This document shows, one piece after another, positions 1 through 64,000 of a stretch of 64,000 nt of DNA (position 1 is the stretch's first letter; each line of letters begins with the position of its first letter). The position numbers were made by a program, and so were the translations under genes. Origin of the DNA: a virus; the IMG/VR virus record IMGVR_UViG_3300010883_000015, positions 16,696 through 80,695 of that record; one strand, written 5' to 3'. A model generated the notes under the pieces. That model ran no database searches, was not told the DNA's origin, and saw only the letters and a program-made list of their open reading frames with translations.

Positions 1-1
1 T

Positions 2-70
2 AAGTCTATGACTGATAGATTGCATAAAACCATCGATTGGTATTTAGAAAATAAAAAATGGCTAAAGTAG
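2..70 (+). CDS. C-terminal end of a dTDP-glucose 4,6-dehydratase-like protein (partial)
   Basis: Only the last 22 codons are inside the window, ending at TAG 68-70. The readable end contains HKTIDWYLENKKW. This matches the usual C-terminal helix of RmlB-type dTDP-glucose 4,6-dehydratases (KTVxWYLxNxxW), which make dTDP-4-keto-6-deoxyglucose for deoxysugar synthesis. The next gene starts inside it with a 13-base overlap, so the two are likely co-translated. The assignment rests on one short motif and is tentative. It fits the other sugar genes in this window. Confidence 0.45.
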   Translation, partial: KSMTDRLHKTIDWYLENKKWLK

Positions 71-606
71 GCTGCATTATATTTTCTGATAGAGTTTACG
101 GGATAGTTCGTAATCGTTACTCTTTAACAGAACTAATTCGTAAAGATCATCCCGATATTTTCTTTAGGAAACTTACCGCTAAGAATATTTCTGTTCTTAG
201 TAGGGTCTATACAAGCAAATTAGAGGATCTGAGGAAATTTGCTCAAGGCAATGATAAAACGATTGCATTTATAGCGGTTGGATTGTCTGAGTGTGCAGGT
301 GGTTATGATTATGGAATGATGAGTGTTCATGTAAATGGGATGATTTCAGAATTAGAAGAGATTGGATGTGAGGTTTGTTTAATCAATGGAAAAGTTAACA
401 ATAAATTAAATGGTAAGTTTTCAATATTCTATGAAAACCATCACTGTAACTTGTTAAAGATTTCCAAAGAAAGATTCTGTGATATAATAAGACCAGAATT
501 TAAATTATTATTCTTGGACAAAAAAGATTATTTAATATCAAGTCATACGGTTCTTTCTTATGTGAATAATATTTGTTCTTATATAGAGGCGAATAAACAT
601 GTATAA
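58..606 (+). CDS. Hypothetical protein, 182 aa
   Basis: I do not recognise this protein. It is a soluble mixed alpha/beta chain with no signal peptide or membrane segment. A small glycine-rich stretch (AVGLSECAGGYDYG, about residues 72-85) is its only visible landmark. It overlaps the dehydratase-like remnant upstream by 13 bases and the next small ORF by 8 bases, so it belongs to the same plus-strand transcript. Its position between a sugar gene and tail genes does not decide its role. Confidence 0.75.
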   Translation: MAKVGCIIFSDRVYGIVRNRYSLTELIRKDHPDIFFRKLTAKNISVLSRVYTSKLEDLRKFAQGNDKTIAFIAVGLSECAGGYDYGMMSVHVNGMISELEEIGCEVCLINGKVNNKLNGKFSIFYENHHCNLLKISKERFCDIIRPEFKLLFLDKKDYLISSHTVLSYVNNICSYIEANKHV

Positions 607-745
607 TGCCAATTTAATCCAACAACACGTGCTGTATTTTGATTGCAAAGCAAATCATCGCGCATTGTATTCAATGCCAATAAGAAATGCCGAAAAAGGC
701 TATTTTTGCTCGATTCTTGTGATAACAAAAAATACTGGTGTCTAA
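599..745 (+). CDS. Small hypothetical protein, 48 aa
   Basis: A 48-codon frame starts at ATG 599, with a GAGG motif about 9 bases upstream, and ends at TAA 743-745. The stop shares its last base with the next start (TAATG), a usual arrangement for translational coupling. The product has no recognisable domain. The alternative is that the region is the untranslated leader of the next gene. The good ribosome site and tight overlaps on both sides favour a real gene. Confidence 0.5.
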   Translation: MYNANLIQQHVLYFDCKANHRALYSMPIRNAEKGYFCSILVITKNTGV

Positions 746-1347
746 TGATTTTATCAATGTGCTTTACTACCGCAAAAGTTATCAGACAAAGCAATACAAG
801 TGTTTCTGAAACAACTGTTTCTTCAACAATAACTGTATCTAGCCAACCACAAGTAAGAACAGCAGTAACTCTTATTTTTGCTATTAGGGTTACTGGTAAT
901 GCCACAATAACAGGCACATTAAGTGGTGTATCTCAAATTGAGATAATATCTATATCTGCAAATAAAATTGGTCAAACGATTAAGCAATTTGATACCATTA
1001 CAAAAGTTGATTTATCTAGCGGGATTGTATCAACAGGAACAACTTTTAAAGTAAAATATGCAGGTACTTCAGGTACTTCTGTTCCTATATTAACAGATGT
1101 TATTGATAATTGGCCTATTCGGATATCACGAGGAAAGTCTTATATTAAGGTTGATATGGACGGATCAACTGAGATGGAAAAGTGTTCTGCAATTCTTCCT
1201 TATGATACTTTATGGACACCAAAGGAATTTGATATAATAACGATTAAAGAAACAAGCGAGAAATTTATAGTCGTTGGGGCACCAGAAATGGAGCAAGTAG
1301 GGATTAATCAACATTGGAATGTATATTTATCAAGGTATGAGAGATAA
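745..1347 (+). CDS. Putative virion structural protein (neck or tail junction), 200 aa
   Basis: The frame is open further upstream, but only from a TTG at 643 with no ribosome site. ATG 745, coupled to the preceding stop, is the better start. The N-terminal half is rich in Thr, Ser, Val and Ile with alternating hydrophobic residues, as in beta-sandwich virion proteins. The C-terminal part (FDIITIKETSEKFIVVG, then a short beta stretch) resembles head-tail adaptor folds. Its place just before tail completion genes fits a neck or tail role. The exact function is not established. Confidence 0.55.
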   Translation: MILSMCFTTAKVIRQSNTSVSETTVSSTITVSSQPQVRTAVTLIFAIRVTGNATITGTLSGVSQIEIISISANKIGQTIKQFDTITKVDLSSGIVSTGTTFKVKYAGTSGTSVPILTDVIDNWPIRISRGKSYIKVDMDGSTEMEKCSAILPYDTLWTPKEFDIITIKETSEKFIVVGAPEMEQVGINQHWNVYLSRYER

Positions 1348-1411
1348 ACAACATATTGAACTTGGTTCGTCTTAATATTTCTTTAATTGTATTATCTCAA
1401 TAGGATTATAC

Positions 1412-1825
1412 ATGAAAAGCACTAGCGAAATGAAAGCCATAATTACCAGAAAGTTTTTCTATTCTGATATAGAACTGTTAGAAGTATTCCAGTCTGCATT
1501 ATTAATTTTTGTAAATCCATTTAATCTATCTTCAGTTGAATGCGCAGACTGCGGTACTTATCTTTCTTATATGTCTATCCCCAGTTTTATTATAGGAATT
1601 ATAACCATTATAAGTGTAATTTTTGATTACCATATAAAATCACGAATTAGAGTTGCAAGGCTTCACTGGGTTTTGTGTGTTGTCATAACTTCATTAATGT
1701 TATGTAGCACTGATCATATAGGTACCGGATTATTGTCTTATTATATTGTTCAGTGTGTATTTTGTGCATTTATTATAATTAGATTAAATTCTGAATTTTT
1801 ACACAACAAAAGAACAAGAGGATAA
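1412..1825 (+). CDS. Integral membrane protein, 137 aa
   Basis: The protein has about four hydrophobic segments: residues near 27-37, 53-72, 85-98 and 104-119. Two cysteines sit in the first loop (CADCG). It lies 4 bases before a small membrane-anchored coiled-coil gene. Such a pair could form a holin or spanin-like lysis unit, or be structural, but no diagnostic motif supports either. There is no endolysin next to it. Confidence 0.65.
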   Translation: MKSTSEMKAIITRKFFYSDIELLEVFQSALLIFVNPFNLSSVECADCGTYLSYMSIPSFIIGIITIISVIFDYHIKSRIRVARLHWVLCVVITSLMLCSTDHIGTGLLSYYIVQCVFCAFIIIRLNSEFLHNKRTRG

Positions 1826-1829
1826 TAAA

Positions 1830-2162
1830 ATGAATGAAATGGTTATAACTGCTATCCTTTCGTTAATTGGCGCTTTTTTTAGTGCCAAAGGTTGGGAATA
1901 CTGGCGAGCTAGAGAGCAAAACAAAAAAGAATTGGACATGAAGGAAAGAGAGGATGTTCACTTGTATCGAGATGATTTGCGCATAGAGGTAGGAAGACTA
2001 AGAACTGAACTTCAGGGAGTTTATATTAAACGAGAGGAGGAACTGCTTAAACTTACCAAGTCAATTGCTGATCTTCGTGCCGAACTAGCGAGTTTTAAAA
2101 CACGCGTAGAATTTCTAGAAAAAGAAAATCAAGAATTGCGAGATGCTCTTAATAAAAAGTAA
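1830..2162 (+). CDS. Membrane-anchored coiled-coil protein, 110 aa
   Basis: A single N-terminal hydrophobic helix (VITAILSLIGAFFSAKGW, residues 5-22) is followed by about 80 residues of charged heptad-like sequence ending LEKENQELRDALNKK. This predicts an inner-membrane anchor with a long coiled coil. The architecture resembles phage i-spanins (Rz) and small scaffold proteins, but no partner lipoprotein (Rz1) is visible. It probably works with the multi-pass membrane protein just upstream. Confidence 0.7.
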   Translation: MNEMVITAILSLIGAFFSAKGWEYWRAREQNKKELDMKEREDVHLYRDDLRIEVGRLRTELQGVYIKREEELLKLTKSIADLRAELASFKTRVEFLEKENQELRDALNKK

Positions 2163-2236
2163 AAAAATTATATTGTTAATAATTAATTAAGACAATATGC
2201 TTTATGTAGGTTCGAGAAACCATTACAGGAGTTAAT

Positions 2237-5098
2237 ATGTATAGTCACGCAATAGTTATTCCCACATGTGGAAATTATGAAACATTAACAGCAGGATTGC
2301 CCCGCTTTTTTGAGCACGCGAGCAAAGAAGTAATTATAATTTTAAGCATTAATCCAGTTATAAAAGTAGAAGCAGAAAGAGCATTAAAGATGATTACTGC
2401 TTTTTATGATGGGATTGATGGAGATAAGCCAGCATTTGACCATATATGGTCTGATAAAGCTATCGGTTTTGGTAATGCTGTAAATAAAGGAATTGACTAT
2501 CTAAGGGAAAAGTATGGCATTACTGAATTTATAACCATAGCAAATGATGATTTATTGGTTACGGAAGATTGGCTTACTAATCTTGAATTAGCTTTTAGTG
2601 CCAAAGAAATTGTGACAGTATCAACGCTTACTAATTCACAAAATAACCCTAAAAGAGATATTTCTTTTTTGAATGGTAAAATTGGAATGACAGGACCTAC
2701 CAGTAATGGTGTTTTTAATGATCAACGGGCTTATAATGCTGATTTACTTAATAAGGAAGGATTAGATCGTTATGCGAAATCAGTCTCAATAACAAATTCA
2801 GGTCATTACATTCCGACCTCTTTTCTTAGTGGTTTCTGCATTACATTCACTAAGGAATGCTTAGAAGATCTTTGTGATGAATCATTTAATTATAATGGAA
2901 TTTTTGATACGAGATTTAAAGTTGGTGGTTTTGAAGATGACGACCTAGCACATAGGGCATTAATAAAGGGGTGGAGACAGGTTATATCTGTTGCTGTTTT
3001 TGTTGGTCATGCAGTATCCAGTACCCTGAACCTTTACTTTGAAGGACAGAGGGGTGGTGTTGCCAATTGGGTTGATTATCTTTTAAAGTGGGAAGATTAC
3101 ACCCAGAAGGAACCTAAAATTATTGGAGCATATAGGGTTTCATTAAAGTGCGTTAATGATTTAAATCAATTACGCGCATCCTTAGTAAGAGCGGGAGATG
3201 TTCTGGATGGGGTTGGATTTGTTTTAACAAATAACCCAAAAGAAATAGTCGGTTCTTTTGATAATATGTTTATAAGTCATCTACCACCAGACGATCAGGC
3301 TTTTTTGGAAAAATGTAAATTACTTCCAGACGATATTAAAGAATGTTCTAATGAATTAAATGAATTGCTTAATGAATGGTTAACCAATTTATTAAGTAAT
3401 ACTGAAAGAGATATGGATGTAGCTTGTAAGGTTTGGACAGAAGTATTTAATGAGAGAGATGAAAGAAATCTAACTCATGAACTTTCAGAAAGTTTAAACT
3501 CAGATTGGATAATTTCTATTGATGCTGATGAAATATTTGAAGATCGGCTTACTAGAAAACATCTGGTTCGTATTGTTACGAATCCAAATCCTTCTAGATT
3601 TTGTTATAATGTAGGATTCTTAAATCATTGGGAATCAATGAAACTTCTTCGCCAAGATAGCAATTACGGTCAGCAAACAGGAGCTAGATTATGGAGATCT
3701 TTTCCTTCTAATCCAAGGATTGTTGGGGGTAATGAAGTCGGGTTCCATTGTGGAAACTCACCAGAACAAGGGAATTACTGTAGAAGAATTAGCGGGATAA
3801 GGATGAGGCATTTATCACACGTCCGACAGATAGACCGACATAATAAATATGAATTTTACAGCAAAACAGATACCGATAAACAGGTAGCTATGATAGGTGC
3901 CCAAACTTATCAGCACATTGTAAAGTCAGATAATGTTGTTGTTAGTTTGTATAATCCAAATAATGGAATTGCATTTTTCATGCTTTGTTATGAGCAAGAA
4001 GATTGGATTAATATCACAAGATGGTTGGATCAAGTCTATTCCGTTGCTGATAAATTAGTTCTAACATGGACGGGTGAGTGGGATCTTAAAGATAGGGCAT
4101 GGATTGAAAACATGGGATCGATAAAAGATTTGTCTGAAAAAGATTTCAATGAATTGTATAAGACTGGCCCTCGGTGGCACCTTGCTCAGGTTTCCAGACT
4201 TTTTAAAGTTGAATGGGTTTATAGTAAATTTGATTATGAAAAAGGTTTAGCGGAGTGTAGGAATTCTGCAATAAATCATATTCATGATACCAATGATGGA
4301 ACATTGGGGTGGTGTTGGTTTATGGATCCAGATGAAACCGCACAAGATATAGGAGTTATGTCTGGTTCAGCCCTAACGATAGCTCAAACCAGCGATAATA
4401 TTGGTTATATGTTTAAATTTCTTAATCCAACAGGGGATTCTGAGCGACCTGCAAATAGTGAAAGTATACGGTTGTTTAAATTAGACCCCAATCGTAGCTT
4501 GCAAATGGAAGGAAGAGTTCACGAAAGTTTTGAGGCATCTCTTAAGAAAATCAGAACAGAGAATTATATACCTAATATAGATTATTTCCCCGGTATTTTT
4601 ATTAATAGTGGCTTGTCACAAAGTCCTGAGCGAATGGCTGAAAAACTATTGAAGTATCGAGATCTTCTGGTTGTTCAATTAAAAGATGACATGTATGATA
4701 CGGGTGCTTGGGTTTCTCTTGGGTTACAATATTTGAATGATGACGATATTGATAATGCTGAACATTGTTATGATAACGCCCTTAAATGTGCAGGTGGTGC
4801 TTACTTACCATTTAAAGAATATGGAATTCATTGCTTAAGAAAGGCTGTTGTCCTTCTTCAGGAAAGCCATAGAAGAAGTAATTCTTCTGTTGATTTTCAT
4901 AAATTAAGTGAAGAAATGATCTCTACCTTGATAGGTTGGGATTTGTCCATGCCGATTGTAAATACAGGTGGTATATCTATAAGTGATACAACAATAATGC
5001 CTGAATTTATTGACCCCTCCAAAGCAGTAGAGAATCAAAGCAACCCTTCCGAAGAGGCTATTAATGAAATTATCCCTGAAGGTGTTAAAGGGTCCTAA
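2237..5098 (+). CDS. Multidomain glycosyltransferase (three GT-A modules plus TPR), 953 aa
   Basis: Three glycosyltransferase-2-like stretches can be read in order. Module 1 is about residues 1-290, opening with a strand ending IPTCGN and carrying the acidic NDDL at 103-106. Module 2 is about 400-560, with IDADEIFEDR near 428. Module 3 is about 585-785, with FMDPDETAQD near 695 and GRVHESF near 755. A TPR-like stretch follows at about 820-870. DxD-type acidic motifs in GT-A folds bind metal and a nucleotide sugar. It lies inside the tail gene run, has a good ribosome site (ACAGGAG), and its end overlaps the next tail gene by 35 bases. The likely role is glycosylation of virion proteins or host glycans. 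Sugar and acceptor are unknown. Confidence 0.8.
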   Translation: MYSHAIVIPTCGNYETLTAGLPRFFEHASKEVIIILSINPVIKVEAERALKMITAFYDGIDGDKPAFDHIWSDKAIGFGNAVNKGIDYLREKYGITEFITIANDDLLVTEDWLTNLELAFSAKEIVTVSTLTNSQNNPKRDISFLNGKIGMTGPTSNGVFNDQRAYNADLLNKEGLDRYAKSVSITNSGHYIPTSFLSGFCITFTKECLEDLCDESFNYNGIFDTRFKVGGFEDDDLAHRALIKGWRQVISVAVFVGHAVSSTLNLYFEGQRGGVANWVDYLLKWEDYTQKEPKIIGAYRVSLKCVNDLNQLRASLVRAGDVLDGVGFVLTNNPKEIVGSFDNMFISHLPPDDQAFLEKCKLLPDDIKECSNELNELLNEWLTNLLSNTERDMDVACKVWTEVFNERDERNLTHELSESLNSDWIISIDADEIFEDRLTRKHLVRIVTNPNPSRFCYNVGFLNHWESMKLLRQDSNYGQQTGARLWRSFPSNPRIVGGNEVGFHCGNSPEQGNYCRRISGIRMRHLSHVRQIDRHNKYEFYSKTDTDKQVAMIGAQTYQHIVKSDNVVVSLYNPNNGIAFFMLCYEQEDWINITRWLDQVYSVADKLVLTWTGEWDLKDRAWIENMGSIKDLSEKDFNELYKTGPRWHLAQVSRLFKVEWVYSKFDYEKGLAECRNSAINHIHDTNDGTLGWCWFMDPDETAQDIGVMSGSALTIAQTSDNIGYMFKFLNPTGDSERPANSESIRLFKLDPNRSLQMEGRVHESFEASLKKIRTENYIPNIDYFPGIFINSGLSQSPERMAEKLLKYRDLLVVQLKDDMYDTGAWVSLGLQYLNDDDIDNAEHCYDNALKCAGGAYLPFKEYGIHCLRKAVVLLQESHRRSNSSVDFHKLSEEMISTLIGWDLSMPIVNTGGISISDTTIMPEFIDPSKAVENQSNPSEEAINEIIPEGVKGS

Positions 5099-5543
5099 CT
5101 TTACAAACATTAGTAAATCTTTAAAAAAAAGGATGAAGAGAACCAAGAAAGATATTGGTGAAGATATTGCAGATTATATTTTCAGATCAATAATTAAAAA
5201 TGTTAGTAGAAAAGATTTTACATTAGAACAATTAAAGCAAATGGGGTATCCTTACTCTAAGAGAGGAACGGGTACTTTACCTAGTAGCATAGCTCCATAT
5301 ATGGTTCATTCTAGAAGTGGGGAGTTTAGAAAAACATTTACAATGAACAGGCAAGGGACAAACCAGTATCAAGATCAATTTAATATTAAATTTGTACCAA
5401 AACAAAAGTATCATAAAGATATATTTAAAGGTACAGAAAAAATGGTTAGCAGAGATCCAATTGGTGGGACTTTATCAGAGCATCAAGTACAGAAAAAGAT
5501 TAAACAAGCAATAAGAAATAAAATGAAAATGAACTTTGGTTAA
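5064..5543 (+). CDS. HK97 gp10-like tail completion protein, 159 aa
   Basis: A basic protein with an N-terminal helix rich in Lys and Arg, a central segment (RSGEFRKTF) and a Lys-rich C-terminal helix. This profile and size match the gp10-like head-tail joining or tail completion family. Its position immediately before the tail terminator is the standard order in siphoviruses. It starts inside the glycosyltransferase gene, with a 35-base overlap. Confidence 0.65.
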   Translation: MKLSLKVLKGPNFTNISKSLKKRMKRTKKDIGEDIADYIFRSIIKNVSRKDFTLEQLKQMGYPYSKRGTGTLPSSIAPYMVHSRSGEFRKTFTMNRQGTNQYQDQFNIKFVPKQKYHKDIFKGTEKMVSRDPIGGTLSEHQVQKKIKQAIRNKMKMNFG

Positions 5544-5545
5544 AA

Positions 5546-5956
5546 ATGCCTAATACTCAAAACATATTAACTTTAATAAGAAATAAATTACTAGGCGTGG
5601 CCTCTGTTACGGATGAGGTCGAAGATCGCGTACACACTTCACATTTTTATGATCTAGACAATGCCAGCATTGTTTATCCTATGATTATCTTAAATCCAGT
5701 AGGTGGATTTTCTTCTTATAGTAAATCATGGGCAAAAACAGAATTGCATATATATGTATATAGTCAATATAATTTAGATCAATGTTTAAGAATATATCAA
5801 CTTGTATATAATTCGTTACAGGCAGAAGGGTTAAGTAACACCAATATAAGCGATAAGGGTTATCTAAGAGAGACTGCTAGGCCGACAAATGGATACAATG
5901 ACCAAACAAGATCTTATTATTTAAGAGCTACTTATCAAATATATACAGCAGGCTAA
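5546..5956 (+). CDS. Tail terminator protein, 136 aa
   Basis: The N-terminal helix, the strand ending YPMIILNPVGG and the later strand ending HIYVYSQYN match small tail terminator proteins. These form a ring that caps the tail tube and joins it to the head. Length and position, between the gp10-like gene and the tail tube gene, agree with the family. It starts 2 bases after the previous stop. Confidence 0.65.
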   Translation: MPNTQNILTLIRNKLLGVASVTDEVEDRVHTSHFYDLDNASIVYPMIILNPVGGFSSYSKSWAKTELHIYVYSQYNLDQCLRIYQLVYNSLQAEGLSNTNISDKGYLRETARPTNGYNDQTRSYYLRATYQIYTAG

Positions 5957-5959
5957 ACC

Positions 5960-6307
5960 ATGACGAATAAAGGTTACGAACCAAAAAATAAAAATTCTCA
6001 ACAAGATCTTGATAAGAAGATCCAAAAAATAGAAAGGCATATAAAGGCTTTAGAGGATGAGGTTAATCAACTTTCTTCCGTAAAAGAAACCTTTGAAACA
6101 ACCCTGATTAAGCCTATCGATAAATTGTGGAATTGTGTTAAGTGCGGTAGTAGGCTTGGAATATACGATATAAAGACTGATGAATTGCGTGTTAGGTATC
6201 GAGATTTTTATGCTTGGTGGAAAGCGGGTATTGGTGGATATTTAAAAATAGTGTGTAGATCTTGCTCTCATTTAAATGAGATAAAATATGAAGAAGGTAA
6301 AAGTTGA
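5960..6307 (+). CDS. Coiled-coil zinc-ribbon protein, Com-like, 115 aa
   Basis: Residues 15-48 are a charged coiled coil (KIQKIERHIKALEDEVNQL). The C-terminal half has CVKCG and, about 35 residues later, CRSC followed by SHLNEI. This layout resembles the small zinc-ribbon protein Com of Mu-like phages, which regulates translation, but the coiled coil is extra. It lies between the tail terminator and the tail tube gene. The function is inferred from motif shape only. Confidence 0.6.
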   Translation: MTNKGYEPKNKNSQQDLDKKIQKIERHIKALEDEVNQLSSVKETFETTLIKPIDKLWNCVKCGSRLGIYDIKTDELRVRYRDFYAWWKAGIGGYLKIVCRSCSHLNEIKYEEGKS

Positions 6308-6411
6308 ACTATCTTAAAATAAAGTGATTCATGATATGTTAAACTAGAGTAGACAAAAAAATAATTTACTTATAATTAAATTGATCTATATCGCATTAAT
6401 AGGAGAATGAA

Positions 6412-7029
6412 ATGCCTTTAAATATACCTACGGGTAGCAATAATAATATTAGTTTTGGACCCGCCCGAATCCTTATGGACCCTTGGAGTTCTGCTGTTGG
6501 CTCAACACCGACAACTGACGTTGGTTTTATTGGAGAGGATGGTCTGACCATAGAACTTTCTTCTGAAAAGAAAGATATTACACAGGGAAATCCTCAGCTT
6601 ATCCAATACAGTTTCGTTACTGCACAGTCTGCAACAATTAATTTTACATCTATTGAGTGGAATTTTGAAAACTTTAGACTTGCTCTTGGTGCTGGTGCAA
6701 CATCTATTGGTAATGTTGCCAAGCCTCCTTCTGGTGGAGCAGCAACCACTGTTGCTACATTTAACTTTGGTGGAAATCCTTTGAACACTTATGTTGCTCT
6801 TCAAGTTCAGCATAGAATGGCTCAAAGTGCAGGAACACTATATGCTTATATTTGGAAAGCCCAATCAGAATCAGGTTTCTCTCTTCCGTTTGGAACAGAT
6901 GAGCACACTTTTGAATTCAGTTTCAAGGCACTTGCTGCTACGAAAAACTGGAACGGTGTAACTTTACCTTTTGATCAGTGTTTGATGAAACTAGAAAGAG
7001 AATATAGTAGGACTCAAATTCTTACTTAG
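6412..7029 (+). CDS. Major tail tube protein, 205 aa
   Basis: The start has a strong ribosome site (AATAGGAGAATGAA) and follows a 104-base spacer that may hold its own promoter, as expected for an abundant product. The sequence is rich in Gly, Ala, Thr and Phe, with the repeated beta pattern of tail tube proteins. Segments such as DGLTIELSSEKKDIT and FEFSFKALAAT are characteristic of this class. It polymerises to form the tube through which DNA passes. Position before the chaperone pair and tape measure gene supports the call. Confidence 0.8.
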   Translation: MPLNIPTGSNNNISFGPARILMDPWSSAVGSTPTTDVGFIGEDGLTIELSSEKKDITQGNPQLIQYSFVTAQSATINFTSIEWNFENFRLALGAGATSIGNVAKPPSGGAATTVATFNFGGNPLNTYVALQVQHRMAQSAGTLYAYIWKAQSESGFSLPFGTDEHTFEFSFKALAATKNWNGVTLPFDQCLMKLEREYSRTQILT

Positions 7030-7080
7030 AAGTTTAAATAATTTACCTTGACATTAAATGAGCGAGACTCAGGAGAAAAT

Positions 7081-7611
7081 ATGTCTGATGTACTAGAAAA
7101 AGAAAAAGCAGTTGAAGCGGTTGAAGAAACTATTGATATTGCCGAAGCCTCTCAGAACATAACAGATGCAGTAACAAGTTTACTTGAAACACTAGTTCCA
7201 CCAAAGGACATTCAAATCGTGGATGTTTTTGGAAACGAGTATGAATTGCCAACTTCTGTATCTGCTAGAAAACAAATTAAGATACTTCGAGAGTTTGAAA
7301 AACTTAAGGATATACCCGCTGAAAAGTTCTCAATAAAAGATGGAACTCCAGCGGGTATTGTTTCTATGATTGTTGATATAGCAATGAATGAAATAGTATT
7401 TGATGTTATTTGTAAATGTTTTTACACAGCGCACACGCTCACAGTTTTAAAAGCTAAAACTGTTGCAGATGAAGAGGGCGTGGAAGTAGAAAAAGACCAT
7501 TTAGGGGTAGGAGACTTGTTTCCTATTGAAGAGATAGTTTCAGGTATTGTCCCTTTATTTATACGGTTGGCTCGAAGGACAGGAAGCGCACTAGCGGTTC
7601 TGTCGAAATAA
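7081..7611 (+). CDS. Tail assembly chaperone (G-type), 176 aa
   Basis: The frame is open from a TTG further upstream, but ATG 7081 has a clear AGGAG site and gives an acidic N-terminus (MSDVLEKEKAVEAVEE). The gene lies between the tail tube and tape measure genes, the usual place of the G/GT chaperone pair that coats the tape measure protein during tail assembly. A second frame overlaps its end in the -1 register, so this product is probably made both alone and as a frameshift fusion. Confidence 0.7.
   Translation: MSDVLEKEKAVEAVEETIDIAEASQNITDAVTSLLETLVPPKDIQIVDVFGNEYELPTSVSARKQIKILREFEKLKDIPAEKFSIKDGTPAGIVSMIVDIAMNEIVFDVICKCFYTAHTLTVLKAKTVADEEGVEVEKDHLGVGDLFPIEEIVSGIVPLFIRLARRTGSALAVLSK
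7551..7557 (+). other. Candidate -1 ribosomal frameshift site
   Basis: The heptamer CCCTTTA is read as C CCT TTA in the frame of the upstream chaperone gene, the X XXY YYZ layout needed for -1 slippage. The -1 frame is open from after a TGA at 7527-7529 through to 7973, so a shift here yields a fusion of about 297 residues. No stimulatory pseudoknot was worked out. Confidence 0.45.
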
Positions 7612-7664
7612 GTAAAAATACTTCGCAGTCAGCCGACGAGGTCATAGATTCCATTGAAAATTTA

Positions 7665-7973
7665 ATGGGTATCTTATTGTCTTCTGGGCTTTCTTTAGAT
7701 AAAATTTTAGAAATGTCATGGGATCAAATTCACTTCACAGCAATGTGTATCCAAAAACATAAAGTAAGTATGATTGAAATGGTAATGACTCCCATTGCCG
7801 AAGGATTAGGAGGTAAAAGCTCTAAGAAATCTAAAAAGATGACGAAGAAGATGCAAGACCAAGTAAATAATATGACTCCAGAACAAAAAGTAGAAAGAGA
7901 TTTACATAGACAACACAGGTTACATCAACAACTTCATCTTGCAGGTATTAGAGTGCACGATAAACCCAGATAA
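7665..7973 (+). CDS. Tail assembly chaperone, frameshift extension (T-type)
   Basis: The first ATG of this frame is at 7665 and lacks a ribosome site, but the frame is open back to 7530 and overlaps the previous gene in the -1 register. It is therefore probably translated as a -1 frameshift extension, like lambda T, giving about 138 extra residues. The product is Lys-rich and Met-rich with a basic C-terminus (RQHRLHQQLHLAG), as is usual for T-type domains that bind the tape measure protein. Confidence 0.6.
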   Translation: MGILLSSGLSLDKILEMSWDQIHFTAMCIQKHKVSMIEMVMTPIAEGLGGKSSKKSKKMTKKMQDQVNNMTPEQKVERDLHRQHRLHQQLHLAGIRVHDKPR

Positions 7974-7989
7974 AATTTGAGAGACTAAA

Positions 7990-10900
7990 ATGGCAGAACG
8001 CACATGGAAAGAACAAGTAATTGTTCAGATTATGGGAAAAGATGCAGGTTATAACAAACTTGTATCTGATGCAACCAGAAGAACAGATCGATTTGGTAAG
8101 TCTCTTGAAATACTCAGTACACGGGTAACCAATCAATTTACAAAAGGATTGGCGAACATGGCAACTGCCGTGTCTGCTTTTTCTAAAGATATGGTTGTGG
8201 CTGGAGCAAATTTTGAGCAAGCGATAACTACACTTAGCGCAATAAAACCGTCAACAAGTAGTTCGGCCTTAGCAGGCCTTTCTGATGAGGCAAGAAAGTT
8301 AGGTGCCACGACTGCATATACTGCTACTGAGGCAGCAGAGGGTATGCAACAATTGGCTCGTGCGGGATTTGAAGCAAATCAAGTTCTAGCAATGACTGGC
8401 CCTGCATTATATTTCGCAGGAGCGAATGCAATAACAATGGATATGTCAACGAAATTGTTGGCATCCTCTTTAAAGCAGTTTAATCTTGTTGCTTCTGATT
8501 CCAATAATGTTCTGGATGTTTTTACTGTTGCAACACAGAATTCATTGTTTGATGTAGAATCCTTAGCGGTAGCTATGCGATATGGTGGTTCAGTTGGTGC
8601 TTCTCTTGGTAGGTCCCTTGAAGAAACTGTTGCGGTTATGTCGTCATTTAGAGATTTGGGCCTTGAAGGTTCGATGGTGGGTACTCGCTTTAGGCAAGCG
8701 ATGCTTTCATTAATTAATCCTACCGCAGGTGCTAAAAAGATAATAAAAGATTTAGGATTAACCTTAGAAGATGTCAACCCTTCTATTGTTGGCGCAACTG
8801 AGGCAATCAGAAATCTTGGAAAGGCGGGAGCCACAAGCCCAGATGCACTAGCGCCTATTGTTTCTAAAAGGGCAGCAGGTAGTGTTTCAAAACTAGCAAA
8901 AGATTTGGCAGAAGCATTAAGCATTGATGAATTAGAAATGTACTTTTCAAAATTAGGAAAAGATTTATCACTTCAAACTGTTGAAGATATTGCAAACGCA
9001 GAAAAGCAAATAGGGAAATCTCTTCACCAAATAGATCTAATGCAGATGAAGTTTCAGAGATCTGCTGGGATAACTGCGCGAACCTATGAGACAATGATCT
9101 CAACGGTAGAAGGTCAGTATAAGATATTGACCTCTGCTATTCAAGAATTGCAAATTACAACATTTAAAGCCTTTAATACAGATGTTTTCAGGGGAACAAA
9201 AAAAGAAATAGAAGAAATTGGAAAAACATTTAGCGGTACAATACCTGAAATTAATAGTTTTTCTTCTATACTTGAAGATTTAAAGAAAGTTGTTGATGAC
9301 GTAACAACCGTTATTTCTTTTCAGGGTATTGAAACAACATTATTCTTCACTGAAATGACCGATAAGATCAAAGAATTAGTTGATACATTTGGAACCACGG
9401 AAAGTATAACTATTCATTTTATAGAAATGAGTAAAGCAATTGTCTCTGCTTCTCTAAATGTTGCTTTATTTTTAAATAATTTCAGATTTTTAATTGATCT
9501 AGCACAGACATTTGTTGCTATAAAACTTGGGTTTATGTTTAAGAATATTGCCGAGTATATGCTAAGAAGTGCTGGAGCGATGACCGTGACTGCTGGTGCC
9601 ATGGTAAACCTTACAGGGGTGCAGGGTGCACTAAATGTAGCTTCTAAGGGTGATATAGCAATAAAGAATATACAGCGAACCCTAATGATCCAAATGCTGG
9701 AATTGATGATCGTTCAGACCCAAGCATTTGTTGCGTTAACAGCAGGGCAAAGTAGGGCAACAGTAGCAACTAAAACAAATACCGCAGCATTAACTACGCA
9801 AATCATGGCAATGAAGGCTAGTGTTGGTCTTTTAAAAAAGCAGATAATAAGCGCAGGAGCAGCAAGTGCCACTATACCGGTCGCGACTGTATCGATGGGG
9901 CTTCTAGGTAGGGCGACACTGAAAGCAGCCGGGTTCTTTCGTGCGCTTGCGGGTGCTTTATCAGGCCCAATAGGACTTCTTTTTATATTTGCACCCTTAT
10001 TAATGGATATATTTTCAGGCTGGAGCGACATTGCAGATGAAGTAGAGGCTACCACCTCAAAAGTTAATTCATTACGCCTATCACAAGAGGCATATAATAA
10101 ATCATTAGCTACCTCTGCTGGCGGGGATAAAGTTGATCAACAAGATGGGATAAATGCATTAAAGCAACAATTAAGAGATAGAGAAGAATATACCTCAGTT
10201 ATTAGAAATGAACTAAATTTAGTAAAAGATCTTACTGATAAAAAACGACAAGAACTTCTATTAGAGGGAAAATTATTTAAAGTTCAATATGGTAAGGAAA
10301 ATATTTTATTATCGGCTAATGCTGCTCAGGCATTAAGGAATACTTATTTAGAAAAAGAGCATGGGATTCTGGCTCAACAAGAAAAAATTGCTGAAAGTAT
10401 GACCGCTAATGCAGATGCTTTAAATAAAAAAGTTAAAGATGGAGCATCAGGATTCACATCATTAATATTACACCAAAAAGAACTTAATAAAGAGTCTGGA
10501 TGGTTTGGGAATTCATGGAAATTAAGCCTAACTGATTTAAATGATTTTAATAATATATTAAAAGAAACATCAGCATCCATGGGTTCAGTGCTTGTTGCAG
10601 GAGAAAAGCATAGCAACTTAATGTCGGCTATTGCTAGCAAAGGTTTAAATGTTTATAGTGCTAGTGATTATTCTGAGATAGTAAAATTATCTACTGAAGT
10701 TTATGAAACACTTGAGTCTCAAGCTAAAGCCACATCTAATCAAGCCAATGTAATGGGGAACGCCCTTACTGATGCAATAGATAGAGTTACAAATGCTGGA
10801 CAGAAAAGAATAGAGTCGAATAAACGTATAGGGAAAAGCAACAATGATCTAAATAAAGCAATTGAATCAAGGTTAAAGTTAGAAGAAAAGCTTAGGAAAG

Positions 10901-13900
10901 CCCTAGAAAAAGCAAAAGCAGTAAGAACACAAGAAACACTTGCTATTGAATATAAATATAGAATTAAAGAACTTCAAAAAGTTTATGAAAAAGAATTAGC
11001 ACTTCTTAAAAATAATTTAGAGAAAAAGAGGGCGCTTGAAGCACGTTATGCAAACTCTGTAAGGATGGTTCAGGATACTTATGAACAGAAATACTTGGCT
11101 GGTCATGACAAGATGCGAGAGCGGATTCTACAAGATATTGAAGAGAGTTCAAAAAGTGAAATAGGGCTTTTAAAGTCAAGTCATAAGGAAGAAATCGACG
11201 AAATAAAAGATAAATTTAAAGATGAAGAAAACCTGATAAAACAACAATTAGGCATTAGAGATGATAACTCAGCATTGTCTGCTGATATCATAAATAAACA
11301 TTTAGATAATGAATATGACATAACAATAGAGTCTTTTGATAAAAAAGCCAAGGCTCAGTACAGTGCAAATAGTGAATATGTAAAGAATAGTATAGGTGAT
11401 AATGCCTCACAAGAGAAAAGACTAGAATTATATGAATCAGATTTAGCTAAAATTACAGAAGAAGCAAACACAAAGAGGGAGGCCCAGAAAGACAAATCAC
11501 TCAATAGATTGGCTACTTTAACTACTAACCATCAATCGCTGCTGGTCTTAGCCGAGAAGAAGAACAGCGCAGAAGTTTTAAAGGCTACTGGCGAGTTGCA
11601 AGATGAATTATTTAAGAATGATATCGAGAGCATGGAGTCAAGGCTAGGTGTGTCTCTTCCTGTTTTAAATTTAATAGTTGAAGAAGAAGCATATAAAAAA
11701 TATCTTAAAAAATTAGAAGATAGTGGTGATATCTCTGCGAATAGAAGGGGACAATTAGAGCAACTATATACACAAAAAATATTAAATCTCAGGAAAAGTG
11801 TTCTTGACCAATCTCTAGGTTTTGATTCTAATTATCTGAAATCTCACAAAGAAGATATTGCAACTCTTCTCAATGAAGAAAACGCAATGTTTAATAATTC
11901 GCTAAATCTTACTGAGGATTTATCGAACAATAGATTACTGAAAATGCTTGGCTATTCTAAGGAAGAAATAAAATTACTTGTTTCTAGAACGCAGATAGCA
12001 AAGACCATATCAATAGAAGAATTAAAAATAAAGAAAGAGACTGCGCTAAAGCTTCTTGCATTAGATAAATGGTACAACGGAGAAGCACAAGCAGTAGCTC
12101 GTCAGGCTGAGGTAGATAAAAGAGAAGAAGTTAAAGCTAATATGACTACTCTTTATGAGTCCAGAAGACGTGCAATTGCAGAAGGAGAAAAGGAAGAAAT
12201 AGAGGAACTTTCAAAATATAACGATGAGAAGATTTTAGAAAATAAGAGATATTTTAAAATATTAAGCAATATATTCTCACAAACACTTCTAGCAACCCGG
12301 TCTTCTTTAAATAAAATAGCAAAAATAGTCGGTGGTGCAACTATTGCATTAGGCGCTCTGTTTTCATTACTATCAGGAGAAAAAAATTCATCTTCAGTGA
12401 AGGAATTTAAAAAATATTTAGCTGGAATAACTAGGTCATTTAGTGCTTTCGGAGCAAGACTAGAGAAAACAGGGTCAGAAACAAAAGATTTCTTCAAGGG
12501 ATTAGGTGACGGAGTAAAAGGTGTTAGCAAAAGTGGAGTTACAAATATAACTACTTTGTTTGCTGGAATAATATCATTATTTAAAGAAGGAGGATTAAAA
12601 AAGGGGTTTTCTTCATTATCAAAAGGATTAGGAGACTTGGGGAAATCCACTAAGGAAAAGGGATCAAAAGGAGACCTGCTTAAGGGATTGGTCGGTGGAG
12701 TAAATAAAGCCAGTAAGGCGCTAGGAAATGTAGAATTAACTACAGGTGGTGGGCTTGCAGGAATGGCTAGCAATACAAAAGCAATATCAGGTGCGCTTTC
12801 TGCAATTGGTGGAAAGTTGGGTGCTATCTTGGGTGGAGTTGCTTCTACACTAGGATATGCAGCTATTGGTGTGGTTGTATTAGGCAAGGCATTAGGCAAA
12901 ATATTAGGAGTTGTTGGAAAGGCAATTTCAAAAATAGTAGAGTTGAGCAAGCAAGCCTTTGATTATATAACTGGTGGATTTAATCTAAATGTTTTCACTG
13001 CAATATCAAATATTACTAGTGATATTATATCACAGCAGACCGCTGCTATTGATAAAGCGAAATCAGACTTAGAGTCCTTGGAACAGCAATTATTGGCGAG
13101 GAAAATAACTAAAGAAGAATATGACGAAGCAAGAGCAGGTGGAATCGGATCGGTAGATGAAGTTGATATTCAGGGTGAAACAGAAACTGCGGTAAATGAA
13201 CTTTTTAAACAAGCAGAAATGTTTATGGGTGTGATACTTCAAGTTGCTCCAAGAGTAATGGAGATGTTTGCGGAAAAACTTCCTGCTTTATTTACTATGT
13301 TTAAAAATGCTGCAATAAGTCTTTTAGGCACAATCGAAGCCTACATGCCTAATTTAGTTATAAGTTTTGTTGATTCTATATTCAGAATTGCTCCTTCTAT
13401 TTTATCTGTACTGCAAGAAGTCCTTCCATCTATACTTACATTTGCTACCAATTTAATTGTTAAAGAATTACCTGCTCTTGCAAATATGTTTTACAGCATA
13501 CTCTTAACTTTTGGCGATATTATAATATCTTCTTTGCCGGATATTGTAACTGCAATAATAAAGCTTGTTCCTACTGTGACTTCGATAATACAAAATATGT
13601 TAAAAATATTTGGTGTTGTTGTAAAGGAAGTAATTAAAAATGCTGATGAAATAACTAAAGTGATTACCGATGCGATTGGGCCAATTCTTGCGACACTTGC
13701 AGATCAATTGTTTCCATTACTAGCTAGTCTTCTAAGTGTTTTAGTAAAATGGGCATTATCCTCTGCTACCAATTTGACTAAATTTGCTATCGATCTGATT
13801 GTTGGGTTTATGAACGCCCTGCCTGATATAATCACCAAAGTAATTGATTTACTACCACTAATAATTGAAGAATTAATATTAAGCATTGGGGATATAATAA

Positions 13901-14622
13901 TTGCAATAGTTATGGCAATTCCTCAAATAATACATGCTATTATTATTTTAATACCAACATTGATCGCTAGTATTATAAAATTAATTCCTGATATTATTGG
14001 CGCTCTTGTAAGTAGTATAGGTATTGTCGGTAAGACAATGTTTGATTCATTCACATCAGGTATCTGGGATATGTTTACTGATATTGGCAAACAATTCGGT
14101 GAAGCATTTAAAGACACCTTGTTTAAAAATGATTGGCTTTCTGGGCTTAGGGACACAAACAATTCAGACGATGATGGGTCTTCTGTCGGGGGTGCAATCA
14201 AGGACTGGTTTGGAAGACAAAAAGATAGATTTGAGGGTAATGCCTCCGTATCGCTGAATGAGTATAATGATACTCCATATGCACTAAGGGCTGGACTAGA
14301 TGGTTTTGCTGCAAAATTTGCTGCTGGTGATTATATTGTCGCTGCTCAAAATCCTGCTGGATTATTACAGCAAGCATTAGATAATTTCATTAATACTACA
14401 AGTTCAAGAGGCTCATTTTCAGGGATGGAGTCAATGGGCAATTCAGGTGGCGCAATGCCCCCAATCGATATAGCTGTTATAGCCGAAGGAAGGCTGTTAG
14501 ATGCCGTTCAGATTACAGCCCTTGATCGAGGTCACGCCCCAAGAATGGAGCGTAAATTACGCAGAGCTAGCGGGGTCAATGTAGGCTTCGATAGAGGCCG
14601 ATTCAATAACTTTGGGAGATAG
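7990..14622 (+). CDS. Tape measure protein, TP901 family, 2210 aa
   Basis: The N-terminal 330 residues show the TP901 core: FEQAITTLSAI near 76, then a stretch beginning DEARKLGATTAYTATEAAEG, then segments rich in Ala, Gly and Met. A long charged coiled-coil region spans about 790-1450. Hydrophobic and Gly-rich segments follow at about 1440-1650 and 1700-2030, typical of the part thought to enter the cell envelope. The protein sets tail length and helps DNA entry. At the usual 0.15 nm per residue the tail would be roughly 330 nm, an inference. It is the largest gene in the window. Confidence 0.92.
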   Translation: MAERTWKEQVIVQIMGKDAGYNKLVSDATRRTDRFGKSLEILSTRVTNQFTKGLANMATAVSAFSKDMVVAGANFEQAITTLSAIKPSTSSSALAGLSDEARKLGATTAYTATEAAEGMQQLARAGFEANQVLAMTGPALYFAGANAITMDMSTKLLASSLKQFNLVASDSNNVLDVFTVATQNSLFDVESLAVAMRYGGSVGASLGRSLEETVAVMSSFRDLGLEGSMVGTRFRQAMLSLINPTAGAKKIIKDLGLTLEDVNPSIVGATEAIRNLGKAGATSPDALAPIVSKRAAGSVSKLAKDLAEALSIDELEMYFSKLGKDLSLQTVEDIANAEKQIGKSLHQIDLMQMKFQRSAGITARTYETMISTVEGQYKILTSAIQELQITTFKAFNTDVFRGTKKEIEEIGKTFSGTIPEINSFSSILEDLKKVVDDVTTVISFQGIETTLFFTEMTDKIKELVDTFGTTESITIHFIEMSKAIVSASLNVALFLNNFRFLIDLAQTFVAIKLGFMFKNIAEYMLRSAGAMTVTAGAMVNLTGVQGALNVASKGDIAIKNIQRTLMIQMLELMIVQTQAFVALTAGQSRATVATKTNTAALTTQIMAMKASVGLLKKQIISAGAASATIPVATVSMGLLGRATLKAAGFFRALAGALSGPIGLLFIFAPLLMDIFSGWSDIADEVEATTSKVNSLRLSQEAYNKSLATSAGGDKVDQQDGINALKQQLRDREEYTSVIRNELNLVKDLTDKKRQELLLEGKLFKVQYGKENILLSANAAQALRNTYLEKEHGILAQQEKIAESMTANADALNKKVKDGASGFTSLILHQKELNKESGWFGNSWKLSLTDLNDFNNILKETSASMGSVLVAGEKHSNLMSAIASKGLNVYSASDYSEIVKLSTEVYETLESQAKATSNQANVMGNALTDAIDRVTNAGQKRIESNKRIGKSNNDLNKAIESRLKLEEKLRKALEKAKAVRTQETLAIEYKYRIKELQKVYEKELALLKNNLEKKRALEARYANSVRMVQDTYEQKYLAGHDKMRERILQDIEESSKSEIGLLKSSHKEEIDEIKDKFKDEENLIKQQLGIRDDNSALSADIINKHLDNEYDITIESFDKKAKAQYSANSEYVKNSIGDNASQEKRLELYESDLAKITEEANTKREAQKDKSLNRLATLTTNHQSLLVLAEKKNSAEVLKATGELQDELFKNDIESMESRLGVSLPVLNLIVEEEAYKKYLKKLEDSGDISANRRGQLEQLYTQKILNLRKSVLDQSLGFDSNYLKSHKEDIATLLNEENAMFNNSLNLTEDLSNNRLLKMLGYSKEEIKLLVSRTQIAKTISIEELKIKKETALKLLALDKWYNGEAQAVARQAEVDKREEVKANMTTLYESRRRAIAEGEKEEIEELSKYNDEKILENKRYFKILSNIFSQTLLATRSSLNKIAKIVGGATIALGALFSLLSGEKNSSSVKEFKKYLAGITRSFSAFGARLEKTGSETKDFFKGLGDGVKGVSKSGVTNITTLFAGIISLFKEGGLKKGFSSLSKGLGDLGKSTKEKGSKGDLLKGLVGGVNKASKALGNVELTTGGGLAGMASNTKAISGALSAIGGKLGAILGGVASTLGYAAIGVVVLGKALGKILGVVGKAISKIVELSKQAFDYITGGFNLNVFTAISNITSDIISQQTAAIDKAKSDLESLEQQLLARKITKEEYDEARAGGIGSVDEVDIQGETETAVNELFKQAEMFMGVILQVAPRVMEMFAEKLPALFTMFKNAAISLLGTIEAYMPNLVISFVDSIFRIAPSILSVLQEVLPSILTFATNLIVKELPALANMFYSILLTFGDIIISSLPDIVTAIIKLVPTVTSIIQNMLKIFGVVVKEVIKNADEITKVITDAIGPILATLADQLFPLLASLLSVLVKWALSSATNLTKFAIDLIVGFMNALPDIITKVIDLLPLIIEELILSIGDIIIAIVMAIPQIIHAIIILIPTLIASIIKLIPDIIGALVSSIGIVGKTMFDSFTSGIWDMFTDIGKQFGEAFKDTLFKNDWLSGLRDTNNSDDDGSSVGGAIKDWFGRQKDRFEGNASVSLNEYNDTPYALRAGLDGFAAKFAAGDYIVAAQNPAGLLQQALDNFINTTSSRGSFSGMESMGNSGGAMPPIDIAVIAEGRLLDAVQITALDRGHAPRMERKLRRASGVNVGFDRGRFNNFGR

Positions 14623-14624
14623 AA

Positions 14625-17600
14625 ATGCCAAAAGCACCATCGCAATTTATGATTATCAATGATAATTCATTCGTAAACGCCTTATTAACATCAACCAATA
14701 GTTATAATGAATTAAGGTTGGATGTTGCAAATGCTGAAAGTACTAATTCAGGTGAGTTATCATTATTTTGCACAGGATTTAATCTGGGTGCTTTAACTAG
14801 TGATCCTACTAGTTATGAATTTAGAGTTCAAAATAGTGGGTCCTTAGATTCTGCTACATGGATATGGTCTAAATCACCATCTTCCGCTGCATCTTCTTGG
14901 TACGGAGAGCCAGATCTTCGCTATCCAAATGTAGTTGACAATGCAAACGTTAAGACTATTGCTTATGGTGCGACAGGTGTGTATTCTAGCAAAGAAAATG
15001 CAATATTATTATATTATGGATCTTCAACATCAAATAGTATAAATGTAAGAAAAAAAGCATTAGGTGAGGAATCGAGAGAAGGTTATTGGGGCACCAGCAC
15101 AATTGATATAGCTGCTATTGCAGGGTATGGGATTGATCATTCTAATGATCAAAGTATAACACTAGATGTTTGTGAGCTACCTAATGGGACGCTACTAATG
15201 CTTGTCGGATATAACGATGATTTATTCATATACGATAGTCTTGATGGTTCAACATGGAGTCTTTATGCAAATGAAATTGCTTCAAGGTTTGCAGGAATTA
15301 AGAGACAATTCCTTGATTGCAAAATAGAAACTAGCGGAAGTTATGTCAGAATTATTGGCACATATCCTAACACTATATCTACTGGTGTTCAAACATATAA
15401 TACTACTTACCCTTTGTTCTCCATGGTTTCATCAGATAGTGGCGCAACATGGAAAGACGTAACAACTAGTGACTTTCAATGTATTGAGATTTCAACTTCA
15501 GGAGCAGATAGATTTTCATTTGATATAGCAAAATATGATAACAATGGAACCTTCATAATTGTTGGGATGACTAATTTTCGTGCAAATAAAATATATGATA
15601 CGTTTATAGGTAGTGGAAATTTAGCATTACAATCAACATTGGAGTCCCCACATGCCACCTTAGATCCATCGGGCGTATACATTACAGATTATGGAGATTG
15701 GATCGTATGCGTTCAGGTCGGTGCCATATCTAGACAAGATTTATTTCAAGATGCTCAATTTATAAGTAGTACGAGTGTAAATAATAACCCGGCCTTACCG
15801 ACCCTTACTGTAATAGGTAGTAAAATAACAATGTATGAATTCATTTTTCAATACATTGATAAAACAGAAAATCCTTTGACTGCAAAATGGAAAAGTCTAA
15901 ATGATTCTTATGCTATTTCAGGATATTATGGATCTATGCGATATGTCCCATCTAGGGGTGCTATATTTGATACAGGGAAAGGGTTATCTTTCTTTTCTGC
16001 GCTTAGGGACATTGAAGAACCTTTGCAATTTGGATATGTTAAAGGAGCATCATATAGAGAGTTTTCTGGATGGGGAACTAGGCCAGTAAGAGATTACAAT
16101 ATTGATAATTTCGCAAGCGAATTAGATGCTACTGCCAATATGTCTGTTGAAATAACAAACCCTCATCAGCCCTCAGGTCGGTTTATGAGGCCTCAGTGGG
16201 ATGTTGGGGGTGGATGCCCCGACCAAGGAAGCAATGGTGGTATATATACTCCGTGGGAAAGAATAAGGTCATCTGGTGCCAGATCAAATATAGACTGGAA
16301 ATTTGGTCGAAGTATGGAGATTTATGATTGGGCTGGATCTTCATTGACTCAACAAAATTATTTTAGATTTATTGATCCAAACTTTTATGACCTACAGAGA
16401 ACATTTAGCATTCAATCCATTGCCGATGATCATTATAGTGGGGTTACTGGTGTCACTAATTTCTATGGATATAGTGATTATATAAAAGCAAGCGGTGAAA
16501 CTCCTTACGCAGCATCATTTAATGCACAAAAAAGCACACCCTTAAGGAATTGGGTTTTCTTACCACAAATAGATACTTCATCAAATATTACATCTAATTC
16601 ACAAACAAGCAATTCATACCCTCATGGCTCTTGTGTTGTATGGACAGCCAAATTCGACGATGGGACTACAGCATTTGACGGAACCCAAGACTTTATGGTT
16701 GTTGGGTTAAGTTCTTATAATATATTAACTAGATCATCAGGAGCCACAGATAAGTATGCGGTTAATTGCGTGGTTCGGCATTCTGAATATAAAGCAGTTG
16801 TTTATGATAAAATTTCTAATGTTGCGTTGGCAACAATAACACCTGATGCCTCTATTTATGGGGCAAATCCCTTTAGAGATGAATTTTGGGAATTCAGATG
16901 GGCTTGGTATCCATTCAAAGGAGGTCAGGTAATATCCAATACAACAAGTAATTGGAAAGGAAAATGTGCTCTGATGTGTAGAAAGTTAGGGTCTGATGAT
17001 TGGCTTTCTACAAGCGTTTTAACGCCTAGTTATGATGACATATCTGCAATAACTTCTGCTGATATTAATTCTAGGCTTCTTAATCAAATGATTTATTTTG
17101 GTAATTATGAAGGTAATCCTTATCAAAAATCTAACTGGAAAAACTTAGGTGTTCATACAGGTAATGATCTTGGTACTTTTGCTTATATAAATGCAAGTAT
17201 TTCTCCAGTTGCTTCTTTACAGCCTATTGATGCAATACGAGGAAGAAAGCTAGGAGACTCCCCAATAACTTTTGATAGTAAAGTAGCAAGTAGTCAAACG
17301 TCTTTTGCTAAGGCTGTTTGGGGCGGGGCTGGTGGTGTTTATAATGATCGATATACTTGCAATATAAAATATGTTTATCCACCAACAAATATGAATCAAT
17401 TTTCGTCTCCAAGAATAAAATATAGAACAAAAAAGTCTTCTGCTCGGAATACAACAAAAACTGCAAATGTTGTATTTAAGAGTAAAAATAATGATGTTTT
17501 TTATCATGACTCTGTTTCCTTTATTAATACGAATTTGGCTAGTCTTCATGTTTCTTATTCCATGGATAATTCAACATATAGCGCAGGTAAAACAATTGAT

Positions 17601-18374
17601 TTTAAAAGAATAGGTGGTGGACTAATTACTGCAGCAACTAGCAATATTATTACAATTGATTTTCCTAATAATAATTTATTCCCAAGTGAAATATCAAGTA
17701 GCGATAAGAAGAAATTCTATCTTCAAATTGATATTGCAACAGCAGGCACAACTTATGATAAATATTTAATACAAAAAAGTTTTGGAAATAATACCTTTGT
17801 TCTTGATCAAGAAAATTCAAATATTACCTCAGTCCCTTCTGGGATGGTAGGTTCGACTGTAAGTATATATAATGACCGTGGATACGGGATTTATTCTGCT
17901 CCTGAATATGGCAAGTATATGAAAATAACAATTCCTGAATATAACAGAACGAATACAACTTATGGAGAAATCGGAAGCATTGTAGCAGGGGTTTCCTTTA
18001 ATTTCGATGTTCCTTTATCTTGGTCTTTTACAGATACAGAGAAAGCGAATCAGCAAACCTTTAGAAGTCGCTCAGGAATACAATGGTCTTATAATCAAGG
18101 GCCCAGTACAAGGGAATTATCATTAACAATGATTGGTGATGTTAGCCAGCAAAATAGAAGAACAATTAGAGAGCAAATTAAGTCTATAAGTCAATACGGT
18201 AAAAATAATTTAGTTTTCATAACAGAATCAGGAAGTAAGGATTCTGATATGATTTTTCATGGTAGATATGAAGATTCAACTCAATTAAAAAATGACGGAT
18301 GGTATTATGACGAAACAAATAAGTTGTGGAGACCCATAGGTAATATGGGGATAAAATTAACTGAAATTAATTAG
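14625..18374 (+). CDS. Minor tail protein with Asp-box propeller-like region, 1249 aa
   Basis: This gene follows the tape measure gene by 2 bases, the place of the distal tail protein. The N-terminal 400 residues contain Asp-box-like motifs (SLDGSTWSL, SSDSGATWKDV), which mark turns of sialidase-type beta-propellers. The C-terminal 100 residues (GIQWSYNQGPSTREL, then a beta-rich tail) look like a tail-attachment domain. It may combine a tail-tip ring function with glycan binding. Sialidase catalytic residues were not identified, so binding rather than cleavage is the safer guess. Confidence 0.65.
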   Translation: MPKAPSQFMIINDNSFVNALLTSTNSYNELRLDVANAESTNSGELSLFCTGFNLGALTSDPTSYEFRVQNSGSLDSATWIWSKSPSSAASSWYGEPDLRYPNVVDNANVKTIAYGATGVYSSKENAILLYYGSSTSNSINVRKKALGEESREGYWGTSTIDIAAIAGYGIDHSNDQSITLDVCELPNGTLLMLVGYNDDLFIYDSLDGSTWSLYANEIASRFAGIKRQFLDCKIETSGSYVRIIGTYPNTISTGVQTYNTTYPLFSMVSSDSGATWKDVTTSDFQCIEISTSGADRFSFDIAKYDNNGTFIIVGMTNFRANKIYDTFIGSGNLALQSTLESPHATLDPSGVYITDYGDWIVCVQVGAISRQDLFQDAQFISSTSVNNNPALPTLTVIGSKITMYEFIFQYIDKTENPLTAKWKSLNDSYAISGYYGSMRYVPSRGAIFDTGKGLSFFSALRDIEEPLQFGYVKGASYREFSGWGTRPVRDYNIDNFASELDATANMSVEITNPHQPSGRFMRPQWDVGGGCPDQGSNGGIYTPWERIRSSGARSNIDWKFGRSMEIYDWAGSSLTQQNYFRFIDPNFYDLQRTFSIQSIADDHYSGVTGVTNFYGYSDYIKASGETPYAASFNAQKSTPLRNWVFLPQIDTSSNITSNSQTSNSYPHGSCVVWTAKFDDGTTAFDGTQDFMVVGLSSYNILTRSSGATDKYAVNCVVRHSEYKAVVYDKISNVALATITPDASIYGANPFRDEFWEFRWAWYPFKGGQVISNTTSNWKGKCALMCRKLGSDDWLSTSVLTPSYDDISAITSADINSRLLNQMIYFGNYEGNPYQKSNWKNLGVHTGNDLGTFAYINASISPVASLQPIDAIRGRKLGDSPITFDSKVASSQTSFAKAVWGGAGGVYNDRYTCNIKYVYPPTNMNQFSSPRIKYRTKKSSARNTTKTANVVFKSKNNDVFYHDSVSFINTNLASLHVSYSMDNSTYSAGKTIDFKRIGGGLITAATSNIITIDFPNNNLFPSEISSSDKKKFYLQIDIATAGTTYDKYLIQKSFGNNTFVLDQENSNITSVPSGMVGSTVSIYNDRGYGIYSAPEYGKYMKITIPEYNRTNTTYGEIGSIVAGVSFNFDVPLSWSFTDTEKANQQTFRSRSGIQWSYNQGPSTRELSLTMIGDVSQQNRRTIREQIKSISQYGKNNLVFITESGSKDSDMIFHGRYEDSTQLKNDGWYYDETNKLWRPIGNMGIKLTEIN

Positions 18375-18382
18375 GTTTTATT

Positions 18383-20071
18383 ATGGCAAATTTAACAGAC
18401 TTAAAAGAATTATTATTTAATAGAATAAAATCAATATCCTCAATAAATTCATATTGGGCTACATTAATTAATTCTGATCCATATTTAAAAGAATCTTTTA
18501 CTACAATAGATTTGGTTTTTGGAAATGGAAAAAAAGTTAGCTTTTCTACAAATAATTTGGAGTGTAGTGATGATAATGATAATAAATACATATATGAGCC
18601 TTTTTTGCAAGAAGAGATTACTATTTCTTCTTCCTACAAATTTGGCGGAGGACAAGCCAGCCAAAGAGTCCTATCGTTATCAATCGATGGGAGGAAGGTG
18701 GATGCTTTAAGCATAATTTTAAACGGAGATTTCTTATCGGGAATAGGCGAAATTTGCATACAGAATAATAATGGAGATTTTGAAAGCAGGTATGTGATTT
18801 TAAGAGGAGAAATGAGGGGGTCAATTAATTTTGGAGTAAAAGATGAATTGATTCAATTGGAAGTAGGTGATCCTGATTTAAGAATAAACAAAACAATACC
18901 AGAATTTTTAATTACGAAAGAAGACTTTTATGCTTTACCTGATAATAATACAGGATTAAGATTTCCTGTTGTTTTTGACAATTGCTACGCAGGAGTATCA
19001 ACAATAAGAACATCCGAATATGAATGGGGGCCTACATTTATTATTGCGTATGGACATGATATTACCGTAATTGAGGTGTATTTAAATGGGATTCTTGTTC
19101 CCAATAATGACCAAGCAAGAGGTTGGGAAATATTATATGAGATTACAGATTCAGGGATTCCCTATACAGCTATTGATTTTGTTTTTGCAAACGGGCAAAT
19201 AATAACTCAAAATATGTCCAACGGACTTCCATTTTCAACATCAGTTGATATACCACCTTGGGATAATTCTGATTCTGTATATGTAAGAACAGAGTCTAAA
19301 AGTGGAAAAAACAGATCCATAATAGACTTAATAAGGAATTTATTAAGAAATAACATAGTTTATGGGGCCAACCTAATTGATGAAAAATTATTTGGAAAAT
19401 CCGAAGGAAAGGTTCCTTTTCTTTTTGGTCAAGTAATAATAAATGGATCATCTTCTAGTACTGTAACAACTGCACTAGAGTATGTAGAAAGCGCCATATG
19501 TCCTAGCTTTCCTATGATCTCTATGGTGTATAGCGGGAGTGGGATAGGTTGTGTTGTTACCGACAGAAGAAGCAATGTTTTCTTTGGGACATTCATTGTT
19601 GGTCAAGAATTAATATTTGATAGAATTACTGGGATTCAAGAAACCCCAAAAGAAGAAATATATAATTCTTTTACACTTAGATATGGATATAATTCTTTAT
19701 CAGATACTTATGAAAAGAGTGTTACAAGAAATAAATCTAATTCTTATGTTTGTGAGATATCAGAAAACAGAACAGGTAAGCGAGATTACGATCAAATAGA
19801 TAGCATATTGATATTTGATGATTCGACTGCTAATTATGTAATTGAATGGCTGTCTGCTCACTTCTCTTTACCTTCATATTATATTGAATATTTAGCAATC
19901 CCTTCTTTGTTTTTTAAATTAAATTTAGGTGACAATATAAAAATAACTGACAATGAATTGGGGTTTATAGAAGAAGTTGGGACTATTGAAAAATTAGAGT
20001 ATACAAAAGGAAGCCTAACAATAGGAATTCGATTTTGGATACTTTATACTAAATTAACAAATTCGCATTAA
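18383..20071 (+). CDS. Tail hub or baseplate-like protein, 562 aa
   Basis: A beta-rich protein without membrane segments, located directly after the distal tail protein, where siphoviruses carry the hub that closes the tail tube. Segments such as LSLSIDGRKVDAL and LFFKLNLGDNIKITD resemble the hub fold (gp27-like), with its repeated short domains. The start is 8 bases after the previous stop. The assignment comes mainly from position and fold-like pattern, not a diagnostic motif. Confidence 0.55.
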   Translation: MANLTDLKELLFNRIKSISSINSYWATLINSDPYLKESFTTIDLVFGNGKKVSFSTNNLECSDDNDNKYIYEPFLQEEITISSSYKFGGGQASQRVLSLSIDGRKVDALSIILNGDFLSGIGEICIQNNNGDFESRYVILRGEMRGSINFGVKDELIQLEVGDPDLRINKTIPEFLITKEDFYALPDNNTGLRFPVVFDNCYAGVSTIRTSEYEWGPTFIIAYGHDITVIEVYLNGILVPNNDQARGWEILYEITDSGIPYTAIDFVFANGQIITQNMSNGLPFSTSVDIPPWDNSDSVYVRTESKSGKNRSIIDLIRNLLRNNIVYGANLIDEKLFGKSEGKVPFLFGQVIINGSSSSTVTTALEYVESAICPSFPMISMVYSGSGIGCVVTDRRSNVFFGTFIVGQELIFDRITGIQETPKEEIYNSFTLRYGYNSLSDTYEKSVTRNKSNSYVCEISENRTGKRDYDQIDSILIFDDSTANYVIEWLSAHFSLPSYYIEYLAIPSLFFKLNLGDNIKITDNELGFIEEVGTIEKLEYTKGSLTIGIRFWILYTKLTNSH

Positions 20072-20083
20072 TAAGGAGAAGAA

Positions 20084-21676
20084 ATGAGTTCAGGTGGTAA
20101 TTTAACAATCGATAGGCCAACTGCAACCGCAGCAGTGTTAAATTCTTTTTGGGATATGGCAGTTGCAAATATAGCAACTATGATGCCTACCGCCTTGAGG
20201 TATATTGATTCAAGGGCGTTTGATGATCTTACAATGGATGAAGATGATGTTGAGGCTATTTCTATATTACGACAAGGAGATATATTACAAGCAATAGCAA
20301 ATAAAGCAAATCGTATGTTTTTTAATACACCGAGCCTGTCATGGGATCTTGATGATGATGGAATTGGAATAGTAGATCTTTATGATGATGCCTATGATTT
20401 AGGTGTAAATGTTTTACCTAATTTTTTCGATACAGAAGGATATGAGGTTAATGAAGAATTAAAATATTATGAAGCGAATCCTGATTGGAGTTCTGATTTC
20501 TGGGATTTACAAAACAATATAAGTCAATTAAATAAATGGTTGATCGACGGTTCTCCTTATAGGGTAACCGTTTATGATGATAGTCTAGATCCAGAACAAG
20601 GATACTTTAGGGATATGATCTATGGGAATAGATACAGAACAAATACTCAATACCAAAATGGATACTTATCCCAGGTAGGATCCGTTCCTTTAGATGGAAC
20701 AATTGTTACAGGTTCTAATAATCAATCTTCTCAATATATGCAGTCTGCATTATATAAAGCTAGTAATAATGTCATGCAGACAACATTTTCCATGACAGGA
20801 AGTAATAAACAAATAAACATGCCCACAATGAACATGTCTTTAAAAGAAAGACTTAATATTTCTGCTGAATTTAAAAGAAGCGGGCTTGGGGGGTGCAGAA
20901 CTAATGCGTGTGCTTTATCCAAGCCTATATCTGACTGTATAAATGTTACTGACCCTAATGCCATAATAGATAATGCATATATGAAGTTATCAACTGGGGA
21001 TTTATTTCCGCTAAGATTTCTACCAAAAACTGCATTTGAGAATGCCATCTTGCAGAAGGCAAGAACAGAGAGGGGGTCTGATGTTAGTACTTCAACTGCA
21101 ACACAAACTATTGCAACTATTACTTTTGATGTATCTGTTATTGGTAATCCAATAGTAACTAAAACAGATAAGAGAGTAAACAACACAACAGGAATAGGAT
21201 GGTTTTCTAATGGGTTTTTAGGCTCAGAAACTTTTGATGGAACAGGAAGTAAAAAAGAATGGAATCCTGGTGATTCAAGAATTCTATCTAGGAATAATTT
21301 AGGATATAAAAATACAGATCTAAATGTAATAAAATATGATTATGGAAATGGATATAATGAATGGTTTTCAGATAAAGCATATAAATTAGGGGAATCAGAA
21401 AGATTTGAAGGTGGCTGGAAAGAAGGGAGGACACCTTCTATACCTAATAATAGCCTTGATTTATTATATGTGACTGAAAACTTATCCTCTCAATGTACGG
21501 GATCAAATGCAATATTTAAATTAAGTTCCTTGTATGAAACAGGAACGCTTCATGTTTATTGGAATGGAGTTAGACAGAGTGATATTCAGATAACCGAATT
21601 AAGTTCAACAACATTCGGCACTTCGTTTGTTCCATCTTCAATTGGTGTGCTAATTGTAGATTACATGCCTTTGTAG
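20084..21676 (+). CDS. Tail tip or fibre-associated protein, 530 aa
   Basis: It has a clear ribosome site (ATAAGGAGAAGAAATG). The N-terminal half is acidic (TMDEDDVEAIS, DLDDDGIGIVDLYDD). The last 70 residues contain HVYWNGVRQ within a small beta domain. The same VYxNGxR pattern ends the next gene and is common in phage fibre tips, where it may bind receptors or help trimerisation. It may link the hub to the fibre. The exact role is unknown. Confidence 0.55.
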   Translation: MSSGGNLTIDRPTATAAVLNSFWDMAVANIATMMPTALRYIDSRAFDDLTMDEDDVEAISILRQGDILQAIANKANRMFFNTPSLSWDLDDDGIGIVDLYDDAYDLGVNVLPNFFDTEGYEVNEELKYYEANPDWSSDFWDLQNNISQLNKWLIDGSPYRVTVYDDSLDPEQGYFRDMIYGNRYRTNTQYQNGYLSQVGSVPLDGTIVTGSNNQSSQYMQSALYKASNNVMQTTFSMTGSNKQINMPTMNMSLKERLNISAEFKRSGLGGCRTNACALSKPISDCINVTDPNAIIDNAYMKLSTGDLFPLRFLPKTAFENAILQKARTERGSDVSTSTATQTIATITFDVSVIGNPIVTKTDKRVNNTTGIGWFSNGFLGSETFDGTGSKKEWNPGDSRILSRNNLGYKNTDLNVIKYDYGNGYNEWFSDKAYKLGESERFEGGWKEGRTPSIPNNSLDLLYVTENLSSQCTGSNAIFKLSSLYETGTLHVYWNGVRQSDIQITELSSTTFGTSFVPSSIGVLIVDYMPL

Positions 21677-21717
21677 GTATGTGTTTTAAATTAATATTCT
21701 AATAAGGAAAAAATAAC

Positions 21718-22437
21718 ATGGCTGATAATATTCAAATTAAAACGGGTCAGATAACTGATGATGCCGTTACCGCTGACAAAGTAAATCTTGCCGCTGGTGC
21801 ATATGACTTTAGTTCTGGTGGTGTTCTAAGTGTCACAACTCAAGCTGCAAGCACTAATTCTGTTCTTGCTGCATCTACCGCTTATGTAGATGCTGCTGTT
21901 GGTGCCGGATACAGTGCTGGTGTTGGTATTGCGATTGCTGGTGGAGTAATTACCGCTAAAGCTGCTATCAATGCTGGTATTACCTATGCTGGTAGTGCTG
22001 CTGGTGATGGTGCTCAAGTTGTTCTTGATGCAACTAAATCTCTTTCTGTTGACAGTAATGGTATTGCAGTTGAAGTACTTACCGCTGGTGGGATTGCCCA
22101 TTCTGGTAGTGCTGGACTTTCTCTCCGTTTGGGTGGGATGATGCAGATCGCTTCTGGTGTTCTTGAGCTTAAAGATGATAAAGTAACTCTTGCTAAGATG
22201 AAATGGTCACCTAAGTATGAAGAGTTTACTGCTCAAACAGGAACTACTATTACAGTAGCCGGATCGATACCTGTTGGATATGAACTAACTACTGTAGTAT
22301 ACAAAAACGGATTGAGACTTTCTTATGATGCAGATCCAAGTACTAATAATGAATATAAAGCATTAGGAACTACTATTACATTTGGTGCCGTTTGTGATAC
22401 CGCTGATCTTATCCAAATTCAATACGTTAAGGAATAG
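21718..22437 (+). CDS. Short tail fibre-like protein, 239 aa
   Basis: The first 170 residues are low complexity, rich in Ala, Gly, Ser and Val (DDAVTADKVNLAAGAYDFS, AASTAYVDAAVGAGY), typical of phage fibre shafts. The C-terminal 70 residues form a beta domain with TVVYKNGLRLSYD, a frequent fibre-tip motif also seen at the end of the preceding protein. Codons here are richer in GCT and GGT than in neighbouring genes, as expected for a strongly expressed structural protein. It is the last gene of the tail operon, followed by a terminator. Confidence 0.65.
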   Translation: MADNIQIKTGQITDDAVTADKVNLAAGAYDFSSGGVLSVTTQAASTNSVLAASTAYVDAAVGAGYSAGVGIAIAGGVITAKAAINAGITYAGSAAGDGAQVVLDATKSLSVDSNGIAVEVLTAGGIAHSGSAGLSLRLGGMMQIASGVLELKDDKVTLAKMKWSPKYEEFTAQTGTTITVAGSIPVGYELTTVVYKNGLRLSYDADPSTNNEYKALGTTITFGAVCDTADLIQIQYVKE

Positions 22438-22444
22438 TAAACCT

Positions 22445-22490
22445 GTTTAAATCTAAGGTTTAAATCTAAAGTTTAAATCTAAAGTTTAAA
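22445..22490 (+). repeat. 13-bp tandem repeat, about 3.5 copies
   Basis: The unit GTTTAAATCTAAR is repeated at 22445, 22458 and 22471, with a partial fourth copy at 22484. It lies between the last tail gene and the terminator, with no reading frame of note. Confidence 0.9.
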
Positions 22491-22516
22491 GCCCCTTCAT
22501 CTGGAGGGGCTTTTTT
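22489..22516. terminator. Bidirectional intrinsic terminator
   Basis: The stem AAGCCCCT (22489-22496) pairs with AGGGGCTT (22505-22512) across an 8-base loop and runs into six T residues on the plus strand and AT-rich sequence on the other. It lies between convergent genes and can end both the tail operon and the minus-strand operon. Confidence 0.85.
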
Positions 22517-22517
22517 C

Positions 22518-23177
22518 TTAAGATTGACCCATGTTCTTCATCATAGAATCATAGTTAAAATGTTGACCAAGACATTCTGAAATATTAACCATTTTATCTT
22601 CACAGAATCCAGTCACCTTTCCATTAAATGTATATACATATTTGGCAACCTTAATTCTTCCTTTAACAAAATCAATACCTTCCTGAGTGGGCCTCCACAT
22701 TCCATTTGTTCTTGTGTTTCTATCTGGGTCAATCTTTGTTTCTGCCAATCCCCAGTAAGCCAGAGCGGGATAATCTCTACTTGAAAATTTACATTCTTTA
22801 TAATGTACCCAATCATTTCTATTTTCAAATTCCCTAACAAGAGAAATTAGGAATTTAGTACTATTGCTAGAAATATTACGCTTGTATTCTTTCGCTAATT
22901 GATCACAAGTTGGACAGTATACACCTCCGTTCCTTCTATCTATTTGTACTTTATTTTTTAAACTTAAAGAAACATTATCTTCTATAAACAAAATCGCTTT
23001 AGGATAAAAAGCTTTAAGGAAAGAATATATTTCTTCCTCTTTATTGCTTTTTAATTCTTGCAAGCAAAACATAAGTACCTTGCCTTTTGATATTTCATTT
23101 ATTTCAAAATAAAGAGAAGCATTAGAAATGAATTTCTTTAAATAATTTAGTTTTTCAAGTTTTAATCTTGATGACAT
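22518..23177 (-). CDS. Hypothetical phage protein with CxxC motif, 219 aa
   Basis: The central part has CPTCDQL. The C-terminal half carries YWGLAETKIDPD, MWRPTQEGIDFVKG, KYVYTFNGKV and HFNYDSMM, a pattern I have seen in uncharacterised phage and prophage proteins. The paired cysteines may bind zinc. It is the last gene of a four-gene minus-strand operon and stops at the shared terminator. No function is known to me. Confidence 0.75.
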   Translation of the reverse strand: MSSRLKLEKLNYLKKFISNASLYFEINEISKGKVLMFCLQELKSNKEEEIYSFLKAFYPKAILFIEDNVSLSLKNKVQIDRRNGGVYCPTCDQLAKEYKRNISSNSTKFLISLVREFENRNDWVHYKECKFSSRDYPALAYWGLAETKIDPDRNTRTNGMWRPTQEGIDFVKGRIKVAKYVYTFNGKVTGFCEDKMVNISECLGQHFNYDSMMKNMGQS

Positions 23178-23198
23178 TTAATCTCCTTTTGGCGTAAG

Positions 23199-23582
23199 TT
23201 ATAATTCAATTCTAATTTCTTCATAGTCTGAAATTTTACCCATTTTTTCAGCGGTATCATTTAATACAACCCCATTATTCCAACATTCAAAAGTAAGGTC
23301 GAAAGTAACGGATAAAGGGTTTAATCTTTCAAATTGAACTAATATTTTACATCTTTTATGTTTTTCATTTGTTTCAATATCAAAATGATCAAACGCCAAT
23401 TGAACTAATGCAAATTCTTGGTTTTCGTCTAATTTGTTAATAAATGTATCATCTAAAACTGAATAATAGTCTTTTTCTAAAGAGATATTGTTAGCATTTA
23501 TTATTAATTCATTAGGCAATGCAATAAAAAGCTTCTTTCCATTTTTAGTAAAAAAAGAATTGAATAGATTATTATCTGACAT
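23199..23582 (-). CDS. Hypothetical protein, 127 aa
   Basis: A longer frame would start at a TTG, but ATG at 23582 (MSDNNLFNS) is preceded by GGTAATAATT and is the better start. It overlaps the upstream gene by 11 bases, so the two are coupled. The protein is acidic and beta-rich (CKILVQFERLNPLSVTFDL), with no domain I can name. A distant resemblance in layout to the protein encoded at 23888-24214 may reflect a shared fold. Confidence 0.7.
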   Translation of the reverse strand: MSDNNLFNSFFTKNGKKLFIALPNELIINANNISLEKDYYSVLDDTFINKLDENQEFALVQLAFDHFDIETNEKHKRCKILVQFERLNPLSVTFDLTFECWNNGVVLNDTAEKMGKISDYEEIRIEL

Positions 23583-23871
23583 AATTATTACCAATAGATT
23601 CTACTGATGTAATCTCAATCAAATCAGTAGAGATCGTAACTTTAACATCTAATTCTTTTAGTAAATATAATATACACCAGTCTGGGCATAACCTTAATTT
23701 CTCATTTGAGATTGAACAATAAGCACTAAGATTTGAAGGGTTTATTTGTAATAACCTAGCTAAATCTTTTGAGTTTTTAGTTGGATTCCTTAAGATCCAA
23801 AGATCTCTTAATTTTGTAAATATGTCATTTCTAGGTAATTTTATTTTTTTATCACATTCTGATATAGTCAT
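23572..23871 (-). CDS. Putative helix-turn-helix regulator, 99 aa
   Basis: Two adjacent ATGs occur at 23874 and 23871. The second has the better spacing to AAGGAG and is chosen. Residues 35-60 (SKDLARLLQINPSNLSAYC) fit a helix-turn-helix, followed by a C-terminal helix (CILYLLKELDVKV). This suggests a small DNA-binding regulator, possibly of its own operon, whose promoter region has inverted repeats. It overlaps the next gene by 11 bases. Confidence 0.55.
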   Translation of the reverse strand: MTISECDKKIKLPRNDIFTKLRDLWILRNPTKNSKDLARLLQINPSNLSAYCSISNEKLRLCPDWCILYLLKELDVKVTISTDLIEITSVESIGNNYVR

Positions 23872-23887
23872 CATGTCTCCTTGTTGA

Positions 23888-24214
23888 TTACAATTTTATT
23901 TCTATGGGGCTATCGGGTTTATTAATTAGACAACTTATATCTATTTGCATCTCGTCATCATTCTCAATTGATTTTTCCATATGAGTGTCAGTTCTAATAA
24001 CTTTTTGACCGCTAAACATATTTTTAAAGTCTTTTTCTGATACCCAAAAAGAAATGGTGAACTTTATTGGTTTTCCAAATGTATAAGAAAAACCTCTATT
24101 TACATTTAGATTAAAAGTAAATAATATAGATTGTTTGGATAAGTTTAAAGCGAATTCAAGAATTCGATTTTGTAGTTTTAATTTTGTATCAATAGTAGAT
24201 ATTTTTACATCCAT
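23888..24214 (-). CDS. Hypothetical protein, 108 aa
   Basis: First gene of the minus-strand operon, with AGAGGTG as ribosome site. The sequence is beta-rich (QSILFTFNLNVNRGFSYTF) with an acidic C-terminal half. No family is recognised. The gene is 14-16 bases upstream of the putative regulator, so they are probably expressed together. Confidence 0.7.
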   Translation of the reverse strand: MDVKISTIDTKLKLQNRILEFALNLSKQSILFTFNLNVNRGFSYTFGKPIKFTISFWVSEKDFKNMFSGQKVIRTDTHMEKSIENDDEMQIDISCLINKPDSPIEIKL

Positions 24215-24276
24215 AGGGCACCTCTGTCTTAATAATTAATTCTATACAATGGAACATTCCAATTTGTGTATATGTA

Positions 24277-24304
24277 TATATAGCACATACAGAAGACAAT
24301 TCAA
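24277..24304 (-). promoter_or_regulatory. Candidate promoter for the minus-strand operon
   Basis: Read on the minus strand, TTGAAT (24304-24299), a 16-base spacer and TATATA (24282-24277) lie about 62 bases upstream of the start at 24214. Spacing suits a sigma-70 promoter. Confidence 0.5.
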
Positions 24305-24320
24305 TAAATTGTATGTTCTG

Positions 24321-24350
24321 TTGACATAGAATTAACAAGAAGGATTATAT
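24321..24350 (+). promoter_or_regulatory. Candidate plus-strand promoter with no downstream plus gene
   Basis: A perfect TTGACA (24321-24326) is followed 18 bases later by TTATAT. It points into the gap between two minus-strand genes, so it could produce a short or antisense RNA against the lectin-like gene. Directly downstream, AAGAAGGATTATATGTAA offers a ribosome site with a start-stop codon pair. Confidence 0.3.
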
Positions 24351-24421
24351 GTAAAGCTATTACTAATAGTAAACAACTATAATTACATCATTTATGTTAA
24401 ATAAAATGAAAAATAGCTTGT

Positions 24422-24475
24422 TGATACATGTATTAATATAATATAATTATAATTGAATTAATATTACATGTATCA
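24422..24475. repeat. Inverted repeat TGATACATGTA in AT-rich gap
   Basis: TGATACATGTA at 24422-24432 is perfectly inverted at 24465-24475, with an AT-only spacer. The arms suit a protein-binding operator. A related sequence, ATACATGATCATGTAT, occurs at 45185-45200. The rest of the 24215-24507 gap holds the candidate promoters and no gene. Confidence 0.6.
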
Positions 24476-24507
24476 TGTTCAATGTTCATTATTAACAACA
24501 AGGATTA

Positions 24508-25854
24508 CTATTCTTGTACAATTGGAGCATATGAATAATAAGGGTGACTTGTTGGGAGCCTTACCCACGTAGCATATTTGTGAGCCAGATAACCTTCAAT
24601 TAATTGGCGGTTTTCTTCGTTACATTCACCATTTACCAATATAACTTCGGCAATATCACCTTTAAAGAATTGTGAAGAGCCATTTTTACCCATAAGTAGC
24701 TCATTCGCATTATCAGCACCTGCTCCCATATATTTATGATTTATTTTGCTACCATCTAAAAATAATCCACCTGTTCCTGCGCTTAATTTATCAGTTATGG
24801 CTTCTGACATTTGATAAGTATTTGTAACGCCTGTAAAGCTTGCTGCATGCGAATTAGAATCACCCGTCATTGAAAGTCCGACAGTTGATACATATCCTAA
24901 TGAATAAGTTAGATCTTTCACTAATAATGGATTGTTCCCAACTGCCGGATCAGTAGGGCTATTAATTATAAATATACTATATCCATTTGTAATTAAATCT
25001 AAGGTCGCAGAGTCTGCTGCACTTAGAAAATCATTAGTTCCATCAAATTTAATAATAGAATAATTGTTTAAAGCATTTTTATATTCAACAGGTTCATTTC
25101 CTACTCCAGCAGCAGACATGGTATTACTATTTGCACTAGAGTCTGACCAAGCTGTAACTGTTGATCCAGTGACGGTGACTCCAAGATCTGCTTTATACCA
25201 TGAAGCAATTGTTACTCCTGTAATATTGTTTGGATTCCATAAAGAAGGAGACGTTCCTGTTTGTGTATATTGAGAAACAGTAAATGTATCTAAATATACA
25301 GTTCCATTTTTTACTTGAATCCCTGGAACTCCCCCTGTTAGTTTAGAATCATTAATATCGCCAACATTAGCAACAATAGTTGAGTCTAATAGCAATTGAA
25401 GAGTAACTTGGTCTTTACCATAACACCTAAATTCCATTGTATGCTTTGCGCCCCTAGATATAGAGGTGTTTGGCATTGTAGCGTCTACTAGAATAGTTTC
25501 TTTATTTCTAACTCTTCGACATATCTGTACTTTCCTTTGCTCTACATTTAATTTTGCAATATAACATGAGTAAGCACTTTGAGGGTCGCCTTGAAAATTA
25601 GTAGATCTTGCTATAAGCCCTAATGTTCCACCCATAAATGGATGAGTTTCATTATAATTAGGCCAAGCATAATCAGTATATACCGAGTAGCTAGTTGCAG
25701 ACATTGTTGTTGTTGTTCCAACAACTGTTAATAAATAATCTTCTGTTTGGGTGGTTAAGCCTGAACTTGCAACTAGGCATCTTCCGCTTAGAACACCTGT
25801 TGGGTCATTTATTGCTCCCCATCCTGACGTTCCTTTCCAATTACTTTTACTCAT
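24508..25854 (-). CDS. Two-domain lectin-like protein (concanavalin/LamG fold), 448 aa
   Basis: A longer frame begins with TTG, but ATG 25854 (MSKSNWKG) has GAGGATATC before it and is chosen. Residues 1-200 look like a concanavalin-type beta-sandwich (MGGTLGLIARSTN, HTMEFRCYGKDQVTLQLLLD). Residues 210-448 look like a LamG-type domain ending EGYLAHKYATWVRLP plus ASH-like THPYY, a common end of such domains. A likely role is glycan or cell-surface binding as an adhesin or decoration protein. It is on the opposite strand from the tail operon, which is unusual for a virion protein. Confidence 0.65.
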   Translation of the reverse strand: MSKSNWKGTSGWGAINDPTGVLSGRCLVASSGLTTQTEDYLLTVVGTTTTMSATSYSVYTDYAWPNYNETHPFMGGTLGLIARSTNFQGDPQSAYSCYIAKLNVEQRKVQICRRVRNKETILVDATMPNTSISRGAKHTMEFRCYGKDQVTLQLLLDSTIVANVGDINDSKLTGGVPGIQVKNGTVYLDTFTVSQYTQTGTSPSLWNPNNITGVTIASWYKADLGVTVTGSTVTAWSDSSANSNTMSAAGVGNEPVEYKNALNNYSIIKFDGTNDFLSAADSATLDLITNGYSIFIINSPTDPAVGNNPLLVKDLTYSLGYVSTVGLSMTGDSNSHAASFTGVTNTYQMSEAITDKLSAGTGGLFLDGSKINHKYMGAGADNANELLMGKNGSSQFFKGDIAEVILVNGECNEENRQLIEGYLAHKYATWVRLPTSHPYYSYAPIVQE

Positions 25855-25939
25855 GATATCCTCACATAATTTACCCCATGACAATCACAAGGCTCGCATC
25901 CACAGACTAGGCACTCATATCTAAAAAATAGCATACCTT

Positions 25940-26281
25940 TTATTTCTTAATCTGAGAAATTCTATCTCTTAAACTTTTAGGTATCTTTGCTTTTTCAAGA
26001 TTAGATCTTTCTTGTTTTCTAGCCTTCCTGTCTTCTGGGGACTTTTTGGAGAAGGAAACTGCTATCTTAATTGCAGTAGCAAAAATTAACCCATCTATTG
26101 CTTCAATAGCTGCGCCCATAGGGTTTTTGACTATTGCATTAAAATCAATAAGTTCATCTAATAAAGATGACAATTGATCTATTACCTCTTCTTCTGGTAT
26201 TCCTTTTTCTAACAAAAGGTCTGCCATATCCAATATTTCTTTCCAAGGTAATTTACTTAAATTTAAAGCAATTTTAGCCAT
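25940..26281 (-). CDS. Hypothetical protein with one hydrophobic helix, 113 aa
   Basis: The ribosome site is GGAGATATC just before ATG 26281. The N-terminal half is acidic and helical. Residues 55-75 form a hydrophobic stretch (AIDGLIFATAIKIAVSF), and the C-terminus is strongly basic. A single-helix holin-like or membrane-associated role is possible because it lies near a putative cell-wall enzyme, but this is weak. It sits between the lectin-like gene and a small hypothetical gene. Confidence 0.65.
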   Translation of the reverse strand: MAKIALNLSKLPWKEILDMADLLLEKGIPEEEVIDQLSSLLDELIDFNAIVKNPMGAAIEAIDGLIFATAIKIAVSFSKKSPEDRKARKQERSNLEKAKIPKSLRDRISQIKK

Positions 26282-26297
26282 GATATCTCCACGTAGT

Positions 26298-26615
26298 TTA
26301 TTTTTTTATTGATTTTCTTTTCTTATCTAATTCTTTGTTGATTGATTTATCAGTTTCACTCTGTATCATTTCTTTTAAATTATCTATAGGCTCTACTATT
26401 GATCTTGTTATATATAAAACATTTCTTTTCCGAACATGCACTTCATTCATATCGAATTTAGGAAATCTATTATCGGACATTGTGGTTACGTTTATTAAAA
26501 CAAAAGCATCCTCCAATAAGGCAGATGTTTTTACTTCATCACATACACATGGTAACCAAAATTCAGGTGTTGAAAATTCTGCATATACAATATATTTCTT
26601 TACTTCATCACTCAT
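26298..26615 (-). CDS. Hypothetical protein, 105 aa
   Basis: First gene of the three-gene minus-strand operon, with AAGGGA upstream of its ATG. The N-terminal half is mixed (YIVYAEFSTPEFWLPCVC) and the C-terminus is a charged helix. No family recognised. It is divergent from the gene at 26692, with 76 AT-rich bases between them that must hold both promoters. Confidence 0.65.
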   Translation of the reverse strand: MSDEVKKYIVYAEFSTPEFWLPCVCDEVKTSALLEDAFVLINVTTMSDNRFPKFDMNEVHVRKRNVLYITRSIVEPIDNLKEMIQSETDKSINKELDKKRKSIKK

Positions 26616-26691
26616 AAATCCCTTGTTATTTTACATATATTTATATAGAGTTAGTGCTACTATAACATATATATCAATTTGGAGTATAAAA

Positions 26692-27276
26692 ATGACACCT
26701 AAAATATTAGAGATAATAAAAAATAAAGGATACAAAATATTTCTAAATGGTTCCTATAATATAAATATTATAGGCGTTAGGGGCGATTCTTTAATATCAA
26801 ATTCATTTGATGATTCATTGTTTCTTGTTTTTAAGGATAGCGAAGGGCTTTGGGTCGAATTAAAATTTAAAATAACAACTGACCCCGGAAAATATTGGTT
26901 GCAAAATCCTTCTCGTATTGAAGGTACGGCAATTCTTGTTGAAGGTCAATATAGTGGTGCTTATCGAATAGATAAACATCGTGGAAGTTATGATGCACTA
27001 TGTCAGCGTGGTGCTCAAGTACGAATATATAGAGATAATAATAAAAATATAATATTAGACAAAGAAATTGAAGATATTAATTCTGGTTATTTTGGTATAA
27101 ATATTCATAAAGCTAGTGCAACAAGAACAAGTACACAAGTAGATAAATGGTCAGCAGGATGCCAAGTTTTCGCTAATCCAGATGATTTTGAACTTTTTAT
27201 GAGTATTTGCAGAATATCTTCAAGTAAATACGGGAATTCATTTACTTATACATTAATTACCGAAAGCGATTTATAG
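26692..27276 (+). CDS. Putative L,D-transpeptidase-like or cell-wall enzyme, 194 aa
   Basis: The frame is open from 26335, antisense to another gene, but ATG 26692 with GGAG upstream is the true start. Motifs GINIHKAS (about 141-148) and SAGCQVF (about 162-168) resemble the histidine and SxGC active site of YkuD-type L,D-transpeptidases. Those enzymes act on peptidoglycan stem peptides through the cysteine. A phage copy could act in lysis or wall remodelling. No signal peptide is visible. The family call is by motif only. Confidence 0.5.
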   Translation: MTPKILEIIKNKGYKIFLNGSYNINIIGVRGDSLISNSFDDSLFLVFKDSEGLWVELKFKITTDPGKYWLQNPSRIEGTAILVEGQYSGAYRIDKHRGSYDALCQRGAQVRIYRDNNKNIILDKEIEDINSGYFGINIHKASATRTSTQVDKWSAGCQVFANPDDFELFMSICRISSSKYGNSFTYTLITESDL

Positions 27277-27283
27277 GATAGTC

Positions 27284-28267
27284 ATGGAAGACTCTGACTT
27301 TATTTTAAAAATTGGTGACTGCATTGAAGAATTGAAATTATTAAAAGAGAATTCTATTGATTCTATTGTTACTGATCCTCCTTATGCCGTATCCATAGAC
27401 AAAAATGATTGGGACGATTTTAAATCTTTACGCCATTTTCAAAAGTGGTGTGAGAAATGGGCAATAGAATGCTTTAGGGTTCTAAAGCCCGGTGGTTATA
27501 TTGTTGCATTTAGCTCGGGAAGAACGTATCACAGGTTAGCTTCGGGCATAGAAGACGCTGGGTTTCAAGTTAAAGATACAATTAATTGGGTGTATTTTAG
27601 CGGGATGCCAAAGGGGTTACGAATAGATAATTTAGGTACTCAATTAAAGCCAAGTTGTGAGCCTGCGGTATTGGCCCAAAAGCCTATATCAGAAAAAACC
27701 TATGCTGATCAATTAAAGAAAACAGGTACAGGGTTTATGAATATAGATGAATGTAGATTCCATCATAAAGACCGTTGTTGGCTAGGCCCTAAAAATGCTG
27801 ATTTTGTTAAAGCTTGGGATAAGCCGATAATGAGTAACTTTACAGGAGACGGAGCTAAGTTATTCGTGGCTGATAGTAAAACAAATTATCAAATAAGAGA
27901 TATTTCTAAATATAAACCTACTGGTGGTAGATTTCCTGCGAATATTTATCATTGTAAAAAGCCAAACAAAAAAGAAAAAGATGCAGGAATAAGAGCATCG
28001 AGGGATAATAACCAAAATGGAAGAAGAAACTTCCACCCAACAGTAAAGCCCTTAAAATTGATGAAATGGCTTGTTAGGCTAGTAACGCCCCGAAACAACA
28101 ATGCTGTTGTCTTAGACCCATTTCTAGGCTCAGGAACAACGGGTATGGCTTGTTTATTAGAAGGATACCGATGCATAGGGATTGAGCGTAATCCTGAGTA
28201 CAAACATATAATAGAATCTAGGATAAAAATAGCTAGAAAAAGTATTTCTGATAAAAATCTTGACTGA
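27284..28267 (+). CDS. DNA methyltransferase, beta class (N4-cytosine or N6-adenine), 327 aa
   Basis: The catalytic motif DPPY is at residues 33-36, followed by FRVLKPGGYIVAF. The SAM-binding motif DPFLGSGTTG is near 280. This order (catalytic motif first, SAM motif last) marks the beta class. The middle region (about 110-240) would recognise the target. The enzyme transfers a methyl group from SAM to an exocyclic amine in DNA, probably protecting phage DNA. No cognate nuclease is adjacent. It starts 7 bases after the upstream gene. Confidence 0.88.
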   Translation: MEDSDFILKIGDCIEELKLLKENSIDSIVTDPPYAVSIDKNDWDDFKSLRHFQKWCEKWAIECFRVLKPGGYIVAFSSGRTYHRLASGIEDAGFQVKDTINWVYFSGMPKGLRIDNLGTQLKPSCEPAVLAQKPISEKTYADQLKKTGTGFMNIDECRFHHKDRCWLGPKNADFVKAWDKPIMSNFTGDGAKLFVADSKTNYQIRDISKYKPTGGRFPANIYHCKKPNKKEKDAGIRASRDNNQNGRRNFHPTVKPLKLMKWLVRLVTPRNNNAVVLDPFLGSGTTGMACLLEGYRCIGIERNPEYKHIIESRIKIARKSISDKNLD

Positions 28268-28312
28268 ATATATTCGTATAGTTTATATTAATATAAGCCT
28301 CGTACCGCCTTA

Positions 28313-28322
28313 ATCACCTCCT
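28313..28322 (+). other. Anti-Shine-Dalgarno-like sequence in an intergenic region
   Basis: ATCACCTCCT is identical to the core of the 3' end of bacterial 16S rRNA. It lies in the 260-base gap after the methyltransferase, before a strong terminator, and is flanked by a direct repeat CTCGTAC. The gap has no reading frame of note. The meaning is unknown. Confidence 0.3.
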
Positions 28323-28366
28323 AGCTCGTACACGGTCACCTAGTTTGTAATGATAGAGTATTTGTG

Positions 28367-28402
28367 AAAGGATCGCTGTTTATGATAGCGATCCTTTTAT
28401 TT
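28367..28402 (+). terminator. Intrinsic terminator
   Basis: An 11-base perfect stem AAAGGATCGCT (28367-28377) and its complement (28387-28397) encloses a 9-base loop and is followed by a T-rich tail. It ends the transcript carrying the methyltransferase gene. Confidence 0.85.
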
Positions 28403-28527
28403 TTATATTTTCGGACATATTCTGTCTTGATCATGTCAATTCAATGTAAATCGCTTTAAATTATATGTTTAATCCAATACAATTAAACATGTCAATAAGA
28501 CATTAATATAAATAATAAGGTGGTAAT

Positions 28528-28884
28528 ATGGTAGATAAATTTTACTTAGGAAGTGTCGTAGTTACGAAGTCTTTAAATAATTTCTTAGAAGAAAGCGAGT
28601 CTTTTCAGAAGGTAATATTTGGGTGTCTCGAAAAGCATAAGTCTGGGAATTGGGGTGACACTGCCCTTAATGATTGTGAACTTAATAACAAGGCAATTGA
28701 AGAGAAGAATGGAGATAGAATTGTTTCAAAATATGAACTCTCTAATACGACTCTGAATTACCTTAATTGTGATTCGATTCCGAAAAGAGAAAGTGATCTT
28801 TATTCTTCTATTTTTATAATTACTGAAAATATTGGAATTACAGAAAAAACGTTAACAACACTACTGTTTTGTTCAGAATATTAA
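28528..28884 (+). CDS. Hypothetical plasmid- and phage-associated protein, 118 aa
   Basis: The central part, SGNWGDTALNDCELNNKAI followed by RIVSKYELS, matches a small family often found on plasmids and phages and annotated only as plasmid-related. The C-terminal SSIFIITENIGITEKTLTT and LLFCSEY agree with that pattern. The function is not known. The ribosome site AAGGTGG precedes ATG 28528. It leads a run of recombination genes. Confidence 0.6.
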   Translation: MVDKFYLGSVVVTKSLNNFLEESESFQKVIFGCLEKHKSGNWGDTALNDCELNNKAIEEKNGDRIVSKYELSNTTLNYLNCDSIPKRESDLYSSIFIITENIGITEKTLTTLLFCSEY

Positions 28885-28893
28885 GGAGTTGTA

Positions 28894-30240
28894 ATGAAAT
28901 ATAATAATATGGAATTACATTTAAAAAGATATGAATATCCTGAAATGATAAAAAAGGGACTGATATTTCCTGTCTCATACAGTGAAATAAAAACTTTACC
29001 TTGTTCCAGAAAGTATGCATTTAAATATATAGAAGGCTTTTCTTCTAATTCTTATAGTAGGCCATTAACATTTGGAATTTCTTGGCACTATGTCTGTGAA
29101 CAAATCTTAATCAAAACAATAAAAACTGATCAAATTATGGACAATAAAGAAATAAATGATGTTTGTGATAAATATTTAGTTCATTTCCTTGAAGGTGAAT
29201 TAAAAAACAAGTATTTCTATGAAGGTGTAACAATAAAAGGAGAAATAGAAAGCATAGTTACACAGATAAAATTAGGAATAATAGGATGGGCAAAGAATTG
29301 GTCGGAAAATATACATCCCAGATATAAAGTTATTGCTGTTGAACTTGCTTTAGGCATGCCTATTTCGTGCGACGGAAAAGTTCTCCGTAAAAAGATGACT
29401 TTTGTAAAGCATGAATTTAAAGATTGTGAAATATTAAGACTTCCTGTTTCTGGCGAGTTGGATAAAAATGGAAAATCTTTTTCAAAAGACAATTATGTAC
29501 CTGAAATTCAGATGGGTGATAAAATATCAACTGAATCGTTAAAAAACACTTGTATTTCTAAACAAATTAAATTCTTTAAAGTTGGAAAATTGGACTGCTT
29601 ATTGCAGTCAAGAGAGACGGGTGGGCTATGGATATTGGATCATAAAACGTCTGGTTCACCAAAAGGGTACAAAACTAAGATGCAATTTAATCTTCAACTT
29701 CATAATTATTGCTCTCTTGTTAGGTACGCCATTAAAGAGGGAAGGTTTTCTGATTTAAATTCAGATAATTTAATTGTTGAAGGGGTCATGTGGGATATCG
29801 CTTCTTCAAAATACAACCCGATGCAATTTGATTCTGATGGAAAATTAAAAAAGTTAAAGAGACCGATCCCTCCTTACCATATCGTTAAAGAATATGTTGA
29901 GAAGAATAAGTTAGAAGACTCATATTCTGATTATTTAGATCTTTTAGAAGAGAAGAACCTCGACAAATATTTTTTAGTTGAAGAGATGATCTCTGAAGAA
30001 GATATGGACAGATGTGAACTAGAAGATTACTGTTATGTTCAAGAAATGATCATAAAGAGAAAAAAGGCAGAAATCGTTAATTTGCGATCTCCTTCCGATC
30101 TTAGCGTAAAGATTCCACGTTTTACAATTTGTGAAACGTATAATTTTTGTCAATTCTATATCAATTGTTTTGCAAATACAGCAATGCACAAGATACAATA
30201 TAAACGTGAAGCCAATATGTTTTGGCGAAGCATTCTATAA
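28894..30240 (+). CDS. PD-(D/E)XK nuclease, RecB/Cas4-like, 448 aa
   Basis: The core motif is visible as GKLDCLLQ (near 231), then WILDHKT (near 247), then QFNLQLHNY (near 266), the D, DxK and Q-x-Y elements of RecB-type nucleases. A leading SYSEIKTLPCSRKYAFKYI (residues 29-47) and a C-terminal cysteine-rich end (CETYNFCQFYINC) could bind an iron-sulphur cluster as in Cas4 and AddB. Such proteins resect DNA ends. Next to a Sak4-like ATPase, it probably serves phage recombination. Confidence 0.8.
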   Translation: MKYNNMELHLKRYEYPEMIKKGLIFPVSYSEIKTLPCSRKYAFKYIEGFSSNSYSRPLTFGISWHYVCEQILIKTIKTDQIMDNKEINDVCDKYLVHFLEGELKNKYFYEGVTIKGEIESIVTQIKLGIIGWAKNWSENIHPRYKVIAVELALGMPISCDGKVLRKKMTFVKHEFKDCEILRLPVSGELDKNGKSFSKDNYVPEIQMGDKISTESLKNTCISKQIKFFKVGKLDCLLQSRETGGLWILDHKTSGSPKGYKTKMQFNLQLHNYCSLVRYAIKEGRFSDLNSDNLIVEGVMWDIASSKYNPMQFDSDGKLKKLKRPIPPYHIVKEYVEKNKLEDSYSDYLDLLEEKNLDKYFLVEEMISEEDMDRCELEDYCYVQEMIIKRKKAEIVNLRSPSDLSVKIPRFTICETYNFCQFYINCFANTAMHKIQYKREANMFWRSIL

Positions 30241-30268
30241 ACACAAACTACACTACAAGGAAACCAAT

Positions 30269-31051
30269 ATGGCTATTGAAATAAGAAGAGCAAGCGAGGC
30301 TCTAAAGAAAGGAAACACTCATGCAAAAATACTTGTCTGGGGCAATTCTGGGGTGGGCAAGTCGTGGCTCGCTGCCAGTGCACCGAACCCTTTGATTGTC
30401 CTAACAGAGTCTAACGGGGCTGTCTCTGTTGGTCACAGCAACCCAGATGCCGATGTCATAGTTATCGATAATATTAAAGACTTGAGAACTATTTGTGGTA
30501 TGGCTAAAAGTGGAAAGTTGAACAAATATGATACCATTGTATTTGACAGCCTTACAGAGTGTCAGAGGTTATTTAAAGATGAAATCCTTGGCGATAGGGA
30601 TACTCTGAAAATACAAGATTGGGGCTTATTGGCTACTAGGATGTTAAAATTCATTCGCTTGGTTCGCGACTTACCTTTCCATATTGTCTGTACTGCTTTG
30701 GCAGACAAACTTACAGACTCTGAGGGTGTCATAACAATGAACCTTCCTCAATTTGAAGGCAAGAAAACAGCTAATGAGATTATGCAATATTTCAGTGCTG
30801 TTGGGTATTATTTTCAAAAGAGCACAATCGTAAAGACAAGTGATGGTGATGAACATAAACAATTAGTTCGTAATCTTATGTTCGAGAACACAACAAAATG
30901 GATGGTGAAACCTTGCCACCCACTAACAAATGTATCTGATCCTAATATGACAGATATTATATCCCGCATAATTTCTGGTTCAAATACTACAGAGATTATT
31001 AATAAAAACAAAACTAAAAAAAATCAAAAAGTTGAGGTGACACATGGCTAA
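30269..31051 (+). CDS. Sak4-like RecA-fold ATPase (phage recombination), 260 aa
   Basis: The frame extends upstream, but ATG 30269 follows CAAGGAAACCA and is the likely start. Walker A is WGNSGVGKSW near residue 24, and Walker B is DTIVFDSLTE near 88. The domain belongs to the AAA_24/Sak4 group of single-strand annealing ATPases, which load on single-stranded DNA bound by phage SSB. Neighbours agree, with a RecB-like nuclease upstream and a single-strand binding protein overlapping downstream by 8 bases. Confidence 0.85.
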   Translation: MAIEIRRASEALKKGNTHAKILVWGNSGVGKSWLAASAPNPLIVLTESNGAVSVGHSNPDADVIVIDNIKDLRTICGMAKSGKLNKYDTIVFDSLTECQRLFKDEILGDRDTLKIQDWGLLATRMLKFIRLVRDLPFHIVCTALADKLTDSEGVITMNLPQFEGKKTANEIMQYFSAVGYYFQKSTIVKTSDGDEHKQLVRNLMFENTTKWMVKPCHPLTNVSDPNMTDIISRIISGSNTTEIINKNKTKKNQKVEVTHG

Positions 31052-31649
31052 AATAAACCCTAGAAAAGATGGAAGTATTTCCGATTCTGGATCAAGACCT
31101 AAGAAAGTAACGGCAGGTAATAAAATATTTGCCCCTATTGGAATAGCATACACAAAATCAGCAAACAAAGGAACTGTTTGTCTGCATGTATACTCTATTG
31201 TTATTAAAGACCTAGAAGGTGATAATAATGAAGGTATAATTCACATTGAAAAGTTTTGGCAAACAGGAAAGGCGCTTTGGAAGGTTGCTAATTTTGCATT
31301 ATCAATGAGATGTGAAATTGAATTTGATTCAGAGGATAGGAATGATGTTGAGAAGATGATAGCCAATGGTGTGTGTTTCTCTGGTGAAATCGCTGTTAAA
31401 GATAGCGGTGAATATACTGTTAGAGAGATCGTTAATTTTAATATACCTAGTGATGTAATAGATGATGGTAAATTGAAGTTGACACCTGAAATGGAAGAAT
31501 ATATTGTTCAGGGAGAACAAGCGTTTCCTAAATATATTCAAAAACAAAAAGAGTATGGTGTTAACTTTATAGAACCTAAAAGTTCTGTTAAGATAGACTT
31601 ATCATCTGACGAGGAAGAAGAATATCAACATGATAGTATCCCATTCTAA
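31044..31649 (+). CDS. Single-stranded DNA-binding protein-like, 201 aa
   Basis: The acidic C-terminus DLSSDEEEEY...DSIPF mimics the tip (DDDIPF) that bacterial SSB uses to recruit partners. The beta-rich body fits a phage single-strand binding protein, and gene order after the Sak4-like ATPase supports it. It overlaps the previous gene by 8 bases and the next by 20 bases. The OB fold cannot be proven by eye. Confidence 0.75.
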   Translation: MAKINPRKDGSISDSGSRPKKVTAGNKIFAPIGIAYTKSANKGTVCLHVYSIVIKDLEGDNNEGIIHIEKFWQTGKALWKVANFALSMRCEIEFDSEDRNDVEKMIANGVCFSGEIAVKDSGEYTVREIVNFNIPSDVIDDGKLKLTPEMEEYIVQGEQAFPKYIQKQKEYGVNFIEPKSSVKIDLSSDEEEEYQHDSIPF

Positions 31650-32196
31650 AGTATTAGTTGGCATTGACCCTGCAACCGCAGGATCAGCAGTTGTTTTAAT
31701 CGGAACTTCTGTTCCTGCGGTTATACTTTGGAAGAAGGTTACTAGAAAAAAAAGGAAAGTATTTAGTGTTAGTATCTCTTTCTCAAATTCAAAAAATGTA
31801 CAAACAACATTATGTAGAACCCCTGCTCATATTGGAGCAGTAATATCTGGATTGAGTTGTTTAAATATAGTGAATGGTATTTCTATTGAAGATTGTTATT
31901 TTCATAAGAATCCTAAAACCACTATTATGTTGGCAAGATTTGGAACTGCTGTTTCTGCTCCCTTGCAGATAAAATGCGGATTTGATCCTGTATTTGTTGC
32001 ACCTACTGAATGGAGGAAGTCAGTCATAGGTGTGAGAACTAGAATAAAAAGAGAAGAAGCAAAGAGATTATCGTTAAAGCACTTACCTTTATTACTGCCC
32101 GAATTAGAGCATCACTTAAACCTCTTAGGTCGCTACGATCATATAACTGATGCAGCAGGTATAGCCTTATGGCTGTCATACAAATACTCTAAATAA
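31630..32196 (+). CDS. RuvC-like Holliday junction resolvase, 188 aa
   Basis: The start motif VGIDPATAGS (9-18), the acidic IEDCYF (near 78) and the C-terminal DHITDAAGIALWLSY (near 167-181) match the RNase H-fold residues of RuvC resolvases. RuvC cuts four-way junctions formed in recombination and replication. The length is similar to bacterial RuvC. It overlaps the single-strand binding gene by 20 bases and precedes the primase-helicase. Confidence 0.82.
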   Translation: MIVSHSKVLVGIDPATAGSAVVLIGTSVPAVILWKKVTRKKRKVFSVSISFSNSKNVQTTLCRTPAHIGAVISGLSCLNIVNGISIEDCYFHKNPKTTIMLARFGTAVSAPLQIKCGFDPVFVAPTEWRKSVIGVRTRIKREEAKRLSLKHLPLLLPELEHHLNLLGRYDHITDAAGIALWLSYKYSK

Positions 32197-32227
32197 TTTA
32201 ACATAATAATAAAAAAAAGGGATTAAC

Positions 32228-32545
32228 ATGAGGGTAACATACCAACATGATAGGATATCTACGCCTATAAAAATAGCAAAACTGTTTGAATTGTGGCTTC
32301 ACATACACAGATGGAAACGAAGGCCAAGACTAACAACGCGGAGAATTATTATTTTTAATTCTCAAATTCAGGAAAAGGGATTCGCTGAGATTTCTCAGGT
32401 ATTCTACTTTCTTATAAAGGATAATGATTATTCAAATCATATCAAAAGCAATGGTCATACAAAATTAAGAAGTATATTTAATCGGCACAATTGGGATGAA
32501 AAGGTTCAACGTTCAACAGTAGGTAAAAAAAATGAGTGCATTTGA
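32228..32545 (+). CDS. Hypothetical basic protein, 105 aa
   Basis: A strongly basic protein (HRWKRRPRLTTRR near residues 32-44). The AAAAAAGGGATTAAC ribosome region precedes ATG 32228. The helix-rich charge pattern would suit nucleic-acid binding, but no motif is diagnostic. It lies between RuvC and the primase-helicase and overlaps the latter by 14 bases, so it probably belongs to the replication operon. Confidence 0.65.
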   Translation: MRVTYQHDRISTPIKIAKLFELWLHIHRWKRRPRLTTRRIIIFNSQIQEKGFAEISQVFYFLIKDNDYSNHIKSNGHTKLRSIFNRHNWDEKVQRSTVGKKNECI

Positions 32546-34442
32546 AAGATTTAATAAGCAAGGTATCGATATAGCAATTGGCTTATTAGGCATGAGATCA
32601 GGAAGGATGAGGTCATACGGGGATTGTCCTGCTTGTGGCTCTGAAAAGAGAGGCAAAAACGATAATCGCTTGCCTATCGGGATAACGCCCAATGGGAATG
32701 GCTGGCATTGTCATAAATGCCAAATATCAGGCAATTTGACAGATCTATTAAGTTATAGTCTTTGTGGTAATTCTTATTCTGATTTAGATGATGTAAGTAA
32801 AACAACTATTTTGGATTGGTTGCTGGATAAAGGTTTCGGAACAAAAAGAACTGATGTTTCTAAAAAGTTTACAAATATATCTAAAGTCGTTGATAATACA
32901 ACAGTAAAGAAGAAACCTAAAATTGATACTACTTCTGATTTTAGATGGGAGAAAGATTTATGGAGGCAATACAAGGCAAATTTGAGTTCTGATATAGGTA
33001 AGTTCGTATTTGAGTATCTTACATTGGATCGCAAGTTATCTACTGAAGTAATTGATAAGGCAGATTTGGGCATGGTAAGTATAAGGGGCGAAGATTGGCT
33101 GGTAATCCCTCTCAAAGATAAGCATGGAAAGGTAATAAACATGCGCTTCAGAACAACACCACCCCTTGATAAGACATTCCGTGTCTGCGCTGGGTGTCCT
33201 ATGCCATTGTATGGGCTAGATAGCACATCTAAGCAGAAAGGAAATCGCGTTATAATTATGGAGGGAGAATTAGATGTTCTAGCCATGCATACTTACGGGT
33301 ATGAAAATATTGTTTCAGGAACAACGGGAGCATCAGCAAATTGGAAAGAGGATTGGCTTGATAGCATTGAAGGGTTTCAATCATTCCTGATTTATTATGA
33401 TAATGATCAAGCAGGTGATACTGGAGCCGAAAAAGTAGCCAAAAAATTAGGATATTATAGATGTTTTAGGGTTAAGGATGACGTATTTAATGATGCGGGA
33501 GAATGTTTACAGAACAATATTCCTTATAATCATATTCAAAAACTTTTAGAAAATCCAGAAGGATTTATTAAAAGCAGACTGAAGCGTGTCGGTTCTTATC
33601 AAGACCAAATTGAAGAACTTGTTAACAACCCAACAGCAGTAAAAGGTTTTTCAAGTGGTTTAAATAAATTAGATCCATTGATCGGTGGTATAAGACCGGG
33701 TTTGTGGGTTGTGTCTGGAGATACTGGTCATGGTAAAACAACATTTTTAACATGGTTACTTTGGAAACAAGCAACAAATATGATTCCTGTTCTTGTTACC
33801 AGTTTTGAGCAACAGCCCATTGGAACAGTTCAGAAATTATTAAGAACTCAAGTAGGCAATGACTTCACAAAGGTTAGCGTTAGTGATAGAAAAAAGGCAT
33901 TTAATGAATTAGATGCTCTTCCTATTCATATATATGATCATTATGGTGAAATAAAATTAGACGAAATAATAGAATGTATAAGATTCTCTTGTAGAAGACA
34001 TGATATTAAAATTGCCTTAGTTGATCATTTAGGATTTCTTGTCGGTGGTCAAGATAAGAATTTAGATGAAAGACAGGCTATTGAAAATGCTGTTAGAGAA
34101 TTGGCTACCATTGCAGTTCAGGATGATATTACGATAATGCTTGTTTGCCACCCTAACAATATGTCAATAGCCCAGCAAAGAAGAGTAAAGATCACAGACC
34201 TAAAAGGAGCAAGTGCTATTCGACAAGATGCACATGTTGGTATTATCGTGGAAAGAAACGATATAGATCAAAATTCAATATTTCCAACCACAACAATATA
34301 TGTTGATAAATGTAGATCTGAATTCGGATTATCAGGATCAAATTGTTTATTAGCATTTGATCCATTGTCGTGTTATTTTGCTGATGATTGGAACTCAACC
34401 CCGAGCGGTATTGCTAATAGAAAAGTGATTTGTCCTACTTAA
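32532..34442 (+). CDS. Primase-helicase, T7 gp4-like, 636 aa
   Basis: A zinc-binding domain (CPACGSEKR near 33, CHKCQISG near 58) is followed by a TOPRIM domain (IIMEGELDVLAM near 240, YYDNDQAGD near 286). A RecA-fold helicase follows with Walker A GDTGHGKTTF near 395 and a DHLGFL/MLVCHP core near 497-537. This is the order of the phage T7 primase-helicase, which primes lagging strands and unwinds DNA at the fork. It is the main replication enzyme in the window. No DNA polymerase was seen. Confidence 0.92.
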   Translation: MSAFERFNKQGIDIAIGLLGMRSGRMRSYGDCPACGSEKRGKNDNRLPIGITPNGNGWHCHKCQISGNLTDLLSYSLCGNSYSDLDDVSKTTILDWLLDKGFGTKRTDVSKKFTNISKVVDNTTVKKKPKIDTTSDFRWEKDLWRQYKANLSSDIGKFVFEYLTLDRKLSTEVIDKADLGMVSIRGEDWLVIPLKDKHGKVINMRFRTTPPLDKTFRVCAGCPMPLYGLDSTSKQKGNRVIIMEGELDVLAMHTYGYENIVSGTTGASANWKEDWLDSIEGFQSFLIYYDNDQAGDTGAEKVAKKLGYYRCFRVKDDVFNDAGECLQNNIPYNHIQKLLENPEGFIKSRLKRVGSYQDQIEELVNNPTAVKGFSSGLNKLDPLIGGIRPGLWVVSGDTGHGKTTFLTWLLWKQATNMIPVLVTSFEQQPIGTVQKLLRTQVGNDFTKVSVSDRKKAFNELDALPIHIYDHYGEIKLDEIIECIRFSCRRHDIKIALVDHLGFLVGGQDKNLDERQAIENAVRELATIAVQDDITIMLVCHPNNMSIAQQRRVKITDLKGASAIRQDAHVGIIVERNDIDQNSIFPTTTIYVDKCRSEFGLSGSNCLLAFDPLSCYFADDWNSTPSGIANRKVICPT

Positions 34443-34460
34443 CAAAATAAGGATAATAAA

Positions 34461-34700
34461 ATGACTAGAAAATATGTATTACTTAGAGATATGTCGTTTA
34501 ACGATACGTCAAAGAATGACCATTCATTGCGTATTCTTAAAAAGGGTTCTGTATATCCTCTTGTATATTTTAATGAATATGATCGGTACTCAAAATCAAT
34601 GTTTTTCCAAAGTAAAAAAAAGAAAGAAAATATTGTAATATTGTTTGCTGAGGGAATACAGAGGAAATTTATATTAAATATAGATGTTAGGCTTGTGTAG
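34461..34700 (+). CDS. Small hypothetical protein, 79 aa
   Basis: ATG 34461 follows AAATAAGGATAATAAA. The protein is basic (YSKSMFFQSKKKKENIV) with short beta-like strands. No domain recognised. It lies between the primase-helicase and queE, so it may open the modification operon, but nothing in its sequence tells its role. Confidence 0.6.
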   Translation: MTRKYVLLRDMSFNDTSKNDHSLRILKKGSVYPLVYFNEYDRYSKSMFFQSKKKKENIVILFAEGIQRKFILNIDVRLV

Positions 34701-34738
34701 CTATTGATAATAGTATTTAAATATATTACATTATCTTT

Positions 34739-35428
34739 ATGTTCACTATAAAAGAAATTTTCGCGACACTTCAAGGTGAAGGATCAAGATCAGGAACTCC
34801 TGCGATCTTTGTAAGGTTTGCTGGTTGTAACCTATGGTCGGGACAAGATCATCTTCGAGAGAAAGGAAAAGGTCACTGTGCTTTATGGTGTGATACTGAT
34901 TTTTTTCGTGGAGATAAATATGAAGGTTCTGAATTATTAAACCGCCTCAATAGATTAACCTCTAAGTGGCAAGATAAGATGGTTGTATTTACAGGGGGAG
35001 AGCCTTGCTTACAATTAAAGAAGCCCGAAGCCGTAGGATTAATTGAAAGATTGCTAAATACAGGATGGGTGGTTGCAATAGAAACAAATGGAACGATATC
35101 TGCTGAAGAGTGTCAAGTGCTAAATATATTAAATGATCACCCGAATGGTCATATTACGGTTAGTCCGAAACCTCTTATGGATAAAAGTAAACGTCACAGT
35201 ATTGAGCATATTAAATTAAGATTTGGTACAGATTTAAAAATAATCATCCCAACAGTGTTACCTTTAAATGAATTTCAAGAGTTAAATTTTGAACATTTCT
35301 TCTTTCAACCAATGGATCTACAGGACGGGACTTCTGGATTAAGTTCAGTAGAAGAAACCATTGAATTCTGCATAACTTATGGATGGAGGCTATCTTGCCA
35401 AACACACAAATTTCTAAACCTACAATAG
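34739..35428 (+). CDS. queE: 7-carboxy-7-deazaguanine synthase (QueE), 229 aa
   Basis: The N-terminus IKEIFATLQGEGSRSGTPA and the cysteines of GCNLW and HCALWCDTDF (C30, C47, C51), then FTGGEP and AIETNGT, are characteristic of QueE. It is a radical-SAM enzyme that turns 6-carboxy-tetrahydropterin into 7-carboxy-7-deazaguanine using an iron-sulphur cluster. The cysteine spacing here is CX16CX3C, longer than the CX14CX2C of E. coli. It is the first pathway gene of the operon, and its end overlaps folE. Confidence 0.9.
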   Translation: MFTIKEIFATLQGEGSRSGTPAIFVRFAGCNLWSGQDHLREKGKGHCALWCDTDFFRGDKYEGSELLNRLNRLTSKWQDKMVVFTGGEPCLQLKKPEAVGLIERLLNTGWVVAIETNGTISAEECQVLNILNDHPNGHITVSPKPLMDKSKRHSIEHIKLRFGTDLKIIIPTVLPLNEFQELNFEHFFFQPMDLQDGTSGLSSVEETIEFCITYGWRLSCQTHKFLNLQ

Positions 35429-35979
35429 ATGAAGTAGAAAAAGCATTTAAAACTATATTGAAATATGTAGGCGAAGATCCAGAAAGAGAAGGCTTAAAAG
35501 AAACGCCTAAACGAGTAGCTAGATCATTAAAAGAATGGTTTTCAGGATATGACATAGATCCTAAATCTGTATTATCAACAACGTTTGAAGAAGTTGAAAA
35601 TTACAACGAGATTGTAGTTTTAAGAAATATTAGGCTAGAAAGTCATTGTGAGCATCACATGTGTCCTATTATTGGAACGGCAACGGTAGCTTACTTGCCT
35701 AGAAATAAAGTTGTAGGAATTTCAAAATTAGCTAGAGTAGTAGATGCATTCGCGAAGCGTTATCAAATTCAAGAAGTTATGACAAAGCAAATAGCAGACA
35801 CCATACAAGAAGTGTTAAATCCTAAAGGTGTTGCAGTTATAATTAAAGCACAGCATTTCTGTATTGGAACAAGGGGAATTCATAAGCATGAAAGTGATAT
35901 GATTACCTCCTGTATGCTTGGTGTATTTATGGAAGATAGCACAGCCAGACTAGAACTTATGCATTTAATAAAAGATTAA
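35383..35979 (+). CDS. folE: GTP cyclohydrolase I (FolE), 198 aa
   Basis: Motifs ESHCEHHMCPI (about 86-96), VGISKLARVVDAFAKRYQ and KAQHFCIGTRGIHKHESDM match FolE, which converts GTP into dihydroneopterin triphosphate with a zinc held by Cys and His. It is the first committed step to 7-deazaguanine. Two starts are possible: ATG 35383, which overlaps queE by 46 bases, or TTG 35395, which follows GGAGG at ideal spacing. The TTG may be the real start. Confidence 0.9.
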   Translation: MEAILPNTQISKPTIDEVEKAFKTILKYVGEDPEREGLKETPKRVARSLKEWFSGYDIDPKSVLSTTFEEVENYNEIVVLRNIRLESHCEHHMCPIIGTATVAYLPRNKVVGISKLARVVDAFAKRYQIQEVMTKQIADTIQEVLNPKGVAVIIKAQHFCIGTRGIHKHESDMITSCMLGVFMEDSTARLELMHLIKD

Positions 35980-35988
35980 GGATACAGT

Positions 35989-36789
35989 ATGCTTTCAGTA
36001 TTATCAGCAAGTGGTGGAATGGATAGCACCTCTCTTTTGATGAGACTCTTAGGAGAGGGTCATGAAGTCCATGCTATTTCATTTTATTATGGTCAAACCC
36101 ATTCTTTAGAATTGATTAGGCTTAAAGATAATATCACTTATCTTAGTGAAAATGGATACAAAGTAGTTCATAAAGTTATTAATATAAAATCTATCATGTC
36201 CTCCTTTCATAGCGCTCTGACTGGCTTAATTGATATGCCAGAAGGGCATTATGAAGAAGACAACATGAAAGATACTGTTGTTCCGAATAGGAATGCCATT
36301 TTTAGTTCTATCATATATGGTTATGCATTATCAGAAGCAAATAAACGAGGATGTAAAGCACAGGTTGCTCTTGGTGTTCATAGCGGGGATCATGCAATAT
36401 ATCCTGATTGCAGACCTGAATTCTATGACTATTTATTTATGGCTTTTGATTTTGGAAATTGGAATTCTGAAAGCGTTAAATTGTATCTTCCTTATTTAAA
36501 CGGAGATAAAGAAAGTATTCTAGTAGATGCTATCCATTATTGTAAGAAGTTAAGACTTGATTTTGATACCGTATTTGCGAACACAAACACAGGTTATGAT
36601 CCAGATGAAAAAGGAAGATCTAGCGGGAAAACTGGGGCAGATATAGAGCGCATATTAGCCTTTCACGCTATTGGAAGAACGGATCCGATAGAATATGTGG
36701 ACGGATGGGAAAGTGCCCTAAAGCACGCGATATCAACGCAAGAAAGACATGATACAGATAAAGAACAGCATTCAAATTCAGAGTCTTAA
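35989..36789 (+). CDS. queC: QueC-like preQ0 synthase lacking the zinc cysteines, 266 aa
   Basis: The PP-loop SASGGMDST (6-14) and the VPNRNAIFSS region are typical of QueC, which uses ATP and ammonia to convert 7-carboxy-7-deazaguanine into preQ0. Normally a Cys followed by CGxCxxC binds structural zinc. Here the aligned positions read TGY (G202) and SGKTGAD (S212, T215, D218), so all four cysteines are replaced. The R-x-x-F/A part after them is kept. It is either a zinc-free QueC or an enzyme with changed activity. It starts 10 bases after folE. Confidence 0.82.
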   Translation: MLSVLSASGGMDSTSLLMRLLGEGHEVHAISFYYGQTHSLELIRLKDNITYLSENGYKVVHKVINIKSIMSSFHSALTGLIDMPEGHYEEDNMKDTVVPNRNAIFSSIIYGYALSEANKRGCKAQVALGVHSGDHAIYPDCRPEFYDYLFMAFDFGNWNSESVKLYLPYLNGDKESILVDAIHYCKKLRLDFDTVFANTNTGYDPDEKGRSSGKTGADIERILAFHAIGRTDPIEYVDGWESALKHAISTQERHDTDKEQHSNSES

Positions 36790-36794
36790 TATCC

Positions 36795-37133
36795 ATGTCT
36801 TTATTCAAGAATAAACCATGGGGTTATGAGTTATTATTTGCTCATAGCGAATATTATGTTGGTAAGATTCTTTTCATAAAAAAAGGACATAGGCTGTCAC
36901 GTCAATACCATGAACAAAAAGATGAAACTATATTTGTTCTTAATGGAAAGCTTAATTTGGTTTTAAATAAATCAGAAGATCTTATTATTTTAGAACAAGG
37001 AGACTCTTACAGAATAAATCCACTTATAATTCACAGGATGGAGGCCAAAGAAGGAGACGTTAAATTAGTGGAAGTATCTACTCCTGAACTCAATGATATA
37101 GTCAGATTAGAGGATGATTATGGAAGAGTTTGA
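36795..37133 (+). CDS. Cupin, mannose-6-phosphate isomerase-like, 112 aa
   Basis: The sequence KPWGYELL, then GHRLSRQYHEQKDETIFVLNG and INPLIIHR, then STPELNDIVRLEDDYGR, matches the cupin of type II mannose-6-phosphate isomerase and GDP-mannose pyrophosphorylase tails. His and Glu residues of the two cupin motifs are visible. Small stand-alone copies often sit in polysaccharide clusters and act on sugars or stabilise them. It begins the sugar cluster, 5 bases after queC, and overlaps the next gene by 20 bases. Confidence 0.75.
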   Translation: MSLFKNKPWGYELLFAHSEYYVGKILFIKKGHRLSRQYHEQKDETIFVLNGKLNLVLNKSEDLIILEQGDSYRINPLIIHRMEAKEGDVKLVEVSTPELNDIVRLEDDYGRV

Positions 37134-37791
37134 TGATTACATATTTCTAATACCAGCGAGAAAGGGATCGAAAGGGGTTCCATTTAAAAATAGGAAACTT
37201 TTTGACTACACAGCTAAAATAATACCTGATTCAATTAAGCATAAAGTCTACGTCTCAACTGATGATGAGTTTTTTATTGAAAAGTGTAAAGAATTTGGAT
37301 TTAATTATATAGAAAGAGACCCCTTGTTTGCACAAGATGAAACTACAACAAAGGACATGGTTAATAATTTCATTGATAATAATAAAATAGTAAATAAAAC
37401 CATTATTTTATTATATTTAACGTATCCAGAAAGAAAATGGATTGATGTTTTAGGTGCTAAAAAGTTCTATGAGTTAAAAAAATGTCAATCTTTGCTATGT
37501 AAGAAAAAAACTATTGTATCTCCTTATCTAATCCTTTATGATTTAGGAGATGATTTTGGAGAGCAGGTAATTCCACACAACCTTTGTAGGAGACAAGAAT
37601 ACAGAGAATGTTTTGAAATTAGCCACTTCATAAGTATATTTAGTGTCCAGAATTTAAAAGATTTAAACGTGAATTTATATAATTCAAAAACTAAATTTAT
37701 GATTATTAAAAATGCAATAGATATAGATACAACTAATGACTTAAGGGTATTTTATGACAAAAGTAAAAATAATAGCAGAGATCGGGATTAA
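37114..37791 (+). CDS. CMP-nonulosonate synthetase-like cytidylyltransferase (NeuA family), 225 aa
   Basis: The N-terminus IFLIPARKGSKGVPFKNRKLF contains the nucleotide-binding motif of CMP-N-acetylneuraminate synthetases and related cytidylyltransferases. These activate sialic acid-type sugars by joining them to CMP. The C-terminus keeps DIDTTNDLRVF, the usual end of the family. It overlaps the neuB-like gene by 38 bases, the classic neuA/neuB pairing. Sugar identity (sialic, legionaminic or pseudaminic acid) cannot be told. Confidence 0.8.
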   Translation: MIMEEFDDYIFLIPARKGSKGVPFKNRKLFDYTAKIIPDSIKHKVYVSTDDEFFIEKCKEFGFNYIERDPLFAQDETTTKDMVNNFIDNNKIVNKTIILLYLTYPERKWIDVLGAKKFYELKKCQSLLCKKKTIVSPYLILYDLGDDFGEQVIPHNLCRRQEYRECFEISHFISIFSVQNLKDLNVNLYNSKTKFMIIKNAIDIDTTNDLRVFYDKSKNNSRDRD

Positions 37792-38578
37792 CCATAATGG
37801 TGATATTAATATTGCCAAAGAATTGATTGATGCTTCAATACTTGCTGGTTGTGATTTTGCTAAATTTCAAAAAAGAACACCAGATATTTGTGTTCCTGAA
37901 CATCAGAAATCTAAATTAAGGGAGACTCCTTGGGGTGAAATTCCTTATATAGAATATAAGAAAAAGATTGAATTTGAAAAAGAAGAGTATGAAGAATTGT
38001 TCGATTATGTAGAAGATCTACCTATTGAAATATTTGCCTCTGTATGGGATAAGCCTTCTGTTGATTTTATGTCTAGATATACTCCATTTTCAAAAATAGG
38101 ATCAGCCTTAATAACAGATTTGGAATTATGTAAATATGCTAGAAAGAAATCAGAATTTCTTATTATCTCAACAGGCATGAGTACTGAATATGAAATTGAA
38201 GATTGCATAAATGCCTGTAATCCTGACGTTGTAATGCACACGAATTCTGCTTATCCTTCGCCAGTTAATGAATTAAATCTAAATTACATTCATTGGCTAA
38301 AGGAAAAATGGCCTGAGCACGCCATTGGATATAGTGGTCATGAATATGGCTTGGTTACTACTTTTGCAGCAGTTGCAATGGGTTGCACTTGGGTAGAACG
38401 ACATATTACGCTAGAAAGAACTATGTGGGGAAGTGATCAAATGGCATCGATAGAGCCACAAGGATTTACTAAATTAGTAAAAGGGATAAGAGACATAGAA
38501 AAAGCTTGTATTTTACCCCCACAAGCGCGGGTCTTATTTCCTAGTGAAACCTCTAAAAGAGCAAGTTTAAGGAAATAA
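37754..38578 (+). CDS. Nonulosonic acid synthase (NeuB-like), SAF domain absent, 274 aa
   Basis: KIIAEIGINHNGD, the AKFQKRTPD segment, IISTGMSTEYEIEDCI, GYSGHEYGL and WVERHITLERTMWGSDQ are hallmarks of NeuB. It condenses phosphoenolpyruvate with an N-acetylhexosamine to form a nine-carbon acidic sugar. NeuB proteins are usually about 340 residues with a C-terminal SAF domain. This one stops soon after the TIM barrel (MASIEPQGFTKLV) at 274. No NeuC-type epimerase is seen nearby, so the precursor may come from the host. Confidence 0.85.
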   Translation: MTKVKIIAEIGINHNGDINIAKELIDASILAGCDFAKFQKRTPDICVPEHQKSKLRETPWGEIPYIEYKKKIEFEKEEYEELFDYVEDLPIEIFASVWDKPSVDFMSRYTPFSKIGSALITDLELCKYARKKSEFLIISTGMSTEYEIEDCINACNPDVVMHTNSAYPSPVNELNLNYIHWLKEKWPEHAIGYSGHEYGLVTTFAAVAMGCTWVERHITLERTMWGSDQMASIEPQGFTKLVKGIRDIEKACILPPQARVLFPSETSKRASLRK

Positions 38579-38579
38579 G

Positions 38580-39593
38580 ATGAAAGCATTACATTTATAT
38601 GCCTCTAAGGCACAGTTTAATTCTGGTGATTTCTTTCTAGGCCCTGCAACTAAATGGAAATTTGAAAAAATAATTGATTCAAAAGTAGATTGGGAAACGC
38701 TAGACATTAGACAATCTTTCTCAAAAGGAACTATCAATTATATAAATTCGTTTGATTATTTAATTGTTGGTGGGGGTGGATTGATTCTTCCTGATAGCAA
38801 CCCAAATGAAGTATCTTGCTGGCAATGGGCTATATCCAAAGAATTATTAGAACTCATAACGGCAAAAATATATGTAATGGCTATTGGTTATAATTTGTTT
38901 TTTGAACAAGACATGTCCATGCCTCATCGAGAAATAGAAGATTCTATACCAAGAAGAAAAACAATATTTAAATCTAATATAGAAACCTTAATAAGGAAAA
39001 GTCATTATTTTAGTATGAGGCATAAAGGGGACATAATTCAATTAAGGAAAATTGTTGATACTGAGTATCATTCAAAAATAGAATTTATGTTTTGCCCTGT
39101 TATTGATTATGTTAAAAATAAGTATCTTCTTTCATTCAATTCAGGAGATTATTATACTTTTGAAATTAAAGATGATCGTCCCAACAGAAGATATAAAGGA
39201 ACATCTAAAGAGGAATTTTATAGTAAATTAAAACAATTTATAGAATATTTAATATCTGAAAACAAGCCTGTTGCTATCATGTCTCATGATGGTAGTCGTT
39301 CCTTTTATGATTATTTAAAATCTAAATCTATAAATATTCCACTTTTAGACAATACAACCGCAGATGAGATTAAAATAATTACAAATTATTCAAAAGTTAA
39401 AAAATTATATTGTATGGCAGGTCATAGTCAAATGACAGGTCACGCTCTCGGAATAGATATGTTTAGTTTAATAAGCCACAACAAATTAAAATACTTTCTT
39501 GAAGACATAAAGAGAACAATACCTAAAGATGGTGAATATGTGTCTGAATTAACTTTAAGTAATTTAATTAAAGGATATAATGATGAATCTTGA
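38580..39593 (+). CDS. Polysaccharide pyruvyl transferase-like protein, 337 aa
   Basis: The N-terminal LIVGGGGLILPD and C-terminal AGHSQMTGHALGIDMFSLISH patterns match the polysaccharide pyruvyl transferase family, which adds pyruvate ketals to sugars or transfers related groups. The central CPVIDY stretch is also typical. The start lies 2 bases after neuB and the end overlaps the following gene by 14 bases. The substrate is unknown. Confidence 0.75.
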   Translation: MKALHLYASKAQFNSGDFFLGPATKWKFEKIIDSKVDWETLDIRQSFSKGTINYINSFDYLIVGGGGLILPDSNPNEVSCWQWAISKELLELITAKIYVMAIGYNLFFEQDMSMPHREIEDSIPRRKTIFKSNIETLIRKSHYFSMRHKGDIIQLRKIVDTEYHSKIEFMFCPVIDYVKNKYLLSFNSGDYYTFEIKDDRPNRRYKGTSKEEFYSKLKQFIEYLISENKPVAIMSHDGSRSFYDYLKSKSINIPLLDNTTADEIKIITNYSKVKKLYCMAGHSQMTGHALGIDMFSLISHNKLKYFLEDIKRTIPKDGEYVSELTLSNLIKGYNDES

Positions 39594-40254
39594 ACAAGTT
39601 AAAAAAATATTTTCGAGAAAAAAGAACAGTAGAAACCCTATGATGAAATTATATAATGTAGACGAATTTTATCAGGATATAAATAAATTATTTCATTCGT
39701 ATGAAAGTCTCGATATTTTAGATATTGGAGGGGGGAGAGGTCGCACATTTGATACTGTCAATTCCAATTATCATGTGTTTGATTTAAATCATCATAATAG
39801 TAAAAATTTTATTAAAGGCGATATTACTGATCCTAAATTAAGCGTAAACAAGCAATTTGATATAATTTTTACTAAAGATACTTTTGAGCATATCTTAAAC
39901 CCTTGGGAGGCCACAGATAACATCAAAAAACTTCTTAAAGAAAAAGGGGTCTTTATCTGTATAGCACCCTTTTCTTGGCGATTTCATCCTTCTCCATATG
40001 ATGCTTATAGATATTCTCATCAAGGATTAAAATATATTTTTGAACATAAAAATAATATTAAAGAAATAGAGTCAGGATATATTTATGCCATTGATAAAAC
40101 AAAAGGAACTTGGCCTAATAAATATGACTCTTGGATTGCTCCAGATGGAGTATATAAAGATTGCGTTTCTGCTTTTTATATAGGGATTAAAGATTCAAAT
40201 TATATTTTCAATAAAAATATTATTGTAGCCGATACTTCTCTAAATCATGATTAA
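39580..40254 (+). CDS. Class I SAM-dependent methyltransferase, 224 aa
   Basis: The SAM-binding motif LDIGGGRGRTFD (about 47-58), the acidic HVFDLNHH and FTKDTFEHILNP identify a Rossmann-type methyltransferase similar to those in glycan clusters. The conserved RYSHQGLKYIFEH end fits this group. The gene is very AT-rich compared with queC and dpdA. It probably methylates a sugar or glycan intermediate. It overlaps both neighbours. Confidence 0.8.
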   Translation: MMNLEQVKKIFSRKKNSRNPMMKLYNVDEFYQDINKLFHSYESLDILDIGGGRGRTFDTVNSNYHVFDLNHHNSKNFIKGDITDPKLSVNKQFDIIFTKDTFEHILNPWEATDNIKKLLKEKGVFICIAPFSWRFHPSPYDAYRYSHQGLKYIFEHKNNIKEIESGYIYAIDKTKGTWPNKYDSWIAPDGVYKDCVSAFYIGIKDSNYIFNKNIIVADTSLNHD

Positions 40255-40927
40255 AAAAACAATGAATTGTGTTATTTGTAATGGTTCAAGTTTTTTATAT
40301 CGTGAACATCTTTTATTAAAAGAAGAAATATATAAATGTTCTTCTTGCTTTTATCATTTTGTAAATTGTTCAAATTTTAATGAAAAAGATATATTTGATC
40401 AGCAGAATAATAATTCTGGAAGTTTTGGTGGGAATTTTTCCAGAAATTCTAAGTATTTATCTTTATTGAAAAAACAAACAAATATTAAAAGCATATTAGA
40501 AATTGGAACACCTGATAATTACGGATTTTTAGAAATGGTTTTTAAAGAATTTGGAAAAACCATTGAAATAAATTCTCATGACTTAATAAAGAATAATTTT
40601 CCTTCTTATATTAATTTTTATTCCAATAAAGATGAATTGCTAAGAAAAGAAATTGATCTCTTGTTTTGTATTCATACTTTAGAACATATCCCAACTAATC
40701 ATCTTTTAGAATTCATTTCATTTTGTAAATCTGTATCAAAAAAATACATATTTGAAGTACCTTGCTGTGAAACCCTTACAAGAGTATTAAAAAGTTCCAC
40801 TCAGCCTCATTATAGTTTCTTTTCTGAATTATCATTAAAGGTTCTTTTTGAAGAGGATTTGATTCTAAATAAAACAAATGAAGTTATTAGATTTACTAAT
40901 TTGGAAGAATTAAATATATTAATATAA
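40247..40927 (+). CDS. Zinc-finger SAM methyltransferase, 226 aa
   Basis: The N-terminus has MNCVICNGS and YKCSSCFYHF, a four-cysteine zinc ribbon as in C-methyltransferases of deoxysugar pathways. The core has SILEIGTPDNYGFLEM and LLFCIHTLEHIP. Such proteins often C-methylate NDP-keto sugars or act as glycan methyltransferases. The local base composition is the most AT-rich of the operon: two sampled lines contain 11 G or C in 60. It overlaps the previous gene by 8 bases. Confidence 0.75.
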   Translation: MIKKTMNCVICNGSSFLYREHLLLKEEIYKCSSCFYHFVNCSNFNEKDIFDQQNNNSGSFGGNFSRNSKYLSLLKKQTNIKSILEIGTPDNYGFLEMVFKEFGKTIEINSHDLIKNNFPSYINFYSNKDELLRKEIDLLFCIHTLEHIPTNHLLEFISFCKSVSKKYIFEVPCCETLTRVLKSSTQPHYSFFSELSLKVLFEEDLILNKTNEVIRFTNLEELNILI

Positions 40928-40948
40928 TTATATTAAAATGAAAGAATA

Positions 40949-41059
40949 ATGAAAAAGCTAAATATAGGCCCAGTCTCTTCTACTTCTTATTTTAAAAATC
41001 TTGCAGACTAGGAAGCAAGAGAGCATTATAGAAGTATGTATATAGAGGTTATTAAATGA
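40949..41059 (+). pseudogene. Small ORF interrupted by an in-frame TAG
   Basis: ATG 40949 reads MKKLNIGPVSSTSYFKNLAD, then TAG at 41009-41011, then EAREHYRSMYIEVIK and TGA 41057-41059. The last stop overlaps the start of the next gene as ATGA, the usual coupling arrangement. This suggests the whole 36-codon frame was once, or still is, translated across the amber codon. Readthrough, a recent mutation or a sequencing error are all possible. Confidence 0.4.
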
Positions 41060-41385
41060 TTATTTATGTAGACATAGATGAAACGATCTGCAATTCTCCT
41101 GAAAATAGAGACTATGCAAAAGCAGAACCAATTTACGCACATATTAAGGAGATAAACAGGCTATATCAACAAGGTAATACAATTATATATTGGACAGCAA
41201 GAGGGACTGGCTCTGGTATAGATTGGAGATATATTACCGAAAATCAATTTAAAGAATGGGGCGTTCAATACCATCAATTAAAGTTTGGTAAGCCCATTTA
41301 TGATCTGTTCATAGACGACAAAAATATAAATAGCGAGGTATTTTTTAATGGAGCTTTCGAGTTTAAAAAACAAGCACAAATATGA
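41056..41385 (+). CDS. HAD-family phosphatase, capsule biosynthesis type, 109 aa
   Basis: HAD motifs are visible: DIDETICNSP (motif I), WTARGTGSG (motif II Thr), KFGKP (motif III Lys) and FIDDKNIN (motif IV). Small proteins of this type in sugar clusters hydrolyse sugar or polyol phosphates. The phosphate could be removed from the 9-phosphate nonulosonate if the pathway is sialic acid-like. It overlaps the preceding small ORF by 4 bases and the next gene by 38 bases. Confidence 0.75.
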   Translation: MIIYVDIDETICNSPENRDYAKAEPIYAHIKEINRLYQQGNTIIYWTARGTGSGIDWRYITENQFKEWGVQYHQLKFGKPIYDLFIDDKNINSEVFFNGAFEFKKQAQI

Positions 41386-42046
41386 AGACGTATGGGTTAT
41401 CGGTTCAGGATCTTCTCTTGATTTTATAGATAAATCATTTTTTGAAAACAAAATAACCGTTGGAGTTAATAGGTCTTGTTGTTATTTTGAATGCGATTAT
41501 GTGGTTGCAAAAGATCTTAGAGGATTAGAAGAAATAGAAGAAAACACTTTAAATAAAAATATTCAAAAAATATATTCTTTATTTAATTGTGGGAATACTA
41601 CATCAACAAGAAATGACGAAAATAAAGATAAAGATATTGTTTATTTCCATCACCCACAAAATGGGAACCCTAGGACAGAAATCATTGGAACGACCAATAG
41701 TAATGGAGAAGACTTAATTATTGTTTCTTTATCAACAATAACTAGTGCAATTCATATTGCGGCCTATATGGGCGCTAAGAATATAATTATATGTGGTCAT
41801 GATTGTGGGAAACTAAATAATAATATTTCAATAAAAGGATATAATTCTATTATCCCGCCCGTACAGGGAGCTAATGAATATGTTGAATGGTTAAACCGCA
41901 TAGAAAATCATACTATAAAAGTATGTAAAAAACTTAAAGAAGTATACAATTGCAATATACATTCATTAAATCCATTCATAAATTTTAATTTAGAAGGATT
42001 TAAATTTGAGTCAAATCCAAAAATAAACGAAAGAAGGTTTAGTTAA
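41348..42046 (+). CDS. DUF115-like, possible glycosyltransferase, 232 aa
   Basis: The N-terminus has VWVIGSGSSLDFI and later GVNRSCCYFECDYVVAKD, similar to the DUF115 (MptE-like, motility accessory factor) family and, more distantly, to GT42 sialyltransferases with the same GSG nucleotide-binding start. The central IIVSLSTITSAIHIAAYMGA and IIICGHDCG also fit. In the context of NeuA and NeuB, transfer of a nonulosonate to a protein or glycan acceptor is a fair guess. It is not proven. Confidence 0.6.
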   Translation: MELSSLKNKHKYEDVWVIGSGSSLDFIDKSFFENKITVGVNRSCCYFECDYVVAKDLRGLEEIEENTLNKNIQKIYSLFNCGNTTSTRNDENKDKDIVYFHHPQNGNPRTEIIGTTNSNGEDLIIVSLSTITSAIHIAAYMGAKNIIICGHDCGKLNNNISIKGYNSIIPPVQGANEYVEWLNRIENHTIKVCKKLKEVYNCNIHSLNPFINFNLEGFKFESNPKINERRFS

Positions 42047-42082
42047 ATATTGCCTTAAATATATAAATATAAGGAGTGAAAA

Positions 42083-42256
42083 ATGAAAAAGAGCAAAAAC
42101 AAAATAAAAACAACAACACAAAATAGATCTGAAATATTAGAAGGCAAGCCTGAAATATTAGAAAATAAAAAAATTATAAAAAATAAAGAAGAACGAGACT
42201 GGAGATATCCTTGGGAAAAGGCGTGGAAGACTGATCTTAGAATAAAGTGGAATTAG
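42083..42256 (+). CDS. Small basic protein, 57 aa
   Basis: ATG 42083 follows ATAAGGAGTGAAAA, an excellent ribosome site. The product is Lys-rich with a Trp-rich end (DWRYPWEKAWKTDLRIKWN). No family recognised. The remaining 150 bases up to queD hold no other gene but are AT-rich and could carry a promoter. Confidence 0.6.
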   Translation: MKKSKNKIKTTTQNRSEILEGKPEILENKKIIKNKEERDWRYPWEKAWKTDLRIKWN

Positions 42257-42406
42257 ATAAAAATAAAGATCAAGCAAATTAAGAACTTATAATAAATTAC
42301 TAAAAATTATCAAATCCGTTTAGTTGTAAAAAAAATGTAAATTAATCAATTAAATTGTTGATTTAACATACTGATTAATTTAAGTAATAATATAAGGAGA
42401 ATTTTA

Positions 42407-42865
42407 ATGGGATATCAAAGTACAAAAATATTTTCAGGATATAGCACAGCCTTCAGGCAGTGGAAAGCAACTCATTCTCATTGTAAATTTATGCATGGAT
42501 ATGCATTAAGTTTTAAAGTATGGTTTGAGGGAGACATAGACGAAAGAAATTGGGTAGCAGATTTCGGGTCTTTTAAAAAGAATGGAATTAAAGACAAATT
42601 AAGTAATATATTTGATCACACTACCATCATCGCTAACGATGACCCTCTTTTGGCAGACTTTGAAAACCTGCATAACAAAGGTGCAATTCAGATTATTATA
42701 ATGGAAGATGTGGGGTGTGAAGTATTTGCTAAATGTGTATCAGATATGATAAATACAATAATAAGTAAAGAAACCAATGGAAGGGTGCAAGTCAAAAGAG
42801 TTGAATGTTTTGAAGGCTCTACAAGCAATAGTGCAATTTATGAGGCTAATAATGAGATCAAATAA
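42407..42865 (+). CDS. queD: QueD-like 6-carboxy-tetrahydropterin synthase, 152 aa
   Basis: The segment SHCKFMHGYALSFKVWFEG with the catalytic Cys (C26), then NWVADFGSF, then IFDHTTI and EDVGCEVFAKCVSD, fits the QueD/PTPS family. QueD converts dihydroneopterin triphosphate to 6-carboxy-tetrahydropterin. The classical zinc ligands are changed: the early His of the fold is Phe (TAFRQW) and HGH reads HGY, while extra histidines H23 and H25 precede the Cys. The ribosome site is ATAAGGAGAATTTTA. It is separated from queC by the sugar cluster. Confidence 0.82.
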   Translation: MGYQSTKIFSGYSTAFRQWKATHSHCKFMHGYALSFKVWFEGDIDERNWVADFGSFKKNGIKDKLSNIFDHTTIIANDDPLLADFENLHNKGAIQIIIMEDVGCEVFAKCVSDMINTIISKETNGRVQVKRVECFEGSTSNSAIYEANNEIK

Positions 42866-43139
42866 TACTCAAATTGCGACTATAAGATTGAATTTATTAG
42901 ATCTAAATAAAAGCGCGAATGAGCCTCAATTTAAATCTTTAATAAGCGATGGATGGACTGTTATTTCTTCATTGGCGGTACAAGAAGAAGAACGACCTAC
43001 TTTAATTTTACTGTTGGCTCCCCCTAAAGAAGAAATCAGGGTTAAAGTTGAAAAGGAAATAAAGATAAAACTAATAATCATGATTATTATTCAAATATTA
43101 ATAGCAATTGTTTTAATAAAGGGAGGCCTGTATGCCTAA
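42852..43139 (+). CDS. Hypothetical protein with C-terminal membrane helix, 95 aa
   Basis: The frame extends upstream into queD, but ATG 42852 (MRSNNTQIAT) gives a 14-base overlap and is the preferred start. A final hydrophobic helix (IKLIIMIIIQILIAIVLIKG, residues 72-91) would anchor the short N-terminal domain in the membrane. No family recognised. Its end overlaps the ParB-like gene by 8 bases, so it is part of the modification operon. Confidence 0.6.
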   Translation: MRSNNTQIATIRLNLLDLNKSANEPQFKSLISDGWTVISSLAVQEEERPTLILLLAPPKEEIRVKVEKEIKIKLIIMIIIQILIAIVLIKGGLYA

Positions 43140-43767
43140 GGTAATAGAAGAAATAGAAGTAGAAGAAGGTCAAAAAGTAGAAACAGAAAAAGTAGGGGAA
43201 TGGGTGCACCTAGATCAATTGGTGGAATGGGATCAGAATCCAAGATTTAACGACCAAGCGATAGATCAAATTGCTGATAGTATAAAAAAGTTTGGTTTTT
43301 CTTCTCCTATAATTGCTAGAAAAGCAGATAACAAAATAATTGCAGGACATACAAGATTTAAGGCTGCTCAGTCCTTAGGTATGCAATTTGTTCCTGTCCG
43401 ATTTATGGACTTGTCAGAAACAGAAGCAAAGGCTCTTGCCCTTGCCGATAACAGGCTCGGAGAGATAGCATCTTGGGACGACGGGCTGTTAGGTGACGTG
43501 CTATCTGAATTAAAGAAAGAAGGCGTAGATATGGACATATTGGGCTTTTCTCAACAAGAAGTCGATCAATTGTTAGGAAATTGGACTGATCCTTTTTGGG
43601 ATGAAGATGAACTTAATAGCAGTGAATTAAATGATGACGAAATAGAAGATAATGGTCAATCAATAATCTATATCACCGTAGCTATAAATAGAGCCAAAGA
43701 TACTAGTGATCTCATTACAGAATTGCTAAATAGCAACAACATAGAACATACAATTAAATTAAAATAA
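43132..43767 (+). CDS. ParB-like nuclease-domain protein, 211 aa
   Basis: Residues 25-90 (HLDQLVEWDQNPRFNDQAID, IKKFGFSSPIIARKADN, IIAGHTRFKAA) match the ParB/sulfiredoxin-fold domain, including the GHTR motif. A helical region follows (ALALADNRLGEIASWDD). Stand-alone copies are common in phages beside DNA modification enzymes. It lies just before queF and dpdA, so a role in DNA modification, similar to the partner protein DpdB in bacteria, is worth considering. No ParA was seen, so plasmid partition is unlikely. Confidence 0.75.
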   Translation: MPKVIEEIEVEEGQKVETEKVGEWVHLDQLVEWDQNPRFNDQAIDQIADSIKKFGFSSPIIARKADNKIIAGHTRFKAAQSLGMQFVPVRFMDLSETEAKALALADNRLGEIASWDDGLLGDVLSELKKEGVDMDILGFSQQEVDQLLGNWTDPFWDEDELNSSELNDDEIEDNGQSIIYITVAINRAKDTSDLITELLNSNNIEHTIKLK

Positions 43768-43780
43768 AAGGATTTACAAC

Positions 43781-44257
43781 ATGACTGATGATGAAAAATA
43801 TGAGTCTCATGGGAATTCTTCGCAATTAAAATCCCTTGGGAATGCCAAAACTAAATACCCAACAACGCCAGACGAGGCAGAGTTAGAGAAAATACCGTGG
43901 AAAGGAGAAGGCTTTAGTTACGTTACTTGGGAATGCCCTGAATATACTTGTGCTTGTCCCAAAACAGGCCAACCTGACTTTGCAACAGTCTATATACAAT
44001 ACATACCAGAAGCATATATTGTAGAAAGTAAATCATTGAAAATATATTTATTCTCTTTCCGTAATTATGGTCATTTCCATGAAGTTGGGATTGAAAGAAT
44101 TGCTAAAGATATATTTGATTTTATACAACCTAAATTCTTAAGAGTAGTTGGAGACTTCAATAAGAGAGGAGGGATATCAATTGTCCCTATTTCAGAATTT
44201 GGAGATCTTTCTTTATCTAGCTCTATACCTATTCCTAAAATAACATATGGCTCTTAA
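43781..44257 (+). CDS. queF: NADPH-dependent preQ0 reductase (QueF), 158 aa
   Basis: The motif ESKSLKIYLFSFRNYGHFHE (82-101) is the QueF signature, and YTCACPKTGQPDFATVYIQY holds the catalytic cysteine (C59) and aspartate (D66). QueF reduces the nitrile of preQ0 to the aminomethyl of preQ1, using NADPH. The length matches the short (unimodular) QueF form. Its presence with DpdA predicts preQ1, not preQ0, as the inserted base. The stop TAA overlaps the next ATG. Confidence 0.9.
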   Translation: MTDDEKYESHGNSSQLKSLGNAKTKYPTTPDEAELEKIPWKGEGFSYVTWECPEYTCACPKTGQPDFATVYIQYIPEAYIVESKSLKIYLFSFRNYGHFHEVGIERIAKDIFDFIQPKFLRVVGDFNKRGGISIVPISEFGDLSLSSSIPIPKITYGS

Positions 44258-45147
44258 TGCCTATTAAATTCCATAATTTAGTTTCTTTTGCATTATTTGG
44301 AGATCGAATTAATGAAGGCTTGCATCCAGAATGGAATACTATGTTGGATAGCGGGGGATTTACAAACTTTGTAAGAGGTAAAGATATTGTTACCTTGAAA
44401 GATTATTGTATGTATCTTAAAACCGAAAAGGTAAGGTTTTGGGAATATATGGCTCTCGACCGAATTGGGGATAAAAAGATCAGCGGGGAGTATCTTAATA
44501 AAATGATAAGCGTCGGTCTTGCTCCTGTTCCAATTTATCAGAGAGGAGAAGGAAGTGCCAAAGAATTAACTAAGATGATAGAAGCAAATAGATTAATTGC
44601 TATTGGTGGAATCTCTCAAAACCTTTCAGCCAAAGCCGAGCAAGAGTACCTTCGTAACGTAATGAGGGTGGTAAGAAAAGTTCCGACTGCAAAGGTTCAT
44701 CTTCTTGGGGTAGGTGTTAGAGAAGCCAAGCTATATTGCCCTTATAGTTCAGATAGTAGCACTTGGGCTAGTCATTTTAGATTTGGGATTATTCGTCTTT
44801 GGCATCAAGGTAAATTGTTAGACTTCCAAAAACATAAGACTGCTCAACACGCCAAGAGATATGTTAGGCCGAATCCAAATTACACACGATGTTTAGCTAA
44901 ATATAGCCTGACTTGGAATGATCTATATGATAATGCCGATTGGTCTAAGCCTGAAAGTAAATTAAGCATAGCAGCAACTAGGTCTTGGATAAGGCAATCT
45001 AGGTCTTTGTATCGAAAAGATAGCAGATATTTATTAGCAAGTTTACCAATAAATGTTCAAGCGATTAAAGAGGCTTGGAATTATGAAAGAATTTCATGGG
45101 GTTGGCCTAAGTCTAAATTCATAAGTATACCATCTGAAAAGAAATAA
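44257..45147 (+). CDS. dpdA: DNA 7-deazaguanine transglycosylase (DpdA-like), 296 aa
   Basis: The catalytic region NTMLDSGGFTNF (Asp31) and ALDRIGD (Asp68) are the phage DpdA form of the tRNA-guanine transglycosylase fold, with LIAIGGISQN and HLLGVGV as further TIM-barrel strands. It exchanges guanine in DNA for a 7-deazaguanine base. It ends the operon, 1 base overlapping queF. The zinc cysteines of tRNA-type enzymes were not located by eye, which is common in DpdA. Confidence 0.88.
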   Translation: MPIKFHNLVSFALFGDRINEGLHPEWNTMLDSGGFTNFVRGKDIVTLKDYCMYLKTEKVRFWEYMALDRIGDKKISGEYLNKMISVGLAPVPIYQRGEGSAKELTKMIEANRLIAIGGISQNLSAKAEQEYLRNVMRVVRKVPTAKVHLLGVGVREAKLYCPYSSDSSTWASHFRFGIIRLWHQGKLLDFQKHKTAQHAKRYVRPNPNYTRCLAKYSLTWNDLYDNADWSKPESKLSIAATRSWIRQSRSLYRKDSRYLLASLPINVQAIKEAWNYERISWGWPKSKFISIPSEKK

Positions 45148-45181
45148 TTGTTATATTGTTGTCAATTGTTTCTTGTTCTTA

Positions 45182-45209
45182 TTGATACATGATCATGTAT
45201 TGATATAAT
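45182..45209 (+). promoter_or_regulatory. Candidate promoter with 16-bp palindrome
   Basis: TTGATA (45182-45187), 16 bases, TATAAT (45204-45209). The spacer carries the palindrome ATACATGATCATGTAT (45185-45200), a plausible repressor site. It lies after dpdA and before a new set of small genes. Confidence 0.5.
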
Positions 45210-45281
45210 ATATATATAATATTATTTATACATGTTCATATAAGATATTTATCATAAATGTAATAATTAATACTTAAGCAG

Positions 45282-45345
45282 TAATATAAATATATTTTAA
45301 AAGACCCTATGAATAATATAAATATATTTTAAAAGACCCTATGAA
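45282..45345 (+). repeat. Perfect 32-bp tandem duplication before a gene start
   Basis: The 32 bases at 45282-45313 are repeated exactly at 45314-45345. The second copy ends 4 bases before the GGAG of the next gene's ribosome site. Each copy contains an ATG with a short reading frame. A slipped-strand duplication is the simple explanation, but each copy could tune expression. Confidence 0.85.
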
Positions 45346-45356
45346 AGGAGATCAAA

Positions 45357-45674
45357 ATGGATTGTAGGTGGGCAACAACTGAAAGTATTAAAGAACTTAA
45401 TTTCTGGTCTTCATCTTTTAAAATGAAAAGATACTTTACTGATAGATTAATTTCAATATTAGACCCTGAGGGTTATCATCTCTGTATTGGAGTTGTTGTT
45501 TACTCTAAAGGGAAGGGAGATTCTCTTGTTGATTACTATAGAACTCAATGGATGCTGAAATTAAAAGATCAAAAAAGTCCCCACATGGACTATATGGATA
45601 TAGATATTAAAGAATTTAAAAAATTAACTCTTTCTAAGCCCGCCCCTTCTGATAAATTTAAATATAAAACCTAG
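45357..45674 (+). CDS. Hypothetical protein, 105 aa
   Basis: The ribosome site GAAAGGAGATCAAA is strong and begins right after a duplicated 32-bp element. The sequence starts MDCRWATTESIKELN and shows a beta-rich central part (EGYHLCIGVVVYSKG). No family recognised. First gene of a block of small early-type genes. Confidence 0.65.
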   Translation: MDCRWATTESIKELNFWSSSFKMKRYFTDRLISILDPEGYHLCIGVVVYSKGKGDSLVDYYRTQWMLKLKDQKSPHMDYMDIDIKEFKKLTLSKPAPSDKFKYKT

Positions 45675-45688
45675 CTCTTTAAATAATT

Positions 45689-45886
45689 ATGAAATGTGAA
45701 TTATGCCATTATTCAGAAAGTATTGAGTTGTTGGAAGATATAAAAAAAACCAAACAACATGAAAGTAGTATAACAATGATTTTTAGAACAAAAGAAAGTT
45801 TCATGTTGGTTTGCAAAGCCTGTATAAGTGAAAATGAAGCGATTATGAAATTATACAATTCAGATTTAAATAAAGGAAAAAAATGA
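45689..45886 (+). CDS. Small zinc-finger-like protein, 65 aa
   Basis: CELCHYS at the start and CKACISE near residue 51 form a two-pair cysteine layout likely to bind zinc. The central part is charged. The protein is of the size of small phage host-takeover proteins, but no homologue is recognised. It overlaps the next gene by 4 bases. Confidence 0.6.
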   Translation: MKCELCHYSESIELLEDIKKTKQHESSITMIFRTKESFMLVCKACISENEAIMKLYNSDLNKGKK

Positions 45887-46230
45887 ATATTACAAATCTC
45901 GGCAATGAATTAGATCATGATGAAATCAAAAAAGAACCCGAAGAAAGTCATGTTGATTTAAATACAGTTTCAAGTTTTTTCTTACTTTATAGGGATGATA
46001 ATGGAAATATATCTTTATCAAATAAATCTTCATCGGCTGACGATAAAGTATTACTGATGTGGCATGGGTTCATGTTATTAATAGAGATACTTTCAGAGTG
46101 TATTAATATAGATATAAAATACTCAAAAATATCCAATATAGCTTCTACGATAATAGAGGCTTTATCAGAAAATGGGATCTACACTTATAATGAACTACAT
46201 TCAGAGCCAGAGAATATAGAAGAAGAGTAA
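45883..46230 (+). CDS. Hypothetical protein, 115 aa
   Basis: Acidic protein (pattern DHDEIKKEPEESHVDLN) with hydrophobic helix MWHGFMLLIEILSECI. Overlaps the upstream gene by 4 bases. No family recognised. The next gene starts after 1 base. Confidence 0.6.
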   Translation: MNITNLGNELDHDEIKKEPEESHVDLNTVSSFFLLYRDDNGNISLSNKSSSADDKVLLMWHGFMLLIEILSECINIDIKYSKISNIASTIIEALSENGIYTYNELHSEPENIEEE

Positions 46231-46231
46231 G

Positions 46232-46651
46232 ATGCAAAGCATGATAGATTTAAAATTGCTATTTAAATTTGGAAAAATAACAAGTTCCGTTTTAGATAAA
46301 ATTACTATTCTTGATTTTTCAGATTACTTGGATCCAATAGAATATTCTATATTAAGTATATTTATTAGCCATAGGACATTAAAGGGCGCTGATGATTTAA
46401 CCTTCCAAAAGATAACATCGTCTAATATTTTAAATTCTTTTTATGACCACCTTAGTGCTAGTCTTTTATTTATAAGTATAAAAAGATTACCTTCTGGGTA
46501 TTTAGTTATTAAACCTTATAGCTCTAATCAGGCTTTTGATTTTATGAGAGATGTTCCTCTGCATGTGGCATTGTACTCCTTTGGTGTACCGGGTAATGAT
46601 GTTAAATTTTTCATTAGAAAAAGACTTAAAGAAAATGATAAAAAAGAGTAA
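46232..46651 (+). CDS. Hypothetical protein, 139 aa
   Basis: No recognisable domain. Mixed helical and beta pattern with a basic, helical C-terminus (KFFIRKRLKENDKKE). It follows the previous gene by 1 base and precedes the methyltransferase by 2 bases, so it belongs to the same transcript. Confidence 0.6.
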   Translation: MQSMIDLKLLFKFGKITSSVLDKITILDFSDYLDPIEYSILSIFISHRTLKGADDLTFQKITSSNILNSFYDHLSASLLFISIKRLPSGYLVIKPYSSNQAFDFMRDVPLHVALYSFGVPGNDVKFFIRKRLKENDKKE

Positions 46652-46653
46652 AA

Positions 46654-47256
46654 ATGAAAGTATTAGGATCTTCTGTATTAAGAAGTAAAAATTCAGAAAA
46701 AAGAGAAAAGAATGATTTTTATGCCACGGAACCTTGGGGTGTTGAATTGTTTTTATCTTGTCATAAGATGAATAATAAACTATGGGAACCTGCTTGTGGG
46801 CAAGGCCATATAGCCGAAGTTCTATCTAAACACGGCAAAGAAGTAAGGTCGACAGACCTTATAGATCGGGGCTATGGTAATAGGCTTGATTTCTTGACCG
46901 CAGAGGGTACTTGGGATGGGGATATAATAACAAATCCTCCATTCTCATTGACAGAAAGTTTTATAAGAAAGGGAATGTCATTACTTGAAGATAAGAATCA
47001 ACTTATGCTGTTTTTAAAAATACAATTTTTGGAAACAAAATCCCGATATAAACTTTTTAAAGAGTATCCCTTAAAGTATGTTTATGTTCATTCTTCTCGT
47101 ATTGGTACTGCAAAGGATGCTGATTTTGAAAAATATAATGCTAAAGCAATGTGCTATGCTTGGTTTGTTTGGGAGAAAGGTTTCAAAGGGGAGAGCACAC
47201 TAAGATGGGTGCCTCCATCTTTAGATCAAGAAGATCAGTTTCAGATGTTTAAATAG
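46654..47256 (+). CDS. SAM-dependent DNA adenine methyltransferase-like, 200 aa
   Basis: LWEPACGQGHIAEVL is a SAM-binding motif, and ITNPPFSLTESF carries the NPPF active site of amino-methyltransferases. The size and motif set match a family of small phage N6-adenine DNA methyltransferase-like proteins. Target site unknown. It is the second methyltransferase in the window besides the one at 27284, giving the phage a mixed modification arsenal. Confidence 0.75.
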   Translation: MKVLGSSVLRSKNSEKREKNDFYATEPWGVELFLSCHKMNNKLWEPACGQGHIAEVLSKHGKEVRSTDLIDRGYGNRLDFLTAEGTWDGDIITNPPFSLTESFIRKGMSLLEDKNQLMLFLKIQFLETKSRYKLFKEYPLKYVYVHSSRIGTAKDADFEKYNAKAMCYAWFVWEKGFKGESTLRWVPPSLDQEDQFQMFK

Positions 47257-47318
47257 CCTATAATTCAGATTAGATATACACATGAAGCATAAGATTATAG
47301 ACCGCAAGGGGAATTAGA

Positions 47319-47645
47319 ATGAAGCTATCAATTAAATATCCTATTTTATTTTCTATTAATGAAGATATTTTACCGAAGCAATTATTACCAAGCAATGGTA
47401 GGACTTTTTCAATTGCTGAAATATTTGAATTCCTAATTGTTTCTTCTGATCATGACGATTTGGATAGAATTGAAATATTTGATGGTGCTTTATATTTAAA
47501 TCCTGTTGATAAGATTTTTAATAAACGAGCAAGTAAATTTTGGTTTTCTAATTCTGCTTTTTTTGATAGAGATCACCTTAGTGGTTCTGTAATGTTTATA
47601 CCTACTAGGTATGATCCTTATCAAGGAAAAAATAAGATAATTTGA
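47319..47645 (+). CDS. Hypothetical protein, 108 aa
   Basis: ATG 47319 follows AAGGGGAATTAGA. Mixed sequence with an acidic middle (SSDHDDLDRIEIFDG). No family recognised. Followed by a 350-base gap holding a terminator and the next promoter region. Confidence 0.6.
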   Translation: MKLSIKYPILFSINEDILPKQLLPSNGRTFSIAEIFEFLIVSSDHDDLDRIEIFDGALYLNPVDKIFNKRASKFWFSNSAFFDRDHLSGSVMFIPTRYDPYQGKNKII

Positions 47646-47775
47646 TTATAGCTTTATCTTTAATTAAACTAATTTATGCTTACGAGTGTTCTGCTCTTAG
47701 GTTCAAATATTAACTTTTACATACTAATGATGTAAACGAGGAAAAGATATAGATTATTGAGAAGATATAGTAGAT

Positions 47776-47809
47776 AGTGGCGGTCGAGGGATTTGACCGC
47801 CACTTTTTT
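47776..47809 (+). terminator. Intrinsic terminator
   Basis: AGTGGCGGTC (47776-47785) pairs perfectly with GACCGCCACT (47795-47804) across a 9-base loop and is followed by T residues. The rest of the 47646-47995 gap is AT-rich. A promoter-like sequence near 47868 (GATATAATCATTATGA) may serve the next gene. Confidence 0.88.
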
Positions 47810-47995
47810 ATTGTTAATAGAATGTCAAAACATAAATTTTCTGTGTGCATTTTGATAATTATTCGATATAATCATTATGAGCGTTACAATTATTACATAT
47901 TCTAATTATTACATTATAAGGTCATATAAATCTATCGCTAGTTAAAATACAAATAAACTTTCTATTAACTATACAATACAAAAAAAGGAGAAATC

Positions 47996-48109
47996 ATGTA
48001 CGACTTATTAACTTATGCACCTATCGTTCTGTGCGCTTTAAACTTAACTTTCTTAGGATGGGTAACAAATAAATTCATTCAAAAGTATAGTCCTAATGGA
48101 GAAGGGTAA
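47996..48109 (+). CDS. Small membrane protein, 37 aa
   Basis: ATG 47996 follows AAAAAAGGAGAAATC, a strong ribosome site. The 37-residue product has one hydrophobic helix (LLTYAPIVLCALNLTFLGWV). Its TAA overlaps the next ATG. No homologue recognised. It could be a membrane-targeted host-takeover peptide. Confidence 0.65.
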   Translation: MYDLLTYAPIVLCALNLTFLGWVTNKFIQKYSPNGEG

Positions 48110-48342
48110 TGCCAAAGTTGAAATTAAAAAAGACTAAAAATCATGATCATTTTGATAGAAGAATTTATCGTGATCGTACAGGTAAAAAATATGTTGATGT
48201 AAATTTAGACGATTCTAATCCTCAAATTTGTACAACTTGTAACAAATCTGGAGAGCCTAGTTATCCAATAGATGATTACGTCATAATAGAATTTGATGGG
48301 CAATGGAGAACATACGATAAAAATAATGAAGGTGCCCAATGA
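48109..48342 (+). CDS. Hypothetical small protein with CxxC, 77 aa
   Basis: Basic N-terminus (LKLKKTKNHDHFDRRIYR) and a CTTC motif near residue 42. It overlaps the gene before it by 1 base and the one after by 4 bases, which supports real translation. Function unknown. Confidence 0.65.
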   Translation: MPKLKLKKTKNHDHFDRRIYRDRTGKKYVDVNLDDSNPQICTTCNKSGEPSYPIDDYVIIEFDGQWRTYDKNNEGAQ

Positions 48343-48554
48343 TGAATCCGCTATCCTCACGAAGATACACAGAACTTGTTGACAGAATAAATGGTTCTTT
48401 TTCATTGTTTACAAAGTATTTAAGCCTGAAAATAAAATTAATGAAAAAAGAAATCGAAGAAATGGAAACAGTAGACCACTTGGCTTTGGAACAGACCAAA
48501 GAAATCATTCAAGATTTTGCTGATGATTTATTAAAAACAGAAGGTGAAAAATGA
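48339..48554 (+). CDS. Hypothetical helical protein, 71 aa
   Basis: Charged helical protein; the pattern IKLMKKEIEEMETVDHLALEQ suggests a coiled coil. It overlaps its neighbours by 4 bases at each end. Function unknown. Confidence 0.6.
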   Translation: MMNPLSSRRYTELVDRINGSFSLFTKYLSLKIKLMKKEIEEMETVDHLALEQTKEIIQDFADDLLKTEGEK

Positions 48555-48838
48555 GCAGGAATTATGAGAGGCATATGGAGCACTTAATATTAAAGGAAAA
48601 GAACGATCAAATAGGCAGTTTTAAAATTACTGAAGAAACTCTGACGGTAAGTGAGAAACTCTCAGAGTGGAGCAAAAAAATGAAGATTAACGTATCCCCA
48701 ATGTTCGCGGAACCGCTGGGCGATATAAATAAAATTATGATCGAATGGGAAGAACACAAATTGACCGAAGCCGAAGCGCGTAAGTCTATTAATGATATCT
48801 TCACTTATGTATTTCAGAGGGAGGTGCGTGATGGGTAA
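48551..48838 (+). CDS. Hypothetical protein, 95 aa
   Basis: Helical protein with SEWSKKMKINVSPMFAEPL and a C-terminal EEHKLTEAEARKSINDIF. No domain recognised. Overlaps both neighbours, the next by 8 bases. Confidence 0.65.
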   Translation: MSRNYERHMEHLILKEKNDQIGSFKITEETLTVSEKLSEWSKKMKINVSPMFAEPLGDINKIMIEWEEHKLTEAEARKSINDIFTYVFQREVRDG

Positions 48839-49013
48839 AGCAATGAACCTACATTATTCAATAAAGGATCAAGAAGATTGGTCTGATAGGGATTGGAAGA
48901 TGTTTTTCAAGGACGAAAGATTCAATGAAGAAAAGGCAAGACAACAACCAATAATGAATAAACGGAAGATTAATAAAATGGAACCCAAAAGATTTACAGG
49001 TAGATTGTTATGA
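48831..49013 (+). CDS. Hypothetical basic protein, 60 aa
   Basis: The frame is open upstream, but ATG 48831 (MGKAMNLHY) follows GGGAGGTGCGTG and is the likely start. Rich in Trp, Lys and Asp (EDWSDRDWKMFFKDERF). Overlaps the gene before by 8 bases and the gene after by 4 bases. Function unknown. Confidence 0.6.
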   Translation: MGKAMNLHYSIKDQEDWSDRDWKMFFKDERFNEEKARQQPIMNKRKINKMEPKRFTGRLL

Positions 49014-49444
49014 TTATTAGAGGAATAATGAATGCTAATCAGAATGGTGTTTACCAAGACCCTGAAGATGAAAATCTGTTCTATATTGCTAAAAGATATG
49101 GTGAAGAGAAAATTTATTCTACATTTTTAACACCCGCCTTAAGTAGATTTTTTATAATACCTGAAGAAATAAGATTAGTTCTTATTGAAAATGGAGCAGT
49201 TAATATTGATCTTAACAAAGATGGTAAAAAAAAGGAAAGTTACGCGAGATATAGAGGATTATGGGCTAGTTGTCCTTATTGCTCTGAGAGCGATATTTGT
49301 GCTACCGTCTATCTTAAAAGATCAAATATTCACATTACTCACTGTTATAATTTTAAAGAATTTGCTTTTGGTATTTCAAAACATATGAACTTTCTTAGAT
49401 CGGTTAGATTGACCCATATTGGCGATAAAGAAGTAAAATCTTAA
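49010..49444 (+). CDS. Hypothetical protein with CPYC motif, 144 aa
   Basis: Contains a likely zinc or redox motif SCPYCSES near residue 87 and a further ICATVYLK stretch. ATGA overlap with the gene before it. No family recognised. Confidence 0.65.
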   Translation: MIIRGIMNANQNGVYQDPEDENLFYIAKRYGEEKIYSTFLTPALSRFFIIPEEIRLVLIENGAVNIDLNKDGKKKESYARYRGLWASCPYCSESDICATVYLKRSNIHITHCYNFKEFAFGISKHMNFLRSVRLTHIGDKEVKS

Positions 49445-49471
49445 ATTAAGAATAACAAATTAGGAGTGTAA

Positions 49472-49810
49472 ATGAATATTATTTTTAGCGTGTTTAGTGG
49501 GGAGAGTGGATACTTTGTAGGTGGTCAATATGAAGACAGATCTCAATGTATTAGGTTGTCTCATGATCTGAATATCTGCCCAGAAGTAGGGTCAACAATA
49601 CCAATGTTAATGGCAACAGAGCAAAGTCCTGATTTAATAAATAAACTGATTGAACATGGATTTATTAAGTCTCCAGCTTCTTATGATGTTACAGACCACA
49701 TAGGAAGGTTCTTAGGTCAGAATTGCTTATGGTATGATTTATGTTCTATGCATATGAGTATAGATATTGAATGGCTTTTTAATAAATCGCCTATTAATGA
49801 AGAGTGTTAG
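49472..49810 (+). CDS. Hypothetical protein, 112 aa
   Basis: The site TAGGAGTGTAA precedes ATG 49472. A mixed soluble protein with no motif I recognise. The next gene begins almost at its end. Confidence 0.65.
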   Translation: MNIIFSVFSGESGYFVGGQYEDRSQCIRLSHDLNICPEVGSTIPMLMATEQSPDLINKLIEHGFIKSPASYDVTDHIGRFLGQNCLWYDLCSMHMSIDIEWLFNKSPINEEC

Positions 49811-49812
49811 AT

Positions 49813-50211
49813 ATGAGTCATACATATAAAACAGATTTACTTTATCTTACAGTTAAAAAAACAAATAAAAATTCATTTAATTTTTATCTTAGATATAAAT
49901 TAAATGAAGATAATAGTTCAGCAAAAACTAAGGCTGAAGTCTTGTCTGGCTTTTTAGAAATAGAAAGATTTAATGTAGATGAAGATAATTTACTTCAATG
50001 GATTGTTGAGGGATTAAAAGATATAGAACAGAAATTACTTGATAATATACTATTATTTGATAGTAATAAATTGTTTGATTCTTCTTATTCTAACAGGGTT
50101 AATGAAAAGATAAATTGCCTTTATGGGTTTGTTGAAATGAATAAGATTATAGATAACCCAAAAGATATTAGGGATTTTCTGGCTATTGCTAAATTAATTA
50201 AAGCATGCTAG
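49813..50211 (+). CDS. Hypothetical protein, 132 aa
   Basis: A GTG at 49804 is in frame, but ATG 49813 is preferred for spacing and codon. The first half is beta-like (TKVKKTN-type repeats of polar residues) and the second helical. Function unknown. Last gene before a terminator. Confidence 0.6.
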   Translation: MSHTYKTDLLYLTVKKTNKNSFNFYLRYKLNEDNSSAKTKAEVLSGFLEIERFNVDEDNLLQWIVEGLKDIEQKLLDNILLFDSNKLFDSSYSNRVNEKINCLYGFVEMNKIIDNPKDIRDFLAIAKLIKAC

Positions 50212-50280
50212 TTTTAAATCACATCGATACTTTTGGTGTATGATCTTTGTTGTTTATAGAATGTTATATGTTTTTCTTTA

Positions 50281-50313
50281 AAAGAGAGTCCCTTCTGTGG
50301 CTCTCTTTTTTTT
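50281..50313 (+). terminator. Intrinsic terminator
   Basis: AAAGAGAG (50281-50288) pairs with CTCTCTTT (50301-50308), closed by inner CC/GG pairs, and is followed by a T tract. The 727-base gap 50212-50938 beyond it has no gene. It is AT-rich and includes a direct repeat ACTTATTAGTTCTA near 50534 and 50557 and a promoter at 50770. Confidence 0.85.
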
Positions 50314-50769
50314 ATTCTAAATATTCAAACCTAAAATTCAGATTGAGTTTTGAGTTCAGATAATTTTTAATATTTACTGTTATTAATATAAAAAAATTAA
50401 AAAAATGAAACAATTAATTACATGCTTATTACTTATTATTTGTGATCCAAAATTCAGGACGGTATTTGGTTTCAAATAAAAAGTTTTTGCCACTATATTA
50501 ATATTTTTATTTTATTTTTTTGAAAATGAAATCTTACTTATTAGTTCTACTAGATACTTATTAGTTCTATGGTTTTGTGGATTATTACACTTATTAGTAT
50601 TTATTTATTTACCTGAAATTAGTTGTTTATTTGTTCCTTGAATTGGTACGACTAATCCTTTGTTGTTTTATTTAACTTTATTCATAATTTGAACTTGGTT
50701 GCTTATATTTAGTTCTTATTTTTTTGTAGATATTATCTTTATATATTCATAAATTTTAAAGATTTATTA

Positions 50770-50827
50770 TTGACATTTCCTTTGCATTCTCTATTGTTCC
50801 GATAAGCTCGGCATTATAGAGATATGC
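50770..50827 (+). promoter_or_regulatory. Promoter-like leader P1 with shared motifs
   Basis: TTGACA (50770-50775), 16 bases, TATTGT (50792-50797), then TCCGATAAG (50798-50806). A second element GCATTATAGAGATATGC follows at 50811-50827. These elements resemble those upstream of 53128, 55815 and 61779. It leads to the gene at 50939, about 140 bases downstream. Confidence 0.6.
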
Positions 50828-50938
50828 TTGCTCTTGGAACTAGCAACTGGAATGGATTTTTTATGATAAAATGCTAAATTGATATTGTGAAAAGAAATTC
50901 ACATTCTCAAATAATCATAAATAAAAAGGAAAATTATC

Positions 50939-52102
50939 ATGTCTTTAAATAATAATAATATAGACCATATCTCTGAAAGTATGGAAAAAATTGCAGATGG
51001 GTTTGGATTCTGTTGTTTTTGGAGAACTCAATCATTTCGTCATACACCTTTTCAATTAAAAGACATGGCGCGAGCAAGTGGTTTCTCACAAACAATACTT
51101 GATTCATTCTCTGAGCATTCACTTAAGGCCTCAATCGGACTAGCTAAATATGACTCCCAATGGAAAAAGATTAAATTTAATAACCATAACATTGAAGCTA
51201 AGACTGTTCATGTAGATGATTCTACTGGAGCAATAACAGTTGAATTTCTTGGGTATGAGAAAATAACAGATCAAGAAGGCAAGAGAACGCAGGTAGATTC
51301 TATTGTGTTTGATAGTTATGGAAATCTATTGAAAACAGGAGTAACTGATGCTTCTAGGGAGTTTGTAAGGGCTGTTGACCACCATATGCATTTCTGGGGC
51401 AACAATGACATTTATGACAAGGTTACTAAGCCAATGTTGAAGTCTATGGATGCCCTTAGAATTAGTAGTTCTAATTATTATGTTATGAAATCACCTTCTA
51501 ATATAGAAAAAATAGACAAACTTAAAAACTTTCTATCTATGATTGGGTATGAATTCTTCACTTTAACTCAAGCGAAAGATAAGCAAACCCAGTCTGCTCT
51601 TTCTGCTCAGGTTCAAGATGCTTTGGCATCGAGGATTTCAGATGCGGAAGCCAAGGTTAAAAAATGGAATAGCCAAAACAGGGTTCATGGGCGATCTGAA
51701 TCGGCAATGTTAACTGAATTGCATGACATTCTTCAATTAGCTGAGGAGTTAGAGAGAAATCTAGGTTCTGACTTGAAGGGTATTAAAGAGATGACTGCTA
51801 ATGTTAGAAATGAAGCTAAGTCAATCATACATTCTCAGTCTCCTGCTGGAATGAATACTATGGCTTACAATTATTTTAAAACAATGGTTGAAGATGATAA
51901 TAATATTGCCCAAAAAGAATCGTATGGTAATACATATTATGTTAAAGTAGGAGATGATAATCAAGAATTTATCATTAATGACTCACTCAGAGCAGATGCG
52001 AAGAAGGTTGTTGAAAGTCTCGGATTTTATGCAGTGGTTGCTGTTGGTTGTATTGTCTTAAAGCCATTAAAGTCCCTAGATACATTGTCAGTTGATATCT
52101 AA
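50939..52102 (+). CDS. Hypothetical protein, possibly DUF6744-like, 387 aa
   Basis: A large soluble protein with mid-part helical region (about 220-300) and a C-terminal hydrophobic segment (YAVVAVGCIVLKPL). The arrangement of an N-terminal globular part, the central coiled coil and the C-terminal end recalls the phage DUF6744 family, which often lies near CobS/CobT-like genes. The match is from memory and not certain. It is driven by leader P1 and ended by a strong terminator. Confidence 0.6.
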   Translation: MSLNNNNIDHISESMEKIADGFGFCCFWRTQSFRHTPFQLKDMARASGFSQTILDSFSEHSLKASIGLAKYDSQWKKIKFNNHNIEAKTVHVDDSTGAITVEFLGYEKITDQEGKRTQVDSIVFDSYGNLLKTGVTDASREFVRAVDHHMHFWGNNDIYDKVTKPMLKSMDALRISSSNYYVMKSPSNIEKIDKLKNFLSMIGYEFFTLTQAKDKQTQSALSAQVQDALASRISDAEAKVKKWNSQNRVHGRSESAMLTELHDILQLAEELERNLGSDLKGIKEMTANVRNEAKSIIHSQSPAGMNTMAYNYFKTMVEDDNNIAQKESYGNTYYVKVGDDNQEFIINDSLRADAKKVVESLGFYAVVAVGCIVLKPLKSLDTLSVDI

Positions 52103-52124
52103 TATCATTCCCCAAAATGTCCCT

Positions 52125-52161
52125 GTTGTAGGGAGGCTCTATTGTCTCCCTACAACTTTAT
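52125..52161 (+). terminator. Intrinsic terminator
   Basis: GTTGTAGGGAG (52125-52135) pairs perfectly with CTCCCTACAAC (52146-52156) around a 10-base loop, followed by a T-rich tail. It lies in the short gap to the next gene, so that gene may depend on readthrough or its own start. Confidence 0.85.
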
Positions 52162-52184
52162 TTTTAATACACACAGGAAAATAC

Positions 52185-52838
52185 ATGTCCCCTCCATTTA
52201 CCTTCTCTGAAACCTTTAATTTACAACCTGAAATATCTATATTGCCTGTTCTTTCTGAACTTCGAGCCAACTGGGCAGGGGTTCGTTATCGAATTGGCAT
52301 GTTTAATGATCCGGATTTTAAGCCTGTTATATCAAAAATATACCTACCTGATGATTCTTGTACATCTATTGATGATCAGTTTATGTTTGAAATAGGAGTG
52401 CTTGATCTAGGCGTAACCAATGTGTTGGAAATAATAAATGCCTGCAAGTATTTATTGGATGACAATATAGCTATATCTATTGTTCTTCCAACACTTGTTC
52501 CTCTTGGTAAGGTTCTTATTCAAGCTATTATTCATGTCTCTATCTCTAAGAATGGTATAGGCCCAACATTCATTACTACTTTTGAAAATTGTGTAAACTT
52601 TTCAAAAGGAATAAAAAGAACCGCTGGGAGCACACAGGAAGAGTATTATGAGGATGTTTCATTATATTTATATGATAGCCTAGAAAAAGAACGCGTCTGT
52701 AAAACTTTCGATAATATAAGTAACAATGATTATGCTCTTATATTGGGTGAATTCTCTTTAAATCTATGTGGGAATGCCTCTTCTGCTTTAAAGAGTACCG
52801 AGATAAATAAGATTATTGAAGATTACAACCTACAATAG
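52185..52838 (+). CDS. Hypothetical protein, 217 aa
   Basis: The frame is open from a TTG upstream, but ATG 52185 (MSPPFTFSET) with CAGGAAAATAC before it is the likely start. Mixed soluble sequence with a central DNIAISIVLPTLVPLGKVL stretch. No family recognised. Confidence 0.65.
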   Translation: MSPPFTFSETFNLQPEISILPVLSELRANWAGVRYRIGMFNDPDFKPVISKIYLPDDSCTSIDDQFMFEIGVLDLGVTNVLEIINACKYLLDDNIAISIVLPTLVPLGKVLIQAIIHVSISKNGIGPTFITTFENCVNFSKGIKRTAGSTQEEYYEDVSLYLYDSLEKERVCKTFDNISNNDYALILGEFSLNLCGNASSALKSTEINKIIEDYNLQ

Positions 52839-52860
52839 TCATCTTTATGCTTATGGCAAT

Positions 52861-52886
52861 GCCTCGATTTTGTCGGGGCTTTGTTA
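52861..52886 (+). terminator. Weak intrinsic terminator
   Basis: GCCTCGA (52861-52867) pairs with TCGGGGC (52873-52879, one G-U pair) over a short loop and is followed by a weak T tract. It lies after the gene ending at 52838. Confidence 0.5.
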
Positions 52887-52948
52887 TGTATGAGAGCGCG
52901 ATCATAAGTGTTTCAAATTATTTAAATAAATTTATTCTTTTCATTATC

Positions 52949-53057
52949 TTTACAATTGCTTGAATGCTCGAAACGTCCGAAGCTATCGAACACATGGGCA
53001 TAATCAACCTTGCTAACTAGAAATAATTTCCATTAAAATTAAGCTATAATATACATG
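52949..53057 (+). promoter_or_regulatory. Promoter-like leader P2 with shared motifs
   Basis: TTTACAATTGCTT (from 52949) is followed by TGAATG (52961-52966) and CTCGAAACG (52967-52975), aligned with leaders P3 and P4. The second element GCTATAATATACATG is at 53043-53057. The -35 to -10 spacing is less clear than in P3 and P4. It lies about 150 bases before the gene at 53128. Confidence 0.5.
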
Positions 53058-53127
53058 TGGAAAGAAACACATAATGAAAATCTCATTCATTATTTTACTT
53101 AAATCATTCATAAAAAAAGGAAATGTT

Positions 53128-54345
53128 ATGAATACCAACTCAACCCTCATTAAGAACTCTAAACTATTAGATGGTGTCAGGACTGAACTTAATTCTAAAT
53201 TCTTAGAAAGAGAAGATGAAATCAATTGCATACTTACTGCTCTTGTTAGTAATACAAATGTTCAATTTATAGGAGCGCCAGGAACCGGAAAGTCTGCTTT
53301 GGCAAATTCTGTTTCACACTTGTTAAATTGCTCTTTCTTTAAAGTGAATTTGGATCAAGATTTAGATCCTGATTTTGTTATAGGCCATATCTCATTAAAA
53401 GAAATGAGAGATAATGACCGAATAATCCGTAACACATCAGGCAAGATTGCAGATGGACAACTTGTCTTCTTGGATGAGTGTAATAAATGTAATAGCGCCA
53501 TGAAAAATGCATTGCTTTTACCTCTTAACGAACGTCAGGTTGATATAGGCGATGGTATACCAAGAGATACAGAGATCAGAAGCGTTATTGGTGCCAGTAA
53601 TGAGTATCCCGGTTGTACTTCAATCGACGACGATACCGATCATCTTGTTCACGATCCAAACTGGGATAGATGGGCGCTAAGAATGGAGGTTAGATATATC
53701 GAAGCCGATCACAATTTCAAGGATCTTTTGATTAATAGATTTACAGTTGGCAAGGTTGATAAATCTTTAGCTATTGACCTCTCTATTATAGATGAAATGA
53801 GGATGGCTCTTTATAGTGTGAATTTAGATAATGTTATGGATCTAATATGTAAATTTAGAACCTTACTGCAAAGACAAGCAATAAATCTATCAGACCGTAG
53901 GTGGATGACAATTTGTAAATTGATTTCAGCACAAACAGTTATGCGCGGATCTCTTACTGCTAAGGGTGAAGACCTTATGATACTTGAACATGCTCTGTGG
54001 AGAACACCAGAAGAAAAGTCTATTACAGACATGGTTATACAAGACAATATTAAGTCACAATATATTGAATCAAAGAAGATTCTCGGTATCGTTAAGGCGA
54101 CAATTAAATCTACACTTGAAGCAATAAAAGAAGATGACATTAATTGCAAAGACACTAAAAGCAAAAGTCGTGCAGTTGCAATGCTTACTTCTTCAAAGGA
54201 TTTACTGGTAGATCAAGTTCGCTCTGCTGGATCTAAGAATTGGACTTGCCCAAAGGCACTGAAAGTTAAAGAAGAAATAGGTGGGCTTATTCAATCTTTA
54301 GGAATTGAAGCACACAAAAGAATGAACTTAAACATAAATCTATAA
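53128..54345 (+). CDS. MoxR/CobS-like AAA ATPase, 405 aa
   Basis: The frame is open from an upstream ATG at 53074, but ATG 53128 (MNTNSTLIKN), after AAAAAGGAAATGTT, is the better start. Walker A FIGAPGTGKSALA lies near residue 49, Walker B LVFLDECNKCNSAMK near 111, and SVIGASNEYPG follows, all as in MoxR/CobS ATPases. These usually work with a VWA protein to load metal or remodel complexes. The partner here is the CobT-like gene at 55815. Other phages carry such pairs, but the substrate is unknown. Confidence 0.85.
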   Translation: MNTNSTLIKNSKLLDGVRTELNSKFLEREDEINCILTALVSNTNVQFIGAPGTGKSALANSVSHLLNCSFFKVNLDQDLDPDFVIGHISLKEMRDNDRIIRNTSGKIADGQLVFLDECNKCNSAMKNALLLPLNERQVDIGDGIPRDTEIRSVIGASNEYPGCTSIDDDTDHLVHDPNWDRWALRMEVRYIEADHNFKDLLINRFTVGKVDKSLAIDLSIIDEMRMALYSVNLDNVMDLICKFRTLLQRQAINLSDRRWMTICKLISAQTVMRGSLTAKGEDLMILEHALWRTPEEKSITDMVIQDNIKSQYIESKKILGIVKATIKSTLEAIKEDDINCKDTKSKSRAVAMLTSSKDLLVDQVRSAGSKNWTCPKALKVKEEIGGLIQSLGIEAHKRMNLNINL

Positions 54346-54374
54346 ACTTAAACAATTGTATTACGAGGTGTAAA

Positions 54375-55088
54375 ATGAAAATATATAGAAAAAACGTATC
54401 TGATGGTAAGAAAAAGACTTTTAAGGTTTTAGATAATTATATACTGGACATAGCTGGTTATGAAAATGTCGTATTAATATTACATCCTAAATATTATAGA
54501 AAGTCAAATAATCGGATTATGAACATGGTGGTAAAGCATACAAGCAAGTGCAACACTGTGTTTGTGTTGAAGGCAGAAGTTAAGCAGGATGCATATTATT
54601 TTCAGTCCTATATCAAAGTTTCTGTCATGCTAGAAGACTGCTCTTGGTCACATCTTATGGACGGGGTATGGGATTCGTCGAAAAGCAGCCTTAATCCTGA
54701 TCCCGCTTGTAGGTCTCTCTATTATGAGGAAAAGTCTAAACTTGGCTTACTTAAAGATTGCGAGTCTATCATATCCGAAGGGTTAACTATTTTGCTTGCC
54801 AATCTAGCTCCCAAGCATAATGAAGATGAGGATGAAGATGAAGATGAGGGTAACCTCGATGGGGGGCACCGAATGACATTCCAATACCCAGTCGAATTCC
54901 ATTACAACGGTGAAGACTTTCATTTTTTGGCAGAGGTTGATGATATCGAAGACTCTTGGGTAAGGGTTAGCGATGCCTTTAACGTAAATGTCAAGACAGT
55001 AAATGATGAAGTGGAAGTGTCAGTCTATTGTATCAATGCAGAAACAAAGAAAATAATAGGAGGCAAGATCTCGGTAGAGACTTGGTAA
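54375..55088 (+). CDS. Hypothetical protein with acidic repeat, 237 aa
   Basis: A soluble protein of two parts joined by an acidic linker NEDEDEDEDEGN (near 152-163). ACGAGGTGTAAA precedes ATG 54375. The part before the linker has cysteines (HTSKCNTV, LLKDCES), and the second part is beta-rich. Function unknown. It lies between the CobS-like gene and the CobT-like gene, so it may belong to that system. Confidence 0.65.
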   Translation: MKIYRKNVSDGKKKTFKVLDNYILDIAGYENVVLILHPKYYRKSNNRIMNMVVKHTSKCNTVFVLKAEVKQDAYYFQSYIKVSVMLEDCSWSHLMDGVWDSSKSSLNPDPACRSLYYEEKSKLGLLKDCESIISEGLTILLANLAPKHNEDEDEDEDEGNLDGGHRMTFQYPVEFHYNGEDFHFLAEVDDIEDSWVRVSDAFNVNVKTVNDEVEVSVYCINAETKKIIGGKISVETW

Positions 55089-55097
55089 AAGATATTG

Positions 55098-55229
55098 GCA
55101 ACTTAGCTTTTTCCTTTTTTGCTAGGTTGTTAAACCTCGTAGGTGTGGCTTTAATGTACATTAAAGACCTAATCTACTGAGGAGGCTAGATGGTGGGCGT
55201 GAGATACCCGCTGTCTAGTCATTTTTTTT
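55098..55229 (+). ncRNA. Structured RNA of three stem-loops ending in a terminator
   Basis: Three hairpins can be drawn in a row. The first is 55098-55130, a 10-base stem (GCAACTTAGC with GCTAGGTTGT, two G-U pairs) with a T-rich loop. The second, 55135-55182, is built around the perfect 18-base palindrome CTTTAATGTACATTAAAG (55149-55166), with flanking CCTC/GAGG and AGGT/ACCT pairs. The third is 55184-55220, a 14-base stem followed by eight T residues, an intrinsic terminator. The chain begins 10 bases after a stop codon. It may be a stable 3' end or a small RNA. Confidence 0.5.
55184..55229 (+). terminator. Intrinsic terminator
   Basis: The 14-base stem 55184-55197 with 55207-55220 (four G-U pairs) is followed by T residues at 55222-55229. 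It ends the transcript carrying 53128 and 54375. The remaining gap to 55814 contains AT-rich repeats and leader P3, but no gene. Confidence 0.85.
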
Positions 55230-55489
55230 ATAATCGAGTAATCAGTAAGTGATTTATAAATTGAACAAAAGAACTAGAAGCTTGGCTGTGATCTAAATTT
55301 GCAATAGAGATAAATAGCATTTATGTCATTTAAACGCTCAAAAAGGGCTAAATTAAGCCTTTAGATTCAATATCCGTCTATCTGTATCAATTCCAATATA
55401 GAGCTTAAATTATAGCCGATTCTGAGAGGGTTGAATTTAGGTTAGTGTTTTCGTGACAAGAAGGCAGTCAAATTGCTTGTGTACTATAT

Positions 55490-55592
55490 ATAAAATAATT
55501 AATTAAATTATAATTAATTATAATTATAAATTAAATTACTAATCTTAAATTATAATTTATTAATCTTAAATTATAAATTAAATTACTAATAT
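55490..55592. repeat. AT-only region with nested direct repeats
   Basis: About 100 bases are nearly all A or T. A perfect 20-base direct repeat TTATAAATTAAATTACTAAT occurs at 55524-55543 and 55571-55590, and TAATCTTAAATTATAA occurs at 55540 and 55561. The region could melt easily, as in replication origins, or be slippage. It lies about 70 bases before leader P3. Confidence 0.7.
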
Positions 55593-55657
55593 AACATGAC
55601 AACCAGCTATCGTTATCTGATAATTGCAAGATCGCAAATATTAAGCAAATTACAAGC

Positions 55658-55768
55658 TTGACAATTGCTTGACAATTGCTTAATACGTCGAAAGGCTCGA
55701 ACGCATAGCGATTAACTAGCGTTCAAAGTAAAGCGGATCGCATAAATAAAGCATATAATATTATATGC
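55658..55768 (+). promoter_or_regulatory. Promoter-like leader P3 with shared motifs
   Basis: TTGACA (55658-55663), exactly 17 bases, TAATAC (55681-55686), then GTCGAAAGG (55687-55695). A second TTGACA lies inside the spacer. The perfect 18-base palindrome GCATATAATATTATATGC lies at 55751-55768. It precedes the CobT-like gene at 55815. Confidence 0.65.
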
Positions 55769-55814
55769 CAAAAGAACAAAGAGACAAAGACTCTCAAAAT
55801 AGAAAGGAAATAAC

Positions 55815-57323
55815 ATGGACTTTAAACCAAAAGCAAAAAAGAACCTAAGCAGAAGAGTAAGTGACTTTTCTCGTTTTCTACATGATCAAAGACATTTCTA
55901 CGGAACCAATGCATTCAGGCAAACAAGAAAACTAGAAAATAGATTAGCTTATGAATTTAAAGTAAAGTGCAACCTTGAAATTACAAATGAAGAATTAAAC
56001 TCTGATATGGAATTGTTTGCTACTGAAATGTTTTCAAGAATGTATGAAGATTCAGATATTTCTGAGACTGTTGATAAACAATGGGCAGAAGACATACATG
56101 AAATCTTAGATGCTCAGTCAGAGTTTCAGTCAATAAAAAGAATGGCTAGAAGGGATCCAGATCTGGCTTCTTTAGCTACTGCTTACACATTCAATCACTT
56201 TAAAGAAGAAATATGCTCAGTTATTACATACAGAAAACAAGAAGAGCAGGAAAACAAAAAGAAAGAACAAGAAAGAGAACAAGGACAAGAAAAGTCTAAA
56301 GGAAAAGGTCAGGATCAAGAACAGAAAGAAAAAGGAGAAAATAGTCAAGACAAGGCTGTCTCTAAGCTACCTGAATCATTGAAGAACGAGTTCCTCTCAA
56401 AAGCAATGGATTTTTCTGAAAGTGTTGAAGAAATAGGGGAACTAAAAGAAGCAATGTCAGGAATCGGGTCGTTGGGATCAACAAAGGAATTAAGCACTGA
56501 AAGAACAGAGCTAATTAATTCATTGACAACAAATGGATCACTTAAAAACATCTTAAAGATGGTTGGAAGATTGAAAAAGTTAATGAATTCTTTTCCCGCT
56601 CTTGTTAAGTCTAAAAGAAAAGAAAAGATTTATGAGATAGAGCAGGACAGGGCACCTAAAGAACTCAGCAGGGAGCGAATGTTAGCTGCTAATGATGACA
56701 CTTTTGACCAGTATTGTTTTAGATTTGCTACTCGTAAACAATGGAAGAAAAAGAAAGGGAACGGTCAAGACGAATCGGGACTAGGTCCAATACTTATGTG
56801 TATCGATACATCTGGTTCTATGCATGGGGAAAGAATTGAACTTGCAGTAGCTTTAGCTATTGCAACCGCAAGTATTGCAAGCGATACAAAAAGAGAATTT
56901 AAGGCGGTAACATTCAACAAAAAGTTGGGACATGAATTCTACATACCAAAGAAAGCTAGAAATTCAGATGTTCTAACTGTTTTAAAGATGATTTCAAAGC
57001 TAGGTGCAAGTGGAGGAACATCATTTAATCCACCTGTTAAATGGGCGGTAGATCAAGCTTTGAAACACCCAAAATCAGACATATTGTTCTTGACTGACGG
57101 AACAGGGAGTTGTTCTACGAAAATGTCTAGTATGTTAGAATTTGCCAAGAAAAAGAGAGGGCTAAGACTCTTTACTGTATTGATTGGGGAAGATGATTAC
57201 CCGCATGCAGGTGGTATCGAAGAGATATCTGATGGAGTTATCAACGTCAAAGAACTTACAGAAAACAAGTCAATTAATGAATTGGCAAGACTGATGAAAT
57301 CAATCAAAACAAGAAAACTATAA
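55815..57323 (+). CDS. CobT-like protein with VWA domain, 502 aa
   Basis: The C-terminal 175 residues are a von Willebrand A domain with the MIDAS motif MCIDTSGSMHG near 327, KFNKKLG-type strand and DILFLTDGTG near 422. Residues 141-182 are a highly charged linker rich in Gln, Glu and Lys. The N-terminal part is helical. Bacterial CobT proteins with MIDAS motifs pair with AAA ATPases (CobS) in cobalt or magnesium chelation. Together with the ATPase at 53128 this forms a phage-borne pair. Metal insertion is unproven. It is expressed from leader P3. Confidence 0.82.
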   Translation: MDFKPKAKKNLSRRVSDFSRFLHDQRHFYGTNAFRQTRKLENRLAYEFKVKCNLEITNEELNSDMELFATEMFSRMYEDSDISETVDKQWAEDIHEILDAQSEFQSIKRMARRDPDLASLATAYTFNHFKEEICSVITYRKQEEQENKKKEQEREQGQEKSKGKGQDQEQKEKGENSQDKAVSKLPESLKNEFLSKAMDFSESVEEIGELKEAMSGIGSLGSTKELSTERTELINSLTTNGSLKNILKMVGRLKKLMNSFPALVKSKRKEKIYEIEQDRAPKELSRERMLAANDDTFDQYCFRFATRKQWKKKKGNGQDESGLGPILMCIDTSGSMHGERIELAVALAIATASIASDTKREFKAVTFNKKLGHEFYIPKKARNSDVLTVLKMISKLGASGGTSFNPPVKWAVDQALKHPKSDILFLTDGTGSCSTKMSSMLEFAKKKRGLRLFTVLIGEDDYPHAGGIEEISDGVINVKELTENKSINELARLMKSIKTRKL

Positions 57324-57342
57324 CAAACAAAAGGAAAAACCA

Positions 57343-57588
57343 ATGAACTGTTCAATATGTAAAAACCCAATAGATAGATTCGGGCATAACGCTCAACCTT
57401 TCATGTTTGGGAGGTGCTGTGACACTTGTAATATCACGAAAGTAATACCAAAAAGAATGGAGGCCATTACTGAAGAACCTGTTTCTTGTGAGCAACAACT
57501 GTCTGAGATTTATGATGAGGTTGTTGGGGATAATGGACAAGAAAGATTCACTCATGAAGAGCTAATTAAATTACTAAAGGAGCGGTAA
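57343..57588 (+). CDS. Small zinc-binding protein, 81 aa
   Basis: CSICKNPIDRFGH and CCDTCNITK form two cysteine pairs like a small zinc ribbon. The C-terminal helix is acidic. The next gene starts at its last base. It probably acts in the early region, but the role is unknown. Confidence 0.65.
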   Translation: MNCSICKNPIDRFGHNAQPFMFGRCCDTCNITKVIPKRMEAITEEPVSCEQQLSEIYDEVVGDNGQERFTHEELIKLLKER

Positions 57589-57929
57589 TGTGGAACAACG
57601 TACCTGACGATTGGAACTCATATCACAGAACATGTAGTTTTTGTAGTCAGTCATATCATGCCTCAGAAGGATCCTGTGATTGTGAGCCAGACATTGAGTG
57701 TGAACGATCATGGTTAGCTAGTTCTGGCTATGAAGTAGGCGAGGATAAAATATGGACAAAAGTTCTTTCTAAGAAGAACCGCTTGGCTAGGAAAGACCAC
57801 AAAGATGGGAAAGTCCTCAAAGGACAGAGGTACCTAGTGACTACACTAAGATGCATAGCTGATAGTAGCGGTCAGAGTTGGTTCCATATAGAAAAAAGAA
57901 TCATTAAAAATATAAAAATAAACAACTAA
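57588..57929 (+). CDS. Cysteine-rich hypothetical protein, 113 aa
   Basis: The first 45 residues have CSFCSQSYHAS, CDCEPDIEC, a layout that may bind zinc. The C-terminal part is basic. Overlaps the gene before by 1 base. No family recognised. Confidence 0.65.
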   Translation: MWNNVPDDWNSYHRTCSFCSQSYHASEGSCDCEPDIECERSWLASSGYEVGEDKIWTKVLSKKNRLARKDHKDGKVLKGQRYLVTTLRCIADSSGQSWFHIEKRIIKNIKINN

Positions 57930-57946
57930 CCAAGAAAGGAAATCTC

Positions 57947-58243
57947 ATGAGTAAATTACTTAATCCCTTAACAGATAAAGAAAACGAGGATCTAAAAGCC
58001 TTTATCTTTGTCACCAACGACTCTCATCTTAAGGTCGTCTGCATTTGCCCTGAATGTGGCGTGTCATTCTTCCACTGGCTTCAAGATGGTCATGATATGG
58101 ATCTTGAAACAGTCAAGATGGAAATGGCGACAACAGATTGTACTGTATGTGCAGAAGATTGGAAACCTCTATCAACCAACCAGAAAGAGGAATGCCTAGA
58201 TCGAATAAGAAAGAATATTAAAACTAAAAATAACAAAGAATAA
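57947..58243 (+). CDS. Cysteine-rich hypothetical protein, 98 aa
   Basis: Two CxxC pairs (CICPECGVSFF near 33-43 and CTVCAEDW near 65-72) and a basic C-terminus suggest a zinc-binding protein of the early region. The ribosome site AGAAAGGAAATCTC precedes its ATG. No family recognised. Confidence 0.65.
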   Translation: MSKLLNPLTDKENEDLKAFIFVTNDSHLKVVCICPECGVSFFHWLQDGHDMDLETVKMEMATTDCTVCAEDWKPLSTNQKEECLDRIRKNIKTKNNKE

Positions 58244-58253
58244 CGAGAAGACA

Positions 58254-58556
58254 GTGGCTGACAAACCCATAATTACAACCAACAATCACATCCGAAATTA
58301 TAAATATGACTATGAGGTTCCAAAGTCTGTTCTGGACGACTATGACTGGCTCGATAAAGGAGACAAAAGTGACGGGTGGATACATTATAAAAATACTTGG
58401 TATCACGTCAGTGACTTCCTACGATTGGAAACAAATTGCTTTACCTCTTTTCACGACTGGGACGGATATTACGGTCACGGGTACTCTTCAGGAGTATTGA
58501 TAAAGCTCGGTGATAACCCTTCTGAAGAATATATTATAGGATCTTTTCAGCAATAA
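58254..58556 (+). CDS. Hypothetical protein, GTG start, 100 aa
   Basis: No in-frame ATG exists near its start; GTG 58254 follows AACGAGAAGACA and is used. The sequence is rich in Trp, Tyr, Asp and His (DWDGYYGHGYSSGVL), as in carbohydrate-binding or surface modules, but no family is recognised. Confidence 0.6.
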   Translation: MADKPIITTNNHIRNYKYDYEVPKSVLDDYDWLDKGDKSDGWIHYKNTWYHVSDFLRLETNCFTSFHDWDGYYGHGYSSGVLIKLGDNPSEEYIIGSFQQ

Positions 58557-58586
58557 AATGATTAATTAACAAGAAAGGAAACTAAA

Positions 58587-58919
58587 ATGGACAATTTCAC
58601 AAAAGAACTACTTATGTATATAGAAGTACCAACAACTGAGAATACAATAGATAATTTTACAACAGAGCTAACTATTAATTTCAAATATAAAGGAGAAGAA
58701 TACAAGTTTGAGTTTACTCCTGAAAATGAAGATTGGTGGACAGCATTCCCTAGTAAAATTAAAGGTATAGAATTTGATGTTCACTACAACGAAGATTACG
58801 GGGATATCTCAGTTTATGAAGTAGTTGATGGAGAGAACAATAATAAATTACTGCATCACAAAAGAATAGAAGAAAATTTACAGACTAAATACTCTGACAC
58901 CAAAGTAACAAGTAAATAG
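58587..58919 (+). CDS. Hypothetical acidic protein, 110 aa
   Basis: Acidic beta-rich protein with YKGEEYKFEFTPENEDWW and EDYGDISVYEVVDG. The site AACAAGAAAGGAAACTAA precedes its ATG. No family recognised. Similar small acidic proteins in phage early regions often bind host factors, but this is a guess. Confidence 0.6.
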   Translation: MDNFTKELLMYIEVPTTENTIDNFTTELTINFKYKGEEYKFEFTPENEDWWTAFPSKIKGIEFDVHYNEDYGDISVYEVVDGENNNKLLHHKRIEENLQTKYSDTKVTSK

Positions 58920-58939
58920 ATACACATAAAGGAGGAATA

Positions 58940-59248
58940 ATGGAAACTAAATACGAATACGAATTTATATTGATTAGTAGCGATAACAAAGAATCAGAAA
59001 ATGTAATCTGGTACGATTGCAAACTAGATCAAATAGAAAAAATAGCTACTGAATTTATTGATTTATCTGGAAAATATAAACATATATCTATTAAACAGTG
59101 GGATCTCGAATATGAAGAATTTACAAACGAATTCGATCTACACCAAGAACTACCACACCGAAATGCAGAAGAAATACGACTAAAACTTATAAACAAAATT
59201 AAAGAACTTAATGCAGGATCAATTAATGATATTTACTACCAAAGTTGA
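58940..59248 (+). CDS. Hypothetical acidic protein, 102 aa
   Basis: Acidic protein with a helix near its end (IRLKLINKIKELNAG). AAAGGAGGAATA precedes its ATG. Its 3' end contains the first copy of a 27-bp repeat shared with the next gene, overlapping its frame by 23 bases. Confidence 0.65.
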   Translation: METKYEYEFILISSDNKESENVIWYDCKLDQIEKIATEFIDLSGKYKHISIKQWDLEYEEFTNEFDLHQELPHRNAEEIRLKLINKIKELNAGSINDIYYQS

Positions 59249-59444
59249 AACTAAACAATCTATTAAAGAACTTAATGAAGGATCAATTCCCAAACACCAC
59301 GATGTTAAATTATACATAAACCCAGATCACATAGTCTCTATTATGGACGAGGGTGTAAAAGGATCCCTTATCAGATTAACTAATGGAAATTATGTCGTGG
59401 TTAAAGAATTGTTTGAAAGCGTTGTATACGGGCAAAAAAAATAA
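59226..59444 (+). CDS. Hypothetical small protein, 72 aa
   Basis: ATG 59226 with AGGATC before it is preferred over an earlier ATG 59211. Starts MIFTTKVETKQSIKELNEGS, echoing the end of the previous protein (KIKELNAGS) because of a 27-bp near-perfect repeat. No family recognised. Confidence 0.55.
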   Translation: MIFTTKVETKQSIKELNEGSIPKHHDVKLYINPDHIVSIMDEGVKGSLIRLTNGNYVVVKELFESVVYGQKK

Positions 59445-59552
59445 ATTGCGATTACGCAATACCTGTATATTTCTGCAATACTTAAAATGAGCTAACGAAA
59501 GTTATGGTTCTACCTATGAGAAGGTGTTGTGTTAAGTAAATAGAAAAGTGGT

Positions 59553-59583
59553 AAAGGAGGGAGTAATTTCCCTCCTTTTTTTT
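59553..59583 (+). terminator. Intrinsic terminator
   Basis: AAAGGAGGGA (59553-59562) pairs with TCCCTCCTTT (59569-59578) around a short loop and runs into T residues. It ends the block of small genes. The surrounding 304-base gap also contains the next promoter. Confidence 0.85.
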
Positions 59584-59641
59584 GACTACTTGCAATGAAT
59601 GAAACCTTATCTTGTTAATTGTGCAATTTAACTTGCACCAG

Positions 59642-59673
59642 TTGAAACTTATTGCATATAATTGTATTATATG
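59642..59673 (+). promoter_or_regulatory. Candidate promoter P5 with a shared palindromic element
   Basis: TTGAAA (59642-59647), 17 bases, TATTAT (59665-59670). The -10 lies in GCATATAATTGTATTATATG (59654-59673), close to the palindromic element found in leader P3. It precedes the gene at 59752. Confidence 0.55.
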
Positions 59674-59751
59674 AATACTCCATATGGTATTCCCTCTGTA
59701 TCGGGATTGTAGAGGATCTTTAAAATAATATGAAACTTTCAGGAGACAATG

Positions 59752-60507
59752 ATGCCAAGGCTATATAAGAAAAACAAGAAGAATCCTACTCCTCGCGAGG
59801 TCGAGTCCTCGGGAATAAAACGTATGAAATGTGAAACCGAAAGGCATCACAGAGCGTTCCTACTCTATGCTATGCAGTCCTTATCTGCTCGCAAGGCATT
59901 GCCTATCAGTCGTATCATGAGTGTGTCTCATACTGCGGTTCAGCAATGGAGGAAAAAGTATCGTTGGGAGTCAAGAGTGACCTCGCAAACAATTGAAGTT
60001 GAGGCGCAGCAATTATACAAGGCTTTGTATGGCGGTACTTATGGGGTTGTAGAGATTAGTCAGATTGAAAAGAATATAGCAACTCCTGTTAGCGCCTCGT
60101 CTCCTGTTTCTCAAAGTGTAGCAGACAGCGTTACTGATGCTATTAAGCAGGCGCAGAGCCAGCCGACTACTGTGCACGGTAAAGAGATGAAGAAGAAGCA
60201 GATGATGATACTAGATGCTGCGATTGGTTATGTTGCGCAAGGTATTAGGGATCAGAGTATCAGGAGGAACATACGCGACCTTCCCGTACTAATTGGTCTG
60301 CGCAATGAGCTAGCTGGTGACGGAGTCAAGGCAGATGGTAGGACAATAATGATCGAGAGTTTGCGAGTTAAGGATGCTAAGGCAAGCGGTGGTAATGTTA
60401 TAGAGGCAATGTTTGAAGATGCACTAGAATTGACATTAATATTAAAGAACTTAAAGGGTAATGAAGCAAGTGCCCAAATACACCCAAAGGAAACAAGTAA
60501 TGAGTAG
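59752..60507 (+). CDS. Helix-turn-helix protein, possible small terminase subunit, 251 aa
   Basis: Adjacent ATGs occur at 59749 and 59752; the second has better spacing from AGGAG. Residues about 45-80 (KALPISRIMSVSHTAVQQWR, then KKYRWESRV) form a helix-turn-helix like those of small terminase subunits and phage transposition regulators. The C-terminal half is helical, then acidic. The gene has higher G+C than the sugar cluster (27 of 60 in one sampled line). TerS would recognise the packaging site, and repeats lie just downstream. No large terminase is in the window, so the call is tentative. Confidence 0.45.
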   Translation: MPRLYKKNKKNPTPREVESSGIKRMKCETERHHRAFLLYAMQSLSARKALPISRIMSVSHTAVQQWRKKYRWESRVTSQTIEVEAQQLYKALYGGTYGVVEISQIEKNIATPVSASSPVSQSVADSVTDAIKQAQSQPTTVHGKEMKKKQMMILDAAIGYVAQGIRDQSIRRNIRDLPVLIGLRNELAGDGVKADGRTIMIESLRVKDAKASGGNVIEAMFEDALELTLILKNLKGNEASAQIHPKETSNE

Positions 60508-60892
60508 TAAATTTGAAAAGTTAAGTATCAATTTAGATGCACCGATAATGGAAGAGTTGTTAGTTCGGACTCGTCCTTTGCAGGACCCTAATCAAGATGA
60601 GTGTTTACGCGAGTATCAACTAGGTGGCACACATAGTAATCGTGATGTTAGGCTTATCCTTGATACTGACACCTTAGAGACGTTGCTGTGCATAGCTAGG
60701 ATTAGTCGTACAGGTAGGGTTATTCTGAACCGTGCAGGTATCAAGATGAAGGTTAAGCGAGCCTCAACAGGTCATATATATGAGACGTTACATTTGACTG
60801 GTTTACAGCCTGTTCCTGAGCAAGCACCTACAAGTATAAAGATTCCGACAGATGAGTATTCTGCTCGTGATTGGTTAAAGTGGGGAGGTTAA
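60500..60892 (+). CDS. Hypothetical protein, 130 aa
   Basis: The frame is open upstream from 60461, but ATG 60500 (MSSKFEKLSINLD) follows AAAGGAAACAAGTA and is preferred. The TAATG-like overlap with the gene before it is 8 bases. Mixed sequence with basic part RAGIKMKVKRASTG. No family recognised. Probably co-functions with the helix-turn-helix protein. Confidence 0.65.
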   Translation: MSSKFEKLSINLDAPIMEELLVRTRPLQDPNQDECLREYQLGGTHSNRDVRLILDTDTLETLLCIARISRTGRVILNRAGIKMKVKRASTGHIYETLHLTGLQPVPEQAPTSIKIPTDEYSARDWLKWGG

Positions 60893-61063
60893 TTACTTGG
60901 TGAAGTATGCGTGTTTTCCGTTTGTAAGAAATGCGCCTAACTTGCACTAAAACTGGACCCAAAAAGCATTTAGTTGCAAAATAATCCATTTAATGCCTTG
61001 AAGTTGCAATTAGGTTGCAATTCAGGGTGTTATTGGTTTCAATTAAAAATGTACTGAATTCAG

Positions 61064-61139
61064 ATTGGTTATTCTTTTAATTAAAAACGCAACTGTCCAA
61101 TTCAGGATGGTTTTCTGTTTTATTAAAAACGTAAGTGCC
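61064..61139. repeat. Dispersed motif ATTAAAAACGyAAsTGyCCA, two copies
   Basis: The pattern ATTAAAAACG followed by yAA and TGyCC occurs at about 61080-61098 and 61122-61140, and again at 63909-63928. Each is next to a stretch like AATTCAGGATGG. The gap 60893-61778 has no gene. Confidence 0.5.
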
Positions 61140-61194
61140 CACTAGCTCTGGTTGCACTGAAACTAATTGGTATTCCAGTATCAGTTTTAGTGAT

Positions 61195-61345
61195 ACTAAT
61201 TAGTGCTCCTGATTAGTGATACTAATTAGTGATACTAATAAGGGCCGTAACAAAGTTACATGTTACGATTACTAATTAGTGCTACACGCGTAACGTAACA
61301 ATGTTTCGTAACGTAACAATGTTTCGTGTTACGGAACTAATTAGT
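61195..61345. repeat. Iteron-like cluster A: four ACTAATTAGT palindromes
   Basis: Perfect copies of the 10-base palindrome ACTAATTAGT lie at 61195, 61221, 61271 and 61336. The same palindrome is repeated in cluster B, 2 kb to the right. Such repeats suit a protein-binding array at an origin, operator or packaging site. Confidence 0.85.
61290..61325 (+). repeat. 18-bp tandem repeat in cluster A
   Basis: GTAACGTAACAATGTTTC occurs twice in direct tandem, 61290-61307 and 61308-61325. Its core GTAACG is the complement of the CGTTAC found in the TTGTTACG repeats of cluster B. Confidence 0.85.
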
Positions 61346-61624
61346 TGTCCATTTGCTCTACTGGTATGTTTGGATCTGGATCGGTTGTTGTTTGCAAGAT
61401 CAATCTTGAACTGACAGAATGCTATATTTTGTGCTCTTTGTAGCGTGTTAATGCATAGCTTTAAAGCTCTATATCTGCCGTTTATAGCGCTTTATAGCCG
61501 TTTCTATATGTATAGATAGCAAGCAAGACAGATGTTCTAAGATCGATGCACCGATAAAAATGTATGATGTGTGAACTGATGCTCATTACGCTCATGATCG
61601 TCTGAATTGCTGTCAATATATAAT

Positions 61625-61747
61625 TTAACATTCATTTAACATTTGCTTATTATGTCGATACGTAGCGCCTTTTAGACGTTCTCAGTTATATTCCGAAATA
61701 GACTGAATAATCACATATCACATACATGCTTTATAATATAGATATGC
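61625..61747 (+). promoter_or_regulatory. Promoter-like leader P4 with shared motifs
   Basis: TTAACA (61625-61630), exactly 17 bases, TATTAT (61648-61653), then GTCGATACG (61654-61662), matching leader P3. The second element GCTTTATAATATAGATATGC lies at 61728-61747. It precedes the gene at 61779. Confidence 0.65.
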
Positions 61748-61778
61748 AATTCAGCATATTTTCAAAAAGGAAGACAAA

Positions 61779-62009
61779 ATGTCAGCTATATATCTCTCAA
61801 TACTTTCTGTTCTAGAAGCTCTAGAAGAAACCGGACACGCTACATTCATTAAAGGCGAAGACGGTTGCTCTCAAATCTACGAGATAAACGATCTATGGAT
61901 CAGTTTTGGAGAAAGTGGAATCAATTGCATCGGTGAGAACAAAAAAAATGCAGACGGAAGCTTTCCAGTTCTATGGACATCAGACGTAAAAGGCGGTGAA
62001 GAATGTTAA
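61779..62009 (+). CDS. Hypothetical protein, 76 aa
   Basis: The first gene after leader P4, with AAAAAGGAAGACAAA before its ATG. Mixed sequence, no motif. Overlaps the next gene by 7 bases. The product may be an early protein. Confidence 0.6.
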   Translation: MSAIYLSILSVLEALEETGHATFIKGEDGCSQIYEINDLWISFGESGINCIGENKKNADGSFPVLWTSDVKGGEEC

Positions 62010-62398
62010 AATTATTTATTAATTATCTAAGCGGAGCATATCCAGACATGAAACTGGAATTTAATGACATTGGATGTGTCGCTATTCAGTTTCCAGAAAT
62101 TGAAAAAAATAAAGGCAAAATCTGCTTTGTTGATATGCAGGATGAAGATGAGTCAGTAGCGCTACATTGTATTCATTGGAAGACTGATGGAGATGATCGG
62201 TGGTTTTTTCGGCGTGTTTTTGAATGCGAGTTCAACACAGAAGAACAAATCAAAACTGGAATTGATTTTATGATGGAGTCTGATTCCAGCACTATAACAT
62301 TGGAAGAGTTGTATTCTGGATGCGATACATGCTGGGGTCCTAATAATGAAACGTATCCATCAGGAATATATGATGTTCAGCAAAAAGGAGTTTCGTAA
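62003..62398 (+). CDS. Hypothetical acidic protein, 131 aa
   Basis: Acidic, with an alternating beta pattern (VALHCIHWKTDGDDRWFFRR). Overlaps the gene before it by 7 bases and the next by 1 base. No domain recognised. Confidence 0.65.
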   Translation: MLKLFINYLSGAYPDMKLEFNDIGCVAIQFPEIEKNKGKICFVDMQDEDESVALHCIHWKTDGDDRWFFRRVFECEFNTEEQIKTGIDFMMESDSSTITLEELYSGCDTCWGPNNETYPSGIYDVQQKGVS

Positions 62399-62625
62399 TG
62401 TCAACGAATCAGCGCAAAAAAACTAAAATAGCTATCGGAGCTTATTCAGTTTGTATCGATGCAATAGAATATATCATCACTCATGCGAAAGGCATGGACG
62501 ATGTGGTGGACAGAAATGGACACATCTTACAAGAGACAGTTGAGCAATTGCTTCATCAGTATGAATATCTATCAGAAAAAGAAACAGAAACCGTAATATC
62601 ATTCTTTAATGGAGTTTCACAATGA
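62398..62625 (+). CDS. Hypothetical protein, 75 aa
   Basis: A small helical protein with a basic start (STNQRKKTKIAIG) and an acidic end (QYEYLSEKETETVISFF). Overlaps neighbours by 1 and 4 bases. Function unknown. Confidence 0.6.
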   Translation: MSTNQRKKTKIAIGAYSVCIDAIEYIITHAKGMDDVVDRNGHILQETVEQLLHQYEYLSEKETETVISFFNGVSQ

Positions 62626-62993
62626 CAATCAATAAACAAAACATAGAATCAGTTGCAACAGCACATGAGCGTAATTGCTTTATACCAGTATCATATATCG
62701 CATTAGACGGAAGCTATTGGATATTTGAAACTAAGCATTGGAGCGGAGTCACATACAGTGGATCAGCAGAGCGAGCGATTAGTATGATAGAGAACGACTC
62801 TTGCGAACTGTGGCTCTATAAATGGCATGGAACCGATATAAAGATATTGGACTCACTGCTCATATCTACGAAAGGAGCAAGCTTTCCTGATTCTGTCGAT
62901 GATTTTAAATCTGCTCCACTTGTAATACAGAATGAGTATAAGCAATTTATTAAGAATCGAAATAACGAAACTATACAAAAAGTAGGTGCGTAA
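62622..62993 (+). CDS. Hypothetical protein, 123 aa
   Basis: Mixed soluble protein with a core SYIALDGSYWIFETKHWS. The stop TAA overlaps the next ATG. No family recognised. Confidence 0.65.
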   Translation: MTINKQNIESVATAHERNCFIPVSYIALDGSYWIFETKHWSGVTYSGSAERAISMIENDSCELWLYKWHGTDIKILDSLLISTKGASFPDSVDDFKSAPLVIQNEYKQFIKNRNNETIQKVGA

Positions 62994-63163
62994 TGGAGAG
63001 AATATCAGAATTAGTGCCGACAGAAGAAGACTCTGTCTTGAACTCGTGCAGAGAGATCGCTCTGTCAGTCTCTTATACGTCAGTCATTCTTCCGATTGCA
63101 TGCTTCGTTGTTTCAGGGTCAATCGCAATCGCATTTCTAATCTTCGCAAAACTATTAATCTAA
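62993..63163 (+). CDS. Small membrane protein, 56 aa
   Basis: This 56-codon frame is coupled to the gene before it as TAATG. It has an N-terminal polar part (ERISELVPTEEDSV) and one long hydrophobic segment (TSVILPIACFVVSGSIAIAF). A longer frame on the same strand, from a GTG at 62986, is a false extension through the next small gene. Function unknown. Confidence 0.65.
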   Translation: MERISELVPTEEDSVLNSCREIALSVSYTSVILPIACFVVSGSIAIAFLIFAKLLI

Positions 63164-63177
63164 TAACAGGAGTGACA

Positions 63178-63345
63178 ATGAATCAATTTATATTTGGAAT
63201 ATCTTTAACCGTGTACATGGCTTGCTTGTATTCTATATGCACCTCATATTCTTACACGGAGCCATTTATCGGGCTTGTTATATCAACAGTGTGTATCATT
63301 GGAACGGGAGTGTTTGCTGTTGTGAGAGACGCTATACAAGACTGA
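63178..63345 (+). CDS. Small membrane protein, 55 aa
   Basis: ATG 63178 follows ACAGGAGTGACA, a strong ribosome site. The product is nearly all hydrophobic, with two likely membrane helices (IFGISLTVYMACLYSI and FIGLVISTVCIIGTGVFAVV). No family recognised. Together with the preceding gene it may form a small membrane module between the two repeat clusters. Confidence 0.65.
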   Translation: MNQFIFGISLTVYMACLYSICTSYSYTEPFIGLVISTVCIIGTGVFAVVRDAIQD

Positions 63346-63404
63346 TATAAGCGATTAATTAGTGTAGCCATTAGCTCGGTTACTTTAATTAATCACAAAG
63401 GAAA

Positions 63405-63790
63405 ACTAATTAGTCAATTCAGATTGATACTGAGATTAAAGAAAAACGTTGAGATCCACTGATCTGGTTAGCACTAATTAGTTTGTTACGATTTGTTACG
63501 ATCAGTTGTTACGATTTGTTACGTTTCACTAATTAGTGTGCTTCGATTTATTGCAATTACTAAATAGTGCGCTTGGAATATTCTACAAATTACTAAATAG
63601 TTTGTTACGATTTGTTACGTTTTACTAATTAGTTTGTTTCGGATATTCTACATTTTACTAAATAGTGTGTTTCGAAATTACTAAATAGTTTGTTTCAGAC
63701 GTTTCGCTAATACTAAAAGTATTAAGTGGAAATAAATAAACAACTAATTAGTAATCCGAAAAGGACTCTGGCTACCGTCTACTAATTAGT
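63405..63790. repeat. Iteron-like cluster B: ten ACTAATTAGT or ACTAAATAGT copies
   Basis: ACTAATTAGT occurs at 63405, 63473, 63528, 63624, 63743 and 63781; ACTAAATAGT at 63559, 63592, 63657 and 63680. From 63528 to 63657 the centres are 31, 33, 32 and 33 bases apart, about three helical turns. Between them run TTGTTACG repeats at 63483, 63493, 63506, 63516, 63602 and 63612, mostly 10 bases apart. The whole 655-base end of the window has no gene. Confidence 0.9.
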
Positions 63791-64000
63791 AGCGAGACGC
63801 TAGGCACTAGATCAGTTTCTTTAAATATATTTATTTGCAAGTGATTGATTCCGTCGGTGATTATTTGCTTAATTGCTCACACCAGAATTCATACAGCTTT
63901 TAGTTTCTATTAAAAACGTAAATGTCCACTGAATTACAGAATCTCGATAGCTAGGGCGGTGTAGACGGAAAGCTCTACGATCTCGTGTCTATCGGCATCA

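Follow-up and report, generated by a model that had tools for sequence, protein, structure and literature searches.

Embedded in the predicted base-modification operon of an environmental bacterial virus is a cassette of eight genes that should serve the synthesis and transfer of a nonulosonic acid (NulO). The explanation to which we give slightly better than even chances is that this module works independently of the dPreQ1 genes around it, making a CMP-activated NulO and transferring it most likely to a protein or glycan of the virion. The window studied here is a stretch of 64,000 nucleotides, taken from positions 16696-80695 of a virus contig in IMG/VR that is 80.7 kb long, and a megablast search of its 30-50 kb part against phage records gave zero matches. 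Eight + strand genes lie between queC and queD, at positions 36795-42046, and both the reading frames and the family matches agree with the original prediction of a mostly overlapping cassette on one strand. The first gene, for a cupin, starts 5 bases after the end of queC; neighbouring cassette genes overlap by 8-38 bases, the exceptions being a 1-base gap between the neuB and pyruvyltransferase-like genes and a 128-base gap before the HAD gene; and queD starts 360 bases after the DUF115-like gene that ends the cassette. A scan for promoters and terminators yielded sites not in excess of those in shuffled sequences.

The operon reads queE-folE-queC-cassette-queD-small ORF-parB-queF-dpdA, all on the + strand, and much of it can be compared with L028, a relative syntenic with the window over sak, ssb, ruvC, primase, queE, folE, queC, a small ORF, parB, queF and dpdA. 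To the left of the cassette are the radical SAM gene queE (34739-35428; Radical_SAM, E 9.1e-5; 47% to the L028 homologue in the same place), the GTP cyclohydrolase I gene folE (35383-35979; PF01227, E 4.2e-73) and the flanking preQ0 synthase gene queC (35989-36789; PF06508, E 1.1e-33; 62% to L028). To its right follow a queD-like gene (42407-42865; PF01242, PTPS/QueD, E 2.1e-13), a small ORF (42777-43139) that matches the ORF directly after queC in L028 at 44% over 59 aa (E 2e-13), a gene for a ParB-N domain protein (43132-43767; PF02195, E 1.2e-11), the preQ1 synthase gene queF (43781-44257; QueF, E 1.5e-29) and a dpdA-like transglycosylase gene (44257-45147; phrog_887, E 7.2e-20; 58% to L028). 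The family matches of NeuB, CTP_transf_3, QueD, QueC, GTP cyclohydrolase I, QueF and DpdA are all far above chance. The combination that marks a dPreQ1 base-modification operon, a preQ0 pathway with QueF and DpdA, is present, and these genes predict dPreQ1 in the phage DNA; dPreQ1 is the predicted base because QueF scores 128.9 bits with the preQ1 synthase model TIGR03139, above its cut-off of 86.9. This base has been measured in phages Dp-1 and HVTV-1 (PMC6884629).

Central to the cassette are the predicted enzymes of NulO synthesis. The neuB-like gene (37754-38578; PF03102, E 9.8e-62) encodes a putative nonulosonate synthase of 274 aa in which profile and alignment reveal a TIM-barrel domain with residues for the binding of PEP, metal and sugar. 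Across 43 relatives, residues E9, K37, Q39, K114, S117, H196, E215 and H217 are kept in 95% or more; they align with E25, K53, Q55, K129, S132, H215, E234 and H236 of meningococcal NeuB, whose catalytic and metal-binding roles are established. The protein lacks the antifreeze-like SAF domain found at the C-terminus of many NeuB and PseI proteins of bacteria, and its matches to the 329-aa NeuB_NnaB and 327-aa PseI models end at 256-258, with scores under the equivalog cut-offs; the solved chain 6ncs, which bears the name sialic acid synthetase, is comparable in length at 290 aa, so the SAF domain is not universal. The product of the neuA-like gene (37114-37791), a putative CMP-nonulosonate cytidylyltransferase, matches PF02348 above the cut-off (E 6.9e-8) and PseF below the PseF cut-off (1.3e-8), matches CMP-Neu5Ac synthetases in the PDB, and carries the motif PARxxSKGxPxKN, of which P14, A15, R16, S19, K20, G21, P23, K25 and N26 are conserved among 20 sequences. 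From these sequence features we infer that NeuB would act as the NulO synthase and NeuA would make CMP-NulO. The short HAD phosphatase (41056-41385; phrog_1238, E 3.3e-27) is of the EcbF/BcbF capsule type, with a match to TIGR01689 (EcbF/BcbF) at 2.7e-6, under the cut-off; D6, D8, T47, K79 and D88, the residues expected of a phosphatase, are conserved in 25 sequences. Since the cassette holds no genes for synthesis of the sugar precursor, this is probably supplied by the host; a UDP-GlcNAc 2-epimerase is present in some other viral NeuB loci.

The transfer step would fall to the DUF115/MptE-like protein encoded at 41348-42046, which matches phrog_4603 (alpha-2,3-sialyltransferase) at 6.7e-6. 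Its match to PF01973 (E 8.9e-6) reaches 26.0 bits against a gathering score of 34.6, which the homologue in L029 exceeds at 35.2, and a comparison of its sequence with the PDB gave zero meaningful matches. Its AlphaFold model (pLDDT 88) has the Rossmann fold of sialyltransferases, matching Maf (5mu5, Z 13.1), MptE (Z 12.9) and CstII (1ro7, Z 11.6), and also CstI and, at Z about 9, mammalian sialyltransferases. Because this predicted fold resembles the Maf flagellin glycosyltransferase and the CstII sialyltransferase, the protein is probably a NulO transferase. MptE, a pterin kinase, has the same fold, so that the fold alone is no proof of sugar transfer; next to NeuA and NeuB, a sialyltransferase is far more likely than a pterin kinase.

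The cupin (36795-37133; PF01050, E 5.4e-9) is of the C-terminal type of mannose-6-phosphate isomerase and is possibly a sugar isomerase or epimerase. For the polysaccharide pyruvyltransferase-like protein (38580-39593; PF04230, E 1.1e-4, 22.6 bits against a cut-off of 25.3), the best structural match of the predicted GT-B model (pLDDT 81) is the yeast pyruvyltransferase Pvg1p (5ax7, Z 16.2), in a class of folds that is common. The predicted folds thus support both calls that lie below their sequence cut-offs, pyruvyltransferase and DUF115/MptE-like. The class I methyltransferase anticipated in the original prediction is there (39580-40254; PF13489, E 1.4e-8), and it is followed by a second methyltransferase-like gene that the prediction had missed (40247-40927; PF13489, E 0.0022, a weak match). 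By eye, the product of the latter has a Cys-rich N-terminal stretch.

Scans of viral contigs returned 26 loci with NeuB and 43 with DUF115. In the tree, the window NeuB groups with 30 other viral sequences in a single clade that has a long stem and 100/100 support and contains none of the 8 cellular rows found; a virus-only clade so well supported indicates that viruses have retained these genes for a long time. The closest viral NeuB is 76% identical and the closest cellular relative found 55%, where a single pattern-based scan with 7 loci supplied the cellular rows, so that a nearer cellular relative could have been missed. Within 8 kb of 30 viral NeuB genes lie neuA-type genes in 28 cases, HAD genes in 24 and DUF115 genes in 14, the last count being biased upwards because the set was collected with NeuB and DUF115 queries; elsewhere among viral NeuB loci there is a GT29 sialyltransferase or a DUF115-like gene of a second type. 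NeuB and DUF115 distances are correlated (r 0.89, reached in 0 of 2000 permutations), with phage relatedness uncontrolled. The cassette had been called an unusual cargo for a phage, which is true of sequenced phage records, where a NeuB match occurs in 2 of 50,697, and untrue of environmental viral contigs, the source of the NeuB and DUF115 loci above. A terminase match was found in 12 of the 27 records searched. By eye, T4-like replication genes were seen in L031, L033 and L005, and in L044 a DUF115 fused to a GT4-like protein adjoins a portal-like gene. We reject contamination by a cellular cluster on account of the virus-only NeuB clade and of the start of the cassette just 5 bases behind queC.

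Gene identities, conserved active sites, the predicted fold, independence from the deazaguanine genes and the place of DUF115 homologues in virion operons of related phages are results of the analysis, whereas we infer the enzyme activities, the identity of the sugar, the order of steps and the acceptor. On this reading NeuB would condense PEP with an amino sugar from the host, or with the phosphate of that sugar, to give a NulO, the HAD phosphatase would take off a phosphate, NeuA would form CMP-NulO, and the DUF115 protein, with its Maf/CstII sialyltransferase fold, would transfer the NulO. The cupin, the methyltransferases and the pyruvyltransferase-like protein may trim or cap the sugar or the acceptor glycan. 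The acceptor, most likely a protein of the virion or a glycan carried by it, would be assembled in the cytoplasm, with a possible part for the GT2 glycosyltransferase with TPR encoded in the virion gene block (2237-5098, + strand; PF00535, E 1.1e-5), and the outcome would be an acidic coat on the particle.

The proposal that a NulO is made and decorates the virion or the host surface is supported by the enzyme families, the conserved catalytic residues and the sialyltransferase-type predicted fold, and likewise by homologous viral modules that adjoin glycosyltransferases and by DUF115 homologues inside virion operons. Contigs of three related siphovirus groups (L050, L053 and L059) have the capsid/adaptor genes on one side of a DUF115 homologue and the tail genes on the other, in the arrangement capsid-adaptor-(methyltransferase, GT4, DUF115 and radical SAM/SPASM in varying order)-GT2/TPR-tail genes. 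The large GT2/TPR, gp10-like and tail tube genes of these siphoviruses are homologous to window genes at 2237, 5064 and 6412, the GT2/TPR gene having the corresponding position in the window phage, and the window GT2/TPR protein aligns with those of L050, L053, L059 and L088 at 24-34% over 805-960 columns. The GT2 gene is retained in the window-lineage relatives L088-L090; on the partial contig of L088, which has it, no NeuB was found. Taken together, the DUF115 homologues in virion operons and the shared GT2/TPR gene favour virion glycosylation. Several observations count against it: the window cassette stands among replication and modification genes of early type, outside the virion block; the contigs with DUF115 homologues in virion operons are without NeuB, so that the donor sugar may differ; and larger clusters, such as that of L005, are similar to surface polysaccharide clusters.

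The main rival retains the NulO chemistry and places the sugar on the LPS or capsule of the infected cell, where a NulO cap would block superinfection, as has been proposed for the LPS clusters of P-SSM2-type cyanophages (PMC7824862; PMC3037559). Beyond this published precedent, it gains from the company of early-type genes and from other viral NeuB loci, which resemble O-antigen clusters in having several genes for glycosyltransferases besides RmlC-like, epimerase, DegT and WbqC genes. The cassette itself fits such a role less well, since family searches found no flippase or polymerase among its proteins, hydropathy revealed no clear membrane segment in any of them, and the single cytosolic transferase has a fold that acts on protein in Maf. 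With the DUF115 homologues in virion operons also speaking against it, we consider the host surface a serious but rather unlikely acceptor.

On another view, the cassette yields no glycoconjugate but a small molecule, lipid-linked or free, such as a signal or secondary metabolite. Some cyanophage sugar and amino-acid clusters have been so read (PMC7824862), and two methyltransferases with a pyruvyltransferase-like enzyme would be in keeping with it; CMP activation and a sialyltransferase-fold enzyme indicate transfer, which leaves this view improbable. That the cassette is recent cargo without function, or a decaying partial pathway, would agree with the lower G+C of several of its genes (0.23-0.28), the lacking precursor genes and the absence of the cassette from L028. 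All its frames are open, though, with operon spacing intact, catalytic residues conserved and NeuB placed in a strongly supported virus-only clade, and we give this explanation very little credence.

The distribution of the two gene sets bears on whether the sugar, a NulO or a derivative, could be added to the aminomethyl group of dPreQ1 in the phage DNA, a new hypermodification that the original prediction had raised from gene position. The cassette genes do overlap one another inside a complete preQ1/DpdA operon, queD and the cassette are jointly present in the window and jointly absent from L028, and phage glycosyltransferases that glycosylate DNA are cited in PMC12619734. The other cassette contigs, 26 in number and together about 2.26 Mb long, all lack QueC above the cut-off, a count that leaves out QueC-like fragments below it in one contig (E 4.9e-4), and all lack DpdA. 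Conversely, NeuB is found in 0 of 37 viral QueC contigs, and none of 58 viral QueC loci contains a cassette gene. Annotated phage records give the same picture, with a QueC match in 244 and a NeuB match in 2, neither of which has QueC. The contigs are fragmentary and single absences are therefore weak; the two-way pattern is stronger. Protein comparison shows, moreover, that the set queE-folE-queC-queF-dpdA is present in L028 while the cassette and queD are missing; no match to queD was found in L028 or L095. Scans with DpdA, QueF and the primase for further relatives gave L028 only, or nothing, and the cassette and queD may equally have been gained in the window phage or lost in L028. The thymidylate-synthase family, a proxy for hydroxymethylated bases, occurs in 4 of 27 records with no clear link. 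So far, the pairing of cassette and base modification is unique to the window phage, while each part stands alone elsewhere, and functional independence of the cassette from the DNA-modification operon is the best reading. Since related viruses have either gene set alone, the sugar is most likely on the particle or host surface and not on DNA. Sialyltransferases use hydroxyl acceptors, which also tells against an aminomethyl group. A sugar on dPreQ1 is accordingly highly unlikely, and its specific form, in which the cassette sialylates DNA to give a negatively charged, sugar-hypermodified base, is the least probable of all.

Among environmental phages there seems to be a separate lineage of sialic-acid-type synthase, kept together with a small transferase that has the sialyltransferase fold. 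Were the virion to bear the sugar, its acidic coat would resemble in chemistry the coats of sialylated bacteria and flagella, and adsorption, particle stability and recognition could be affected. We rate the cassette as belonging with phage-borne surface glycan genes, a kind already known; a sugar on DNA, if true, would be categorically new. In this case, a reading from position in the operon alone would have been misleading as to function; what the present analysis adds is the genomic context, a transferase as partner, and acceptors open to test.

Finally, it is instructive to set the cassette beside known systems. Like Maf flagellin glycosylation in Campylobacter, Clostridium and Magnetospirillum (PF01973), it would use CMP-NulO made by enzymes of the NeuB and NeuA types (PMC11339370), and the predicted phage transferase shares the central fold of Maf (5mu5, Z 13.1). 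Unlike Maf, which combines a PF01973 score above the gathering score with a three-domain architecture, the phage DUF115 protein scores below it and consists of the central domain only, 232 aa without N- and C-terminal domains, and it has no flagellin partner. With CstI and CstII (GT42) and the GT29 sialyltransferases it shares the predicted fold (Z 11.6 and about 9) and the PHROG sialyltransferase match, and a GT29 gene is present in another viral NeuB locus, yet it is only 10-18% identical to these enzymes. The LPS and capsule clusters of P-SSM2-like cyanophages and jumbo phages likewise contain cupin, HAD, methyltransferase and glycosyltransferase genes; their accounts make no mention of sialic or neuraminic acid (PMC7824862; PMC3037559), whereas the core here is NeuA-NeuB-HAD-DUF115. 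Should the acceptor be on the virion, the use of phage-encoded glycosyltransferases would recall the glycosylation of mycobacteriophage capsids and tail tubes (Freeman et al. 2023, cited in PMC12619734), for which the citing paper mentions no NulO pathway. With the dPreQ1 phages Dp-1 and HVTV-1 the window phage shares the preQ0 pathway and QueF, and with Dp-1 also DpdA (PMC6884629); among the phages compared, it alone carries NulO genes beside its deazaguanine genes.

In the syntenic relative L028, which carries the base-modification operon, both queD and the sugar cassette are missing (L028:8547-8934); queD may come from the host of this relative, or may have moved together with the cassette. 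DNA methyltransferase-like genes of the N6/N4 type, MT-A70-like by eye, lie at 27284-28267 and, in the viral sequence L083, at L083:8114-9358, L083:5755-6483 and L083:4609-5139, one phage carrying several such genes in addition to the deazaguanine pathway. The window phage has a pair of genes, recognised by eye, for a MoxR-like AAA ATPase and for a protein of von Willebrand A type (53074-54345 and 55815-57323).

Three related siphovirus groups carry a virion-operon glycan cassette (L059:7751-14057, L053:5922-11935 and L050:4366-10820) that comprises DUF115, radical SAM/SPASM, methyltransferase, GT4 and GT2/TPR genes and is flanked by capsid and tail genes. The presence of a radical SAM enzyme in it hints at a separate modification, of either a peptide or a sugar. 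Inspection by eye of another viral sequence indicates a GT4-like gene apparently split by a Hint/intein-like insert (L044:5614-7953), adjoining a portal-like gene and a gene in which GT4 and DUF115 are fused. Within the virion gene block of the window lies a large GT2/TPR glycosyltransferase gene (2237-5098), the position of which is kept in relatives of this lineage (L088-L090) and also in the more distant siphoviruses L050, L053 and L059.

Follow-up and report, generated by a model that had tools for sequence, protein, structure and literature searches.

Palindrome arrays around a small-gene block in an uncultured phage are candidate upstream regulatory modules

Introduction

What is the role of two dense clusters of a single 10-bp palindrome that lie on either side of a block of small genes in an uncultured phage of roughly 81 kb? 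An initial annotation described the clusters as iteron-like with three-turn spacing and suggested a cooperative protein array at an origin, a packaging site or an operator, with a nearby helix-turn-helix protein as candidate binder. The window analyzed here is a stretch of 64,000 nucleotides, taken from a virus record of 80,695 bp (bases 16696-80695), and the right ends of window and record coincide. Coordinates are window positions unless marked as record positions. The phage group is uncultured, with genomes of roughly 75-86 kb. Throughout, P denotes the palindrome ACTAAWTAGT, Q the motif TGTTACG/CGTAACA, and R a third repeat of 36-45 nt.

Results

The initial annotation had counted 14 copies of ACTAAWTAGT, and both this number and the positions given for them are correct: ten are exact ACTAATTAGT and four are ACTAAATAGT. 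Four sites (61195, 61221, 61271 and 61336) form cluster A (61195-61345), and the other ten (63405, 63473, 63528, 63559, 63592, 63624, 63657, 63680, 63743 and 63781) form cluster B (63405-63790). Counted on both strands, P yields 24 strand-hits compared to 0.62 expected from dinucleotide shuffles, and none of 100 shuffles reached 24. Over the complete 80,695-bp record, a count that the annotation had itself proposed, there is no P outside the two clusters. A common palindrome scattered evenly through the genome, which was to speak against a special array, is therefore not what we observed. Furthermore, P is letter-perfect in A and B although the flanks of the two clusters are unrelated. The P array is real, non-random and of a generally familiar kind.

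Successive gaps of 31, 33, 32 and 33 bp had been reported for cluster B, and these are likewise accurate. Placing 10 sites randomly in 386 bp seldom yields a run of four gaps that agree to within 2 bp (p = 0.001). The remaining gaps are mixed (26, 50, 65, 68, 55, 23, 63 and 38 bp), and helical phasing across the whole of cluster B is not significant (p = 0.065). When sites with one mismatch are included (61162 in A, 33 bp upstream of the first site of that cluster; 63354 in B; 50536, 50556 and 50589 in region C, described below), 6 of 16 adjacent gaps measure 31-33 bp (p = 5e-5, to which a tandem repeat contributes part). This repeat was detected with TRF on the plus strand at 63557-63674 and consists of 3.6 copies of a 33-bp unit, the palindrome plus TGTTWCG. 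Since the gaps of 31, 33, 32 and 33 bp coincide with it, the regular spacing is partly inherited by duplication. Hence, the proposed three-turn spacing holds locally beyond chance, but the array as a whole is out of helical phase and in part a tandem repeat.

Both clusters are embedded in long non-coding regions without a conserved ORF. Region A (60893-61778) contains, besides cluster A and the leader of the gene block, three tandem R copies of 36-45 nt (61018-61133, plus strand), a 13-bp half-site repeat TTAGTGATACTAA within the cluster (61187-61239), Q motifs (61246-61333) that include two 18-bp copies of CGTAACGTAACAATGTTT, and promoter-like sites. Region B (63346-64000), which reaches the record end, carries Q-motif 10-bp repeats TTTGTTACGA (63482-63523, plus strand), a diverged R copy within cluster B (63415-63450, plus strand) and a further R copy 3' of the cluster near the record end (63885-63920, plus strand). 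P, Q and R are thus all common to A and B, with R present in three tandem copies in A and two copies in B. The Q motif is enriched in A and B, with 11 copies compared to 8 in the remaining genome. The term "iteron-like" is apt in that the repeats are clustered; it does not fit in that the sites are palindromic and accompanied by two further repeated motifs. A promoter-like site precedes the gene block (61710-61737, plus strand; a consensus match only), and promoter matches in the region were not above those in shuffles, with none overlapping the arrays convincingly. Rfam and tRNA scans were empty. The block itself (61779-63345, plus strand) comprises six small genes encoding proteins of 76, 131, 75, 123, 56 and 55 aa, all acidic, for none of which a family match was found.

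A third, degenerate module, C, was found at 50212-50938, upstream of gene 50939. It contains R-like sites at 50335 and 50450 and P-like sites ACTTATTAGT at 50536, 50556 and 50589. In a scan with an R position weight matrix the five training copies scored 37-44 and the next hit, at 50450, scored 17.3, a value reached by one of 100 shuffles. Beside it lie the three ACTTATTAGT copies, 20 and 33 bp apart. Outside A and B, P matches six times when up to one mismatch is allowed, and three of these hits fall within 60 bp in C, which did not occur in any of 200 shuffles. Consequently, the R-P arrangement occurs three times. A, B and C each lie about 340-430 bp upstream of a plus-strand gene or, in the case of B, of the record end, beyond which a relative has its next gene. 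BLAST matched A to C at 1e-5, but some matches of C to AT-rich background are at least as good, and the result was for this reason not relied on alone. A promoter element, TATAATATAGATATGC at 61732 and CATTATAGAGATATGC at 50812, is apparently common to A and C; we did not count it as evidence, since the search pattern was built from these two sites.

The helix-turn-helix protein proposed as binder is encoded at 59749-60507 on the plus strand (annotated earlier as 59752) and is followed by P130 (60500-60892, plus strand), a conserved gene that adjoins TerS or TerL in relatives. Searches with the 59749 protein as a single query against viral contigs and against phage and plasmid records found nothing, and at a pLDDT of 39 its AlphaFold model could not be used. 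The TerL gene of the phage belongs to the phrog_675 group (record position 856-2520, minus strand), and contigs found via TerL relatives show TerS-type synteny. In L124 a homologue of 59749 is the first gene of a compact TerS-P130-ParB-ATPase-TerL operon, and L104 again has P130 after its homologue, which is 43% identical. By this synteny, and with weak TerS profile matches, 59749 is most likely a small terminase.

L104 also reveals what follows. Its gene order is TerS-P130-[block]-zinc-ribbon gene, and so the order continues across the record ends of our phage. The block in L104 is a different one and includes a MoxR-type ATPase and a VWA-like protein, the latter assigned by reading. While no close relative covers the motif-bearing stretch and the homologous stretch is covered only by L104, the intergenic regions of L104 in that stretch contain no palindrome array or such repeats, and loci of other relatives have no palindrome cluster comparable to the present arrays. 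Because L104 keeps the genes without the array, the array is lineage-specific and not a general trait of the TerS or zinc-ribbon families. The same observation leaves 59749 as binder without specific support. Searches for P pairs in 2.9 million viral contigs returned 31 stretches with at most five copies each, none recognised as related, and a search of about 85,000 genomes for P pairs spaced as in the array returned 38 stretches with at most four copies each. The P-Q composite was found in eight stretches of viral contigs, one composite apiece. Two GC-rich viral contigs, L014 and L016, carry five ACTAAWTAGT at 17-18 and 34-bp steps and are apparently unrelated to the phage.

Some further loci deserve description in their own right. 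The MoxR-type and VWA-like genes of L104 occupy the place held here by the arrays and the small-gene block, and the window has a pair encoding a RavA/MoxR-type ATPase and a VWA-domain protein at 53125-54345 and 55815-57323, with very AT-rich non-coding ATTATAATTAATTA-type repeats before the VWA gene (55489-55590). A 32-bp AT-rich unit is perfectly duplicated in tandem at 45282-45345. Next to a ParB_N protein, 34739-37133 and 43132-45147 hold genes for 7-deazaguanine DNA modification, namely QueE-, FolE-, QueC- and QueD-like enzymes, a QueF domain protein and a DpdA/TGT-like protein with a weak tgt match; except for QueF and ParB_N, the assignments at this locus were made by reading. At the end of contig L109 is a long low-complexity stretch rich in G and T.

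The zinc-ribbon gene (L005:151-432, starting at record position 151) lies 150 bp beyond the record ends and encodes a basic protein of 93 aa (pI 9.35). Since L104 keeps the gene order, module B faces this gene in a circular or concatemeric genome; the record may miss sequence at its ends, including some that would separate B from the zinc-ribbon gene. Homologues lie near terL in five relatives (L098/G001, L102, L104, L105 and L106). The best Pfam match of the family is the NrdR DNA-binding domain (five of six members, best E 7e-6), with an NrdR-domain score of 26.3, just below the curated cut-off of 27.2. An AlphaFold model (pLDDT 78.6) had NrdR structures as its top Foldseek matches in the PDB, with probabilities up to 0.99 and E-values of 0.07 and above, which are not significant. 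The 93-aa protein has no ATP-cone match and is too short to hold one. The palindrome is missing from relatives whose zinc-ribbon protein is 46-56% identical, and among them only L104 covers the homologous stretch. As a separate observation, the relatives L102 and L126 contain repeated promoter elements at dispersed positions, in which a palindromic operator of the type TAACNCA-N-TGNGTTA separates TTGAC from the -10 region; the two contigs come from one metagenome, sum to 79.3 kb and may be halves of one phage.

Discussion

The idea of a dedicated, cooperative-looking binding array is well supported by these data, and among the roles first suggested for it (origin, packaging site or operator) we favor gene control, because copies of the motif set precede different genes, as module C illustrates. 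Our leading explanation, held tentatively and at somewhat less than even confidence, is that P, Q and R form upstream regulatory modules in long non-coding stretches, preceding a plus-strand gene or operon by a few hundred bases, and that P is the site of a dimeric phage-encoded DNA-binding protein controlling the adjacent genes. Module C would act on gene 50939, module A on the small-gene block starting at 61779, and module B, at the record end, on the zinc-ribbon gene, as judged from the syntenic relative. With sites spaced by about three turns, bound dimers would share one face of the DNA and could bind cooperatively, and an interaction of A with B could place the gene block between them in a DNA loop. 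The outcome may be repression, or timed activation, of the A, B and C units. The arrangement resembles the stoperators of mycobacteriophages in that many copies of one phage-specific site would serve one regulator. Stoperators, however, are asymmetric sites dispersed over the genome (PMC9283540), whereas P is a palindrome limited to two upstream regions, or three if C is counted.

Could the palindromes instead be initiator-binding repeats of a replication origin? In plasmid-type replicons, repeat clusters are found on both sides of the rep gene, and the phage arrays likewise are repeats clustered in non-coding DNA, one cluster on each side of a gene block. Among the phage genes is one for a DnaB-type primase-helicase, and a DNA polymerase gene was not recognised, so the phage probably uses the host replisome at a defined origin. 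Against placing this origin at the arrays, the block at 61779-63345 encodes small acidic proteins and no initiator-like one, the replication genes lie about 30 kb away, and the GC skew does not turn at the arrays, its detrended minimum being at record position 10235. There is no strict DnaA box (TTWTNCACA) near the arrays, and no 60-bp stretch of at least 75% AT alongside array B that could represent an AT-rich unwinding region. Moreover, the phage sites are perfect palindromes, in contrast to directional iterons, and the third related module C precedes an unrelated gene. An origin is therefore an alternative that we take seriously and consider unlikely.

Slightly less likely again is a packaging region in which the small terminase 59749 binds the arrays and marks the genome end for cutting. 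Its appeal lies in position: in circular order the arrays lie between TerS and TerL, array A begins 0.7 kb downstream of 59749, and the record ends 210 bp after the last P site. In four of six contigs above 60 kb (the record of the window, L101, L109 and L117) the distance from terL to a contig end is at most 3.5 kb, which hints at physical ends near terL in the phage group. The repeats themselves, however, disrupt assemblies, and contig ends need not be real ends; a terminal repeat was not found in the 80,695-bp record. Known cos and pac sites bound by TerS are also repeated sites near terminase genes, but the phage sites are far more numerous, spread over 2.6 kb, and absent beside the TerS of L104. 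Since the syntenic L104 has a TerS without the array, packaging loses weight, and module C lies 10 kb away before a different gene. A packaging role nevertheless keeps some place, because 59749 is most likely the small terminase.

We regard it as very unlikely that the small genes belong to an insertion whose ends, A and B, are bound by a recombinase. The arrays do bracket a block that is replaced by different genes at the same place in L104, yet the block encodes no recombinase, the palindromes are symmetric with no sign of ends or of a target duplication, and C has the R-P arrangement without a bracketed block. A neutral repeat expansion free of function, to which the 33-bp tandem repeat in part of B might point, deserves slightly less credence again, given that P stays exact within the unrelated flanks of A and B, occurs solely in non-coding DNA and has no copy elsewhere in the record.

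If the arrays are regulatory modules, which protein would bind them? Here, the zinc-ribbon protein is a reasonable, if speculative, candidate, because of its NrdR-like domain match and because NrdR binds palindromes about three turns apart. The NrdR repressor requires a pair of palindromes separated by a whole number of helix turns, commonly about three when measured between their centres (PMC12051234; PMC9110341), and its boxes are 16 bp long, with C and G ten bases apart and a spacer of 14-17 bp between paired boxes (PMC9110341). The likeness thus consists in palindromes that zinc-ribbon pairs would bind about three turns apart and in a zinc ribbon that Pfam and the predicted fold both place close to NrdR. 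Gaps of 31-33 bp occur in part of the P sites, the others being mixed. In contrast to NrdR boxes, the C-to-G distance in ACTAATTAGT is 8 bp rather than 10 bp, the phage array consists of many 10-bp palindromes instead of two boxes, and the candidate binder has no ATP-cone. The more specific proposal, that a free-standing NrdR-type zinc ribbon without ATP-cone, encoded next to the terminase genes of a phage family, binds three-turn arrays as a nucleotide-independent switch specific to that family, appears improbable to us at present.

If the regulatory reading is right, it would pinpoint the main control region in one phage of this uncultured group, whose genomes measure roughly 75-86 kb. It would also offer a simple test of whether phages took over an NrdR-type DNA-binding domain without the nucleotide sensor.
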